Positions 1 through 53,870 of a DNA stretch of 53,870 nt are shown here, in pieces (position 1 is the first letter of the stretch; every line of letters begins with the position of its first letter). The stretch is taken from positions 1 to 53,870 of the forward strand of contig NZ_JABRWJ010000020.1 of the NCBI RefSeq assembly GCF_013266755.1, written 5' to 3'. Source of the DNA: Pseudaquabacterium terrae. Its GTDB lineage: Bacteria > Pseudomonadota > Gammaproteobacteria > Burkholderiales > Burkholderiaceae_C. The translations under genes were made by a program, and so were the position numbers. The notes below the pieces were generated by a model. That model was not told where the DNA came from and ran no database searches. It was given only the letters and a program-made list of their open reading frames with translations.

Positions 1-123
1 GCTCGAATGGCCGCGAAACAGGCCAGTTGAGGTCGCTCCGGCGGCACCGACGGGCTGTATGACCTTGCCAACCGGCGTAGCGATGGTGGAACGCGCTTTC
101 ATCGGCGGTAATTCAACGGCCTG
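1..123. repeat. Left terminal inverted repeat (123 bp)
   Basis: Bases 1-123 are the exact reverse complement of 53748-53870. The match breaks at base 124 (T here, C in the other copy), and the next three bases (TAG) agree again. The inner boundary reads CAGGCCGTTGAATT when written outward; ends of the form CAGGCCGTTGAA are common on insertion sequences of GC-rich proteobacteria. One frame is open across the whole repeat and ends in TAG at the boundary, so it may be the end of a longer coding element. It could be an IS end where assembly stopped, or the end of a large transposon-like unit. Confidence 0.9.
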
Positions 124-3099
124 TTAGCGGAGCAGTTTCACCCGCAGGCGCCGCGCCCGTTCGGTAAACGCCTTCTCACCCCCTTCGAGGATGTCGCACA
201 CGACCTTGCGGATCCCGGCATCTTCCAACCCGCCGGCGATGTAGCTGAAGGTCGGCAAGCCGCCGTCCGCTGCAGGGCTGGTGTTCGCCACGATGATTTG
301 ATCGGCGTCGGTGTTGATGACCAGGTTCGCGTTGTGCGTAACCATGATTACCTGTCGCTTGGCCTTCGCCACTACGAACAAGTTGACCAGTTCGTCGAAC
401 ACCGATTTCGGATCGAGGTTCTCTTCGGGCTGGTCAATGATCAGCGGACGGTCGTCGGCGTCGTCGAGCGCGAGGTAGAGCAGCAGTAGGACGATGCCTC
501 TCGTACCCGGCGAGAGTTTGCGGATGTCGACTCCGTCGTAGACGATCTCGTACTGGACCGCAATGTGGTCGGTGCTGAACAGCCACTGCGCGAACCGCTT
601 CAGCCAGTGCCGGAACGCCTCCTGCTCGGTCGGTGCGTACGGAGCATGAGCGAGCAGTTCTTTGTAGTGCGCGGCTACGAAGGCGGACATGGCCCCTTCG
701 ATGTCTTGTGCCGAGCCAGTCTCCCATGCCGGCTGAAGTTCCGCGCGGACGACCTTTTGTAGAGCACCGATCCCGTAGAACGAGCCGGCCTTGCGGCGAT
801 CGATCAACTCTTCTTCCCCTTCGGTGGCCCAGCCGGCAATGTCGGCGACACGTCTGACCTTAACGCTCAGCCGTTTCAACGTGCCACTCATCGCGTCCAG
901 CCGCCGCATCAGCGGCGCATACAACTCGATCAACGCCTCCTGTTCTTTGATCACCGCTGCGAACAGACGACCATAAGCTTCGTCGCGCTCACGCTGTAAA
1001 ACCTTGCGACGTTCGAACGCGCCCTTCGCGTTCTCCAGCCGGGTCTTAAGTGTCTGCAACGCCGCCTTCTCGGTCGAGATCTTCTTGGACAGCGCCGCAT
1101 ACTGGTTCTGCACTGCCTTGTCCGCGCTGATTGACAGCTCCAACCTCGTCATTTCGGCACGCAGCAAGGCGATCGTCGACTGCTTCAGGTCCGCATCCAA
1201 CGGAATCAGCGGGACCTTGGGATCCCCAGGCGCCGGCACGGTGCCGTTGATCTTCGCGATCTCTTTGTCCGCCCAAGCGATGTAACCGGTCAAGGCCGAG
1301 TCGACGTTGCCCTTGTAGACCAACAGAAAGTCGTCCCACTGCTTGGCATCCAGACCGCTGCCATGGTGCCGGGACATAACGTCGCGCAGCATCTCGGGCG
1401 ATTTGGCATTGCGCGTGTTTTTCACCTCGTCCTGCATCGCGACAAAGGTCCTGCGCTGCGCGCCGAAGGCGTTGACCTTGGCCGTCAAAGATGAAGCCGT
1501 TTCCGCCAGTGCCGTGTGACGCTGGACTTGTGCTTCGGTGCCCTTCTTGATCGCGAGTTTGGACTGGTCTGCGATGTAGCCCTTTATCAACTTGTCCTTT
1601 GCGGCCACCTGCGTGGTCAGTGTCTCGACGAGCGCTTCGTTCTCCAGTTCCGTGGCGATGCGATCCGAAATCGCCACGATCGACTCCCCTTCCAGCCGGC
1701 GCGCCTGCTGATAGCGCAGTGTGCGCTGCTCGCGAAGCTCTTCGAAGCTGTAGGCGCCCTCCTGGCCATCCTGCGTGTGCGCCTCGAAGACGACCCGCTC
1801 GATCTCGCGCACGAGTCCCTCCGAGGCTCCCTTCGAAGAACACAGTTCCTCGACGAACTGCTGTGACAGATATCGCGCGCGAGGATAGGCAAGATCGTCG
1901 GCATCCCTGCCGTCGAGTCGAGAGACCGACGTATCGCCGCCGCCCCACGACAAAGCCACGCGCGCATTGCCGACCAGCGGACGCGCCCTGACCAGGAACG
2001 AAGGGCTGATGTTCTCGTCCGCGTTCCACGCGCTCGAGGAGATCGCGTTGCACCCCGCAGCAACCATGTCCGCGAGCGCGGTCTTGCCAGACCCGCGCGC
2101 ACCGATGATCGCGACGAGTCCGGCGTTGAGCGGAATGTCGCTGGTCGTGATCCACGATGCGTCGATGATGCGGACCTGCGAGACGGCCTGCGAAGGCATC
2201 GCGCCCTTGGGCGGTTCGCTGCCAACCCAGGCGCGGCCGTGCGGATCGATGCAAGCCTGGCGCAGCGCATCGAAAGTCAGCGCACCCTTGACCCAGGTGT
2301 AGCGGTCCTCGGCTGGGCGGCCGATGCTCGCGAGATCATGCGCATCGCAGCCGTTGAGGCAGGGTTTGCAGCCGCCATACCTGTCCTGCAGTTGGTCGGC
2401 GGTGACATCCTTCAGGCCAAGCCAGAACTCACGCTGCGACGGACTGCCGGCGAAGATGATGTGCGAGAACTTCTCGATCTCCTGACGGATCGTCTTGTCC
2501 GCAGCCTGCTGCAGTCCCGAGGTGCCGTCGCCCTTCGCGCCTGCGACGGCGATGAGGATGTTGTCTCTCGCCCAAGCGCTCTCTTTGAATGCGCTGCGGA
2601 GCCCGTCGAAGCTGACCCTGAACTGTGTGGCACCGTGCGCCAGCGCCTTCCTGTCGTCCTTGATCGATGCATCCGCCGCCTTGCCCAGCCGGATCAGATC
2701 GGCCTCGGTGCAGTCGTATCGGTCGCTGTGCGCGCCGAAGTGCAGACGCGACAGGAAGCGCTTGATCTCGTTCACGTGATCAGGATCGTCCGGACTCACT
2801 AGGAGGTGGAGATTGACGAACCCTGTCTTGGCCGCAACGTCCAAGCGAAGCTCAATGTTCGGGAAGAGCAACTTGACGTCCGAGAGTCGTCCCTGCTCTC
2901 TGCGGAGTCGAACCGCTTCATACGTGTTCGTTGTGTAGTAGTCGGTGACCCCGAGCGCTTCGATGCGCGGCGCGCAGCCTTCGACGGCCTTCAAGTACGC
3001 CTCCCACGGATCGCCACCGCCGAACTGGTCGTTCAGCAGGGTGCCCGGCCCGTGGATGTGCGGGTCCCAACGATGCCATTGCGAGCCGCGCGTGATCAT
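124..3099 (-). CDS. TrlF-like PHP-domain AAA/ABC ATPase
   Basis: A protein of about 991 residues combining an N-terminal PHP-type metal-dependent phosphoesterase region (DPHIH near residues 12-16) with an SMC/Rad50-like ATPase. The Walker A motif GARGSGKT lies near residue 332, a long charged coiled-coil stretch covers roughly 420-750, an ABC-like signature SPGTRG follows, Walker B with acceptor is PLIIDQPEENLDP near 880, and the H-loop is MVTHN. This architecture matches TrlF-family ATPases, which are often found among defence or DNA-repair genes; its substrate is unknown. I chose the ATG at 3099 because GGAG lies 8 bases upstream. An upstream ATG (3114) and TTG (3120) are in frame but less well placed. 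The stop codon sits directly against the left terminal repeat, so the element boundary lies at the gene's 3' end. Transcription runs toward the repeat. Confidence 0.8.
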   Translation of the reverse strand: MITRGSQWHRWDPHIHGPGTLLNDQFGGGDPWEAYLKAVEGCAPRIEALGVTDYYTTNTYEAVRLRREQGRLSDVKLLFPNIELRLDVAAKTGFVNLHLLVSPDDPDHVNEIKRFLSRLHFGAHSDRYDCTEADLIRLGKAADASIKDDRKALAHGATQFRVSFDGLRSAFKESAWARDNILIAVAGAKGDGTSGLQQAADKTIRQEIEKFSHIIFAGSPSQREFWLGLKDVTADQLQDRYGGCKPCLNGCDAHDLASIGRPAEDRYTWVKGALTFDALRQACIDPHGRAWVGSEPPKGAMPSQAVSQVRIIDASWITTSDIPLNAGLVAIIGARGSGKTALADMVAAGCNAISSSAWNADENISPSFLVRARPLVGNARVALSWGGGDTSVSRLDGRDADDLAYPRARYLSQQFVEELCSSKGASEGLVREIERVVFEAHTQDGQEGAYSFEELREQRTLRYQQARRLEGESIVAISDRIATELENEALVETLTTQVAAKDKLIKGYIADQSKLAIKKGTEAQVQRHTALAETASSLTAKVNAFGAQRRTFVAMQDEVKNTRNAKSPEMLRDVMSRHHGSGLDAKQWDDFLLVYKGNVDSALTGYIAWADKEIAKINGTVPAPGDPKVPLIPLDADLKQSTIALLRAEMTRLELSISADKAVQNQYAALSKKISTEKAALQTLKTRLENAKGAFERRKVLQRERDEAYGRLFAAVIKEQEALIELYAPLMRRLDAMSGTLKRLSVKVRRVADIAGWATEGEEELIDRRKAGSFYGIGALQKVVRAELQPAWETGSAQDIEGAMSAFVAAHYKELLAHAPYAPTEQEAFRHWLKRFAQWLFSTDHIAVQYEIVYDGVDIRKLSPGTRGIVLLLLYLALDDADDRPLIIDQPEENLDPKSVFDELVNLFVVAKAKRQVIMVTHNANLVINTDADQIIVANTSPAADGGLPTFSYIAGGLEDAGIRKVVCDILEGGEKAFTERARRLRVKLLR

Positions 3100-3316
3100 C
3101 TGCACATCTCCCATAGACAAGCGGCGACGTTCCGCTTGCTCGTGCTGAGTTGCCCAAGCTGGCTCACGGTGCCGGACGCGGTCTGGACGCGTTCGCGCAA
3201 TTCAATCACAGCCAAAGAGGCTGCGAATGAACAGCCACTGCAACCGATGCCAAGCCGTCGGCCGGCTCATCGGATCGGGGTAAACCCGTCCTCAATCTTG
3301 ATGAAGGAGCAAGGCC

Positions 3317-3493
3317 GTGAAACGCCGTGCCTCGCCCAAATATTCGTCCCTGGGGGTCTCGTCGAAAGACCGGAAGAACTGCTTTCCTCAGGCCGAATGG
3401 GTTCCCCAGCTCGAATGGCCTGTCCGGATCGACGAGGTTCGGCTCTATGGGAATCCTGCGGTCAGATGCCCGATGGCGGCCTTCGCAGGTTGA
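3317..3493 (+). CDS. Small hypothetical ORF, possibly a mobile-element relic
   Basis: A 58-codon frame with a GTG start and a well-spaced AAGGAG site about 8 bases upstream. The product is basic and aromatic, without a signal peptide or membrane segment, and ends in ...AVRCPMAAFAG. I do not recognise it. It contains the segment QLEWP, and its DNA shares the 12-base string GCTCGAATGGCC (3409-3420) with the start of the terminal repeat, where the same frame also reads LEWP. It may be a decayed relative of the element that supplied the repeats. The rest of 3100-3664 shows no convincing gene. Confidence 0.3.
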   Translation: MKRRASPKYSSLGVSSKDRKNCFPQAEWVPQLEWPVRIDEVRLYGNPAVRCPMAAFAG

Positions 3494-3629
3494 AACAATA
3501 AACGATGTCATTGGGCTATCGGGCCTCCTGAACTACGTCAACACGGTCGACCAAGCCTACCTGGACAAGCTTCGTCGCAAGTTCGGCGCCGCAGTGGTCG
3601 ACCTGTTCATCCACAGATCCTTCGGCTGA
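3494..3629 (+). pseudogene. Coding-like C-terminal fragment, unknown family
   Basis: An open stretch that reads like the end of a protein (LNYVNTVDQAYLDKLRRKFG, then VVDLFIHRSFG and TGA) but has no start codon or ribosome-binding site of its own. It is probably a relic left by rearrangement next to the small ORF upstream. The family is not recognised. An alternative is chance openness in GC-rich DNA, although the composition looks protein-like. Confidence 0.25.
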
Positions 3630-3664
3630 AGCATGCAGTTCACCGTGGTGGGGTTTGTGTCCTC

Positions 3665-4573
3665 TCACCGTCGACCGGCAGGCCCGTACGGCGCGAACAC
3701 TTCCACCGTCCAGTCGACAAAGGCTCGCAGCTTGGCACTCACGTGCCGACTCGACGGATACGCAACTGACACGGGCATCGGCGGAGGTTCCCAGCCGGCC
3801 AGTATCTCGACCAGCGCGCCGCTCTCGACGTGTGGCTGCGCCATGAAGGCAAAGGTCTGTGCCACGCCGAGCCCGGTCAACAGCGCCGTCAGGTGGGCCG
3901 TGCTTTCGTTGACCGCGATGACTGCGTGCCCGTTGATCTCGATGCGCTCGCCGTCGCGCTCGTAGAACGGCGGAATGTCGCGACCCGTGCGCGACGAGAA
4001 ATAGCTCACTACCCGGTGCCCGTCGAAGAGATCGGCCGGCGTCGCGGGCACACCGTGGCGCTTCAGGTAATCGGGCGTCGCGCAGGTCATGTAGCGCATC
4101 TGTGCGACGCGGCGCGCCACCAGCGACGGGTCGCTCAGCTCCCCCCCGCGCAGTACGCAATCCACTCCCTCGCCAATCAGGTGGACCGGCCGGTCGCCAA
4201 CGCCGAGCTCCAGCAGGATGTGCGGGTAGCGCGCCAGGAATTCCGGAAGTCTGGGAATCAGGATTCGGTTGGCCAATGACGAACCGACGTCCACACGCAG
4301 ACGGCCCCTGGTCTGTGCATTCGTGACATCGGCTTCTATGTCGTCAATCTCGGTCAGAACCCGAGAGATGCGCTCGTAGTAGGCCGCCCCTTCGGGCGTC
4401 ACCGTCACACGCCGCGTCGTGCGCTGCAGCAGCTTCACACGCAAGTGGCCTTCCAGTTGCTGGACCATCTTCGTCACGCTCGGCTTAGGCATCTGCAGCA
4501 GGTCGGCCGCTCGGGTGAAGGTGCCAGCTTCGACGACTCGGGCGAACACGCGCATGGCTGTGATCTGGTCCAT
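3665..4573 (-). CDS. LysR-family transcriptional regulator
   Basis: 302 residues, the usual length for LysR regulators. The N-terminal winged helix-turn-helix (about residues 1-60, with AGTFTRAADLLQMPKPSVTKMVQQLE-type pattern) is followed by a LysR substrate-binding domain (about 90-295) that would sense a small effector. The gene is transcribed away from the Ohr-like peroxidase gene at 4698 and shares a 124-base intergenic region with it. That is the classic arrangement for a regulator controlling its divergent neighbour, here Ohr and the following SDR. The effector cannot be read from sequence; a peroxide or an electrophilic compound is plausible from the targets. A 9-2-9 palindrome in the shared intergenic region is a candidate operator. 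Confidence 0.9.
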   Translation of the reverse strand: MDQITAMRVFARVVEAGTFTRAADLLQMPKPSVTKMVQQLEGHLRVKLLQRTTRRVTVTPEGAAYYERISRVLTEIDDIEADVTNAQTRGRLRVDVGSSLANRILIPRLPEFLARYPHILLELGVGDRPVHLIGEGVDCVLRGGELSDPSLVARRVAQMRYMTCATPDYLKRHGVPATPADLFDGHRVVSYFSSRTGRDIPPFYERDGERIEINGHAVIAVNESTAHLTALLTGLGVAQTFAFMAQPHVESGALVEILAGWEPPPMPVSVAYPSSRHVSAKLRAFVDWTVEVFAPYGPAGRR

Positions 4574-4655
4574 CGCCGGATTATTAGCGAAGCGGAAACA
4601 AAGTTGTCCCGCTCACCGTCTTGGTTGGCGCAGGCTGCGATCCCACACTTCGTTC

Positions 4656-4675
4656 CGTCGCCAAACTTGGCGACG
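4656..4675. promoter_or_regulatory. Palindromic operator candidate upstream of ohr-like gene
   Basis: CGTCGCCAA, two spacer bases AC, then TTGGCGACG: a perfect 9-2-9 inverted repeat. It lies between divergent lysR and the Ohr-like gene, about 22 bases before the latter's ATG and just upstream of its ribosome-binding site (GAAAGGA). Its position in the 5' leader suits a repressor operator. It does not show the T-N11-A spacing of a canonical LysR box, so another regulator such as a MarR/OhrR-type protein is possible. Confidence 0.5.
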
Positions 4676-4697
4676 CACCCCACCGAAAGGAATCGAC

Positions 4698-5168
4698 ATG
4701 ACCACGACCAAGATCCAAACCGTGCTGATGACAGGCAAGACCCACACGACGGCCAGCCACCGTGAAGGCGCACCGCGCGGCGTAGAGCGCGTCGACATCA
4801 GGATGTCGATTCCGGGCAAGGCCGAGAACGAGATCGTGCTCGAGGCGATCCAGTTGCATCCGACCGCTGAGCAGTTGTTTGCCGGAGCTTGGTCCGCCTG
4901 CTACACCGGCGCACTTGGCTACGCGGCCAAGGCGAAGAAGGTGGCCCTGCCCTCCGACATGTCGGTCGACATCGAAGTCGACCTCGGCCAGACCGGGGGC
5001 GCGTACTTCATTCAAGCCCGGATCGATGTGCACATGCCCGGCGTCGCACCCGACATGGCACAAGCCATCGCGCATGCAGCTCATGCGATGTGCCCTTACT
5101 CGAAGGCCGTTCACGGCAACATCGACGTCGTCACCAACGTCCATGCCGCTGAAGCGCTCGCCGCGTAA
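4698..5168 (+). CDS. ohr: Ohr/OsmC-family organic hydroperoxide resistance protein
   Basis: 156 residues with the two OsmC/Ohr redox cysteines: Cys68 in FAGAWSACYTG and Cys132 in HAMCPYSK. Ohr proteins are cytoplasmic thiol peroxidases that reduce organic hydroperoxides and are recycled by lipoylated proteins. The ATG at 4698 follows GAAAGGA at good spacing; earlier in-frame codons lie in the lysR upstream region and are unlikely to be used. A 21-base gap separates it from the SDR gene, so the two probably form one transcript controlled by the divergent LysR and the palindrome before this start. The length and both cysteines favour Ohr over OsmC. Assignment of the symbol is by family, not by orthology. 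Confidence 0.85.
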   Translation: MTTTKIQTVLMTGKTHTTASHREGAPRGVERVDIRMSIPGKAENEIVLEAIQLHPTAEQLFAGAWSACYTGALGYAAKAKKVALPSDMSVDIEVDLGQTGGAYFIQARIDVHMPGVAPDMAQAIAHAAHAMCPYSKAVHGNIDVVTNVHAAEALAA

Positions 5169-5189
5169 CTCAACTTCTGGGAGAACAGC

Positions 5190-5939
5190 ATGTCCAAGCC
5201 CCTTGCCGACAAGGTCGCCCTCGTCACTGGCGGCTCACGCGGCATCGGCGCTGCCATCGCGCGCCGCCTGGCGCAAGACGGCGCCGACGTCGCCATCAGC
5301 TATTCGGCCTCGGCCGCCAGCGCCGAGGCGCTGGTCGAGGAACTGAAAGGTCTGGGCGTGCGCGCCGCAGCTTTTCAGGCGGACCAAGCCGAGCCGACAC
5401 AGGCCGAGGCGCTGGTGAACAACGCCGCTCGCCACTTCGGTAAGCTCGACATCCTCGTCAACAACGCCGGCGTGTTCGTGGTCGGCCAAGTCGGTGCGCC
5501 CGACATCGACGTGGCCGCGCTGGAGCGCCAGTTCGCCATCAACGTCGGCGGCGTGGCCGCTTCCGTGCGCGCGGCGGTGCCGCTCATCAGCGACCACGGC
5601 CGCATCATCTCGATCGGCTCCGGCGCCGCCGATCGCTCGCCCTGGCCAGGTGTGGCCGACTACTCGGCAACGAAGGCAGCGGTGTCCGCCTACACGCGCG
5701 GCTGGGCGCGCGACCTCGCCCCGCGCGGCATCACTGTCAACACCGTGCAGCCAGGCTCGATCGATACGGAGATGAACCCGCAGGAGGGCGACTTCGCGGC
5801 CACGCAGAAGGCCGCCATCCCCCTCAATCGCTATGGCAGGCCCGAAGAGATCGCGGCGGCGGTGGCCTTCCTCGCAGGCCCCGACGCCGCCTTCATCACG
5901 GGCATTTCGCTCGACGTTGACGGAGGCGCTGCGGCGTGA
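5190..5939 (+). CDS. SDR-family NAD(P)-dependent oxidoreductase
   Basis: 249 residues with all hallmarks of a classical short-chain dehydrogenase/reductase. The Rossmann glycine motif TGGSRGIG is at residues 13-20, NNAG follows in the middle, and the catalytic YSATK is at Tyr158/Lys162. The C-terminal segment ITGISLDVDGG is typical of the FabG-like subgroup. A purine-rich site (GGGAGAA) precedes the ATG. It follows the Ohr gene at 21 bases and likely shares its promoter and LysR control. The substrate cannot be assigned; 3-ketoacyl or small keto compounds are typical of the subgroup. Confidence 0.9.
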   Translation: MSKPLADKVALVTGGSRGIGAAIARRLAQDGADVAISYSASAASAEALVEELKGLGVRAAAFQADQAEPTQAEALVNNAARHFGKLDILVNNAGVFVVGQVGAPDIDVAALERQFAINVGGVAASVRAAVPLISDHGRIISIGSGAADRSPWPGVADYSATKAAVSAYTRGWARDLAPRGITVNTVQPGSIDTEMNPQEGDFAATQKAAIPLNRYGRPEEIAAAVAFLAGPDAAFITGISLDVDGGAAA

Positions 5940-5956
5940 TTGCCAAGCTCGGCAAT
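5939..5956 (+). terminator. Short hairpin directly after the SDR stop codon
   Basis: ATTGCC, loop AAGCTC, GGCAAT: a 6-6-6 inverted repeat overlapping the last base of the TGA stop. There is no clear T run, so it would be a weak intrinsic terminator at best, or an mRNA 3' stabiliser. Confidence 0.3.
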
Positions 5957-6626
5957 TGCAGGATGAGAAGTTGGATTTCGCAGCTGGATGAACGGGCCTT
6001 CGCCTGATCCAAAGCGTCGACGCCTGGCTTCTGAAGTGAACCTGGCAGCCGCCAAGTGGTGTCGCGAGAGTCGGCTTGCGTAGGAGCGCACGGTCGGCGA
6101 TCAACGCCGACCAGCTGCATTCAGCCGAAACGTCCATGACATGCGGCTGTGGTCATCTTGCTGTCGCTCGACGCGTCGAGTCCACTGTCAGGAACTGGGG
6201 CCGCTCCCGGAGGCCGCGAGCGGCTGCTTCCTGGGTGCGAAACGCGAAAGGCCGGGGGTCTGGCCGTCGGGCAGGTTGGAGAAGCTCGACGGGCGGGTGT
6301 GGGTCGGCAGCGCGAATTCAGGTCGGAGAAGACCAGTCAGCGGAACGGTGCTGCGGGTCATTCGTCAGGTCTACGATCGCTGTACCGCCTACCGCTGACC
6401 TTCGTCCCGTTCGCGGTCGCCGAGCTCGGCGACTGCTTGATTCCAGATAGCGTGAGTTCGGCCTTCGCGCCCGAGTGACCGACAACGCTGCGAAGCGGCC
6501 GAGCGGCCGACCGAGCCACTGCCCCTCGTGCCCCGCGTCCGAAGAGATCGCTCGGTTCACGGTCGCGCGGGTGAGCCGGACGTCAGGGTGTTCGCGGTGG
6601 CTGGCTGGGCCCCTGGAGCGATCTCC
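5957..6626. other. Intergenic region without a supported gene
   Basis: About 670 bases between the SDR gene and the convergent small secreted-protein gene. Several frames are open because of high GC, but none combines a start signal with protein-like composition. No IS end, tRNA or strong promoter was recognised. Confidence 0.5.
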
Positions 6627-6950
6627 TCACCGAAAGGTCAGATCGCCAGGTGTGTAGAGCAATCCGCGCTCGCTCAGACTCCGATGGCTCTGCCCGCCAG
6701 TGCGGCACAGGTCGCCGACAAACCCCTGCCGTCTCGGATTGCCCGCGTAGCCCCAGGCACCGGTTGCTGCGTCGAGCCAGTAGCTGCCGCTAGGGATGAA
6801 GGTGCACTGCATCCGGTCCAGGACGAGCATCTGCTGCGGGTTCATGAGTTGGCCGTTGACGAAGACCTTGCGCTGAGCTTGCACAGCACCGGCGGCGAGC
6901 ATCAGGCCAGCCGCGAACACTGCCGTGGTCACGATCCGAGTGAACGTCAT
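6627..6950 (-). CDS. Small secreted protein with signal peptide, unknown function
   Basis: 107 residues starting at an ATG preceded by GGAG (GGAGATCGGC-ATG). The N-terminus is a clear Sec signal peptide: a short basic start, a hydrophobic core around residues 6-18 and a cleavage-like AVQA-Q. The mature part has two cysteines that could form a disulfide, and a KVFVNGQLM segment near its start. I do not recognise a named family. A start further upstream would add 37 residues without its own ribosome-binding site and would bury the signal peptide, so it is disfavoured. It lies 137 bases downstream of the M48 peptidase gene on the same strand, and the two may be co-transcribed periplasmic proteins. 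Confidence 0.65.
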   Translation of the reverse strand: MTFTRIVTTAVFAAGLMLAAGAVQAQRKVFVNGQLMNPQQMLVLDRMQCTFIPSGSYWLDAATGAWGYAGNPRRQGFVGDLCRTGGQSHRSLSERGLLYTPGDLTFR

Positions 6951-7087
6951 GCCGATCTCCGGAAAGGCCTTGAACATGAGTTGCAGGGATGAAGCGTTGA
7001 GGTGCATGCCACTGCGTACGCGTCGTGCAGCGCCAGCAGCGCGAGTACCCCCCGGCGCCACCGTCGGTCCGTTGTTCCCGGTGCGGC

Positions 7088-7828
7088 TCAGCCCAGTTGA
7101 TTGCGCATGCGCTGCGCGCGATCGCGCGGCGCTGGGTGGGTGGACAGCCAGTTCGAGCCGCCGCCGGACAGCTTGCCCAACTTTTCGAGGGCCGTAACGG
7201 CCGCGCGGCGGTCGTACTGGCGGCGCGAGAGGAACTGCATCGCGTAGTCGTCCGCTTCATTCTCGTTGCCTTGCGAATGCTGTGCGCGAACTACCTTCAC
7301 GAAGAGCTCACCGAGCTCCGACTGGGCCAGTGCTCCCGCCTTGCCGCCGGCAGCCGCAGCGGCTTGCTGCAGGGCGCCCGAACTCAGCGCGAGCTGCATG
7401 CGCTTGCGCGAGTGACCGGCCTGCACATGGCCGATCTCGTGGCCGATGACGTACCGGACCTCGTCGTCGGTCATCATGTCCATCAGGCCGCTGTAGAAGC
7501 GGATCGAGCCGTCGGCGGTGGCGAAGGCGTTGACGTCCTTGGTCAGGTAGACCTTGTAGTTGAGGTCCAGGCCCTGGTCATCGCGGCACTGTCGGGTCAG
7601 TGCGGCGAGGCGGCGGGCATACGGGTCGTTCGCGGGCGCGATCGGCGCGCGCGCGTCCATTTGCTCGACCATGCGGCGCGACTGTGCACGCATCTCGTCG
7701 TCGGTGATGCTGTTGGCGCTGACGAGGCCCTGGGCGGCGCCCAACGCCTTGCCCAGATCGAAAGCAAAGCATTGCGGCGCCAGAGCGGCAGCCGGCAGCA
7801 GCAACAGGGATTGGCGGCGTGTGATCAT
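7088..7828 (-). CDS. M48-family metallopeptidase, exported
   Basis: 246 residues. A twin-arginine-like start (MITRRQSLLLLP) leads into a signal sequence ending near QCFA, so the protein is probably exported. The zinc-binding HEIGH motif lies in VIGHEIGHVQAGH, followed by the downstream GNENEADDYAM, which supplies the third zinc ligand. This matches the M48 (HtpX/LoiP/BepA-like) peptidases that act on periplasmic or envelope substrates. The ATG at 7828 gives the signal peptide; the longer open frame upstream has no ribosome-binding site. No TPR repeats follow the catalytic domain, so it is of the short LoiP/YggG-like type rather than BepA. Confidence 0.85.
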   Translation of the reverse strand: MITRRQSLLLLPAAALAPQCFAFDLGKALGAAQGLVSANSITDDEMRAQSRRMVEQMDARAPIAPANDPYARRLAALTRQCRDDQGLDLNYKVYLTKDVNAFATADGSIRFYSGLMDMMTDDEVRYVIGHEIGHVQAGHSRKRMQLALSSGALQQAAAAAGGKAGALAQSELGELFVKVVRAQHSQGNENEADDYAMQFLSRRQYDRRAAVTALEKLGKLSGGGSNWLSTHPAPRDRAQRMRNQLG

Positions 7829-8602
7829 CGTGCAACTCCGAAGGTGCTTTTGCGACGTTCGTCCGGCGGGGCATCTGGCCGGTTGCAAGCGCCTCAAACG
7901 TGACTCTGCCAAGCAGTTCGTGGCAGCGTCCGATGAACCACCGGCTTGGCCGCCCGATGCCCACAGGCGCAACAATGCGCCGTGCTGCCGAGGGCGCGGG
8001 AGTGGCTCAAGTCATGTCCGGCCGCGGCACACGCGTCGGCATGTCCACGGAACGCGCGGAGCGGCATTCCTTCACGATTTGCCGCACGTCCGGACTGCGG
8101 CGGTTCTGTTAAATCGGATGTGACCAGGCGCACAGGGCGTAAAGCCACTGGAGCGCACACGAGAACAGAGCAGCGCGTCAGCTCTCGCTGTACAACTGAC
8201 GATCGTTGCATCGTCAAAGTTGATCAACTGCCCGCGACCGCCCATGAGTCGCCGCCTGCGATCGTCACCCATCCAGCAGTCCCCCCGCACTCGAGGCCGC
8301 TGCCCCGGCCTTCACCCATGGCGCCAGTTGCTAGTCGTGGCCAAAATGCCTGCGTGCCACGTCGCCCCTGACTCACTGGACCATCACCGCCGATACAGCC
8401 TGGTCGCGGCCCTGCACCTTTTCAAATGATCGTCTTCCCGGGCGCTGTGTTTCCTCGTTCGCGCTCCAGCCCTCCTGGCAGGATCGCCCTTGGCCGCCAC
8501 GCGACAAGTGCGGCCACAGCGCAAGTGACGAGAGCTGGGATTGTTTGTCTCTGCCGATGCACGCGCCTGGGCTTGACCGTTCCAATCGTTCGCAAAGAAG
8601 GG
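7829..8602. other. Intergenic region between divergent genes
   Basis: About 770 bases separate the M48 peptidase gene (minus) from the small exported protein (plus). It must carry both promoters, but I could not pick a convincing -35/-10 pair. Open frames here look like GC-driven chance. No repeat or RNA gene was recognised. Confidence 0.5.
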
Positions 8603-8944
8603 ATGAATGTGCTCTCCTGCAAGTTGATTTCCGTCCTGCTGGCCGCGCTGCTGGCTGCCCCGCTCAGCTGGGCCACTCCGCCGGTTCCTGAAGGCACGAG
8701 GATGCGCGTGATGGATGCCGGCCTCGGCACGCGCGATTGGCTGGAAGGGCGCCTGAAAGCGGGTGCCGACAGCTGCATGATGGTCTTCCTGGACCGGCCA
8801 TCCGCCAGCGGACACACCGCCGTCTCGGTCGCGGGCGCGCGGCAGGTCCAGATGTTCCAGAGCGGCCAGTGGGTGCCGGCTCCCGTTGGGGCCATCAACG
8901 CCGCGCAGCCCCGTGAGTGCCGCGGCGGCGGCGACAACGGCTGA
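8603..8944 (+). CDS. Small exported hypothetical protein
   Basis: 113 residues beginning with a signal peptide (hydrophobic core LISVLLAALLAA, cleavage near SWA-T). The mature part has no recognised domain; two cysteines remain, one near the glycine-rich C-terminus RECRGGGDNG. AAGAAGGG lies immediately before the ATG, so a start at the GTG two codons later (8609), with better spacing, is an alternative that leaves the signal peptide intact. The following ORF begins 15 bases downstream in another frame and shows the strand-rich pattern expected of a periplasmic domain. The two could be halves of one ancestral exported protein. Confidence 0.5.
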   Translation: MNVLSCKLISVLLAALLAAPLSWATPPVPEGTRMRVMDAGLGTRDWLEGRLKAGADSCMMVFLDRPSASGHTAVSVAGARQVQMFQSGQWVPAPVGAINAAQPRECRGGGDNG

Positions 8945-8959
8945 TCGGGCGCCTCCATC

Positions 8960-9328
8960 ATGCGCCCCGCAGTCGGATGCGCGCTGGCTCCACCTGACCT
9001 GGAAGGCAACCGCGCGTTCCAGGTCAGGTGGAGCGGCCCTGCGGGCGCGGGCGATCGCATCGTTCTGGTTGACCCGCAAGGGAGTTCGCGAGCCGCCTCC
9101 CTTCTTTCGCATGCGATCGCAACCGGCACCACTGCAGCCAATCTGCGCGCACCCGCCCAATCCGGCGAATTCGACGTCCTCTTCCGCATGGCCCAGGGCA
9201 TTGCCCTTGCCGGACAGCGACTGACCGTCGCCATGGAGCCCATCGTCCTGCGCGTCCCCGGCCCTGCCAAGGCCGGCAAGCCCTTCCAGGTCCAATTCAC
9301 TGGCGATCACCGAGCGGCGCGAGGATAA
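8960..9328 (+). CDS. Beta-rich Ig-like hypothetical protein (possible gene fragment)
   Basis: 122 residues in two similar halves. Each starts with a beta-strand pattern, FQVRWSGPAGAGDRIVLV and PFQVQFTG, typical of Ig-like domains in exported or VWA-associated proteins. There is no signal peptide of its own, and the first about 20 residues look unlike the rest. The first copy of the motif is encoded by the right arm of a perfect 18-bp inverted repeat (8987-9034). The gene may therefore have lost its original 5' part through a local rearrangement, or may be the second part of the exported protein that ends at 8944. The S41 peptidase gene begins 96 bases downstream. Confidence 0.45.
   Translation: MRPAVGCALAPPDLEGNRAFQVRWSGPAGAGDRIVLVDPQGSSRAASLLSHAIATGTTAANLRAPAQSGEFDVLFRMAQGIALAGQRLTVAMEPIVLRVPGPAKAGKPFQVQFTGDHRAARG
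8987..9034. repeat. Perfect 18-bp inverted repeat with 12-base loop
   Basis: Arms 8987-9004 and 9017-9034 are exact reverse complements around a 12-base loop (9005-9016). It lies inside the 5' part of the ORF at 8960 and 43 bases after the preceding stop. The right arm encodes the conserved FQVRWSG strand of the downstream domain. That suggests the left arm arose by copying, such as template switching. If transcribed it would form a very stable hairpin, but no T run follows. Confidence 0.8.
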
Positions 9329-9424
9329 GCACGCATCGCAGGGTCGGCAACTTTCCTGCACGCTCTTGCTCCAAGCGCAGCGGGGGCAGGGACATCCCGC
9401 TGCGCGAACCAGGAGCGGAGTTCG

Positions 9425-10837
9425 ATGATGAATGGCAGGACGATATTCGCCCGGTGGGCCTTGACCTGTTCCATCCTGGCTGGCGGCCCGTCGTGGGGCA
9501 CAACGCCCGCATCAACCGAGCCGTCCGCGCTTGAGGCGCTGCAAGACGCCTACTCGCGAGCGGTCACGCCCGGCGATGATGCGGTGCGCTATCGCGAACT
9601 GCTCGCGATCCTGCTGCAGCGGCTCAAGCGCAGCAGCTCCGCGACGGTCGAACTTGATGCCCTGGCGCGCGACGCGACTCGCGCGCTTGAACCCCTTGCT
9701 CCGTTCGTCGGCGACCCTGAGAAGGTATTCCGGACGGCCGTCAACGCAGCGGCGGCCTCGCTGCGCTCGATCGATCCGCACTTCCGCTACATCGACGCCC
9801 GGACCTACGGCAACGAGCGCCACGAAACGCCGGCGGGATTCGGCGGGCTGGGGCTGCAGGTCGAGTCCAGCGGCGGTGCCGTGCGCATCGTGTCGCTGAT
9901 ACCCGACAGCCCGGCCGCACGCGCGAACATGCTGGCACCCGGCGACCTGATCGTGCGCGTCGACTCCGAGCCGCTGTCGGGCATGCCGCTGAGCGACGCC
10001 ATCGCCCGCATGCGTGGCCGACCCGGAACGCCGGTGTCGATCACGGTCCAGCGCAGCGCTCACGATCCGGAGATCACCGTCGCGCTCAAGCGCGACACGA
10101 TTCGCCGTCAACTCCTGCGCACCAGCATGGAGGGCGACGTGCTGGTGCTGCGATTGGCGGGGTTCGGTCCGTCGGTCGCGGCGGCACTCGAGCAGGCCAT
10201 CACGCAGGCGGCCGCCGTGGCACGGCCGAAAGCCGTGGTGCTCGACCTGCGCAGCAACCCGGGCGGACTTCTGATCGAGGCCGTCAAGGTCGCCGACACC
10301 TTCATGAATGGCGGTGAAATCGTGTCGCTGCGCCGCCAGGAGTCGACGCGGTCGCGTTCGTGGCAGGCCGACCCGGCGGAACTGCTGCCAGGCTTGCCGA
10401 TGGTCGTGCTGATCGATAGACGCTCGGCATCGGCGTCCGAGCTCGTGGCGGACGCGCTGCAGCACCATGGCCGCGCGACGGTGATGGGGCAGCGCAGCTT
10501 CGGCAAGGGCAGCGTCCAGACCACACTGCCGCTCGGGCAGGACGGTGGTGCGATCAAGCTCACGACTGCCAACTACTACGGCCCCTCTGGGCAGACGGTG
10601 CAACGCATTGGCGTCGCACCCGACATCGAACTGGTCGCGGACAAACTGCGCGGCAGTTCCGATGACACGGCGCGGCCAGCGGACGCTGTGGCGACGCGCA
10701 AGGCACGCGCGCGCGTCGATCCCGCGCAGTGCTCGGATGCCAGTGCACCAGACCCGGCTCTCGCATGCGCCATCGACTTCTTCAGATCGGGCGGTCTCGA
10801 AGCGTTCGTCGCCAGATTGGGCGAGCGCGCGCAGTGA
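9425..10837 (+). CDS. S41-family C-terminal processing peptidase (CtpA-like)
   Basis: 470 residues: signal peptide (about 1-25), a helical region, a PDZ domain (about 135-220; GFGGLGLQVE...PGDLIVRVDSEPLSGM) and the S41 serine-protease core. Catalytic residues are visible as Ser in DRRSASASELVADAL and Lys in GKGSVQTTLPL, with the substrate-strand motif LDLRSNPGGLL. CtpA/Prc enzymes are periplasmic Ser/Lys proteases that trim the C-termini of envelope proteins. The C-terminus has DPAQCSDASAPDPALAC, which could form a disulfide. GGAGCGGAG precedes the tandem ATG codons (9425, 9428); either gives the same signal peptide. Expression with the two small exported proteins upstream is possible from orientation and spacing. 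Confidence 0.9.
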   Translation: MMNGRTIFARWALTCSILAGGPSWGTTPASTEPSALEALQDAYSRAVTPGDDAVRYRELLAILLQRLKRSSSATVELDALARDATRALEPLAPFVGDPEKVFRTAVNAAAASLRSIDPHFRYIDARTYGNERHETPAGFGGLGLQVESSGGAVRIVSLIPDSPAARANMLAPGDLIVRVDSEPLSGMPLSDAIARMRGRPGTPVSITVQRSAHDPEITVALKRDTIRRQLLRTSMEGDVLVLRLAGFGPSVAAALEQAITQAAAVARPKAVVLDLRSNPGGLLIEAVKVADTFMNGGEIVSLRRQESTRSRSWQADPAELLPGLPMVVLIDRRSASASELVADALQHHGRATVMGQRSFGKGSVQTTLPLGQDGGAIKLTTANYYGPSGQTVQRIGVAPDIELVADKLRGSSDDTARPADAVATRKARARVDPAQCSDASAPDPALACAIDFFRSGGLEAFVARLGERAQ

Positions 10838-11105
10838 GCACTTTGGCACCCTTGTGTGTGCTGCCGGCAGATCTGCGGTGCCGCACGTAGCGGCCCGGCG
10901 TCTGGCTCCAGTCACGGGATGGCCAACCGGCCGAACCGCTGCAGAGCGGCCTGCCAGCGCTCACCGGCCGCTCCAGTTAAGGGTGTGCGCCACCTGCCGT
11001 TGCGCTGGTGATGGCACAGACGCGGTGCCTGCGGGCAGGTGTTGCATAAGCCTCTAGGGAGGAAACCGACGGGCGATTTCACGGACTCGGCCAGAAGCAG
11101 TCAGA

Positions 11106-12038
11106 TCAACCAGAAGCATCCGGCCTGCCCTTAGCGCCGGACCAATCCTTGTCCAATAGGCAGTCGATGAACGCCCGCAGAGCGGCTGGCACGTGGCGTC
11201 TGCTGGGGTGATAAAGGAACAGCCCCGGACGTGAGATCGACCAGTCAGCGAGCACTTGCACCAGCCTTCCCCGTGCGAGATGCTCATCGAAGCACTCGAG
11301 GTCGAAGGCATAAGCGATGCCGAGCCCTTGCAGGGCTGCGGCGACGCCGGTGCCCGAATGATTGGTGACCAGCGGTCCTTCCACCGCTACCTCGAGCCGC
11401 TTGCCCTTCTTCGAAAACGCCCAGCGGTAAGCCCGGCCATCGAACTCGAGTCGCCAGTTGATGCAGTCGTGGCCGTGCAGGTCGGCGGGCGAGCGCGGTG
11501 TGCCGCGACGCTCCAGATAGTCCGGCGACGCCACCGCCATCATCTTCACGTCAGGCGTCAGTCGCACGGCGATCATGTCCTTCTCCAGCCGCGCGCCCAC
11601 GCGGATGCCGGCATCGAAGCGACCCGTGACGATATCGCTCAATCCGTCGTCGACCACGATGTCCAGCGTCACTTCGGGGTGCGCGTCATGGAACCGACGT
11701 AGCCGGGGGGCGATGATCTGCCGGGCGGCCATCCCCAAGGTGTTGATGCGCAACGTGCCGCTCGTCTTTCCGGCCGAGGCGGTGGCCTCGGTCACCGCCT
11801 CGGCCATTTCTCGGATCAGCGGCGCTATCCGTCCGTACAACTGCTCCCCGGTGACGGTTGGGGCAACGCTGCGCGTGGTGCGGTTCAACAGCCGCGTCCC
11901 AAGCCGTTCTTCGAGCTGCCGAATGGTCTGACTCAGCGCTGAGGGCGAAAGCCCCAAATGATCCGCTGCGCGCGCAAAGCTTGCCCGCTCCACCACTGCG
12001 GCAAAGGCCTTCAGCTCGGCAAATTCGGATCCGCGCAT
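11106..12038 (-). CDS. LysR-family transcriptional regulator
   Basis: 310 residues with an N-terminal winged HTH (FARAADHLGLSPSALSQTIRQ at about 20-40) and a LysR substrate-binding domain. It belongs to the large LTTR subgroup typified by LNRTTRSVAPT after the HTH, the same subgroup as the regulator at 3665. It is transcribed divergently from the NTF2-like/SDR pair at 12135. The 96-base intergenic region holds an ideal LysR box (12044-12070). It most likely autoregulates and activates that pair in response to an unknown small molecule. Confidence 0.92.
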   Translation of the reverse strand: MRGSEFAELKAFAAVVERASFARAADHLGLSPSALSQTIRQLEERLGTRLLNRTTRSVAPTVTGEQLYGRIAPLIREMAEAVTEATASAGKTSGTLRINTLGMAARQIIAPRLRRFHDAHPEVTLDIVVDDGLSDIVTGRFDAGIRVGARLEKDMIAVRLTPDVKMMAVASPDYLERRGTPRSPADLHGHDCINWRLEFDGRAYRWAFSKKGKRLEVAVEGPLVTNHSGTGVAAALQGLGIAYAFDLECFDEHLARGRLVQVLADWSISRPGLFLYHPSRRHVPAALRAFIDCLLDKDWSGAKGRPDASG

Positions 12039-12043
12039 TCTGT

Positions 12044-12070
12044 ATCTTTATCTACATAGCTCATAAAGAT
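12044..12070. promoter_or_regulatory. LysR box (T-N11-A) between divergent lysR and NTF2/SDR genes
   Basis: ATCTTTAT, 11 bases, ATAAAGAT: perfect 8-bp arms with the T-N11-A geometry of LysR-type binding sites, starting 6 bases upstream of the lysR start codon and about 65 bases before the NTF2-like ATG. It is AT-rich against a GC-rich background. This is the strongest operator candidate in the window. Confidence 0.75.
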
Positions 12071-12134
12071 TCTAGGTGATTCCCTAAACTCTCGCTCGCG
12101 CGCATTCTGTCGACATCATCAACAAGGAGTCCCC

Positions 12135-12464
12135 ATGCGCACCTTGATCCTTCCCGAGCCGATTGCCGCTTACTTTGCGGCCGACCAACAGAATCCCGAA
12201 GCTCTGGCCCGATGCTTCACTCCACAAGCCGTGGTGAAAGACGAAGGCCACACCTACGCCGGCCTCGAAGCCATCAAGGCGTGGATGGCGGCGGCATCAG
12301 CCCGATACAGCTACACGACTGAACCGTTTGCATTGGTGAAAGAGGAAGGCTTCCAGGTCGTCCGCGGCCGGGTCAGCGGCAACTTCCCCGGCAGCCCCGT
12401 CGATCTTCATTACCGATTTCGACTCGAGCGCGGCCTGATCGCGTCACTGGAGATCGCGGTATGA
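12135..12464 (+). CDS. NTF2-like / SnoaL-type fold protein
   Basis: 109 residues with the NTF2-like pattern: an N-terminal helix followed by [38 protein letters not shown] and a beta-rich second half with a long curved sheet. Members of this fold act as small isomerases, cyclases or binding proteins for steroids, polyketides and similar compounds. The stand-alone nuclear transport factor 2 family protein next to an SDR is a frequent pair in proteobacteria. AAGGAG is well placed before the ATG. Its stop overlaps the ATG of the SDR gene by four bases (ATGA), so the two are translationally coupled. The substrate is unknown. Confidence 0.85.
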
Positions 12465-13243
12465 GCTTCGATCTTCAACTGAAAGGCCTGCGGGCGTTGG
12501 TCACAGGCGGCACCAAAGGAGTCGGCGCGGCGGTGGTTCAAGGCCTGAGCGATGCAGGCGTCGAGGTGATCACGACTGCGCGCTCCGAGCCGAAGAATCC
12601 GATCGAAGGCGTGGTGTATGTCGCAGCGGATCTCTTGACGGCCGAAGGAGCGGCTGAAGTAACGGGTTCAGTGCTGAAGCGTTGGGGAGGCATCGACATT
12701 CTGGTCAATGTACTGGGTGGTTCGAGCGCGCCCGGCGGTGGCTTTGCGGCCCTGGACGATGCCCAGTGGCTTAAGGAGCTGAACCAGAACCTGATGCCGG
12801 CGGTACGGCTCGACCGTGCACTGCTGCCCGCGATGCTGGCACAAGGCTCGGGTGTGATCGTCCACGTCAGCTCGATCCAGCGACTGCTGCCACTGCCGGA
12901 ATCGACGACTGCCTATGCGTCCGCCAAGGCTGCATTGTCCACTTACAGCAAGGCATTGTCCAAGGAGGTGACACCGAAGGGCGTGCGCGTGCTGCGCGTC
13001 TCGCCAGGGTGGGTCGAGACCGACGCGTCCGTCGCGCTGGCCCAGCGACTGGCAAGCCAGGCCGGTACGGACTATGAGGGTGGCAGGCAGATCATCATGC
13101 AATCGCTTGGCGGTATTCCGCTGGGCCGGCCAGCCAAGCCGCAGGAAGTTGCCGACCTGATCACCTTCCTGGTGTCACCCCGGGCAGGCTCCATTTCAGG
13201 CTCGGAACACTTGATTGACGGGGGGACGGTTCCGACGGTCTAG
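12461..13243 (+). CDS. SDR-family oxidoreductase
   Basis: 260 residues with a Rossmann glycine motif (TGGTKGVG, about residues 15-22), a variant NNAG region (VNVLGGSS) and the catalytic Tyr-Lys pair in [14 protein letters not shown]. The C-terminal part ends in [17 protein letters not shown], as in FabG-like enzymes. It overlaps the NTF2-like gene by four bases and is probably induced with it through the LysR box upstream. The second SDR in the window (5190) has a similar regulator-plus-partner arrangement, but the sequences differ clearly. The VLGGS in place of NNAG is common in the subgroup that acts on bulky ketones. Confidence 0.9.
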
Positions 13244-13293
13244 GCGTGCGCGAACGTAGGGCCGCTTCGGATCGGGCCCGGTCGGCTGTTGGA

Positions 13294-13437
13294 TCAAGGC
13301 CGCGCTGAAAGGCCGTCATCAAACTTGGGGATGCCGGCGAGTTGACGGTCGTCGCCGACGGTCAGGGCCACAACCAGTCGGTCGCGAACGTCCCAGGCCA
13401 GAAGCGGGTGCACCCGAACGGCAGCATTCGTCTGAGG
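13294..13437 (-). pseudogene. Coding-like fragment without start, unknown family
   Basis: Downstream of the aldoxime dehydratase stop and on the same strand, one frame reads as a coherent C-terminus (VHPLLAWDVRDRLVVALTVG, then IPKFDDGLSARP and TGA) but lacks a start codon and ribosome-binding site. It is possibly a decayed gene end. The family is not recognised, and chance openness cannot be excluded. Confidence 0.25.
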
Positions 13438-13441
13438 TCTG

Positions 13442-14464
13442 TTACGCCGCCCTCAACATGCCACTGCGGTCGTGGCAGTTGAGGTACTCGAAAAATTGCT
13501 CGTCCGCACGAGCCACCGTCACCTCGTGGTAGAGCTTCAGCTTGGCCGCCGGGCCCAGGGTCGACAGGTACTTCATCGCGGCACCGAAGATAGCCACGTG
13601 CGTGGGGTGTGATTCGGCCCAGCGTTCAAGCGCGGCCAGGCTCTTCCACCAGCTCATGCCGAAGCTCTTTTCGGTGCTGCGGCCGTCGGCTGTTTCCACG
13701 CTCAGGTAGCGATTGGCAAAGCAGCCGATCGCGAGGCCCTCGTCTCGCAGGAAGGCCATGCCTGCGCGCAATACCGGCTCCACGTCGCGTTGATACATGG
13801 CTCGCTCTTCGGCTTGCGTGTCGCCCCAGTCCTGGCCGGAGCGGATCAGGCACAGGTTGTCGTGCGGCACCACCATCACCCGCCCACCATCGCGCACCAG
13901 GCGAGGCGCGCCCGTTGACTCCATCGCGTCGATCTGCGAGGCCGGGATGCGGTCGCGCGCACCGCCCCAGTAGGCATGCTCGGTGACCATGTCGCTCATG
14001 CCCGCAGCGAGCGTCGCGATGCCCTCGCGGCGATCGGGCGCGGAGAACAGCGTCTCGTAGCGCCGCACGTCGGGGCGCACGCCTTCGATGAACGTGCCCA
14101 CGCCGGCGCGCGGCTCGCTCGTCCACTTCGCTCCATGCACCGCAAACCATGCGTCGAAGCGCCCGGGATCGTCCCAGTACGCCGCGCAGATCACGTTCGT
14201 GTAGCCGGCTTCGTCGGTGTAGCTCGATCGATCCCAGTGGGCCGGGCAGCCATCGCACGCGAACGAAGCGGCAAGGTCCTTCAGCGCCGCATCGGCCGCC
14301 GCCGCTTGGCCGAGGTGCTGCACGCCGAAATACGCCATCACGACGCGCACCACGCCCGGCGCGTGACGCGCGACGAAGGACGGATAAGGCGGCACATAGT
14401 CGTCGGGAACACGGCGGTGGCGCGTGCGCGGGCACTGCAGGTGGGCGGGAATGGCCGATTCCAT
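13442..14464 (-). CDS. oxd: Heme-dependent aldoxime dehydratase (phenylacetaldoxime dehydratase family)
   Basis: 340 residues, close to the usual 350 for this family. These b-type heme enzymes dehydrate aldoximes to nitriles. The conserved C-terminal region is intact: SHPTHVAIF (His289) and KLYHEVTVARADEQFFEYLNCHD-type pattern (His313) correspond to the proximal heme ligand and distal catalytic histidine of characterised aldoxime dehydratases. The spacing is 24 instead of 21 residues, a small insertion. The N-terminal half has the typical YFGVQ and SYTDEAGYTNVI segments. GGAGG precedes the ATG. It lies 21 bases downstream of the nitrilase gene, so aldoxime is converted to nitrile by this enzyme and then to carboxylic acid by the nitrilase, likely under the divergent AraC regulator. 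Confidence 0.88.
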   Translation of the reverse strand: MESAIPAHLQCPRTRHRRVPDDYVPPYPSFVARHAPGVVRVVMAYFGVQHLGQAAAADAALKDLAASFACDGCPAHWDRSSYTDEAGYTNVICAAYWDDPGRFDAWFAVHGAKWTSEPRAGVGTFIEGVRPDVRRYETLFSAPDRREGIATLAAGMSDMVTEHAYWGGARDRIPASQIDAMESTGAPRLVRDGGRVMVVPHDNLCLIRSGQDWGDTQAEERAMYQRDVEPVLRAGMAFLRDEGLAIGCFANRYLSVETADGRSTEKSFGMSWWKSLAALERWAESHPTHVAIFGAAMKYLSTLGPAAKLKLYHEVTVARADEQFFEYLNCHDRSGMLRAA

Positions 14465-14485
14465 GATGGTGTCCTCCGCGGTGTG

Positions 14486-15550
14486 TCAGGCGGCGCGGCG
14501 CAGCGTGGGCGGCGCCTCGGCCAGGTCATCGCGTTGCGGCACAGGCGCCATCTCGTCGTCTGCGCCTCGGCCCAGTTCACCGGTCGCGCTGGTGCGCACC
14601 ACCATGCGGTCGCCCGGCGTCTTGTCGAGCAACAGGCGCGTCACGTCCGGCCGCGCGTAGTGGCCGGCCGGGTCGGCCGCCGCCTTGGCCAGCGAGATCA
14701 TGCCGAGATCGAGATCGGCATAGACGATGCCCTCCGCATCCTCGGCAAGCGGCTCGTGCATCAACTGTCCATCGGGCGCGTAGATGGCGGTGAAGCCACC
14801 GCCCGGCAACAGCAGCTGCTGCTTCGTCGGATCGTCCCCGCAGAGCAGCTGCACCATCTCCTGCGAGACGGTGGCGCAGGGCGCGAGCACGAAGCACTGG
14901 CCCTCGACCGCGTAGACGCGGCTGGCGGCGTTGTTCACTTCGGGCCCGAGCGCGTAAGCGCCGCCGCGGTACAACGAAAAACTCGGCCACGCGGCGATGT
15001 GAACCTGTTCGTTCTGTGCATACATCGCGTACTTCGACAGCGGTTGCAGGTGCTCCCAGCAGCACAGCGCGCCGATGCGGCCGAGCGCAGTGGGGTACAC
15101 GCTCAGGTCGCTGCCGTCGCCTTCGCCAAACACGGTGCGCTCCACGTGCGTGGGCTTGAGCTTGCGGCGCTGCGCCACCGTCCGGCCCTCCGCATCGATG
15201 ATCCACTGCCCCATGTAGAGACTGCCGCCCTGTTTCTCGCTCAAGCCCATGACGACCACGATGGCGTGCTCCTTGGCCGCATGCGCGATGCGCTCTGCTT
15301 CGGGTGTGCCGTAGACCAGCGAGTGGTCGTGGTAGCGCTGGATGAATTGCATGCCCCAGGCCGGAGAGTCGAGCCAGATGAACCACGGATAGCCGGGCAG
15401 CCAGGTTTCGGGGAATGCGATCAGCTTGGCGCCGTTGGCGGCCGCCTCGGCGATCAGGCCGATCGCCTTGTCTATCGAGGCGTCGAGGTCGAGGAATACG
15501 GGGGCGGCCTGGATCGCGGCTGCGCGGAATTTGGGGTGGTTGGCTGGCAT
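14486..15550 (-). CDS. Nitrilase (carbon-nitrogen hydrolase family)
   Basis: 354 residues. The Glu-Lys-Cys triad is visible: Glu48 in [12 protein letters not shown], Lys130 in [11 protein letters not shown], and Cys164 in [10 protein letters not shown], whose CWEH context is diagnostic for true nitrilases (nitrile to acid plus ammonia) rather than amidases. The ATG at 15550 has GGAGG five bases upstream, so the long open frame extending further left is not part of the gene. First gene of a two-gene operon with the aldoxime dehydratase; together they form the aldoxime-nitrile pathway known from soil and plant-associated bacteria. The cytoplasmic homo-oligomeric form is usual. Aryl-aceto or aliphatic preference cannot be read here. 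Confidence 0.93.
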
Positions 15551-15685
15551 GGTGGCCTCCGGCGGATAGGTGGTGCAGATCGTAGGCAGGTGCCGCCGCA
15601 GGGGCTTGCCTGAGCGTGGCGCAGTGCTTGACTGCAAGGCGCAGCGCCGTTGCGCCGCCCGGCGCGCCGGCCTATGCTGTGGCGC

Positions 15686-16633
15686 ATGTCCAGCACCCTC
15701 AGCACCCACGACGTCGCTGCACCGCGCCGGCTGGCCTTCTGGACCGACATGGTCTGCCACACCTATGTGCAGCTGGAGTGCGACGCGCCCGCGGGCGGCG
15801 ATGTCATCGACGGTGAGATCGTTTCCGACGAACTGGCCACGCTGCAGCTGTCGCGCGTCACCGCCACCGCGCAGTTCGTGCGCCGAACGCCGGCGCTGAT
15901 CGCGCGCGCCAGCGAAGACCACTTTCTGGTCAGCATCCAGACCCAGGGCCGCGGCGTCGTTTCGCAAGACGGGCGCGACGCGGTGCTCGGCCCCGGAGAC
16001 TTCGCGCTGTACGACAGCACGCGGCCTTATCAGCTCACCTTCGACAGCGACTTCCAGCAGTTCGTGCTCAAGCTTCCCGGCCCGACGCTGCGCACAGCCC
16101 TGCGTGACACGCAGCGGCTGACGGCCACGACGGTGAGCGGCGATCGCGGCGCCGGCCACCTGATGATCCAGATGATCCGCACCCTCGCCGCCGACATCGG
16201 CTCGCTGGCGCCGCAGTCCGCCGCTGCAGTGGCCGACAGCGTGTCGCAGATCCTCATCGCCGGCCTCGCCACCTTGCCCGCGGCCACTCAGGTGCCGGTA
16301 TCGCAGTTGACGGCCTATCACCGCGAGCAGATCAAGGCGCTGGTGCGATCGCGCCTGGCCGACCCCGATCTCGGCGTGACGCAGATCGCGCAAGCCCTGC
16401 GGCTCTCGCCAAGCACGCTGCACAGAGCCTGGGCCGGCGAGCCCTGCTCGCTCAGCGATTGGATCTGGTCCCAGCGCCTAGACGCCGCCCGTCGCGACCT
16501 GTGCGATCCGGCGCGCGCCGCGCGCACCGTGAGCGAGATCGCCTTCGCCTGGGGCTTCAGTGACGCGGCGCATTTCAGTAGAGCCTTTCGCGCACGATTT
16601 GGCTGCTCCCCCCGCGACATGCGCAATGCGTGA
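15686..16633 (+). CDS. AraC-family transcriptional regulator (FeaR-like)
   Basis: 315 residues: an N-terminal AraC-binding-like domain ([16 protein letters not shown], later [18 protein letters not shown]) and a C-terminal double HTH (about 215-315) ending in the AraC signature [21 protein letters not shown]-like pattern with FGCSPRDMR. The N-terminal type is shared with FeaR and NhlR-like activators of amine, aldoxime and nitrile metabolism. It is divergent from the nitrilase gene across 135 bases, so it is the probable activator of the nitrilase-oxd operon. I chose the ATG at 15686; an in-frame ATG four codons earlier is possible. Confidence 0.9.
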
Positions 16634-17139
16634 TCGCGGCGCCCAGGGCGCCTTACCTTGGCATCGAGAACTTTGCCGTCATCCCAGACGGTCCGTCGCC
16701 GGTGGCCGGTAAGCTTGAGCCGGAAGCGTTGCGAAGTGAACGAGCTCGGGTATCTCCGGGAGCCTCCGCTGGCGTGAAATGCTGGTGATCACAATCAGGC
16801 TCCCAGGTTCAGCGTCGAGTGTTCGCTTTGCGCCTTTGCGCCGACTCGGAGGCACCTTTGAACGTCTGCTTCCTGCAGGGCGACCGGGACGGTCGCACAA
16901 CAGCCGGTGGCGCTACCTCGACTGAAACCCGTCACCCAAGTTGCGGACGCCGGTACCCGCCGCCGCGAGCGGCGCTGGGCGGCCAGAAGGAGACGGTCGG
17001 GTGTCTGCCTCTTCGCCGTCACTCGACGGGCCCTGGGGAGCGCCTGTTGACGCTCTGCGCCGCCACCTCGCGCATTCCTGAGTTCTGCGAGAATCGTAAT
17101 TCTGCGACACTGGAATCGTCGCACGAAGAGGACCGAAGC
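16634..17139. other. Intergenic region upstream of the TIR-NACHT gene
   Basis: About 505 bases. The frame of the downstream gene is open back to 16819, but its composition here is not protein-like and no ribosome-binding site supports an earlier start. A short palindrome AGAAT-CGTA-ATTCT lies at about 17088-17101, some 40 bases before the proposed TTG start, and may be an operator or promoter element. The transition to lower GC begins in this stretch. Confidence 0.45.
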
Positions 17140-19977
17140 TTGATCAAAGAAGTCCAGCCAGCGGCACTCGCGAGCTTGCGTATCTTCGTCAGCTACCCGC
17201 GCGGTGGAGCCGCGCACACCTGGGCCGACAAGCTGCACGCGGAATTGCGCGCGCGAGGTGCCATCGTTTGGCACGACGAATACAGCATCCAGCCCGGAGC
17301 GTCGAACTGGCTGGCTAGTATCGAAGACGGGCTGCGGCGTGCTCACGTCGTTGTCTGCGTGATCGGCCAGGAGAGTGGAGGCTGCCGGTGGCAAGAGCGA
17401 GAAATGCTGCGCGCAGACCAACTCGGACTCCCGTTGCTGGCCTGTCGGGTTGCAGACGTGGAAATGCCGCTTTACGCGATTGAACGCCAGCCGATCGAAT
17501 TGCGCGAGCCTGTCGACTGGCAGTCAGTGGTCCATGCGCTACTGGCGTTCAAGCTTCGGCCAACGTCTGTCGAGCCGACGCAATCCCCTCCCGATCCTGC
17601 GCGGCGCAAACGTGAACTCGCGTACCTCAACGCATTCGTAAGTGGGGATTTATCTGCGCATGAGGAGCGATACGAACCGGTGGCGGGTGAAGTGCGCCGG
17701 GGGCCCACGCTCGAACGGTCGCACAAAGGGCTGCGCACGGGCCTGAGGATCGACGTCACATCGGTACTCGAAGCCTTTGGGTATCGCGACGTACCGCAAG
17801 TCGATGACGCGCCGGTGAGGCATGCTGACGTACTCGACGCATACCGCGCGCTATCGACTCGGCCGATCCGTCGTCTGGTGGTGCTCGGTGAACCTGGCGC
17901 CGGTAAGTCGTTCTCACTTCAGCGCATTGCAGTCGACCACGCACGCCTCGCAATTGACGATGGGGCGGCACCACTTCCCGTACTGGTGCAGTTGGGCCTT
18001 TGGACACGAGCCGCCGAACCGTTGGGAGCCCTAATCGAGCGGCAGCTAGGTGATGCCCTAGGCCCTGACTTCGAGACTCTCCTCGCCGAGCACCGCGTCG
18101 TCCTGATGCTTGACGGCCTCAACGAGATTCCGCCTGGCCAACGCCACGACAAGGCCGCCGAGTTACGCCTTATGGCCGAGGACGATCGTTTTGCGGCCGT
18201 GCTGGTAAGTTGCCGCGAGCGTGACTTTCGGGAGGAGTTCAACCTACCCTTCGACCGTGTCACGCTGCAGCCACTAAGGCCGGCGCAGGTACTTCGCTTC
18301 CTTCGACGAGTCTACAGGCTGGACCGGGGCGACGACGAAGGTGAAAGGGAAGCCGAGCGTCGCTTCTGGGCGTTGGCAGGCGGCGAAGAAGTTCGCAACG
18401 TATGGCTGAAGTGGCGAAACGCGGGCGCCAGCTGGGACCAATTTTGGAGCGAAGGTTGGGCAGAGAGTGAGGATGCTTGGCAGTTCAAATTCAAGATGTC
18501 GATGGTGCTGGACGAGACTTGGAATGGAATGCGCAAACGCAGCCTACTACGGCTGGCCTCAAATCCGTACCTTCTGACCGTGATCGCGCTGCTACCGGGT
18601 CCTGCGCGCAACAGGGCAGAGCTATTTGACGGATTCCTCAAGGTGTTGCACCTTCGTGAAATGAATGCTCGCGAAGCACGTCACGACGGTGCCAGCGTGC
18701 CTAGCGAGGCCAGTTGGCAGGCGGCGCTCGTTGAGTTGGCGGAAGCGCTGCAGCGGGCTCGGCCGGTCGACGATCGTGACGAAGGTGCCGGAACCTCGCT
18801 GCCCCGCGGCCGTTGGCCAGCTTCTATGACGTCTGCGATGCTGGCCTTCAGCATTGACGCCAGCGTACTTCAGCGTAGCGGTGACGAATTGCGGTTTACC
18901 CACCAGTTGCTGCAGGAGGCGCTCGCCGCCCGTGCGCTACGGCGGGCTTGCGAAACTGGCGATCGACCGGCGACCGACTTTTGGGCTGGCACGACGTGGC
19001 AACGTCGCACGGGCTGGGAGGTGGTGGCCGAGATCGCCGCTGAGTCCTGTGTCGGCGACACCGTCACGCTATTCACCTTGTTGAGCTGGCTCGCCGATGC
19101 CCAGCCTGAGGTGGCATTCCAGGCGTGGAAACGGGTCGGCGCACCGGCATTCTCCGAAGGGCTCGCCGAGTCCATATCAAGTCGGTTGTCAGCACGGCTT
19201 GTCGAGGAGACGCTCGAACCCGACCCTGTAAGCCGTGCTGTGATTGGGCGCACCCTGGCTGCATTTGGGCTCGACCGTCGTCCTGGTGTGGGTCTTCGAT
19301 CTGACGGGGTACCGGACATCGCGTGGGTACAAATTTCTGACGGGTCCTTCGTGTATCAGGGTAAGAAGCACCGTGCGCTACTCCCGTATGAGATCGCCCG
19401 GTATCCGGTGACGAACGGTCAGTTCAAGGCCTTCGTCGACGCTGGTGGCTACACGGACGCTCGATGGTGGCATGCGCTTGCCATGAGCAAGACGCGCCCG
19501 CAGGCCTCCGCCTGGAGTGACTCGAATGCGCCGCGCGAGACGGTGAGTTGGTTCGAAGCGATGGCGTTCTGCAACTGGTTGAGTCACGCTCTTGGTTGCG
19601 TCGTGAGTTTGCCAACAGAGCGGCAATGGGAGCGCGCTGCGGCGGGCGACGACGGACGCAAGTACCCCTGGGGCAATGGCTTCGATTCCCGATGGGCAAA
19701 CAGCGGCCATTACCCGCAAGTGGGACGAACGACGGCGGTTGGCATTTACCCTCACACTAGCGCCGAAGGCTTGCACGACCTCTCGGGCAATGTCTGGGAA
19801 TGGTGTCTCGACGAGCCGACGAAGCCTTCCCGCGATCACACGAATGGAGACACTTCCCGCGTAATCCGCGGCGGCTCGTGGGGGAATGGCCTTTGGAACC
19901 TACGAGGAGCTACCCGCGACGGCCGCGGCCCGAACTTCTCCGACCGCCACATCGGCTTCCGTGTCTGTCGTTGCTAA
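17140..19977 (+). CDS. TIR-NACHT-FGE/lectin-fold STAND protein
   Basis: 945 residues in three parts. Residues 13-135 are a TIR domain (RIFVSYP; the W84-x3-E88 context is where the NADase glutamate of TIRs sits). Residues about 245-560 are a NACHT-type STAND NTPase (Walker A GEPGAGKS at 250-257; Walker B VLMLDGLNE with Asp325). A helical winged region follows to about 720. Residues about 725-945 are a formylglycine-generating-enzyme/sulfatase-modifying-factor domain (ARYPVTNGQFKAF, LPTERQWERAA, LSGNVWEWCLDE, RGGSWGN, and IGFRVCRC at the very end). Such STAND proteins sense a signal through the C-terminal part, oligomerise and activate the TIR, often depleting NAD+ in antiphage defence. The FGE fold here probably serves as a sensor, not an enzyme. 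TTG 17140 is chosen for an AGAGGA site 8-10 bases upstream. GC is lower than in neighbours. Confidence 0.8.
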   Translation: MIKEVQPAALASLRIFVSYPRGGAAHTWADKLHAELRARGAIVWHDEYSIQPGASNWLASIEDGLRRAHVVVCVIGQESGGCRWQEREMLRADQLGLPLLACRVADVEMPLYAIERQPIELREPVDWQSVVHALLAFKLRPTSVEPTQSPPDPARRKRELAYLNAFVSGDLSAHEERYEPVAGEVRRGPTLERSHKGLRTGLRIDVTSVLEAFGYRDVPQVDDAPVRHADVLDAYRALSTRPIRRLVVLGEPGAGKSFSLQRIAVDHARLAIDDGAAPLPVLVQLGLWTRAAEPLGALIERQLGDALGPDFETLLAEHRVVLMLDGLNEIPPGQRHDKAAELRLMAEDDRFAAVLVSCRERDFREEFNLPFDRVTLQPLRPAQVLRFLRRVYRLDRGDDEGEREAERRFWALAGGEEVRNVWLKWRNAGASWDQFWSEGWAESEDAWQFKFKMSMVLDETWNGMRKRSLLRLASNPYLLTVIALLPGPARNRAELFDGFLKVLHLREMNAREARHDGASVPSEASWQAALVELAEALQRARPVDDRDEGAGTSLPRGRWPASMTSAMLAFSIDASVLQRSGDELRFTHQLLQEALAARALRRACETGDRPATDFWAGTTWQRRTGWEVVAEIAAESCVGDTVTLFTLLSWLADAQPEVAFQAWKRVGAPAFSEGLAESISSRLSARLVEETLEPDPVSRAVIGRTLAAFGLDRRPGVGLRSDGVPDIAWVQISDGSFVYQGKKHRALLPYEIARYPVTNGQFKAFVDAGGYTDARWWHALAMSKTRPQASAWSDSNAPRETVSWFEAMAFCNWLSHALGCVVSLPTERQWERAAAGDDGRKYPWGNGFDSRWANSGHYPQVGRTTAVGIYPHTSAEGLHDLSGNVWEWCLDEPTKPSRDHTNGDTSRVIRGGSWGNGLWNLRGATRDGRGPNFSDRHIGFRVCRC

Positions 19978-20284
19978 CACCCGCTTCGCCTGCAGTTGGA
20001 TGTCTGCTTTGGGTCGGCAGTGACCCGTCGAGTCCATGGGCAGCAGTCGTTCGATCTGGCACGCACGATTTCTGTCACGGTCGGCGGCCATCGGCCCTCC
20101 TTCCGCCGTCTTGGCCACCGGCGATTTCAGCTGAATCCAGAGCTGCCGGTGGTGAACGGATCCGGTGCACGCCTGAACGACCGCAAGGTTGTCTGAGACC
20201 GTGAGTACCCCGCTACGTGCCCGCAGCGGGCGGCAGCGCCGGCGTCGAGTCAGTGCCTTCCAGCAGCAGTCCGGTGTCCTGTGC

Positions 20285-20667
20285 CTACTCGATGACGATG
20301 GCCGACGAGGTGCCGAGCAGGGTCTCGTGCTCGGCGGCCACGACCTGCAGTTCGCGGCGGATGTCGTCGATGCGGCGATTCAGCTTCGCCCGCTCAACAT
20401 CGCGCGCCCCGTACAGTTCCGGCGGCTTCTCGACGAGCTTCTCGCGTTGCCCCAGCACGAGGGCCAGTTCGCGCGTCAGTGACTCGCGGACCAGGTTGGC
20501 GCTGGCATCCGAGCCCGGGCGCGGCACGCGCAGGCGCAAGGGCCGCAGCAGCACGTCCAGGCCCTGCTTCTCGCGCATCTGGCGAGTGAACCACTCGATC
20601 ACCTGGCGCTTGACCCGGCTGGTGCGCAGCCCGGCCAAGCCGCCCGAGAAGATCTTCCGCGAGTCCG
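20285..20667 (-). pseudogene. C-terminal fragment of an unrecognised charged protein
   Basis: A frame opening right after a TGA at the 3' end of the TIR-WD40 gene encodes about 127 residues rich in Arg, Glu and Leu (KIFSGGLAGLRTSRVKRQ, later LTRELALVLGQREKLVEK) and ends cleanly in AIVIE-stop. Its alpha-helical, coiled-coil-like composition is protein-like, and its GC content is high, unlike the adjacent low-GC gene. There is no convincing start; an internal TTG at 20638 exists. It is best read as the retained tail of an older gene cut when the TIR-WD40 gene was inserted. The stretch 19978-20284 holds nothing else I can support. Confidence 0.45.
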
Positions 20668-20681
20668 CCCTGGTTCATCGG

Positions 20682-23639
20682 CTAACTTGAGCAAACGCTG
20701 CTCGCGGGAGTCGGCGATGCTCCTTTGTGAAGTGCTCTCTGAAGCGGACTAAGCGCGTCCTGTCCCTGAAGCTGTCCGCAGGCGGCTCGAATAAGTTCGG
20801 TGACATTCCAAGGAGCCACCTGAAGCTCTGGGCCGTTTCCGATTCCTAGCAGTCGCCCATCAGGGCTCAGCACCAGCTTCAATTGACCTCGCCCCAAATA
20901 GCGAAAGATCTGCAGCTCCTTTCTTGACTTCAAATCCCAGATCCGAATGTTGGAGTCCATAGAGCCGGCAATTAGTTGCGCCCCGTCGTTGGAGAACGCC
21001 ATCGTCAAGACCGGAAGTATGTGATCCAAAGTTGCAACTTGTAGGGCGTCCTTCACAGACCACAGTTCGGCAACGCCACTACCTCTTCCGAGGCTAGCCG
21101 TGCCGCCGTCCGGCGACAATGCCACGAAGTTTGCACCAGGGAGCGAAGCGAGGAGTCTATTGGTCCGCAAACTCCATACTTCTGTAGCGCTTGTCCCGGC
21201 GATCAGGACGTTGTCCCCGTTCCTATCAAACGCAACACCTGTTAGGTGACCGATAGCTGCCGTCCGTAACCGAATTTCGGCCTTGTCAATGTCGTAGACA
21301 ATTGGGTTCTGGTATCCGCAAGCAATGAATCGACCTGCTGCGTCGAATCTTGTTGCCTGGGAGACACGGCAATCAGGATCGAGATCCGCGATCTTGCGAG
21401 AGCTGCCCCCCTCTACTTCGTAGATCGCGCCTTCGCTTTCGGCCAGAAGCTTACCGCGCACATTGAATCCCACCGCGGAGATCCGACCAGAGAAGCTCGC
21501 CGATTCGAGTCTAGTCGCGTCGACAGTGCTCCAGGCTTGGACCTCTCGGGAAGTGCTGGCCGCCACCCGTTTTCCATCCGCGCTGAACGCGAGTCCTTCG
21601 AGGGTCCCTGACAGACCCGCTCTGACATATGGCACCTGAAGCGACCAGAGGTCCGCGGATCCGCGGCGGTTGCCTACTAGGAGCTGGCTACCAGCCTCGT
21701 TGAACACGCCGTCGATGACGGGGCCGTCGACTGCAAGCCGTGCTGTCTCCGTGCCGCTGCGAACCTCCCAAACCTGCGCAATGCCGGTTTCCGCCCCGGG
21801 CTCTTCGCTGCCAATGAACACGAGCCGGTTATCCGGACTGAACTTTAGCGAGCGCACGCGTGCCAGACTTCTGAAGGTGACCTCACTGACACGCTCCGCA
21901 TCAGTAGCTCCCGAGACAGACCTAATTCGAACAATTTGGTCCTCGCCTGCAATGCCAACACGCCTCCCATCTGGGGAAAACGCCACTCGAACGGGAACCG
22001 ATGAAACAGCGATTGTTTGTGTCACCTGCCTTGTTCTGGTGTCAACAATGCGCACCTCGCGATCGGTCGCGATTATCACTGCCGATCCGTCCCGATTAAT
22101 GGCCGCGGCGCGGATCCGCTCGGTGGCAGGCCGCACAGGCAGCTTCTCATGCCTCTGAGAGGAATCGAGAAGTTTCCAAACATTCAATTCGGTGCGATGA
22201 GAAAAGCCTTCCGGCACAATCGATGACACCAGCAAATGCGTTCCGTCCTGGCTAAATTCCAGATAGTCAACGTAGCCAGCGGCCGGCCCGAGGGACGTCG
22301 GCTGCGAGTGATCACCAATCCTGGAAATCCAAACTTCATTGCGTGCTACTGCAACCAGGCCCTGAGGCGCGAAGGCTACGGAGTCGCTGACACGACCGGG
22401 CATTGGCTCCGCCATCAGTTGTCTGCTTCTGAGGTTTACGATAGACAGACCAGCCGCTACGGTTGCACCGATCGGCTCATTCCCGTGGAAGGAAACTCCC
22501 AGCACGCCCGCATTGTGGAAGTCAAAGTGACCAAGCCGCTGTCTGAGCAGTGGAGCAACTTCTTGGAGTGTCGCAAACGCGCTGCCGCGCATGTCCGCCG
22601 GAAGCGAAGGCAAACGGCTTCGCAGGGTCGCCGCGCGTTTAAGCGACTCGATTGCCAAGAGCGCCGAAAGTGCCGGCATGGCTTTCCTACTTGAGGACTC
22701 CGCCGCCAAGTGCTGCACGATTGCAGAGTCACGTAGCTGTTCCGCATCGCTGAGGTCCTTGACTGCCCTCGCCGTTGCAGCCTTCGCCCGATACGACTCA
22801 ATCGTCAATCTTGCCGCCACCTGCCGACTGCGTTCTGCCCTTTCGCTTTGCTCTTTGGCTTCCCGCGCCGCGGAACTGGCGGCCTCCTGCTGCAAGAGCG
22901 CCTCAGCCCGCGCAGCAGACGCAGCCCCGGCTGCGGTGCTCGCGGCTTCAATGCTCTCGCGTCGTTGAGCGTTGGCACGGTAGACAAGAAGTCCCAGGAC
23001 TAGAAGAACCAGCGCGAAGCACGAAGAGGCGAAGCGCTGTCGGCGGCTCAGATTCCAGAAGCCAATGCTATTGCGGATCCGCGCGACGATGCCCGCCGAA
23101 GGTTCAAGGTCTTTGCGCTCCGAGCTATCAATCTCTTTCGTGCGCGCCACACCAGCGATATGGGGCCACCAAGCGGAGCCTTCGACTGGTTGACCAAGTT
23201 CGATTGGAAGGATGGGGCCTCGACTCCACCTTTCAAAGACGATGACTTCCTCTGCCACGTGCCGAGAGGATGCGGCCTTCGGTGTGACGATGATGACCAG
23301 CACCTTGCTAAACGCGATTGCGAACCGCAACGACAATGGGAGGGTTGCGTTCGGTCGCGTCTCCTGCATATCAATCCGGACCGAAGCGACCGCTCCTAGT
23401 GAGTTACTAAGCGTTTCTGCATATGCGGATCCGTCTTCGCGCGCGTACGACACAAAAGCATCGAAGCCGAACAGCAACTTTGCTGGCAATGTGATCGCCC
23501 TCGCAAGCCATATCAAGGGGGAACGCCAGCGTGCTTGTGCCACGCTTGAGGCGGTTCGTGGAGTCATCGAAGCGCGGCTTACTTCCATCGGGCATCGGTT
23601 GGTGTTTCGCTCAGGTGGTACCTTGCCTGTCAGACGCAT
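20682..23639 (-). CDS. TIR domain-TM-coiled coil-WD40 repeat protein
   Basis: 985 residues. An N-terminal TIR domain spans about 56-175 (FDAFVSYAREDGSAYAETL; glutamates 130-131 in SSRHVAEEV sit where the TIR catalytic Glu is expected). One membrane segment lies at about 204-220. A long Ala/Glu/Arg-rich coiled coil covers about 225-310, and a WD40 beta-propeller of many blades fills about 350-960 (SPDGRRVGIAG, FSPDNRLVFIGS, IRIWDLKSRKELQIF). The layout places TIR and propeller on the same side of the inner membrane as a sensor-effector. The first ATG is used; ATGs at residues 18 and 25 are alternatives before the TIR. GC is clearly below the neighbours, with more A/T-ending codons, which suggests horizontal acquisition. 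It is oriented tail-to-tail with the TIR-NACHT gene. Function is inferred as immune-type signalling. Confidence 0.8.
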   Translation of the reverse strand: MRLTGKVPPERNTNRCPMEVSRASMTPRTASSVAQARWRSPLIWLARAITLPAKLLFGFDAFVSYAREDGSAYAETLSNSLGAVASVRIDMQETRPNATLPLSLRFAIAFSKVLVIIVTPKAASSRHVAEEVIVFERWSRGPILPIELGQPVEGSAWWPHIAGVARTKEIDSSERKDLEPSAGIVARIRNSIGFWNLSRRQRFASSCFALVLLVLGLLVYRANAQRRESIEAASTAAGAASAARAEALLQQEAASSAAREAKEQSERAERSRQVAARLTIESYRAKAATARAVKDLSDAEQLRDSAIVQHLAAESSSRKAMPALSALLAIESLKRAATLRSRLPSLPADMRGSAFATLQEVAPLLRQRLGHFDFHNAGVLGVSFHGNEPIGATVAAGLSIVNLRSRQLMAEPMPGRVSDSVAFAPQGLVAVARNEVWISRIGDHSQPTSLGPAAGYVDYLEFSQDGTHLLVSSIVPEGFSHRTELNVWKLLDSSQRHEKLPVRPATERIRAAAINRDGSAVIIATDREVRIVDTRTRQVTQTIAVSSVPVRVAFSPDGRRVGIAGEDQIVRIRSVSGATDAERVSEVTFRSLARVRSLKFSPDNRLVFIGSEEPGAETGIAQVWEVRSGTETARLAVDGPVIDGVFNEAGSQLLVGNRRGSADLWSLQVPYVRAGLSGTLEGLAFSADGKRVAASTSREVQAWSTVDATRLESASFSGRISAVGFNVRGKLLAESEGAIYEVEGGSSRKIADLDPDCRVSQATRFDAAGRFIACGYQNPIVYDIDKAEIRLRTAAIGHLTGVAFDRNGDNVLIAGTSATEVWSLRTNRLLASLPGANFVALSPDGGTASLGRGSGVAELWSVKDALQVATLDHILPVLTMAFSNDGAQLIAGSMDSNIRIWDLKSRKELQIFRYLGRGQLKLVLSPDGRLLGIGNGPELQVAPWNVTELIRAACGQLQGQDALSPLQRALHKGASPTPASSVCSS

Positions 23640-23990
23640 TCATCGCCTACGCAACTCTTTGCCCGGGACGTCATGCGGTGTTGCATGCATTGTCGAACTT
23701 GCCAAGCAGATGGGCATAGTTTGTCTGTCCCCGATTGATAGATTGATTTCTTTGACCGCATTAGTGCAGCGAGACGTCAATGCCCGCGCGAGAAGCGACG
23801 AATCGGCGCTGCGGCCCCATTGATGGAAACTAATGTTCGATGTGGATTCTTGGATTCGATCCGTTTGACCGATCGCTCGTACTGGCGGGCCCGCGATCAT
23901 CAGTGTTGCCGACGCGCGGCTGGGATCACAACGATGCGTGCTGAGCGGCGCGGTGTCAACAGCCGCACCAGAGATCGATCTCCGGTCACA
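23640..23990. other. Intergenic region between two minus-strand genes
   Basis: About 350 bases, relatively AT-rich around 23730-23770, where the promoter of the TIR-WD40 gene is expected. No coding frame with a start signal and no repeat was recognised. Confidence 0.45.
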
Positions 23991-26900
23991 TTAGAGCAGT
24001 GGGACGCCGATGCCAGGCTGGTCCGTCTCGGGATAGTGAGTGACACAGTCGTACCGCTCGCGGACCGCCGTCAGCGCTGCGCTGCCCCACACCTCGGTCA
24101 GCCGGTTGTTGTAGTTGAAATATAGTTCCTTCCGATCGCCACCGTACTTTAGGAGCCGCGCGATCGCCTGCCGGTCGGGATGACAGAAGTGGTCTCCATT
24201 CGTGGAGATCAGGTAGCGCGAGCAGTCGAGCAATTCCATCAACTCGCGGCTCACGTTGTTCTGGCTGCCGTGGTGAGAAACCTTGAATAGGTCGAGTTTC
24301 AGGCGCGACACACCGCGTTGGTCCAGCAGCGTCTGAATTGAGGAAACTAGGACCGGCGCGTGGGCGTCGGCCGCGAGCAGCACGCTCTTGCCGCCGAACT
24401 CCGCCAGCAGCGCGATGCTGCTGCCGTTCGGAGCGCCGGCATCACCGGTGAACTTGACGTCGGCCAACTTGTCGACGTCCTGCAGCGTGGCCGCATCGGC
24501 AATCGTGCTGCCCGTTGCCTTCAGTAGGCGGCTGTAGTCAACGCGCCCGCCCGGCTCCAACCCCTGGCGCTTGAGCTCGCGTTTCCACACTGGGCCGAGC
24601 TTGGCGAGGCTTGCACGCGTGGGCGACAGGACGGTCAGCTTCATACCCCCCGGCAAGATGTGATCGAGCAACGTGTCGTCGCCGGTCACGATGGCGGCGC
24701 CGTCGTGCCAGCGGTTCCACGGCAACTCGAGGTCCATGATCGCGGTGGTGAACATCTCCGCCTGGCGGGCGCCGAGTTGCCCCGCCACGTGGCGCCAGCC
24801 GTTGAACCACAGGTCCCCCAGGCGCAGGCCACGCCTGACGGCCCTCAGCATCGGCACGGCCCCGCCGATGTGATCAGCATCGATGTGCGAGAGCACGAAC
24901 AAGTCGAGCACCCGCTCATGCGGCGGTAGCGCGTCAATTCGCGTCAGGAGGGACTTCGAGGACCCTTGCGTTCCGCAGTCGATCAGGACCCGATGCCACG
25001 GCGGGCGATCGCCATACTCGATCCAGATGCAATCGCCGTGGCCGGCGGGCAGGGCTTCAATATGGAACGCCGGCCCGTCGCGCCGCTCGCCGAGCGTGGC
25101 GAAAAGCCTGGGCTTCGTCCCGCTTGTTGACGCCGACGCCGACGCGGCACCGCCGGTGGCGCCCGCTACCGGTCCCCCGCCATATGTCGACGGCGGAGCC
25201 GGCCCCGCAGGCGGGGGTGCCGGGGGCGGGGGCGGGGGCGGCGTACCGCCGCCTACCTCCCGAGGGCCGTGACGGGCCAGGATGTCGATGAGCCGCTGCG
25301 CCGTCTCGACCAGCCCGTTGCGACGACTCCACGTGTCGCGCCTGTCTTGAGCGCCCGGCGGCATGGCCTCGCGAAAGGCCGCCGTGCCCCACCAGGACGC
25401 ATAACGCTCAAACTGCCGCCGGGTCGATTTCACCGGAAAGGCGTCGATGCGCGGGTAGGCGGAGTCGAGTTCCTTGGCGTGCGCGAGCGCTTCATCGGCG
25501 AACTTGCCCAACTGCTCTTCCGTCAGGCCCGGGTCGGCAAGGCGAATGAGCCGCAATTCGGCCAAGCTGGCATGCGCCCATGCGCGTTCCTCTGGATCGC
25601 GATGGTCTAGGTAGTGCTCAGCCGCTAGCCAAGCCGCCTCCCACTCGCCGGGACGAAGCTCACGTCCGAGCACCTCGGCAAGCGAGACCAACTGAACCAG
25701 CACCCAGTGCAAGGTCGCCTTGCGCTGTACCGCCTGCACGTCGTTGACGAGCAAGCCGCGCACGGCCTGCGCGTAGTAGGTGCGCGCCTGATCGAGGAGC
25801 ACATGCTCGCGCTCGAAGGGAACACCGGCCGCGGACCCGCGTTGGCTCGCGATCGCGAACGCAGCCTGCGCCATGCGCTTTCGGCTGCTCGCGCGCAGAC
25901 CCAAGCACTCGACCGCGAATTGTCCGTTGCCCGGCAGCCGCTCGATGGCGATCGACACCGCCTTGAGCGGCTCGACCAGTCCGTTCGATGCGTGTGCTCC
26001 TGAGGCAGCGGCCAGATCGATCCCCTCGAGCGCCGCGTTCATTGCCAGCCTGGCCTGCGAATAGCGCAGGGCCTCGATCTGAAGGTCGAGGTTCGGCGGC
26101 AGGGATTCGTACACGACGATACTGGCCCAGTCGTGCCACTGCGTACCGAAGCGGGCATGGAGTTCGCCGCGCGCCTGCTGCAGTACATGCAGCGGATGCT
26201 CGCCCCACAGAAGTCCTTCATAGAGTCGTGCCGTGAGCGGCACCGAGCCCGGCTTGCTGAGCGGAAATTGGGATCCGATGACCAGCGGAATGCCGGCCTG
26301 ATGGAGGGCATGGGCGAAGCTCGCGCCCGGCGCCACTACCGACCCGACATTGCCGCTGTCGCAACTTGCTATCGTCACGACGGTCGGAAGACGTCCCAGC
26401 GGGGTGATGGCACTGACGAAGCGTCCACCAGGGACGACCTCCGGCGAACCGTCCTCGCCCCGCAGAACGACGCCGTATGATTCGCTCGAGAAGTCATCCA
26501 CATCGCCATGGGTCAGCACGTGAATGTGGGTGAAACGCTGGGCTTCGCACTCGTGCCGCACCTGTGCAACGGTCGGGCCGACCAGAATCGTGAGGTGATC
26601 GCCGAATTGCTCGCCGCCATCGGTGCGCGCTGTCCTACCGCGGTCGGACTTCGGAGGGTAGAGAAATGGCGTGATAGCTGTGACGAGTGCGGCGCGATGC
26701 GCTTCGAAAGGCACGTCGTCCCGGTCGGAAGCCACGAACAGAATGCGCGGACGCTCGGGCCACGCGAAACCGTCGGAGGGTACCGTGCGAATGTGGCGGG
26801 TGACCGCGACCGGCGGACGCGTCTGGACCGACACCGCGGACGCCGTGGAACCGACCGGCACTTCTGCGAGCTCGAACGGCAGCAGGGCAAGCTCCGCGGC

Positions 26901-27239
26901 CGACAAGGTGAGGCGCAGGTGCACGAGGGTGTTCGTACGCCCTGGCTCCGCGGACACGGCCCCGGTGAATCCGGGCACCGACTCGAGGATCCTGCCCATG
27001 TCGCGGCCGATCTCGTGGAGCATGTCGAGCCGATCCCGCTCGTCACCCGTTTCGTACCGCAGTTCCTTCAAGCGCCGTTCGAACACGCGCTGCTCGTACG
27101 GCACCGTGACGACGGCCGCACCGGCGTCATTACACACCGCGAGGTATTGCGTGTATGGCGAGAGCAATTGATTGTGCGAGGGACCCGGGCGTAGGAATTC
27201 GACGCTCACGCGTCGGATCGCAATCGGCTCACTATTCAC
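23991..27239 (-). CDS. CHAT protease-helical linker-MBL-fold fusion protein
   Basis: 1082 residues. Residues about 1-410 hold a CHAT (caspase-HetF-associated) protease domain: the dyad is His244 in HVLTHGD and Cys293 in IASCDSG, followed by the typical FAHALHQAGIPLVIGSQFPLS. Residues about 420-650 are helical, TPR-like. A proline/glycine-rich linker (about 661-700) leads to a ComEC-type metallo-beta-lactamase domain (about 720-1082; GHGDCIWIEYG, LSHIDADHIGG, KVSHHGSQNN, HPD). The MBL motif has Asp in place of the second His (HxDxDH), a variant seen in several ComEC-like MBLs. CHAT proteases in conflict systems cleave partners after activation; MBL domains of this type are nuclease- or hydrolase-like. 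The GTG start (27239) has GGAG six bases upstream; an ATG 15 codons earlier lacks one. Divergent from the patatin operon. Confidence 0.82.
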   Translation of the reverse strand: MNSEPIAIRRVSVEFLRPGPSHNQLLSPYTQYLAVCNDAGAAVVTVPYEQRVFERRLKELRYETGDERDRLDMLHEIGRDMGRILESVPGFTGAVSAEPGRTNTLVHLRLTLSAAELALLPFELAEVPVGSTASAVSVQTRPPVAVTRHIRTVPSDGFAWPERPRILFVASDRDDVPFEAHRAALVTAITPFLYPPKSDRGRTARTDGGEQFGDHLTILVGPTVAQVRHECEAQRFTHIHVLTHGDVDDFSSESYGVVLRGEDGSPEVVPGGRFVSAITPLGRLPTVVTIASCDSGNVGSVVAPGASFAHALHQAGIPLVIGSQFPLSKPGSVPLTARLYEGLLWGEHPLHVLQQARGELHARFGTQWHDWASIVVYESLPPNLDLQIEALRYSQARLAMNAALEGIDLAAASGAHASNGLVEPLKAVSIAIERLPGNGQFAVECLGLRASSRKRMAQAAFAIASQRGSAAGVPFEREHVLLDQARTYYAQAVRGLLVNDVQAVQRKATLHWVLVQLVSLAEVLGRELRPGEWEAAWLAAEHYLDHRDPEERAWAHASLAELRLIRLADPGLTEEQLGKFADEALAHAKELDSAYPRIDAFPVKSTRRQFERYASWWGTAAFREAMPPGAQDRRDTWSRRNGLVETAQRLIDILARHGPREVGGGTPPPPPPPAPPPAGPAPPSTYGGGPVAGATGGAASASASTSGTKPRLFATLGERRDGPAFHIEALPAGHGDCIWIEYGDRPPWHRVLIDCGTQGSSKSLLTRIDALPPHERVLDLFVLSHIDADHIGGAVPMLRAVRRGLRLGDLWFNGWRHVAGQLGARQAEMFTTAIMDLELPWNRWHDGAAIVTGDDTLLDHILPGGMKLTVLSPTRASLAKLGPVWKRELKRQGLEPGGRVDYSRLLKATGSTIADAATLQDVDKLADVKFTGDAGAPNGSSIALLAEFGGKSVLLAADAHAPVLVSSIQTLLDQRGVSRLKLDLFKVSHHGSQNNVSRELMELLDCSRYLISTNGDHFCHPDRQAIARLLKYGGDRKELYFNYNNRLTEVWGSAALTAVRERYDCVTHYPETDQPGIGVPLL

Positions 27240-27922
27240 GCCGCGCTCCTCGAAACTTCCCGCTCCGCCTTGTCGCCAATCCATGTCGAATTGAAGTCTA
27301 GGACCGGACCGACGCGAGTTGAAGCATGCACTATTGCATGGGATCAACGGATTAGCAACTTCGCCGGTCGAAGTGCCCGGCGGTCGCCATTCCTCTGCAG
27401 CCGCAATCATCAGTTTTGTGGAGACGCCTGGACGCCGGTCCGGCCGCGCTGCACCGGGCCTCGTCGCCCTGGAGAATTCCCCTGGGCACTGTGGCGGTTG
27501 CTCCCCGTGCACGGCGGATTTATGTGTCACATGCACACTTGGCCGATCCAGGCACCCAGTCGTCTTCATGTCGCGGTAGCACCGGCAGTCGTTGGCCTGT
27601 TCAGCGGCTGTACCGTCATGCCCCCCGTGCGCCCTACCCCTGCCCTACCCCCGCCATGTCGACGTTCGCGACGGAATGGCTGTGTCGATTGAAGCAAGCA
27701 ACGCGTCGGGTTCACCGAGTGAAGATGAACGACGGAGACCGCATGATCAACACCTGCGCCGAACCCAAGCCAAAGGCACTAGTGGTACCGCATTGACTCT
27801 GCATGCCTTACTCGTTAGGCTGCGTCGCTCACGGAGCAAGGCGCGGCGGGCACTGGCTCGGGGGCCCGCAAGATGTGGTGAGCCGCCTTGCTGAGGATCG
27901 ACCAACGATCGAGGGAGCAGCC
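27240..27922. other. Divergent intergenic region of the CHAT-MBL / patatin module
   Basis: About 680 bases between the CHAT-MBL and patatin starts. It must carry the promoters of both transcripts. It contains a 6-4-6 palindrome at 27325-27340. Other open frames lack start signals and protein-like composition. No IS end was recognised with confidence. Confidence 0.45.
27325..27340. promoter_or_regulatory. Short palindrome, possible operator
   Basis: CATGCA-CTAT-TGCATG, perfect 6-bp arms, located about 85 bases upstream of the CHAT-MBL start codon and near an AT-richer patch. It would suit a dimeric regulator controlling the minus-strand transcript. Evidence is position and symmetry only. Confidence 0.3.
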
Positions 27923-28936
27923 ATGGCAGTCGAAGTGAGTGGGAGCTCGCACCGAATCGGTCTGGCGCTGTCGGGCGGAGGCTTTCGGGCGGCCGCGTTC
28001 CATCTAGGCGTGATGCAGGCTTTGCACAGGCTCAGGCTCCTGGACAAGATCGACCTGCTGTCATGCGTGAGCGGCGGCAGCATCGCCGGGGCAACGCTAG
28101 CGCTGCACTGGAGCGATGGCCAGGCGCTTCAGCAGTTGGATACCTACCTTCGCACGACGTCCATCGCAGTTGCCTCGGCTATCGGAGGCATCCTCGATCC
28201 TTTCGAGTCCCGGCTCGACAAGCTCGCGCACTCCTACGATCGCGACTTGTTCGGCGGTCAGGCGCTTGCGGCGCTCAGCGCAGGGCCGCGTATCTACCTG
28301 AACGCCACGAACCTGGCGACGGGCAACATGTTCTTCTTCGTCGCCGGCGGAAGCAAGCCGACAGAGATGGGTGACCATGAGATGGGAGTCTGTGCCGCTG
28401 ACGGCATCGCGATCAGTCGGGCCGTTGCCGCATCTTCGGCCTTCCCGCCCGTGTTTGCCCCGCTCAAGCTTGGCCCTGAACTCTACCCCCACGCCGCGCC
28501 CATCGACTACGTGACGCTGACCGACGGCGGCATCTACGACAACATGGGCGTGAACCCGGCGTTGCGCACCGATCGCAACCCGCTGGACTACCTCATCATC
28601 AGCGACGGCGGAAAGCCGTTCGCCAATCAGTCCGAGCCGACGGGCAAGGGCTCTGTCGTCCTGGTCGCCGCGCTGGACATCATGATGGAGCAGATCCGCG
28701 GTCTCGAGTTCGACCGCGTCCAGCACCGCCACCTTGCTGGCAAGGGACCGAAGCCCCTGTGGTTCTCGATCGACAGCGAGATCGGCGAGGAGCGGCCGGG
28801 AGACGCCGTGTTCGCCTCGTCGATCGGCACGAACCTGAAGGCGCTGCGAGGTCAGGAGATGGACGTGCTCACGCGTCACGGCGGCGCGCTCGTGACGTCG
28901 AGACTCGCGAAGTACGCGCCGGAGCTGATCGCATGA
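27923..28936 (+). CDS. Patatin-like phospholipase
   Basis: 337 residues. The Ser/Asp dyad of patatins is complete: oxyanion-hole loop LSGGGFRAAAFHLG at 16-29, nucleophile Ser53 in CVSGGSIAG, and Asp201 in the DGG motif TDGGIYDNMG. Such enzymes hydrolyse membrane phospholipids; in bacterial immune systems (for example CapV of CBASS) they are effectors that degrade the cell membrane. There is no signal peptide, so it acts from the cytoplasmic side. GAGGGAG precedes the ATG at 27923; the frame is open further upstream but without support. First gene of a four-gene plus-strand operon (gaps 30 and 14 bases, then a 4-base overlap). Confidence 0.9.
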   Translation: MAVEVSGSSHRIGLALSGGGFRAAAFHLGVMQALHRLRLLDKIDLLSCVSGGSIAGATLALHWSDGQALQQLDTYLRTTSIAVASAIGGILDPFESRLDKLAHSYDRDLFGGQALAALSAGPRIYLNATNLATGNMFFFVAGGSKPTEMGDHEMGVCAADGIAISRAVAASSAFPPVFAPLKLGPELYPHAAPIDYVTLTDGGIYDNMGVNPALRTDRNPLDYLIISDGGKPFANQSEPTGKGSVVLVAALDIMMEQIRGLEFDRVQHRHLAGKGPKPLWFSIDSEIGEERPGDAVFASSIGTNLKALRGQEMDVLTRHGGALVTSRLAKYAPELIA

Positions 28937-28966
28937 AATGGTGAATGAACGCCGGGGAGGGCGGGC

Positions 28967-29893
28967 ATGAATGGAGTGTCGCCGCGCGGATTACCAGGGT
29001 TGCTGTTTTTCCTGCTCGTGGTCGTCTGCCTCTGGTCGCTGGGCAACGTCGCAAACTTGTTGCGAGGCGATGGCCTGCGTGCTGCCGGGGTCTTCGATGG
29101 CATCGGCGCGACTCGGGCGACGGGAGAACCAGAAGGCGAAAACTCGTCCGGGAAGGCTGCCGCAAGGAAGGCCGCCGACCCCGCGAGTGGCGCAGCTTCG
29201 CACAGTGCGCCCGTCGAGGGAGCCAAGGGGAGCGATGCGTCGTCTGATGACAAGCGCAACACGGCCGAGACGGCGCGCGTGCCGAGAGATGCCGAGCTGC
29301 TTTCGGTGCTCGTGTTCCTGTGCGGGTGTCTCGGTGCGTCGTTGCATGCCCTGGGCTCGTTGGTGGCGTTTACCGGCCTCGGCACGTTCAGCGCCACGTG
29401 GACCCTGTGGTACCTCGCACAGCCGCTTCGCGGGGCAATCCTCGCGTCAGGCTTCTTCTGGTTGATCCAGGGCGGCCTGTTCGGTGGCATTGCCGCAAAC
29501 CTGCCAGTGAACGTCGTGGCCATGATGGGTGCGACGTTCCTCGTCGGACTGTTCAGTGACCCTGCCATCGAGAAGCTGAAAGAGGTATTCCAGGTCTTGT
29601 TCAAGACGGAGACCGTCCGGGGCGCCGGCGATCAGCCGAAGGCCCCTTCGATCCGCAAGGCGGTCTACGAAGGCGGGCCACCGGTTCTGATCAAGGTCGA
29701 GGGGGAAGGATTCACGGCCACGGACCTCGTCAAGGTCAATGGTCAGGCAGCTACTGTGAGTCAGCGCGATGCGACCACGATGACGATCGACCGGCCCGCG
29801 CCCGAGCAGAAGGGCGCCCAGCTCAGCATCGTCGTCACGCATAGCGGGCCTCGAGGGCAATCGTCGAAGCCGTTCGTACTAACCGTGCCGTAG
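28967..29893 (+). CDS. Membrane protein with C-terminal IPT/TIG-like Ig domain
   Basis: 308 residues. A first membrane segment at about 8-30 (LPGLLFFLLVVVCLWSLG) is followed by a low-complexity Ala/Gly/Ser/charged loop (about 40-105). Two or three more hydrophobic segments lie at about 110-195, then a helical neck (DPAIEKLKEVFQVLFKTE), and an Ig-like fold at about 222-308 resembling IPT/TIG domains (VLIKVEGEGFTATDLVKVNG). It probably anchors the module at the membrane and displays an Ig-like recognition domain. No catalytic motif is seen. It lies 30 bases after the patatin stop and 14 bases before the peptidase gene. I do not recognise a named family; the IPT assignment rests on pattern. Confidence 0.65.
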   Translation: MNGVSPRGLPGLLFFLLVVVCLWSLGNVANLLRGDGLRAAGVFDGIGATRATGEPEGENSSGKAAARKAADPASGAASHSAPVEGAKGSDASSDDKRNTAETARVPRDAELLSVLVFLCGCLGASLHALGSLVAFTGLGTFSATWTLWYLAQPLRGAILASGFFWLIQGGLFGGIAANLPVNVVAMMGATFLVGLFSDPAIEKLKEVFQVLFKTETVRGAGDQPKAPSIRKAVYEGGPPVLIKVEGEGFTATDLVKVNGQAATVSQRDATTMTIDRPAPEQKGAQLSIVVTHSGPRGQSSKPFVLTVP

Positions 29894-29907
29894 GGGGAGC
29901 TTGGAAG

Positions 29908-31689
29908 ATGGCCGCTAAGGGAAACACGCAGATGTTCACGATACTCGCTCAGGACCCGGTGGTCCGGGGCCCAGGCGGGGAACTGGTCTTTGCCCGGGTC
30001 GCCGTGCCGCTGGAGACGCTGTCCATCGGTCCGACGGGGTACCGCCTGAAGGTCGTCGATTTCAACGCGTCAACTAACCGCCTGTACGAGGCACACAACT
30101 ACGCGACGGATGCGGACGGCCGGATCGTCGATCCGTACGCTGTCCCAAATACCGGCGGCGTGCGGGCTCGACGCAGATTCGAGAACGACGTGCTCGCCGA
30201 CCCGAAATTTCACAGTCAGAACACGTACGCGATCGTGATGCGAACGCTTGGGCGGTTCGAGCACGCCTTGGGTCGCCGCATCGGCTGGGGGTTCGACGGG
30301 CACCAGCTGCACGTCGTTCCTCATGCATTTGTCGATGCGAACGCTTTCTACTCGCGAGAGGACCGTGCACTGGTGTTCGGATACTTCACCGGCGTCGATG
30401 GCGAACGGGTGTTCACGTGCCTCTCCCATGACATCGTCGTACACGAGGCCACGCACGCGATCCTCGACGGATTGCGAGCCGGCTTCATGAACGAGTCCGG
30501 CCCTGACCAGGCCGGCTTCCATGAGGGCTTCGCGGACGTGGTCGCGCTGCTCTCGGTCTTTTCGCTGAAAGAGATCATTGCGCTCGCCCTGACCGGCACC
30601 GACAGCCTGCCGGTCCGGACGACCGACGGTATCCGCCTGATCGACGGCAACCGCCTAAGCGCCCAAGCCTTGGCCGACGGGATCCTGTTCAGCCTCGGCA
30701 AGCAGTTCGGCCAGCAACTGGACGGGTTGCGGGCAAACGCGCTGAGGCAGTCCCTGAAAATCAAGCCCAGCCGCAGGTTGCTGCAGACCGAGGCGTACAA
30801 CGAACCTCACTCCCGGGGCGAGGTTTTCGCCGCGGCCATGCTGCGCAGCATGCTGGAGCTGTGGTTGCGCCGCATCAAGGAACTCGGGACATTCGGTCCC
30901 GGCATGTACAACCTCGATGCGGTGATTGCCGAAGGGGCGAAGGTAGCCGATCAACTGCTGACCATGGCGATCCGGGCGCTGGACTACTGCCCGCCGCTAG
31001 ACCTCGAGTTCGGAGACTACCTGGCTGCGTTGCTCACCGTCGACTCGGAGGTCGCCCCGGACGACTCCCGATACGGCTATCGCGAAACCATCCAGAAGAC
31101 GTTTGCCTCCTACGGGATCGATCCTCCATCGGCCCGCACGGAGTCCGATGGTTGTTGGAAACCCTTCACCGCGCACGACCAGACGCAGTATCACAAGACC
31201 AACTTCGACTCGATGCTCCGCGACTGCGAGGAGGTGTTCCGCTTCCTGTGGGAGAACCGAGCGCTGCTCAACGTCGATGACCAAGCCTACACACAGGTCA
31301 TCTCGGTTCGGCCGAGCGTCCGGTTCGGCCCGGACGGGTTCCTCTTGAAGGAGACCGTCTGCGAGTACACGATGAAGGCCAACATCTTCGGCGCGGAGAT
31401 CACGGCCGTTTGTGGAATCAAGCGGCCCGCCGGCATCGAGACGACGACGCGCCTGACCGTCTATGGCGGCGGCACGCTCGTGTTTGACCCGTACGGGCGG
31501 ATCAAGTACCACATCCAGCGCCCCCTAAGCGACGGAGCATGGCAGGAGAAGCGCATTCAGTACCTGCTGGAGCAGGGCCTCATTGGCGCACAGGAGCCGG
31601 ATGTCAACCCCTTCGCCGAAGTCCATCGGCTTCGAGCTTCAGCGGCCAGGAACCAGGACAGCGCGAGCAAGCCGGAGGTGAACGCATGA
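29908..31689 (+). CDS. Gluzincin-type zinc metallopeptidase-like protein
   Basis: 593 residues. HEATH at 179-183 is an HEXXH zinc site. HEGFADVVA at 205-213, 22 residues downstream, supplies the expected third ligand (Glu206) and the following Asp, as in thermolysin-like gluzincins. The flanking sequence (SHDIVVHEATHAILDGL, GPDQAGFHEGFADV) also fits that fold. The N-terminal about 150 residues and the C-terminal about 200 residues match no domain I know; the C-terminal part is beta-rich. There is no signal peptide, so the peptidase would act in the cytoplasm. In the context of patatin, CHAT and MBL proteins, it may process or activate partners. GGGGGAGC lies before the ATG, and its stop overlaps the MBL start (ATGA). 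Confidence 0.75.
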   Translation: MAAKGNTQMFTILAQDPVVRGPGGELVFARVAVPLETLSIGPTGYRLKVVDFNASTNRLYEAHNYATDADGRIVDPYAVPNTGGVRARRRFENDVLADPKFHSQNTYAIVMRTLGRFEHALGRRIGWGFDGHQLHVVPHAFVDANAFYSREDRALVFGYFTGVDGERVFTCLSHDIVVHEATHAILDGLRAGFMNESGPDQAGFHEGFADVVALLSVFSLKEIIALALTGTDSLPVRTTDGIRLIDGNRLSAQALADGILFSLGKQFGQQLDGLRANALRQSLKIKPSRRLLQTEAYNEPHSRGEVFAAAMLRSMLELWLRRIKELGTFGPGMYNLDAVIAEGAKVADQLLTMAIRALDYCPPLDLEFGDYLAALLTVDSEVAPDDSRYGYRETIQKTFASYGIDPPSARTESDGCWKPFTAHDQTQYHKTNFDSMLRDCEEVFRFLWENRALLNVDDQAYTQVISVRPSVRFGPDGFLLKETVCEYTMKANIFGAEITAVCGIKRPAGIETTTRLTVYGGGTLVFDPYGRIKYHIQRPLSDGAWQEKRIQYLLEQGLIGAQEPDVNPFAEVHRLRASAARNQDSASKPEVNA

Positions 31690-32978
31690 CAACGAAGACG
31701 CCCGTCGCGGTTCACATCTTCGCGTACCAGGTCGGTTTCGGCGACTGCTTCTTGGTCCGCTTCCGCTACGCAGTGGGCCCAAGCCGTCACATCCTGATTG
31801 ACTTCGGATCCATGGGCATGCGCAAGGGGACCGCCGCGGCCGACTGGATGCTCAAGATTGCCAACGACATCGCCGACAAGTGCGAGGGCAAGCTAGACGC
31901 GGTGATCGCTACGCACCGCCATGCCGACCACATCAGCGGCTTCGCGACGAACAAGACGGGAACGGCCAGTGGCAACATCATTGCTAGCTTGACCCCTTCG
32001 GTCGTCGTTCAACCGTGGACGGAGCAGTTGGACCTGGCCGAGGATGCGGTGGCTCCCAATGTCGCTCACAGCGCAAAGGCTCGATCCGCCGCGTTAGCGC
32101 TGCGGAGCATGAACGCCGTGGCCGGATCGGCGCTGGCGCTTGTGTCGGCAAAGGGACATGGGCTTGCCCCCGCGCTGGCAGCACGCCTGGGTTTTCTCGG
32201 TGAAGACAACATATCGAACCTCTCGGCGGTGAAGAACTTGGCCGCGATGGGTCCGAATGTCTACACGTTCCACGGTGCTTCGGACCCGCTGTCCAAGGTA
32301 CTGCCCGGGATCAAGACGCACGTCCTTGGGCCGCCGACCGTCGAGCAGACGGATTCGATCAAGAAGATGCGCTCCCGCGATCCGGACGAGTACTGGCACT
32401 TCCAACGCATGCGGATGGCCACCGAGGTGGCGACCTCGCAGGACACCGACGAACCGTTTCCCGCTGCTCGAAGCATACGCGGCACGCGTTTGCCCATGAG
32501 CACGCGCTGGGTCGCGAAGCGGGTGAGGGATGTGCGCGGCAGCCAGTTGCTGCAGATCGTGACCTCGCTCGACAAGGCAATGAACAACACGAGCCTGATC
32601 CTGTTGTTCGAGGTGGGAAAGAAGAAGTTGCTTTTCCCGGGCGATGCACAAATCGAGAACTGGAGATACGCGTTGAGCTTCCCGAAGATTGTGAAGCAGT
32701 TGACGGAGGTCGATGTGTTGAAGGTTGGGCACCACGGCAGTCTGAACGCGACCCCCAAGAGTCTGTGGGGTGCGTTCGCGAAGAAGGGCACAACCGCGAC
32801 TCCGAACCGATTGAAGACTGTCCTATCAACCATGCCGGGGAAGCACGGCGATGAAGCACGAAAGACGGAAGTGCCGCGAACGACCTTGGTCAATGACCTA
32901 ACAGAACACTCAGAGCTTCACAACACCCACGACCTTGGCGAAGGGGAACTCTACAAGGAAGTGGTTCTTGAAATCTGA
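31686..32978 (+). CDS. ComEC-type metallo-beta-lactamase fold protein
   Basis: 430 residues. The N-terminal GFGDCFLVRF and ILIDFG strands are followed by canonical THRHADHISGF (HxHxDH at 77-82). A long insertion (about 100-290) precedes LLFPGDAQIE and the DVLKVGHHGSLNATP strand near 345. These are the motifs of the ComEC/Rec2 C-terminal MBL group, which includes DNA-degrading enzymes. Unlike the MBL domain fused to CHAT in the divergent gene, it retains both motif histidines. The start overlaps the peptidase stop by four bases, so the two are translationally coupled. It is the last gene of the module; the next 660 bases are relic DNA. Likely substrates are nucleic acids or signalling nucleotides, which is inference. 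Confidence 0.82.
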   Translation: MTTKTPVAVHIFAYQVGFGDCFLVRFRYAVGPSRHILIDFGSMGMRKGTAAADWMLKIANDIADKCEGKLDAVIATHRHADHISGFATNKTGTASGNIIASLTPSVVVQPWTEQLDLAEDAVAPNVAHSAKARSAALALRSMNAVAGSALALVSAKGHGLAPALAARLGFLGEDNISNLSAVKNLAAMGPNVYTFHGASDPLSKVLPGIKTHVLGPPTVEQTDSIKKMRSRDPDEYWHFQRMRMATEVATSQDTDEPFPAARSIRGTRLPMSTRWVAKRVRDVRGSQLLQIVTSLDKAMNNTSLILLFEVGKKKLLFPGDAQIENWRYALSFPKIVKQLTEVDVLKVGHHGSLNATPKSLWGAFAKKGTTATPNRLKTVLSTMPGKHGDEARKTEVPRTTLVNDLTEHSELHNTHDLGEGELYKEVVLEI

Positions 32979-33641
32979 ACAAGACGAGTGGCTGCTACTG
33001 TCGACGATGACGAATCATTCATTGGTCGCGCTTCGAGGAAATTGTCTCAGCGCAGCAACCTTGACCTTCCAAATCCCGCGACACAGCGGTGATATGCGTC
33101 GGTCAATGCAACCCGTCGGCCCTTGGAAGGCCGCAGCATTTGATCGTGGACCTACGCCAACGCACAGCCACCCGGACCTTCAGAAGTGCCTGGCGCGGGA
33201 TCCGTGCTTCGGTATGCACTTCAACCCTTCCGGCGCATCGTGGGGCCGCCTGGTCCCAAATTCGCGTGGCCGTCAGTCGGCCTTCGTGACCCAGGCGCAG
33301 GTCGGACGCCCATCGTGGGACAGCCGCACACTTTCGGCATCCACAAACGTCGGGGGATGAGGAAGTGCGCACTTGAAACCCGCGAAGCGGTCGAACTGGC
33401 CCCGCTGCAATGGGTGCACTGGTTCAATCATCACCTCATCACCGCCTGCTTGAGCCCATCGGCCACATCGCGCCAGCCGAAGCCGAGGCTAACTACTACC
33501 GCCAATGAGAGGAGTCCGTCATTGCGGCGTGACTCAAACCAATGTGTCACCGGCGAACCCGTGGCAGCTCGTTCGCCTACGCCAATCCGATCGACCCGGT
33601 GCTCGATGCCCTCGAGATCGAGCTTGGCTGATCTCGGGACT
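32979..33641. other. Relic-rich intergenic region
   Basis: About 660 bases between the MBL gene and the convergent DUF3616 gene. It contains the IS3-type transposase relic listed separately and, at about 33555-33632, a short coding-like tail (FAYANPIDPVLDALEIELG and TGA) with no start. It looks like a graveyard of mobile elements marking the edge of the accessory module. Confidence 0.5.
33375..33508 (+). pseudogene. IS3-family transposase (OrfB) C-terminal relic, frameshifted
   Basis: Two frames together spell the familiar C-terminus of IS3-group OrfB transposases: ETREAVELAPLQWVHWFNHH in one frame and, after a short shift near 33440, RLLEPIGHIAPAEAEANYY with a stop. The integrase core and the IS ends are absent, so it is a dead fragment. 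It lies just outside the patatin/MBL operon and documents past transposition at this edge. Confidence 0.75.
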
Positions 33642-34625
33642 TCAGTTCAGCTTTATCCGCATCGCCCTGAAACGCTGCCCGGTCTTCGGTGCAGCGCCGC
33701 ATTCCACCTCCGCGCTGTTCGCTCCGTCGTCACTCAGCAGCATCAGCTGCTGACCGTCGAAGTTGAACGCGGCTTCGGCATGGAATCCTGGGGCGAGCTC
33801 TGCTCGTAGCCGCGGCGCCTCCAGCGGCTTGCCCGACCATTGATAGAGCGCAAAACCCCCGGCATCCGCCACGGGCCCGGCAACGATCAAATACTGGTCT
33901 GCGGCCCGCTCGATGCTGCGAACGCCACGGCCGCCCAGGTCCAGTAGGACGGGATCGGCGAACGCGGGCTTGGCGCCCTTGATGACGTCCGCAGGGTTCG
34001 CAAGCGGAACGAGGATCGCCTTGCCCTGGCTCAGCGGGTTCCTGAATCCGATCAAGAGGCCGCCCTCAGGGGTTGCTGCCAAGCCCTCGATGTTGAGCCC
34101 ATCCTCTTGCTCGGGCTTCTTCTTGGCCGCCTTGCCGAGTTTCAGGCCTTGAAGCGCCGGCGCAGCTATCAACTCCTGCAGCAGGCGCTTGAAGGGTTCG
34201 CCGGTTGGGCGAACCGTCGGCGCCGCGCCGGCGCCAGGTTCGATCTTCGTGGCGAAAATCCTGTGTCTGCCTTCGAGGAACTTGCCCTTGTTGCCGGTCA
34301 GGCTGTGAGAGGAGATCCAGTAGACGACGTCGCCCACGCGAGCGGCGCCCTCGATGTCCGAAGCCTTCGCTCCGGCGCCGAGGAACTGGCGCAAGTCGAC
34401 CGGCTGCCCGACCGGTGCCGCTTGGCCTGCTCGATAGACCCGCAGGACATTGCACTCGTCGTCCGCGACGACGAAGTGTTGTGCATCGAGCATCGCAGCA
34501 GCTGATGCCTCGGCCATGCCGGTGTAGCGCTCGACCGCTGGCGGTTGTGCATGCGCCGCGAAGGGGACAAGGGATGCCCACGTCACCCAGGCTACGGCGT
34601 GAAGTGCGCGGGCAGTTTGTCCCAT
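33642..34625 (-). CDS. Exported DUF3616-family protein
   Basis: 327 residues: a signal peptide (about 1-25, ending AAHA-Q) followed by a single beta-propeller-like domain characteristic of DUF3616 (AEASAAAMLDAQHFVVADDECNVLRVY, DIEGAARVGDVVYWISSHS, DGLNIEGLAATPEGGLLIGFRNP). The family is periplasmic or secreted; its function is unknown. The ATG at 34625 lies two bases after the stop of the nuclease gene (TGACGATG), so translation is coupled. Its partner is a secreted RNase/DNase fusion, suggesting extracellular or periplasmic nucleic-acid or phosphate scavenging, or toxin-related work. Confidence 0.8.
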   Translation of the reverse strand: MGQTARALHAVAWVTWASLVPFAAHAQPPAVERYTGMAEASAAAMLDAQHFVVADDECNVLRVYRAGQAAPVGQPVDLRQFLGAGAKASDIEGAARVGDVVYWISSHSLTGNKGKFLEGRHRIFATKIEPGAGAAPTVRPTGEPFKRLLQELIAAPALQGLKLGKAAKKKPEQEDGLNIEGLAATPEGGLLIGFRNPLSQGKAILVPLANPADVIKGAKPAFADPVLLDLGGRGVRSIERAADQYLIVAGPVADAGGFALYQWSGKPLEAPRLRAELAPGFHAEAAFNFDGQQLMLLSDDGANSAEVECGAAPKTGQRFRAMRIKLN

Positions 34626-34627
34626 CG

Positions 34628-36043
34628 TCAAGGCCTGCAGTTCTGCACCAGCATCCGGCCGTGCGCCGGGAAGTCGACGAACGGGTTTCTCGTGCCCTGG
34701 AGCAGCTGGATCCGGTCATTGCGCCGGACCTCGTCGGCAGCCGGCTCGGTTTGCTCGTGCCAGGCAACGTACATCGCCCACTCCGGCTCCGACAGCCGCA
34801 CGCCGTAGGCGAGCGCCATGTGCATCACCGATCTCGCCAGCCGGCCTCGCGCATGCTCGGCGGGTTCCACGACCGTGACCTTGCCGCCGCCCGGCCGCTG
34901 GATGGACTCGACCTCGAAGTCGCACGCCGCGAGCTCAGCTCGGTTGGAGTTCGAGAAAGTCCACTGCTCGCCAGGAATGTTGTCCGTGAGCGCGAAGTTG
35001 GAGCGTGCCTCGTTGACCTTCAGGATCGAAGGCCACAGGTTGTGCAGGTCGCCCTGGCCGGCAGCCACGTTGATCTTGCTCTTCGGCAGCACATGCTCGA
35101 TGTTCAACGCCAGGCCGCCGGCGGTCTTGCGATCGGCACCTGGGGCGAACGGCGCCTGGCAGTAGATCTCTTCGCCACCGTTCGGATACAGGGACCACAG
35201 TGCCTGCTTCGCGGCCGACTTGTAGCCGCCAAACTTGCCTTGGCGCGTCGGACACGCGACGTCAACTGCGTCCGGCGGCTCGTCGATGTCCGGCGGAGGT
35301 GGCGGGGGCGTGGTCTGCCGCGGGGCCCTGACCTTGACCTGTTGCCCGTCCGGGGTTCCACCAGCGGGACAGGCAATTGGCTGCGGGTTGCCGCCGGAGC
35401 TGAGGCAAATCCAGATCTCCTTGAGCCGGTTGCCCGAAGCGACGCTGACCCGCACATTGTTTCGAGCTAGCTTGCCAGGGTTCTGATCGACGAAGGCTTG
35501 TTTGATCTTGCCGCTGGTGACCGACGCCGTTCCAGCGGCGGCACCGCCAGCGGCCATAGCCGCAAAAGCCGGCCGCTTGATCTGCCCCAGGAGCGACTCG
35601 ATGGTGTTGAAGTAGGCTGGCGCGTCGTCCCACGCGCACGTGCCGTGCGCCTGCCACTCGTTCTGCATGAGGTCGGTGCCCGGCACAGAGCACAAGTGCC
35701 GCTTCAAGAGGTCTACCGGCAGCGGTCCGGAGGTCTTGCAGTGCCGCGGATGATCCTGGGCCGAGTGGGCCTGCTGGCTCTGCGGCCAGAGGCCATGGAC
35801 GACAAACTCGAAGTTGTTCAGCTGGCACTGGTAAGCGTGCTTGGCCCGCTGGGCGGAACTCGTCTGCTGCGCGCAGTGCTCCGGCGACCACGACAGCACC
35901 AGCGCCAGGTAGTCCGTCGAGACGTCGGGATTGCGCCAGTCCGGCTGCCGTACCGCCGGCTCCTTGATCGTCTGCGGCAACTGGCAGGTGGCCTGTCCCC
36001 ACGATAGGCCAGCCGAGGCGAGCAAGAGACTGGCGAGGCGCAT
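34628..36043 (-). CDS. Secreted RNase T2-endonuclease I fusion nuclease
   Basis: 471 residues with a signal peptide (about 1-17). Residues 40-260 are an RNase T2 domain: CAS I is VVHGLWPQ (His83) and CAS II is NEWQAHGTCAW (Glu129, His133). The usual Lys before that His (EWxKHG) is Ala here. A proline-rich linker (TTPPPPPP, about 280) leads to an endonuclease I/NucM-type beta-beta-alpha-metal nuclease domain (about 290-465) with IEHVLPKSK (His near 316), GDLHNLWP and NEARSNF. Several paired cysteines indicate an oxidised, extracytoplasmic location. The start at 36043 gives the signal peptide; a longer reading frame exists without one. Both domains degrade nucleic acids (T2: RNA; EndoI: DNA and RNA), so the product could clear all nucleic acids outside the cell. 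Coupled with the DUF3616 gene. Confidence 0.85.
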   Translation of the reverse strand: MRLASLLLASAGLSWGQATCQLPQTIKEPAVRQPDWRNPDVSTDYLALVLSWSPEHCAQQTSSAQRAKHAYQCQLNNFEFVVHGLWPQSQQAHSAQDHPRHCKTSGPLPVDLLKRHLCSVPGTDLMQNEWQAHGTCAWDDAPAYFNTIESLLGQIKRPAFAAMAAGGAAAGTASVTSGKIKQAFVDQNPGKLARNNVRVSVASGNRLKEIWICLSSGGNPQPIACPAGGTPDGQQVKVRAPRQTTPPPPPPDIDEPPDAVDVACPTRQGKFGGYKSAAKQALWSLYPNGGEEIYCQAPFAPGADRKTAGGLALNIEHVLPKSKINVAAGQGDLHNLWPSILKVNEARSNFALTDNIPGEQWTFSNSNRAELAACDFEVESIQRPGGGKVTVVEPAEHARGRLARSVMHMALAYGVRLSEPEWAMYVAWHEQTEPAADEVRRNDRIQLLQGTRNPFVDFPAHGRMLVQNCRP

Positions 36044-36236
36044 CGGACTGAACGGGCACGTTGCGTCTGCGCCCTCGCCTCGAGGCGGCGTGAGAGGTCC
36101 GGCATCGATCGTCTCCCTGAGGCACGCGGTGGTGGCGCGCTCACGCTCCATTCTCGGGCTAGAGCGCTGCTTTTGGTTTCATCAACCTTGGGGAGTGCCT
36201 TGGGGAGACTGTCGAGCCATCGCAAGCGGGCACTGA

Positions 36237-38264
36237 TCACGCAGCATCCGACACCCCGGCAAGCGTTGCAGCGTCTTCGTGCAACTGACGCAGCGCCACC
36301 AGCGCCGCAAGCGCATGCGCCGCGGCTGGCGCATCGGCATCTCCAGCCGCACCGGACAAACCTTCCCCCAGCGCTTGCACCCGCCCGCCCAGCTCGCGCA
36401 GCCCGGCCGCCGTGAGCTCGCGCGCGATGCGCGCGTTGTCCGCCGGCCATGAGCGCGGCAGGCCGCTGAGGCCGTGGTGCACCAGCGCACCCAAGTGCCG
36501 CCGCAGTTGCGCGAGCCGCTGTGCACAGGGGTCGGCAGGCTCCGGCGGCAGCGCCGTCAGCGGCAGCGCGGCCAGCGCGCCGCTGGCGGCGCCGGCAAAG
36601 TCCGGCACGACCACGGCATCGCAGCCGATCGCCCACGGCTCGATGCGTGGGCGGCCATGATCCCAGTCGAGCAAGCCGGCGACATGGCGCAGCCGGCCAG
36701 CACGCCCGCTCAGGGCCGCGGCCACCGCGCCCAACGCGTGCGGCACATGGCGCTCGTGCGTGCGCTCCAGCAGCAAGGGCTCGCCGGCGCCATCGCGCAG
36801 CAGTGCGAGCACGCTCTGCTCCTGTGCGTCGTAGCCCAGTTCCTCGACCACCGCGCCGCTGAAGACGACGAATCGCCGCGCCGCGTGCCTCGGCAGCAGC
36901 GCGGCATTGGGATGCGCGCGCTGCTCGGCTGCGAGCGCCGCGACGCTTTCGAAGCGCACCGGCGCCAAGAGCTGGGCCCAGTCGCCCGACTGGGGCAGCA
37001 CGCTGTTCTGGGCGCTGCGCGCGCGCGCCAGCCGCACGCTGCCGTCGGCGCGGCGAGCGGCCTGCTGTGCCAGAAGCTGGCCCCGCGCCAGCGCCTCCAG
37101 CCGCACGCCGGGCGCCAGGCGCTCGGCAGCGCGCAGCGCCGCTTCGTCGGCCTGGGCGCCGGCAGGGACGCGCCAGTCGTGCGGCAGCACCAAGCGGGTA
37201 CCGGTGTCGACATCGGCCATCACCAGCGTCGTGCGGCGACGTTCGCCGTCGCGCACCGTGCGCGCGCCCAGGCACATCAGGCGCAGGCGGTCGAGCGCGG
37301 TGTCGCCGGCGACGCCGAGACCCAGCACGCTCTCGCCGCGGCCCGGCTGTGCGCCGGCCGCCAGCCGCAGCGCGAGCTCGGCCAGCAGGTCCACGCCCTG
37401 CGCCGCGTCGTACAGCGCGCTGCGCTGCGAATAGGCCTCGCACCAGGCCTCCAGGTCCGCCAGCAACAGGCCGAGCCACGCGGCGTCGCCCGTGGCGGCG
37501 CGCGCGCTCGACAAAGGCTGCGCCAGTACCACAGCACCGCGCGCGACGCCATGGCGCAGCAGCGCGGTGATGAGGGCGTCGAAGGGCGCGCGATCGATGT
37601 GGTGACGCGTGCCGGCGCCGCCTAGCCGGACCGTGGCGATCGGCGCCGACGGCGCATCGGCCGCGGCGCGGCGGAAGGCCCAGACGCCGAGCGCGACGTG
37701 CTCGCAGGCCGCCGCACGCAGGCAATCGCAGCGGGCGGCCTCGATCGCCGCGCCAGCCCAATAGCGCACGGTGGCGCTGGGTAGGCGCGCGGTGTCGCAG
37801 GGCTCGCCGCTCGCGCGCCGGCGCAGCTCGACGCTCAGGCCCGAGTCGGCCAAGCGCCCTGCCAGGTCGAGCAGGCTGGCCGGGATGGTGCGGGCGAGCG
37901 CGTCGTCGTCGGCCCGCTCGGGTGGCGGCGGTTCGGCGGCGGCCGGCGTCGCCGCGCCGCCGCCTGGCTCGTCAGCGGGCGCCGGCAGCGCCTGCTCGCG
38001 ATACGCGAGCGCCACGATCACGCGGTGCCGGCACACGCCGGCTGCTCCGCAACTGCAGCTCGCCTGCTGGATCGGCATGCCACTTGGCCATCGGCACTGC
38101 ACGTTGTCTTCGAACGCGGCGTCGAGCATGCCCGTGGCGTCGAGCGCCAGGCGCGGCCGGTAGCCGGCGGCCAGCTCGCGCAGCGCGCGCTTGACGATCC
38201 CGGCGTTCGTCGCCTGCGCCAGCGCTTCGGGCGACAGGTGTAGCAGGTCGGCGCGCACGCTCAC
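36237..38264 (-). CDS. yehQ: SWIM zinc-finger protein (YehQ-like)
   Basis: 675 residues. A SWIM zinc finger near the N-terminus (Cys70, Cys72, Cys78, His80 in CSCGAAGVCRH) precedes a long Ala/Arg/Leu-rich region without recognised catalytic motifs. Last gene of the minus-strand operon; it starts at a GTG overlapping the VWA stop (GTGA). Its place after MoxR, DUF5682 and VWA matches the E. coli yehL-yehM-yehP-yehQ order, so the symbol is by synteny and family. SWIM domains bind DNA or proteins; the role in this operon is unknown. The frame is open further upstream only because it overlaps the VWA gene. Confidence 0.8.
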   Translation of the reverse strand: MSVRADLLHLSPEALAQATNAGIVKRALRELAAGYRPRLALDATGMLDAAFEDNVQCRWPSGMPIQQASCSCGAAGVCRHRVIVALAYREQALPAPADEPGGGAATPAAAEPPPPERADDDALARTIPASLLDLAGRLADSGLSVELRRRASGEPCDTARLPSATVRYWAGAAIEAARCDCLRAAACEHVALGVWAFRRAAADAPSAPIATVRLGGAGTRHHIDRAPFDALITALLRHGVARGAVVLAQPLSSARAATGDAAWLGLLLADLEAWCEAYSQRSALYDAAQGVDLLAELALRLAAGAQPGRGESVLGLGVAGDTALDRLRLMCLGARTVRDGERRRTTLVMADVDTGTRLVLPHDWRVPAGAQADEAALRAAERLAPGVRLEALARGQLLAQQAARRADGSVRLARARSAQNSVLPQSGDWAQLLAPVRFESVAALAAEQRAHPNAALLPRHAARRFVVFSGAVVEELGYDAQEQSVLALLRDGAGEPLLLERTHERHVPHALGAVAAALSGRAGRLRHVAGLLDWDHGRPRIEPWAIGCDAVVVPDFAGAASGALAALPLTALPPEPADPCAQRLAQLRRHLGALVHHGLSGLPRSWPADNARIARELTAAGLRELGGRVQALGEGLSGAAGDADAPAAAHALAALVALRQLHEDAATLAGVSDAA

Positions 38265-39403
38265 TTCAGCTTCTCCGCCAGCCACGCGGCGAGCTGCCCG
38301 GGCGTCATCGCGCCCACGTGCGCGCCTGCCTCGACCAGCCGCGCGGCCAGCGCGCGGTCGTAGATGGGGTCGGCGCGTTCGTCCAGTGCGGCCAGGCCCA
38401 GCACCTGCGTACCCTGCCCCACCAGCGCACGCACGTGGTCGACGAGCACGTGCTCGGCCATGCCCTCGAAGAAGTCGCTGATAACCACCATGATCGCGCG
38501 CCTCGGCACCTCGATGCGCTCGGCGGCGTAGCCGACGGCCTTGCCGATGAAGGTTCCACCGCCGAGCTGCACGCCCATCAGCACCTCGACCGGATCTGTG
38601 ACGTTGTCCGTCAGGTCGACCACCTCGGTGTCGAAGGCGATCAGATGGGTCTTGATGCCGGGCAGCCCCCACAGGCAGGCGGCGGTCACCGCGGCGTGGA
38701 TCACCGAGCCGAGCATGCTGCCGCTCTGGTCGACGAGCAGCAGCACCTGCCAGGGCTCGAGCACGCGCTGCGTGTTGACGTGGAACAGCGGCCGCTCGAT
38801 CACCAGCCGGCCGCGCTGCACGTCGTAGTGGCGCAGGTTGCGGCGCAAGGTCTCGCGCGCGGCGAACTGCGCCGCGGCGCCGGTGAGCGACAAGCGCTGC
38901 GGCTGGCGCCGGCCGTTGAAGGCGCGCCGCACCTCTTTGGCGAGCTTCTCGATCAGCTCGCGCACGACCTTGGCCACCAGCTGGCGCGCCATCGCCAGCA
39001 CCTGCGGATTCATCAGGTGCTTGGTGCGCAGCACGGCCTGCAGCAGCGCGGGGTTCGGTGTGGCGCGCTCGAGGACTTCGAGGTTCGTCACCACCTCGTC
39101 GATGCCGTAGCGCTCGATCGCATCGCGCTCCAGGCGTTCGATGGTTTCCTTCGGGAACAGCTCGTGGATCTGGTTGATCCATTCGGGCACGCTGAGCTGC
39201 GAGGCCTCGCTGCCGCCGTGGCGGTCGAGCGTGTCGCGCGCCTCGGGCCCGTCGCCGGGCTGCGGGTCGTCGCGGCCGTAGAGCCAGGCCAGCGCGCGGT
39301 CCATCGGCGCGCCGGCGCCGCCGGGGCCCAGGCTCGCCGCGCCAGCTTCACCGAGCAGCAGGCGCCAGCGCTCGGCATCGTCCAGCGTCGGCAGTGGCTT
39401 CAT
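38261..39403 (-). CDS. yehP: VWA-domain protein of the MoxR operon (YehP/CoxE-like)
   Basis: 380 residues. An N-terminal helical region is followed by a von Willebrand A domain with an intact MIDAS motif (VDQSGSM near residue 222) and the downstream Asp/Thr positions (AFDTEV; GGGTFIGKA). In MoxR-VWA systems this protein pairs with the AAA+ ATPase as a chaperone that remodels or assembles target complexes, using the metal ion to bind substrates. The ATG overlaps the DUF5682 stop and its own stop overlaps the SWIM start, so the three genes are translationally coupled. It is cytoplasmic, with no signal peptide. Confidence 0.88.
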   Translation of the reverse strand: MKPLPTLDDAERWRLLLGEAGAASLGPGGAGAPMDRALAWLYGRDDPQPGDGPEARDTLDRHGGSEASQLSVPEWINQIHELFPKETIERLERDAIERYGIDEVVTNLEVLERATPNPALLQAVLRTKHLMNPQVLAMARQLVAKVVRELIEKLAKEVRRAFNGRRQPQRLSLTGAAAQFAARETLRRNLRHYDVQRGRLVIERPLFHVNTQRVLEPWQVLLLVDQSGSMLGSVIHAAVTAACLWGLPGIKTHLIAFDTEVVDLTDNVTDPVEVLMGVQLGGGTFIGKAVGYAAERIEVPRRAIMVVISDFFEGMAEHVLVDHVRALVGQGTQVLGLAALDERADPIYDRALAARLVEAGAHVGAMTPGQLAAWLAEKLK

Positions 39404-41766
39404 TCGACAGCCCCCGGTTCGGCACCGGAGCCGGCATCGAGCCCGATCTCGCGCGCCCAGGCGAGCGCCTGCGCCTCGACGCGGCGCGCGTCGAGCAGCG
39501 CATCGACACCGCCCTGCAGCGCGAGCAGCCGGCGCTCGTGGGTGCGGTCGAGGCCGAGCAGCCGCGCCACCAGCGCGGCGAGCAGCCCGCGCTCACGCGG
39601 CGGGAACCAGCCGAACGCGGCTCGCAGCTGCGGCAGCGCGACCAGGAAGTCCTCGTCGCCCATGCCCGCCAGCGCGGCGTGCACCGCGCGCACGACGCCG
39701 TCGGACTCGGTGGCCAGCGCGCGGGCGCACGAGAACAGGCCGAACAGGAAGTCGCCCAGCGCGTCGCGTGGCGGCATCGCCCGCGTGACGGCCAGCACCT
39801 CGTCGCGCGCTGCGTCCGGATCGGCGCCGGCCAAGCCCTCATGCCCGTAAGCGACACCCAGCGCCGCGCCCCGCAGCGCGGGTGGCAGGGCGGCGCTGCG
39901 CGCCAGCCGCGTCAGCGTGCCGAGCACGAAGTCTTCATCGAGGCCGGTGAGCGCCAGCGGCAGCAGGCGGTCGAACACCGCCACCGCCTGCACGTCGGCT
40001 TGCATCTGCTGCGGGCTCCCGGGGCCGGCGCGACCCTCCAGCAACCACAGCAGGCGCTCGGCGATGCGCACCAGCGTGGCCTCGAGCAGGCCACGCGGAT
40101 CGTCGCCCCAGAAGCCGGCCTGGCACAGCTGCGCCAGCGTTTGCGCCGCGGCGGCGAGCGCGCCGTGCTCGTGGCAGTGCGCGAGGCCGCCGGCGAGCCG
40201 CGCGGCGGCCTCCTCGCCCAGATCGGACAGGCCGGCACGAACGGCCTGCAGCAGGCCTTGCGTCAACACCGCCGGATCGTCGCCGGCATCGTCGAGCTTG
40301 CGCAGCAGGCTTTGCCGCGCCGCGGCCTCGAGCGTCGCGCCATGCACCGCGGCCTCGATCAGGTCCGGGAACCAGCGCTCGTCCTGCTGCAGGCGCCAGT
40401 GCTCCTCGAAACGCAGCGCCGGCGCCAGACCGCGCGCCGCCCGCGGCGCCTTGGTCTCGACGAGCCGCGCGCCGCCCACGCCCAGCACGTGCAGCTGCCA
40501 CAGCAGGCGCGCGCGCGGCGTGTCCTCGGCGCGGCGCCGGTCGAGCACCAGGGTCTGCGCAGTGCGCGACGGCGCGATGCCGCAAGCCGCGCAGCGCGCG
40601 GCGACGTCGTGCAGCAGCTGCGGCAGCGGCGTGTCGCCGTGCAGGCGGCCGCTGCCTTCGCCCGTCAGCGCCAGCAGCGCCTCGCGCAGCACCGGATGGT
40701 GCTGGGCCGTCAACAGCCGCGGCGCGCTCCACGGCGGCGGCAGCTCGAGCGCCTCTTTCAGCAGCGTGGACTGCAGGGCATCGAGCAGGTCGATGCGCAG
40801 CGGCGCCGCATGCCCACGCAGGCGCGCCAGCGCGGCCGCGGCCTGCTCGAAGGCGACGAAGTCGGCGGTCGACAGCGCAACCTGGCGCACGCGCAACCGC
40901 CGCACCAGCACAGCGACCGCCCGCCGTGCCGCGGCCGCCGCGCCGTGCTGCCACAGCCACTGGTAGTACATCGGCGAGGCCATGCCGGCGGCATATCCGC
41001 CGAGCGCGTCGACCTGCCGGTACTCGAAGGGCACCAGGTAGCAGCCGGCGGCACGCTCGTCGGCAGGCTGCGGCGCGAGCGGCTCGTCGCCGGGCGGCAG
41101 CAGCGGCCAGGCGCGCTCCAGCGCCGGCTTGTGCCAGCCGCCGCAGACCACCAGCACGCGTGCATGCTGCGCCGCGGCCCAGGCGATCCACTGCGCCATC
41201 TGCGCCTCGCGCGCCTGGTCCTGCGCGGTGCCCGGGTCGTCGCCGCGCAGCTCGGCGAAGTACAGCTCGAGCCGGCGCGCGAGCTCCTCGTCACCCGTGG
41301 CGCCGGCGGTGTCGACCGCCTCGAAAAGGTGGTCCCACAGCGCCTCGTCGCTGTCGCAGGCGAAGCGCCGGCACAGCGCGGCGCTGACCTCGGCGTAGCG
41401 CGAGCGCCCCGGCCGCGCGCCTTCGCGCCGGCGCTCGTCGTCGGACAGCGTGCGGTAGCGCCAGTGCGGCAGGTCGATGAAGCGCAGCAGCGCGCCGGCG
41501 GCGTGGCCGCTGCGCAGCGCGACCCATTCGGGCGAGTGGTCGAGCAGCGGGAACCAGCAGCGCGCCGGCGCGCCGTCCTCGTTGGCGTAGCTGTACAGCG
41601 CCAGCGGCAGCTCATGATCGAGCAGCAGCTCGGCCAGGCGTGGGTTGAAGTCGCTCGGCCCCTCGATCAGCACCGCCTGCGGCCGCAGCGTGGCGATCGT
41701 GCGCTCGACCAGCCGCGCGCAGGCCGGGCTGTGGTGGCGCACGCCGATGACGCGTACTTCGGACAC
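39400..41766 (-). CDS. yehM: DUF5682-family protein (YehM-like)
   Basis: 788 residues. The N-terminus VIGVRHHSPACARLVERTI and VLIEGPSDFNPRL is the signature of DUF5682, whose N-terminal part resembles the TraB/erythromycin-esterase-like fold with paired histidines. The rest is helical. It lies between MoxR (28 bases upstream) and VWA (4-base overlap), the conserved YehM position. Biochemical activity is unknown; given the company, it may be a client or adaptor of the MoxR-VWA machine. No signal peptide or membrane segment is seen. Confidence 0.85.
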   Translation of the reverse strand: MSEVRVIGVRHHSPACARLVERTIATLRPQAVLIEGPSDFNPRLAELLLDHELPLALYSYANEDGAPARCWFPLLDHSPEWVALRSGHAAGALLRFIDLPHWRYRTLSDDERRREGARPGRSRYAEVSAALCRRFACDSDEALWDHLFEAVDTAGATGDEELARRLELYFAELRGDDPGTAQDQAREAQMAQWIAWAAAQHARVLVVCGGWHKPALERAWPLLPPGDEPLAPQPADERAAGCYLVPFEYRQVDALGGYAAGMASPMYYQWLWQHGAAAAARRAVAVLVRRLRVRQVALSTADFVAFEQAAAALARLRGHAAPLRIDLLDALQSTLLKEALELPPPWSAPRLLTAQHHPVLREALLALTGEGSGRLHGDTPLPQLLHDVAARCAACGIAPSRTAQTLVLDRRRAEDTPRARLLWQLHVLGVGGARLVETKAPRAARGLAPALRFEEHWRLQQDERWFPDLIEAAVHGATLEAAARQSLLRKLDDAGDDPAVLTQGLLQAVRAGLSDLGEEAAARLAGGLAHCHEHGALAAAAQTLAQLCQAGFWGDDPRGLLEATLVRIAERLLWLLEGRAGPGSPQQMQADVQAVAVFDRLLPLALTGLDEDFVLGTLTRLARSAALPPALRGAALGVAYGHEGLAGADPDAARDEVLAVTRAMPPRDALGDFLFGLFSCARALATESDGVVRAVHAALAGMGDEDFLVALPQLRAAFGWFPPRERGLLAALVARLLGLDRTHERRLLALQGGVDALLDARRVEAQALAWAREIGLDAGSGAEPGAVE

Positions 41767-41794
41767 TATGCCGACTCAGGCCCGCTCGGTCGGG

Positions 41795-42877
41795 TCATTC
41801 GGGCAGCAGGTGGCGCGCCGCGTGGAAGGCGCGCCAGTGTTCGCCCTTGCGGCGGCCGGCACGCTGCTCGATGTAGCGGCGGATCTTCTTCAGATCCTCG
41901 GCGTTGTCCTTGGCGGCGGCGCCGGCCAGCGCCTCGACGATGTCGCCCGGCTGGCCGGCATCGCCGCGCAGGTAGTAGCCGCGCAGCGCCACCGCGTGCG
42001 CGACGCTGACCGCTTCGGCGGTGCTGACGGCGGTCGACAACCGCTCGCCGGCCTGGCCGTCGCGATCGAGGCCGGTGCGCAGCTCGCGGAAGGCGGTGAC
42101 CAGCACCTCCAGCACCTCGGGCGAGGGCTGCACCGGCACGCGGTCCTGCGCCAGCAGCCGCGCCACCTCGGTCTGCACCAGCGCGAGCTCCTCGTCGTAG
42201 TCGGCGATCGGGAACACGGTCTCGAACGCGAAGCGCCGCTTCAGCGCCGCCGACATCTCGTTCACGCCGCGGTCGCGCGTATTGGCGGTGGCAATCAGGT
42301 TGAAGCCGGGCGCGGCGAAGATCACGTTGTCGTCGGCGAGCTCGGGCACCATCAGCAGTCGCTCGGACAGGATCGACAGCAGCCCGTCCTGCACCTCGGG
42401 CGGGCAACGCGTGATCTCCTCGAAGCGCACCAGCCGGCCCTCGCGCATCGCGCGCAGCAGCGGCGAGGCCACCAGCGCACGCGGGCTCGGGCCCTCGTTC
42501 AGCAGCAGCGCGTAGTTCCAGCCGTACTTGATCTGGTCCTCGGTCGTGGCGGCGCTGCCCTGGATCGTCAAGGTGCTGCTCCCGCAAATCGCCGCGGCGA
42601 GCAGCTCCGACAGCAGGCTCTTGGCGGTGCCCGGCTCCCCAACCAGCAGCAGCGCGCGGTTCGATGCCAGCGTGACCATCGCGCGCTCGAGCAAGCTGGG
42701 GGCGCAGACGAACTTGCGGCGGATGCCATCGCCGCCGGCGATGAATGTCAGCACCGCCTTCATCGACAGCCGCCAGCCGGGCGGCACGGGGCCTTTGTCG
42801 ACGTTCGCGAGTTGCGAGAGTTCGTCGGCGTACAGCACTTCGGCGGGCGGGCGTTGCGCAAGGGCAGGTCGGTTCAT
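41795..42877 (-). CDS. yehL: MoxR-family AAA+ ATPase (YehL-like)
   Basis: 360 residues with AAA+ motifs: Walker A GEPGTAKS near residue 80, Walker B/sensor regions (VRFEEITRCPPEVQDGLLS; GFNLIATANTRDRGVNEM) and a C-terminal lid domain. MoxR ATPases act with VWA partners to activate or assemble proteins. The ATG at 42877 overlaps the TGA of the degraded DUF4132 gene (ATGA). The overlap shows that the original DUF4132 gene was coupled to this one, and that coupling may now be disturbed by the frameshift upstream. Same order as in the yeh locus of E. coli. Confidence 0.9.
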   Translation of the reverse strand: MNRPALAQRPPAEVLYADELSQLANVDKGPVPPGWRLSMKAVLTFIAGGDGIRRKFVCAPSLLERAMVTLASNRALLLVGEPGTAKSLLSELLAAAICGSSTLTIQGSAATTEDQIKYGWNYALLLNEGPSPRALVASPLLRAMREGRLVRFEEITRCPPEVQDGLLSILSERLLMVPELADDNVIFAAPGFNLIATANTRDRGVNEMSAALKRRFAFETVFPIADYDEELALVQTEVARLLAQDRVPVQPSPEVLEVLVTAFRELRTGLDRDGQAGERLSTAVSTAEAVSVAHAVALRGYYLRGDAGQPGDIVEALAGAAAKDNAEDLKKIRRYIEQRAGRRKGEHWRAFHAARHLLPE

Positions 42878-45412
42878 GGCTCGAAGGGGGCGAGGCGGCA
42901 GAGGTCGCGCAGCAGCTCGCTGCACATGACGGGATCGATGCGGCCGAAGCCTACATCGCGGGATTCGCTGTCCTGGAGCGTGACCTCGCCGAGGGTTTGA
43001 CGCGGCGTGGCCGACAGCTGCATGACCGGCATGCCGGGATGGAGATGCAAGACGGCCCGCAGGCCGGTGGGATCGACGGGCAGTACGAGCGTCGAAATCA
43101 CGCCCCCATCGTCGGCCGACCCTCGCAGCCAGCCGCGATCGATCAGCCCGATGGCCGCGCCCGTGGCGATCTCGCGACCCTCGACACGCTGGATGCGCGC
43201 ACCCGCGGCCTCATCGGGCCTGAGCGTGAAGGTCTCGCGCGCCAGTTGCTCGAAGGGCTGGAGGATTTCGTAGTCGCCGAATTGCCGGCCGAACGCCTCG
43301 CGCAGCTCGACCGGCAGCAGGAGGGGGTGTGCAATGCCGAGTCGCGCGTCCGCCGGCGGCTCATAGCGTGCATCATGAGCGTCCGACAGCGTGCCGGTGC
43401 AGCGCCGGCGCGACGAAGAAGGCCGGCAGCTTCGGCAAGCGCGCCGGCAGTACCAGCAGCGGGTCGGCATCGAGCAGGGCTTGCAGCGCCTGCGCCATCG
43501 CGTCTCCGTACGTCGCGGCGACGGCCCGCGCCTCGGCCTCTAAGCCGCTCGCAACGAACCAGCGCAGCCCGTGCTGCGCGTCCTCGCGGGCGGCCTTGCC
43601 GTTGCCGAAGGCCTGCGGCAGCGCGGCGGCCAACGCGGTCGGGGCGTGGGCGCGCAGCCAGTCGATGGCCAGCGGCCTGGCCTTCTTCAGGTGGCGCAGC
43701 GCATGCAGCGCGATCGGCGCGATGCGCGTGCTGTCGGCGATCGACGCGATGCGGAGACCCGCTTCGGGATGGGCCGCAGCGAAATTCGCGAGACCGGGCA
43801 AGGCGACGTCGCCGAACTTCGCAAGGATGGCGTGGACGACCGTCGAGGTGTCGCGCCAGACGGACCATCGGCTGGCCGGATAGCTGTTCCACACCGCGAG
43901 GCTCGCCGCATCGGGCAGCAGCAGCACGACCTCCAGCGACACGCCGTAGCTGTAGAGCGGGTCGTCGAGCGCATCGGCGGCTTGCAGCGGCTCGCCCGCG
44001 AGCACGCGCTGGCGTGCGGCTTCCTTGATGCGAAGCTCGATCAGCGCATAGTCCAGGTCGCTCAGCTTGGCCGCGTAGTTCGGGCGCCGGCTCGACGGCA
44101 CGAAGCTCGTGTGGCGCAGGCGCTCGGCCTCGCCCCATGTCAGCCGATCCGGATGCGCCGGCGGCGCGATCTCCAGCGTTGGCAGCGGCTTCGTGCGCGC
44201 CTTGCGCAGCCACGGCGGCTCGCGCAAGACTGCGGGCAGCTTCTCGGGAGCGGCTTCGCTGACCTTGAAGGTCGCGAGCAGCAGCTCGAAGCGTTCGCGC
44301 GATGCACCGGACAGCGCCGGCAACGCCTGGGCCAACGCATCCGGCTGCCGCAGCGCGAGCCGCACCGCCCAACCCTCGGCCTCACGGGACTCGGTGGCCT
44401 GCGCATGCTCGATCACCGCCTTGAGCGCTGCCGCCGGGTAGCGCTCGGCTAGCCGGTCCAGCTCGGCGCGGACTTCCTTGCGCGCCATCAACGCGGCCAG
44501 CAGCGCGGGCAGTTGCGGCACCTGCATGCGCGCGACGAAAGCGGCCTGGCTTTCACGGTTCTGCCGGTAGTCGTGCGCGTGGCCCAGCAGGTCCGCCAGC
44601 AGCGGGAACGCCTGCTCGCCGTGCAGGTGGATCTGCAGCAGCATCGTCTGCTCGACGTCGCTGAAGAGCGCGGGCCTGCCGTTCAGGTACTCGCGCGCAG
44701 CGGCGGGTGGCAGAACGCAGTGCGCCAGCAGCCCATGCGGGTCATCGCCGTCGGCCAGGCTGGCGAGGGCCCAGTCTTCGCGATGCGGGCATAAATGGGC
44801 GCGCAACAGCCGGTCGAGTGGCGTGGTTTCGCCGAGGCGTTCGAGCGCCGCCAGCAGTTCGGCATGCGCACCGTCCCCGGCCGCGGCGACCGCGGCTCGC
44901 AGCGGCGGCAGCATCGACTCGACGACGCTGCGGTACGGCGTGCTGCCGCGCCAGCGCCGCGCGAGCTCGAGCACCAGCTCGGCCATGAAAGGCAGCCCGT
45001 GCAGGTGGATGCCGACCTCGGTCGCCCACTGCAAGCCGTAGCGGTAGAAGTAGCGGTTGTTGCGGTTCGGCCCATCGATGCGCGCGACCGCAAGCTGCAC
45101 GCACAGGTCGGTCCAGAACGGGCGATCGGCCCGTGCGAGGTGGTCACGCCGGATCAGCTCGTCGCCGCGCACCGGCCCCCAGTACGCCCACGTGCCACCG
45201 GTCTGCGCGTTGAGCAGCTCGATCTCGAGGCGATAGGGGCCGAAGTCGGCCGGCAGACCGATCGGCGCGTCGACCATGGCTTCGGCATCCGGCAACGGCA
45301 TGACGCGGATGCCGCGCACGACCGGCAGCGTCGCGCGCAGCTCCTCGGTCCACTGGAAGCCGCCGTGCGGCTCGTCGAATGGAGCGACGGCGGCGTCGAG
45401 TCCTGACGTCAT
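42874..45412 (-). pseudogene. DUF4132 paralogue with internal deletion and frameshift
   Basis: The first part (45412-43373, 679 codons) is collinear with the neighbouring WGR-DUF4132 protein from GGFQWTEELRATLPVVRGIR down to LPARLPKLPAFFVAP, then stops after a few unrelated residues. The homologous C-terminus (TLSDAHDARYEPPADARLGIAH, then DYEILQPFEQLARETF) continues from about 43392 in another frame and ends at the ATGA overlap with moxR. Compared with the paralogue, about 290 residues are missing exactly at the frame switch. So this is a tandem duplicate that suffered an internal, frame-breaking deletion. The 679-residue N-terminal product may still be made. There is no WGR domain, and start-stop spacing to the upstream gene is one base. 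Confidence 0.8.
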
Positions 45413-45413
45413 G

Positions 45414-48400
45414 TCAATCCTTCAGCGGTGCCAGCAGGTCGGCGTCGCGCAGCAGCTCGCTCGCGAGGATCGGATCGAGCCGCTCGAAACGCACCAGCCC
45501 GCTCGCATCCCAGGTACCGGCCTGGCGAAGCGTCAGGTTCGGGATGCGCTGCTTCGGCTCGTGGGTCGGGTCGCCGACGACCGTACCGGGGTCGAGCTCG
45601 AGCTGCACCTCCAGCCCGTCGCCGACCGGCTTGCTGAACCAGCCGACCCAGCCGGCGTCCTGCGCCTGGCCGCGCTCCCAGCCGCGGTTGACGAGGCCCA
45701 TCACGCTGCCGGTCGATACCACCTTGCCCGCATAACGCGTGATGTGATGGGCCAGGCGCTCCTCGTTGCTGAGCTGGTAGGTCTCGCGGCCGAGCTGGCG
45801 GAAGGGCTGCAGGATCTCGTAGTCGGCGAAGACCTGGCCGAAGGCGGCCTGCAGCGGCGCCGGCATCTCCAGCACGTGCGCGATGCCGACGCGGGCGTCG
45901 TCGGGCAGCGCATATGCCGTGTCGTCGGCATCGGCGAGCGTGAAATCCTCGGCGACGCGGAAGGCGGTGTCCAGCGTATTGTCGGCGTCGTAAACGCCCC
46001 AGACCAGGCGCGCGGCCAGGTGCCGCATCAGCGGATGCTCGAGGAAGAAGAGCCGGAAGTCCGCCGCCGGCCAGCGGCGGCGCTCGACCATCGCCATCTC
46101 CAGCCGCACCACCTGCAGGCTGGCGACGGCCTTGGCGTCCTTCTTGATCTGCTTGAAGCGTTCGGTGGCAGCCTCGGCCAGCGCGGTGTCGTCGGACTTC
46201 AGCGGCTTGGGCAGGTCCTTCAGCCGCACGCCCTGGGCGTCACGCACGAAGGGCTTGAGGGCCTCGTCGAAGGCGACGGTGAACGCGCGCGGGCCGAAGT
46301 CCAGCCGCAGCGTGCCGTCGTCGTCGAGGCCGAGGTCGGGTACCAGGCGGTCAGCCAGCTCGGCGGCGGTGAAGCCGCGGGCCTCGGCCACCGCGGCGAT
46401 CTTTTCCTTGGCGCGCTCCTGCAGTGCCTTGAACTTGACCTTGCCGGCAATGCCGTTCAAATGCATCAGCGCGACGTCGCTGCCGATCGTCGCCAGCAGA
46501 TCGAGCCCGGTCACCGCACGCTGGTGTTGCGACTCACCGGGCCAGTCGCGGATGCGCGGCGCCAGACGGCGTGCGGTCTCGTCGTCGCCGAGCAGGCCGA
46601 GCGCGTGGAACGCCCAGGCGTCCTTGCTCGGCGCGCCTGCGCTCTGCCACGCCTCGAACACGTCCCACGCGAATTCGGCCAGCGACGCCGGCGTGCAGGC
46701 CGCGCGCACGATCTCAAGCCCGGCGTAGGGCGCCTCGAGCTTGCTGATCGCGAGCATCGTGCCGATGTGCTCGATCGCCGTCGTGCCGAGTGCGGCGCCG
46801 CCCTCGCGCAACAACGGACGGCGAAACGATGCGGCGACAAAGAAGTTCGGCAGCTTCGGCAAACGCGACGGAAGCACCAGCAGTGGATCGGCGTCGAGCA
46901 GGGCCTGCAGCGCTTGCTGCATCGGCTCGCCATGCTCCGCGGCGGCGGCGCGCGCCTCGGCCTCGAAGCCGTTGGCAGCAAGCCAGCGCACGCCGGCCTG
47001 CGCGTTGTCGCGCTGCGTGCGATCGCTGCCGAAAGCCAGCGGGAGCGCGGACGCCAACGCGGTGCGTGGATGCGCGCGCAGCCAGTCGATCGCCAGCGGC
47101 TTGGCCTTCTTCAGGTTGCGCAGCGCATGCAGCACGCCGGGCACGAAGCGCGTGCTGTCGGCCGCGAGCGCGATGCGCAGCCCGTGTTCAGGGTGCGCCT
47201 GCGCGAAATTGGCGAGGCCGGGCAGTGCCGCTTCACGGAAGGTGGCGACGATGGCGCGCACCTGGGCCTCGACCTCGCCCCAGGTGTTCCATTGCGCGGC
47301 CGGATAGCTGTTCCAGATCGCCAAGCCCACGGGAGCCGGCAGCATCAGCAGCAGCTCGGGCGAGCAGCTGTAGGACGAGTACCGCTGCGCCACGACGACG
47401 TCGCCATCGCGCAGCGCCTCGCCGGCCAGCACGCGTGATCGCGCGGCTTCGCCGATGAGCAGCCCCTTGAGCACGTAGTCCTCGGTCGTGAGGCCTGCCG
47501 ACCGGACCTGATGGGCGCGCCAGGGTGGCAGCGTGTACCCCGCGTGGCCGGTGCACTCTGCATCGGTCCACACCAGCCGCTCTGCCGAGGGCCGCAGCGT
47601 CGGCGCCAGCGTCGGCAGTTCGGTCGCGCGAGCCTTGCGCAGCCACGGCGGCTCGCGCAGCAGCTGCGGCAGGCTGTCGGGCGGCGCCTCGGCCGTTTGC
47701 AGCGCGCCCAGCAGCGCCTCGAAGCGCTCGCGATCGCCATCGGGCAGGGCCAGCAGCGCGGCGGCGCACGCCGCGGGCTCGCGCAGCGCGAGCCGCACCG
47801 CCCAGCCTTCGGCGAGGCGCGAGCGCGTGGCGAACGCGCGCTCGATCACCGTCTTCAGCACGGCGGCTGGGTAGCGCTCGGACAGCCGGTCGAGCGCGGC
47901 GCGCACTTCCTTGCGCTCGATCAGCTCGGCCAGCAGGTCGATCAGCGCCGGCACCTGCAGCCGCAACGCAAGCGCAACGAACTGCTCCGCGCTGTCGCGG
48001 TCTTGCGCACTACGGATCATGTGCGCAAGGACCGGGAACGCCGCATCGCCGTGCAGGTGCACCTGCAGCAGCAGCGCCGGCTTGACGTACGACATGTACG
48101 GGTAGACGCCCTTCAGCGCGTCCAGCGCCACGTCGACCGGCTGCACGCAGGTCAGCAGCAGGTTCCGCGCATCGTGGCGATCGGCACCGGCGGCGACCGC
48201 CCAGTCGGCGCGGTGCGGGGCGAGGTACGCGCGCACGAGGCGCTCTGGTGGTGTGGCGCCGGCTTGTTCGTCGAGCAGCGCAATGACGGCCTCGTGCGTC
48301 GCATCGTCGGCACCGGCGATGGCATCGCGCAGCGGTGCGAGCATCGAGGTGATGGCGACGCCGAAGATCTGATGGTCGTGCGTGACGCGGCACAGGTCGA

Positions 48401-49214
48401 GCGCCCGCTCCACCATGAACGGCAAGCCGTGCAGCGCCAGCCCTGCGGCGGTAACCCAGGCGAGCGGCCAGTGCTGGGCGTAGTAGTGGGTGTGGTACTG
48501 CGCACCCATGGCGGCAGACGGCTCGGCCTGGGCTGCCAGGGCCTGCACGCAGAGTTCGAGCCATGCTTCGGCGTCGGTCGTGGCGAGCTCCGTGCGATGC
48601 TGCCGCTCGACCCAGTCCGACGGGCTCCAGCGCTGCCAGGTGCGGCCGGCGAGTTTGGTGAGCTCGGCAAACTGCTGCGTCCTGAAGCCGTGGCCGTCCT
48701 GCTGCACGACGAGCTGCTGATCGATCGACGGGCGGCCGTCGCTGGACATCATGGGCAGCCGGATGCCACGGACCACCGGCAACTCGGCGCGCAGCTCGCT
48801 TGTCCACTGGAAGCCGCCGGTCGGCAACTCGATGGCGGCAGATGCCGGCTTTGCAGTGGCTGGGGAGGCGGGAACCGCGGCCGGCCCGGCAGCGGCGGCA
48901 GGCGGCGTGCGAGCCGGGGACGGCCGCGCCACCGAGGCCGAAACCGGCGTGCTCGCGTCGGCGTCCTCCGCCGGCGCGCTCACGGCTGCGAGCTTCGCGC
49001 CTGGCGCGGGCACCACCTCCGCGTAGCCCTTGCCGGTCTTCTCCTTGACGAGCTTGTCGTGCTCCGTGCGGGCAGCCGCATCGGAGCCGAAGGACTTGGT
49101 CTTCGTCTGGCCCTGCGTGCCGATGCGCCCGAAACGCACCGTCACGTCCACGCCATCGAGCTCGATCTCCCAGAACTTGCTCGACGAGCCTTCCACCAAT
49201 TCGAAGCGGCGCAT
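45414..49214 (-). CDS. yehI: WGR- and DUF4132-domain protein (YehI/MolR-like)
   Basis: 1266 residues. Residues 1-80 are a WGR domain (RRFELVEG, EIELDGVDVTVRFGRIGTQGQTKTKSFGS), a module known from PARPs that binds nucleic-acid ends. An Ala/Pro-rich linker (about 85-140) leads to a very long helical repeat region, and the C-terminal DUF4132 domain (about 1020-1266) has the ILQPFRQLGRETYQL and RFERLDPILASELLRDADLL motifs. GGGAGGAAG is well placed before the ATG at 49214; longer open sequence upstream is noncoding. First gene of the yeh-type operon and followed after one base by its decayed paralogue. Proteins of this type are cytoplasmic; activity is unknown, and a DNA- or RNA-sensing role is suggested by WGR. 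Confidence 0.88.
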   Translation of the reverse strand: MRRFELVEGSSSKFWEIELDGVDVTVRFGRIGTQGQTKTKSFGSDAAARTEHDKLVKEKTGKGYAEVVPAPGAKLAAVSAPAEDADASTPVSASVARPSPARTPPAAAAGPAAVPASPATAKPASAAIELPTGGFQWTSELRAELPVVRGIRLPMMSSDGRPSIDQQLVVQQDGHGFRTQQFAELTKLAGRTWQRWSPSDWVERQHRTELATTDAEAWLELCVQALAAQAEPSAAMGAQYHTHYYAQHWPLAWVTAAGLALHGLPFMVERALDLCRVTHDHQIFGVAITSMLAPLRDAIAGADDATHEAVIALLDEQAGATPPERLVRAYLAPHRADWAVAAGADRHDARNLLLTCVQPVDVALDALKGVYPYMSYVKPALLLQVHLHGDAAFPVLAHMIRSAQDRDSAEQFVALALRLQVPALIDLLAELIERKEVRAALDRLSERYPAAVLKTVIERAFATRSRLAEGWAVRLALREPAACAAALLALPDGDRERFEALLGALQTAEAPPDSLPQLLREPPWLRKARATELPTLAPTLRPSAERLVWTDAECTGHAGYTLPPWRAHQVRSAGLTTEDYVLKGLLIGEAARSRVLAGEALRDGDVVVAQRYSSYSCSPELLLMLPAPVGLAIWNSYPAAQWNTWGEVEAQVRAIVATFREAALPGLANFAQAHPEHGLRIALAADSTRFVPGVLHALRNLKKAKPLAIDWLRAHPRTALASALPLAFGSDRTQRDNAQAGVRWLAANGFEAEARAAAAEHGEPMQQALQALLDADPLLVLPSRLPKLPNFFVAASFRRPLLREGGAALGTTAIEHIGTMLAISKLEAPYAGLEIVRAACTPASLAEFAWDVFEAWQSAGAPSKDAWAFHALGLLGDDETARRLAPRIRDWPGESQHQRAVTGLDLLATIGSDVALMHLNGIAGKVKFKALQERAKEKIAAVAEARGFTAAELADRLVPDLGLDDDGTLRLDFGPRAFTVAFDEALKPFVRDAQGVRLKDLPKPLKSDDTALAEAATERFKQIKKDAKAVASLQVVRLEMAMVERRRWPAADFRLFFLEHPLMRHLAARLVWGVYDADNTLDTAFRVAEDFTLADADDTAYALPDDARVGIAHVLEMPAPLQAAFGQVFADYEILQPFRQLGRETYQLSNEERLAHHITRYAGKVVSTGSVMGLVNRGWERGQAQDAGWVGWFSKPVGDGLEVQLELDPGTVVGDPTHEPKQRIPNLTLRQAGTWDASGLVRFERLDPILASELLRDADLLAPLKD

Positions 49215-49633
49215 CGTCTTCCTCCCTGCTTTGCGCTCGAAGCGCCGCACTATATCGACTGGCTTCGCAGGTGCATGCGCTCGACTGCCTGATACCCCAC
49301 GAACGCAGGAACCAAGGGTTGGGCGTCGCGCGGTCGCGCTCCGCCGATCGACGCATTGCGTTGGGTGGAGGCCGAGACGATCGCGCCGAGGCCCCTCCCC
49401 CTCACCCCAGCAGCATCCGGCTCGCCGGCGACGCGCCAACGACTGCCACTGCCCTGGCCTCCGAGCAGCCAATGTGCCCCGATCGGCCTGTCCGGACCAT
49501 CACCCCGAAGGGTGTCACCCAAAGGTGCGGTGGCACACGGAACGAGGTCACTGCTCGATGAGCAGCGACATGGGCCGGCTACCCGTGGACGGTCGGATTC
49601 ATCCCAACATGAGAAGGCACAGAATCAGCGCCC
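49215..49633. other. Divergent intergenic region with possible relic
   Basis: About 420 bases upstream of both the WGR-DUF4132 operon and the DUF4304 gene, so it carries two promoters that I could not pinpoint. At about 49486-49560 one plus frame reads PDRPVRTITPKGVTQRCGG and stops, which could be a mobile-element remnant but is unrecognised. Confidence 0.4.
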
Positions 49634-50225
49634 ATGAACCGTACGGCCTTCTTCGCACTGCTCAGCAAGCGCCTCCTGCCGATCCTGCGCGCCGAGGCGT
49701 TCCGCGGCAGCAGTCCGACGCTACGCCGCGTCGATGGCGTGGTAGTTCACGTCTTCAACGTCCAGAGCAGCGCGGGTGGCGCCTGCTGCTACCTGAACCT
49801 GGGAGCGCACCTGGCGTTTCTGCCGACCGCGGGCCCAACGGATCACCGAGGCCCAATGCGCCTTCCGGGCGCGGATAGAACCAAATCCAGAGGGGCTGTC
49901 CAGCGGCTGGGCCTATGGGACGACGGACACGGAGGCCGAAGCAACTGTCGGCCGGATGATCGAGCAATGGGAACGCCAGGCACGGCCCTTCTTCGAACGA
50001 CACGGCTCCTATCCCGCGGCATTCGAGCGCCTGCTCAACGCCGTCGACGCGAGCAGCTTGCATCCGGCGCACCTGCTCACGCACGCGCGCATCGCGTGGC
50101 AGCTGGGCCATGAGGAACAGGCGCGGCGCTTCGGTGCGGCTGGCCTCGCGCGCGTGCCGCCGTCTGCATCCATCCTCGCAAGAGAGCTTTCAGACCTCCG
50201 TGCCGAGATGAGCCATGATCGGTAA
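49634..50225 (+). pseudogene. DUF4304-family protein gene with a frameshift
   Basis: The first frame (from ATG 49634) encodes a typical DUF4304 start: MNRTAFFALLSKRLLPILR, SSPTLRRV and YLNLGAHLAFLPT. Homology then moves to another frame from about 49830: RITEAQCAFRARIEPN, SSGWAYGTT, and RMIEQWERQARPFFERHG, ending at 50225 in AEMSHDR. The shift falls in a short GC run near 49826-49835 and needs only one base. The intact protein would have about 197 residues. Function of the family is unknown; it occurs among immunity-like and hypothetical proteins. Either a recent inactivation or a sequencing indel. Confidence 0.7.
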
Positions 50226-50491
50226 GCGGGTCGGAGTGGGAGGGCGGTCATCCCCTAACTTGTGGATGACGCGTCCTGAACTCTTCGGCCGTAGACTCGC
50301 ACTTCCGGCCAACCTCTTTCCTCCCTCCCTCCCGGCCGGACTTTGGCGCCACGCACGCTCCCCTCGGGCCGCGTGGCGCCTCTCTTGGAATTACGCACGC
50401 GTTCCTGCTCGTGAAAGGATCGATGACGGTACGCGTCGTCGCACAGTCGCGCGGCTTCTGGCGAGAGGCCGGCTGATGACTTCGCGAGCGC

Positions 50492-50959
50492 TCACTCGGC
50501 CTGCCCCACCATGGTCCCGCGGCAACTGCGCCCTCCGCAGTGGCACGGATAGTCCTGCGAGTCATCCTGCTCGTCGATGCTCAGGCAATAGTCCAGGAAG
50601 AGCTCCTCGCCGGCGCGGATCGACCGGGTCGTTCGGAACTTGACCGTGAGTCCGCCATCTGCAGCCCGGGCCTCATAGGCCTCGCAGTTCGGTTCGCATG
50701 CATGGTTCAAGTGCCGAGTGGGGTTGCCTCCCGCCTGGCCGTCGATGAAGGTGCCATCGGACAGCTCGAACAGGTAGGTCAGCGAGTTGTTCCACGAGAC
50801 CTTCGTGACCTCATCTAACGTGTACCTGCGACCGGTATAGGCGCCGAGAACGGCACCGGATCGGATCGCAAGCTTCGCGAACACGCCCTTGCCGTGAACA
50901 CTGCTGCTGCGGACCTCCACGAGCTCGTCCTTGAGACTGCTGTCCTTCGCTCTTCCCAT
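50492..50959 (-). CDS. SET-domain protein (lysine methyltransferase-like)
   Basis: 155 residues covering a complete minimal SET domain: SSVHGKGVFAKLAIRSG and GAYTGRRY at the N-terminus, the knot-forming RHLNHACEPNCEA, GEELFLDYCLS with the catalytic Tyr, and a post-SET cysteine cluster CHCGGRSCRGTM. SET enzymes transfer methyl groups from S-adenosylmethionine to protein lysines; bacterial copies were acquired from eukaryotes or spread with symbionts. GAGGAGG lies ten bases before the ATG at 50959; a TTG two codons earlier is possible. Single gene, convergent with the DUF4304 pseudogene, 108 bases downstream of the frameshifted SWIM gene. The target protein is unknown. Confidence 0.85.
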   Translation of the reverse strand: MGRAKDSSLKDELVEVRSSSVHGKGVFAKLAIRSGAVLGAYTGRRYTLDEVTKVSWNNSLTYLFELSDGTFIDGQAGGNPTRHLNHACEPNCEAYEARAADGGLTVKFRTTRSIRAGEELFLDYCLSIDEQDDSQDYPCHCGGRSCRGTMVGQAE

Positions 50960-51067
50960 CGTCAATCATCCTCCTCGATGACGGGCCGTCCATGGAACGT
51001 GCCTGCTGATGACCTCCGGAACGACGGAGGTCGCCGCTCATCATGGTCGCTACTTCGCCGGCAGGGG

Positions 51068-52953
51068 TCAACGCGCAGGCAGTCCCTTCACGAAGTTCCT
51101 CTTGATCCTGTACTCGGTCCGCAGGTGCTCGAGCCACATGGCCCTGCCCACCGGCGGCATCAGACCGGCGATCTCCTCGACCATCTTCAGCTCGGAGCGG
51201 TACGGGCTCTTGGAGTCGGCCATCGCGCTGACGAAGACCCGCTTCAGCAGCTCGACGCGCTGCTCGTTGTGCTCCGGCCCCAACACGCGCGCCATGCGGG
51301 CCATGACGCCCTCGGCGCAGTACGCCGGCGGCTGCACCAAGGCCAGCGCCTCCTGTCGACGCCCCTCGCTCAAGAGCACCTCCGCCCGCAGCGACACGTC
51401 GCGTTGGCCCGCCGCGGCGCCCCGGGACGCCAGTGCGTTGGTCGTGTCCCGTTCTGAACGAGGGCCTGGTCTTCGCGCTTCACGAGCACGGCCTGCAGCT
51501 CCGCGCGCAGCGCGTCTGCATCTTGGCCGTCAGCGGCTCCGGCTTTCACGACGGCGTTGTACCGATCGACGCTCGGCGCGTCGTCGAAGCGCTTTCGACG
51601 CAGCACGAAGGCCTCGTGCACCTGGCCGTCGCGGTCATAGCAGCGCAGCAGGTCTTCCTGCAGGCCCGCGTCGCCGGGGAAGGCCTCGTACCCCTGCTGC
51701 GCATTCGCGAACGCCTCGCTCAAGCGACCGTGCTTCTCCAGGAACGCGGTGCCCTGGTGGTAGCTGCCCTGCTCGGACATGTCCTCGCGCATCACCGCGA
51801 GCGCGCCGTCTATGTCGCCCGCCGCCTCCAACTGCTGCAGGTGGAGCCTCTCTAGCGTCCACAGGCGAACGTCGCGCTCGGTGTCGCGCGACAAGTGCGG
51901 CGCCCGCTTCCTGCTGGCCTCGGCCTTCGCAACCTGAGCCGCGTGCTCGGCCCTGGCCGCCAGCACCGCGTCCTTCGCTGCCCGCCATCTTGCGGCGATT
52001 GCACTGCGGTACCGTCCGAGCGCCGCGGCGCCCATGGCGGCCTCAGCGCGGGCACTGTCGAAGCAGCCGAAGGGGTCCTCCAGCACCAACTGCAGGTACG
52101 TGTCGCCGAACGCCGCGGGCTGCGGTCCGGCTTGCTCGAGCGCTGTCACCCATTCGGCGCCGATCGCCTTGATCAAGCCGCCGATGTCGCCGTCGGAGTC
52201 GTCCGCCTGCATCAGCACTGCCCAGCCGCGGCGCATCGCGTGCAGGCTGATCACGAACGCCATGGTCGGATCGCGCTCCCGGGTCTGCGCCAGCAGGGGC
52301 AGGACGGCTTCAGCGCGGCGTGTATAGCCGTACCCTTCCCTCCACGTGATGTAGTCCGTCCCGGAAGACATGATGTCCGTGACCAGCGCCTTGAGGTCGG
52401 CAATGTCGTGGGGCTCTTCGGTCAGCTTGCGCCACTGGTGGAGCTCTCGGCTGATGGCGTCATCGCGGTCGGCCAGATCGAGCAGCCGATCAGCGAGCAC
52501 TGCGGCGCTGCGGCCATGCAGGAAGTCCTTCAACGTCTCGCGCCGTTCGAGCTCGGTCTGGGCATGCCTGACGCCGGCGTGGCCCTTCTGGCCGCCCTCC
52601 TCGTCGATGCTCGAGACCGCGCCGATCAGCCGCTCTCGCCAGACCAGCGCGAGGGCCACCTGGTGTTTGCAGAACGAGCCATCCTGTGCATGAGCGCAGG
52701 TGCAATCGCCACCAGGCACGCCTTCGTGGATCCACACCTCTGTGCGGTACGGCTCGGAGCCGACGACGATGGCTCGAATCGTCGGCGTGGTGCCCAGTTC
52801 TTCCGACGCCACTTCGACCGCACCGGAAGCGGCGCAGGTCTCGCCGCGGACGAAGACGGTGGAGTTGCTGACCCGGCGCAGCACGCTGTCGCTGAGCGCG
52901 GCGGCCAGCACCAGGACGACTTCGTCCCGCTCAGGCTCGAAAACGGCAGTCAT
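51068..52953 (-). pseudogene. SWIM zinc-finger family protein gene with a frameshift
   Basis: The main frame encodes a SWIM-family protein: LRRVSNSTVFVRGE, a SWIM finger CTCAHAQDGSFCKHQ around residues 84-98, then a long TPR-like helical region (ALAVMREDMSEQGSYH, EAFPGDAGLQEDLL). After VLVKREDQALVQN, near 51440-51455, the frame goes into an unrelated Arg/Cys-rich tail ending at 51370. The expected continuation (NALASRGAAAGQRDVSLRAE, then YRIKRNFVKGLP) runs on in another frame to 51068. A single-base change explains this. I chose the ATG at 52953; a GTG at 53073 overlapping the upstream gene would add 40 residues that do not look conserved. The full protein would have about 628 residues. Role unknown; probably co-transcribed with the zinc-ribbon gene upstream. 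Confidence 0.72.
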
Positions 52954-53059
52954 CGCGCTGAGGCAAGCGGCGAGCCCTGCTGCGCTCGCCGGGCGCGTCT
53001 CGCCCGGGCGGACTGCGGGATGGAGTCTCGGGGGCAGGAGCGACCAGCAACGAGCGCCC

Positions 53060-53644
53060 TCATAGTTCGTCACTCATGTCGCGGAATTCCAGCTTGAACT
53101 GCGAGCCCTCGAAGGTCATGACCATGCGGCCAAGCTCGGCCCAGGAAACCTCTCGGCCATCGATGACGACCAGCGGCATGCGGTCTTCATCGTCCAGGTC
53201 GCACTCGATCTTTCCGCGCACGACTTGGCGATCGCTCACCTGCAGGCCCAGGTCGCTGTCCTCCAGGTGCTGGACGGCGAGCGACCGCCGCATCTTCTCG
53301 ATCAATCTCCCGAGCAGCACGAGCAGGTCCCCTTCGGGCTCGCCGATGCCTTGGAATTGGTACCCGGCCGGGTGACCGTCGCGGAGCTCGAAGGCATCCA
53401 AGGCGACGCCGGAACCGAACAAGCGGGCGCGAAAGTGGAACTCGTGAGCACGCCCACTTGCGTCGCTCATCTCGATCGGCTCGAAGCGGACGTGCTTGAA
53501 GTCGTCGAGCCCGGCTCGCTCGGCCACATCGGCGTTGAAGCACCCGCCACAGAGTTTCCTGTACCCGGTCTCGATGGAGCCGTAGTTGACGACGTCATAG
53601 GCTTGGGTCGGCTGGCCACAGGCGTCGCAGGTGATCTGCTGCAT
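53060..53644 (-). CDS. Conserved hypothetical protein with N-terminal zinc ribbon
   Basis: 194 residues. The N-terminus CDACGQPTQAYDVVNYG and LCGGCF form a CxxC...CxxC zinc-binding pair, followed by a conserved unnamed domain (HEFHFRARLFG, AFELRDGHPAGYQFQ, LLGRLIEKMRRSLAVQHLED, VIDGREVSWAELGRM). I have the impression of a widespread family among proteobacteria and actinobacteria, but I cannot attach a function. The ATG lies at 53644. The 3' end approaches the SWIM gene, whose longest reading frame would overlap it by 14 bases, so the two probably form one transcript. About 100 bases separate it from the right terminal repeat. Confidence 0.75.
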   Translation of the reverse strand: MQQITCDACGQPTQAYDVVNYGSIETGYRKLCGGCFNADVAERAGLDDFKHVRFEPIEMSDASGRAHEFHFRARLFGSGVALDAFELRDGHPAGYQFQGIGEPEGDLLVLLGRLIEKMRRSLAVQHLEDSDLGLQVSDRQVVRGKIECDLDDEDRMPLVVIDGREVSWAELGRMVMTFEGSQFKLEFRDMSDEL

Positions 53645-53747
53645 TTGATGAGGGCTGGGCCCTTGATGTATGGGAGGTCAACTATAGGTGGAGCCCCCAC
53701 ATACGCGACCTATCGCCGAAAGGATTCCGCATGATCCCGCAGCCTAG

Positions 53748-53870
53748 CAGGCCGTTGAATTACCGCCGATGAAAGCGCGTTCCACCATCGCTACGCCGGT
53801 TGGCAAGGTCATACAGCCCGTCGGTGCCGCCGGAGCGACCTCAACTGGCCTGTTTCGCGGCCATTCGAGC
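53748..53870. repeat. Right terminal inverted repeat (123 bp)
   Basis: Exact reverse complement of bases 1-123. The inner edge reads CTAG-CAGGCCGTTGAATT, which looks like an insertion-sequence end, and the frame MKARSTIATPVG runs outward through it. See the left copy for interpretation. Confidence 0.9.

What the first reader, a model, noticed from the sequence alone, without database searches (positions are those of the whole stretch)
23991..32978. Candidate undescribed module: CHAT-MBL protein divergent from patatin, TM-IPT, zincin and MBL genes
Seen: five genes in two divergent, tightly packed transcripts (4-base overlap, gaps of 14 and 30 bases), with intact catalytic motifs for a CHAT protease (His244/Cys293), a patatin lipase (Ser53/Asp201), an HEATH zincin and a stand-alone MBL (HxHxDH). 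Known: CHAT/caspase-like proteases, patatins and ComEC-like MBLs each act in bacterial conflict systems. Inferred: the combination suggests sensing, proteolytic activation and membrane plus nucleic-acid attack by one system. The two MBL domains, one fused to the protease and one encoded at the far end of the partner operon, argue for a functional link.
Basis: partly seen in the sequence, partly recalled or inferred. Interest (0 to 1): 0.85.

Follow-up and report, generated by a model that had tools for sequence, protein, structure and literature searches.

The report
Metalloprotease, gated nuclease and lipase module
Two gene units sit side by side in this bacterial genome, each joining a protein-cutting enzyme to a DNA-cutting-type enzyme whose active site looks blocked, with a membrane-lipid-cutting enzyme between them; they resemble a recently described kind of bacterial immunity, but one pair uses a metal-dependent protease.

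Summary
The five genes are real and placed as described. Best reading: two protease/pro-nuclease modules of the kind shown by Tuck et al. 2025 (PMC12799240), beside a patatin. (1) Zincin + MBL: an MBL of one class lies directly downstream in 35 of 42 core zincin loci. Conversely, 7 of 7 such MBLs found in 399 genomes and 10 of 10 matching plasmid records lie beside a zincin. The pair co-varies (r = 0.84, n = 27); the patatin follows far less. This MBL has about 150 more residues than ComEC between its active-site halves. A lipase is adjacent in 17 of 35. (2) CHAT-MBL: a one-chain relative of caspase-nuclease (Canu) systems; its MBL model is ComEC-like with two low-confidence stretches where extra length falls. 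The units are usually separate: 3 of 42 zincin loci have a CHAT/caspase-type MBL in the fetched flank. TM-IPT was found only here. So: right in kind, wrong as one five-gene system. Protease activation and defence are inferred, not shown.

The parts
23991..27239 (-). CHAT-MBL fusion protein (GTG start at 27239; ORF open to 27569): CHAT protease, middle region, proline-rich linker, C-terminal MBL domain
   Evidence: homologues without MBL (L040, L039) align from ORF residue 118
26112..26930 (-). CHAT domain (His244/Cys293 in GTG-start numbering)
   Evidence: PF12770 E=6.9e-20, ORF residues 214-486; His and Cys invariant in the 4 sequences of A7
24087..25067 (-). MBL domain of CHAT-MBL, LmuA/Avs1a/ComEC class
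24711..24803 (-). approximate first insertion of that MBL domain (domain residues about 97-127, limits by eye; pLDDT < 50 at 104-107)
24438..24560 (-). approximate second insertion (domain residues about 178-218, limits by eye; pLDDT < 50 at 181-187, 189-197, 215-217)
27923..28936 (+). patatin-like phospholipase (Ser50/Asp201)
   Evidence: PF01734 2.1e-22; clade with the patatins of zincin-MBL operons L034 and L066, 100/100
28967..29893 (+). TM-IPT protein: hydrophobic segments near residues 3-33, 108-135 and 175-201, Ig/IPT-like C-terminus
   Evidence: almost no relatives found
29908..31689 (+). zincin (thermolysin/M36-like gluzincin motif), first gene of the core pair
   Evidence: PDB profile match to thermolysin weak (E 0.034)
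30442..30537 (+). zinc site: HEATH (residues 179-183) and HEGFAD (205-210)
   Evidence: H179, E180, H183, E206 and D210 invariant in 21 sequences
31686..32978 (+). stand-alone MBL (ComEC-like), second gene of the core pair; ATGA overlap with the zincin
31914..31931 (+). MBL metal motif HxHxDH (residues 77-82)
31941..32585 (+). stretch between the two halves of the MBL active site that holds about 150 residues more than in ComEC (residues 86-300)
   Evidence: HxHxDH to HHGS is 272 residues here, 117-128 in ComEC
32454..32459 (+). Pro257-Phe258, near-invariant dipeptide in a variable part of that stretch; candidate recognition or cleavage point (inference)
   Evidence: each residue in at least 90% of 29 sequences; flanks not conserved

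Best explanation
The stretch holds two neighbouring effector modules of the 'protease plus gated MBL pro-nuclease' kind, with one lipase between them. In the + strand operon the thermolysin-like zincin is the activating protease. When a sensor (not identified; possibly TM-IPT here, an LmuB-like ATPase in Hymenobacter) signals infection, the zincin cuts the long insertion that blocks the MBL active site. The freed MBL degrades DNA and the patatin attacks membrane lipid, so that the infected cell dies or stops growing. In the - strand gene the CHAT protease and its pro-nuclease are fused in one chain and work in the same way, as a single-chain relative of Canu. Shown here: gene pairing, co-variation, intact catalytic motifs, extra residues between the two halves of both MBL active sites, ComEC-like fold with two low-confidence stretches for one of them, exchange of the patatin between the two protease classes. 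Inferred: blocking, cleavage, DNase activity, lipase action, sensing, phage defence.
For: Pairing: A2-class MBL directly downstream of 34 of 42 core zincins plus one found at a contig end = 35 of 42. Converse: 7 of 7 A2-class MBLs found in 399 genomes and 10 of 10 plasmid records matched at E <= 1e-8 (several are near-copies) lie beside a zincin. Co-variation: Mantel r = 0.84, n = 27; on the same 10 loci 0.91 for zincin-MBL against 0.41 for patatin-zincin and 0.31 for patatin-MBL. Extra length: HxHxDH-to-HHGS 117-128 in 19 of 19 ComEC, 200-245 in 3 of 3 trypsin-paired, 197-222 in 12 of 12 CHAT/caspase-type, 270-338 in 29 of 29 zincin-paired MBLs. Model of the CHAT-MBL nuclease domain: two low-pLDDT stretches on a ComEC fold, the layout described for HamM, Avs1a and CanC. 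An LmuB-like ATPase directly precedes zincin-MBL in two closely related Hymenobacter plasmid loci. Lipase adjacent in 17 of 35 pairs (Pfam check on L018 and L036). The patatin tree mixes the two protease classes in three starred sister groups.
Against: No experiment. Seven of 42 core zincins lack this MBL; six of these have a caspase-containing protein next door instead. None of 29 weaker zincin relatives has this MBL in the fetched flank. The genome searches scored only the best few candidates of each genome (3 for zincin, 4 and 5 for the MBLs), so unpaired copies could be missed. The stand-alone MBL could not be modelled (pLDDT 34.6), so that its insertion blocks the active site rests on length alone. 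No lipase was recognised next to 18 of 35 pairs. PADLOC knows neither the zincin nor TM-IPT. No sensor is identified in the window operon.
Confidence: 0.62

Rival explanations
1. The zincin, MBL and lipase are independent toxic effectors carried as one cargo, each acting on its own target, and the zincin does not process the MBL.
For: Lipase type switches often (6 changes by parsimony on 16 labelled rows); zincins exist without the MBL (7 of 42); no cleavage data.
Against: Zincin and MBL distances track each other far better than either tracks the patatin; this MBL class was not found without the zincin; extra length in the active-site span is the hallmark named for processed nucleases.
Confidence: 0.2
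2. All five genes make one system: the CHAT-MBL protein is the regulator or sensor of the patatin/zincin/MBL operon.
For: Divergent neighbours here; a caspase-type MBL operon lies beside zincin-MBL-patatin in L081 and an MBL of that class near zincin-MBL in L029; patatins are exchanged between the two classes; 4 of 399 order genomes hold both families against about 0.25 expected if independent.
Against: Only 3 of 42 core zincin loci have a CHAT/caspase-type MBL (E < 1e-40) in the fetched flank; in G518, G624 and G642 the two families are at different places; a full patatin-MBL-CHAT unit stands without a zincin in L126 of the same genome.
Confidence: 0.1
3. Anti-bacterial or secreted degradative enzymes (T6SS-like lipase effector cargo) rather than internal immunity.
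For: Tle1-like (PF09994) and PLD lipases are typical T6SS effectors (family knowledge); a DUF3616 protein with a signal-peptide-like start (by eye) and a nuclease fusion lie downstream.
Against: No hydrophobic N-terminal segment in zincin, MBL, patatin or CHAT-MBL by a simple scan; neighbours in several records are CBASS, SIR2 or DarT-type genes; LmuB-like ATPase in two loci. VgrG/PAAR genes were not searched for.
Confidence: 0.08

Closest known systems
Nuclease-protease pairs of Hachiman, AVAST type 1, Lamassu and DRT (Tuck et al. 2025, PMC12799240)
   Same: ComEC-like MBL with extra length between the active-site halves, encoded next to a protease; pair co-varies; found after an LmuB-like ATPase in Hymenobacter
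   Different: Protease is a thermolysin-like zincin, not trypsin; zincin is upstream of the nuclease and not fused to a known sensor in the window; span longer (270-338 against 200-245 in three trypsin-paired ones); a lipase is often the third gene
Canu (CanABC) caspase-nuclease systems (same paper)
   Same: MBL of a related class with two low-confidence stretches; cysteine protease partner of the caspase kind (recalled: CHAT and caspases share a clan)
   Different: CHAT instead of caspase, protease and nuclease fused in one chain, no separate CanB
AVAST type 1 (Avs1a MBL, Avs1b trypsin-STAND)
   Same: CHAT-linked MBL similar to Avs1a (NCBIfam 2.1e-54, 184.8 bits against a cut-off of 420)
   Different: No STAND NTPase or trypsin in the window operon
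M4/M36 gluzincins (thermolysin, fungalysin)
   Same: HExxH with distal Glu; weak profile matches to thermolysin and M36
   Different: No hydrophobic N-terminal segment; N- and C-terminal parts unmatched
CBASS patatin effectors (CapV type)
   Same: Patatin lipase in a conflict operon
   Different: No cyclase in the operon; weak PADLOC match only (3.7e-4); travels with protease-MBL pairs

Membership tests
Nuclease-protease pair (Tuck et al. 2025) | ComEC-like MBL nuclease with intact metal site | tested here: met
   Both MBLs: HxHxDH, acid D, HHGS; top PDB profile hit ComEC 9ic4 (1.7e-5 and 1.3e-11)
Nuclease-protease pair (Tuck et al. 2025) | Protease encoded next to, or fused with, the nuclease | tested here: met
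   zincin-MBL 35 of 42 and the converse 7 of 7 and 10 of 10; CHAT fused in the window
Nuclease-protease pair (Tuck et al. 2025) | Protease and nuclease co-evolve | tested here: met
   zincin-MBL Mantel r 0.84, n 27; not computed for CHAT-MBL
Nuclease-protease pair (Tuck et al. 2025) | Insertions that block the nuclease active site | tested here: inconclusive
   Extra length in both; two low-pLDDT stretches in the CHAT-MBL model; model of the stand-alone MBL failed; blocking itself not measured
Nuclease-protease pair (Tuck et al. 2025) | Conserved cut-site residue in the insertions | tested here: inconclusive
   Near-invariant Pro257-Phe258 in the zincin-paired MBL; a Gly in at least 65% of 13 sequences in insertion 1 of the CHAT/caspase type, none at that level in insertion 2; cleavage unknown
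Nuclease-protease pair (Tuck et al. 2025) | Nuclease active only after proteolysis | not testable with these tools
   needs biochemistry
Canu (CanABC) | Caspase (C14) protease | tested here: not met
   CHAT-MBL matches CHAT PF12770 and no C14 family at E<=0.01
Canu (CanABC) | Three separate genes with a CanB partner | tested here: not met
   Single fused chain in the window
Canu (CanABC) | MBL of the caspase-associated clade | tested here: inconclusive
   32-42% identity to five MBLs, three in operons with an annotated caspase and one with a caspase by Pfam; CanC itself not compared
AVAST type 1 | STAND NTPase with trypsin in the operon | tested here: not met
   a TIR-NACHT protein lies outside the operon at 16819-19977
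Lamassu | LmuB SMC-like ATPase in the operon | tested here: not met
   None among the genes of the operon and CHAT-MBL; met in L024 and L031. An AAA_21/SMC_N protein lies at 124-3120, over 20 kb away, not scanned with PADLOC
Gluzincin metalloprotease | HExxH plus distal Glu ligand | tested here: met
   invariant in 21 sequences; fold not modelled
Patatin | GGGxR loop, G/C-x-S-x-G nucleophile, DGG | tested here: met

The most novel reading that the evidence does not exclude
A class of bacterial immune effector in which a thermolysin-like metalloprotease is the activating enzyme of a proenzyme cascade, releasing both a gated MBL DNase and a lipase (patatin, Tle1-like or PLD), so that chromosome and membrane are attacked together. 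The same lipase slot is shared with CHAT/caspase-nuclease systems because the lipase too is switched on by the partner protease.
Probability: 0.22. Interest if true: 0.85.

Novelty: new variant of a known kind. Interest (0 to 1): 0.63.

Why it matters
If true, a third catalytic type of protease (metallo, besides serine trypsin and cysteine caspase) has been recruited to gate the same nuclease fold, and a lipase is tied to it. That would make proteolytic activation a general wiring principle of bacterial immunity and give a direct test of it: one operon, three active sites, one predicted cut. The CHAT-MBL fusion is useful on its own because protease and predicted substrate are one chain, which argues for their coupling. 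Tuck et al. [quoted passage not shown]

Tried and rejected
Considered and rejected: one obligate five-gene system (see rivals); the two MBLs as halves of one machine (different classes); TM-IPT as a conserved component (3 of 300 order genomes including its own, the other two weak and to the TM part only; 1 plasmid record, partial).

Led nowhere: AlphaFold2 of the stand-alone MBL on three rows (mean pLDDT 34.6; not used). Viral contigs gave no A2-class MBL and only remote zincins without this MBL. The 960-1057 aa protein upstream of the MBL in L124, L125, L128 and L129 has no Pfam match; a profile comparison lines its Cys segment up with CHAT but without significance (E 0.042, probability 1.2%), and PDB gave nothing convincing. 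Literature: searches listed no paper on a metalloprotease/MBL/lipase unit that I could recognise from titles and abstract starts; the nearest is PMC12799240, in which 'zincin', 'metalloprotease', 'patatin' and 'CHAT' occur 0 times in the main text. S2 ('other diverse families') may list metalloproteases. Term passages of three other papers were seen: PMC7159879 (metallopeptidases as rare effectors in VMAP-type systems), PMC8195603 (inactive zincin domains in iSTAND2 systems) and PMC12419801; none describes this unit in the passages shown.

Rows dropped before counts: A1 hits weaker than 1e-100 (L072-L079, L085-L105, 29 loci; none had an A2-class MBL in the fetched flank). Of the zincin plasmid hits I fetched 21 of 109 records matched at E<=1e-3, mostly by rank and skipping near-copies, plus a second place in one record (L175, not among the 42). 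For one search, 27 of 34 pairs were used: L003, L019, L083 (near-copies) and L026, L038, L084, L158 (split, weak or oddly framed MBL) were left out. Near-copies remain among the 42 (L018/L019, L002/L003, L024/L031, L082/L083, L023/L028).
Full report
Observation. Two starts need correction: patatin at 27923 and CHAT-MBL at the GTG 27239, so the divergent gap is 683 bases. The patatin nucleophile is then Ser50. Families: CHAT PF12770 (6.9e-20), patatin PF01734 (2.1e-22), MBL PF00753 (1.3e-6), an M36 match below cut-off for the zincin. The C-terminus of the TM protein matches an NCBIfam repeat domain (2.1e-10) and IPT/TIG only weakly (0.02). PADLOC places the CHAT-linked MBL with LmuA (9.1e-66), the DRT MBL and Avs1a; the stand-alone MBL matches the same set more weakly.

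Published frame. Tuck et al. 2025 (PMC12799240; I read the abstract, results, discussion and figure legends and saw found passages; not the supplement) show that the MBL nuclease in Hachiman is a proenzyme with two insertions over its active site that a partner trypsin-like protease cuts, with matching defence and cleavage data in AVAST. They also show that a caspase-nuclease (Canu) locus defends E. coli against phage T4. They name protease co-evolution and active-site-blocking insertions as hallmarks, and report nuclease relatives next to proteases of 'other diverse families' that the main text does not name beyond caspases.

Zincin-MBL pair. Among 42 core loci (HMM E <= 1e-100) the A2-class MBL is the next gene downstream in 34, plus one at a contig end (G533). 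Of the other seven, L030, L067, L068, L071, L159 and L160 have a caspase-type protein directly upstream: amidase plus caspase by Pfam in L067, L159 and L030, caspase by Pfam in L071, by eye in L068 and L160. L070 has neither. Conversely the 7 A2-class MBLs found in 399 order genomes (at most 4 candidates scored per genome) and the 10 plasmid records matched by the window MBL at E <= 1e-8 (several near-copies) all lie beside a zincin (positions compared; the tenth record). Catalytic residues are invariant in the alignments (21 zincins; 22 MBLs). Pairwise distances of zincin and MBL correlate at r = 0.84 (n = 27), 0.90 within the larger clade (n = 18) and 0.83 within the window's clade (n = 9). 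On ten loci with a patatin, zincin-MBL is 0.91 but patatin-zincin 0.41 and patatin-MBL 0.31. The co-varying unit is therefore zincin + MBL. In the genus 4 of 21 genomes have a zincin of this family, two of them with the caspase-type neighbour, so it is patchy.

Third gene. A lipase is next to the pair (in the window with TM-IPT between, in L022 with a small opposite-strand CDS between) in 17 of 35: patatin in ten (window, L023, L028, L033, L034, L063, L064, L065, L066, L081), Tle1-like DUF2235 in six (L018, L019, L022, L032, L036, L069), PLD by record annotation in one (L027). These were recognised with HMMs built here and record annotation, so other lipases may be missed. Window, L034 and L066 patatins form one clade (100/100), tying the window's patatin to zincin operons. 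Elsewhere the patatin tree mixes patatins of zincin operons with those of CHAT/caspase-type MBL operons: L065 with L126, L064 with L128/L129, L033 with L041, all starred. In two closely related Hymenobacter loci an LmuB-like ATPase precedes the pair (PADLOC 2.2e-20 and 3.9e-24). In six loci the zincin ORF is long at its N-terminus; an S8 peptidase is there by Pfam in L025, L063 and L082 and by record annotation in L022 and L029; L083 resembles L082 and was not scanned.

CHAT-MBL. The CHAT half occurs without MBL in Paraburkholderia and Methylobacterium records, and the MBL half as a separate gene in operons with an annotated caspase (L041, L042, L043). The window's own genome has two more MBLs of this class: on C3 (L126) patatin, MBL and a CHAT gene with a TPR-S match just under its cut-off stand in tandem; on C1 (L130) one lies beside a CHAT-ATPase-S8 protein. 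So the window gene is a fused member of a CHAT-MBL group related to Canu. It is not filed as Canu, because caspase and three-gene layout were tested and not met. Of 11 fetched loci of this MBL class (13 matches in 9 of 399 genomes at E <= 1e-20; the class as searched also takes in trypsin-linked MBLs in G417 and G518), four have a patatin next to the unit (L124, L126, L128, L129).

One system or two? A CHAT/caspase-type MBL (E < 1e-40) lies in the fetched flank of 3 of 42 core zincin loci: window, L081 and L029. In the order sample 11 of 399 genomes have a core zincin and 9 an MBL of the A3 class; four have both (about 0.25 expected if independent), but in G518, G624 and G642 at different places. 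This fits co-localised defence cargo and a shared lipase, not one obligate machine.

Verdict. A real and widespread module, a new variant of a known kind. The pairing is firm; proteolytic activation, DNase and lipase action and phage defence are inference by analogy.

Noticed in passing
window 16819-19977 (+) and 20682-23639 (-): TIR-NACHT-FGE-sulfatase protein and a TIR-WD40 protein next door: further conflict-type genes in the same island.
   Followed up: partly
L067, L068, L071, L030, L159, L160: Core zincins without the MBL stand directly after a ~950-990 aa protein with a caspase (and in three of four scanned cases Amidase_2) domain and a GHSAG-type hydrolase motif by eye; with L070 they form one clade in the zincin tree.
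   Followed up: partly
L126 (G000 C3) and L130 (G000 C1): The same genome carries patatin-MBL-CHAT in tandem, and an MBL beside a CHAT-ATPase-S8 fusion.
   Followed up: partly
L024 6481-12273; L031 4514-10261: LmuB-like ATPase, zincin, MBL in tandem on Hymenobacter plasmids: a possible Lamassu-type system with a metalloprotease-nuclease pair.
   Followed up: partly
window 33642-34631 (-); L025, L026, L037, L038: DUF3616 gene recurs near zincin-MBL loci (window by Pfam, L026, L037 and L038 by annotation, L025 by HMM).
   Followed up: no
window 34628-36151 (-): Fusion of RNase T2 and endonuclease I domains.
   Followed up: no
window 124-3120 (-): AAA_21/SMC_N-type ATPase at the far end of the window; not compared with LmuB.
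   Followed up: no
L110 6989-8597 (G663): A small membrane protein weakly like the TM part of TM-IPT is encoded just before a PDC-M48B MBL (5.5e-154), upstream of a gene that looks like cas5 by eye.
   Followed up: partly
window 36000-50000: GC rises to about 70-75% over DUF5682 (39400-41766, -) and WGR-DUF4132 (45414-49472, -), against 59-69% elsewhere.
   Followed up: no
L169, L171, L172, L173, L174 (viral contigs): MBL relatives directly followed by a gene with a trypsin-like N-terminus (by eye) on IMG/VR contigs: nuclease-protease pairs possibly carried by viruses.
   Followed up: no
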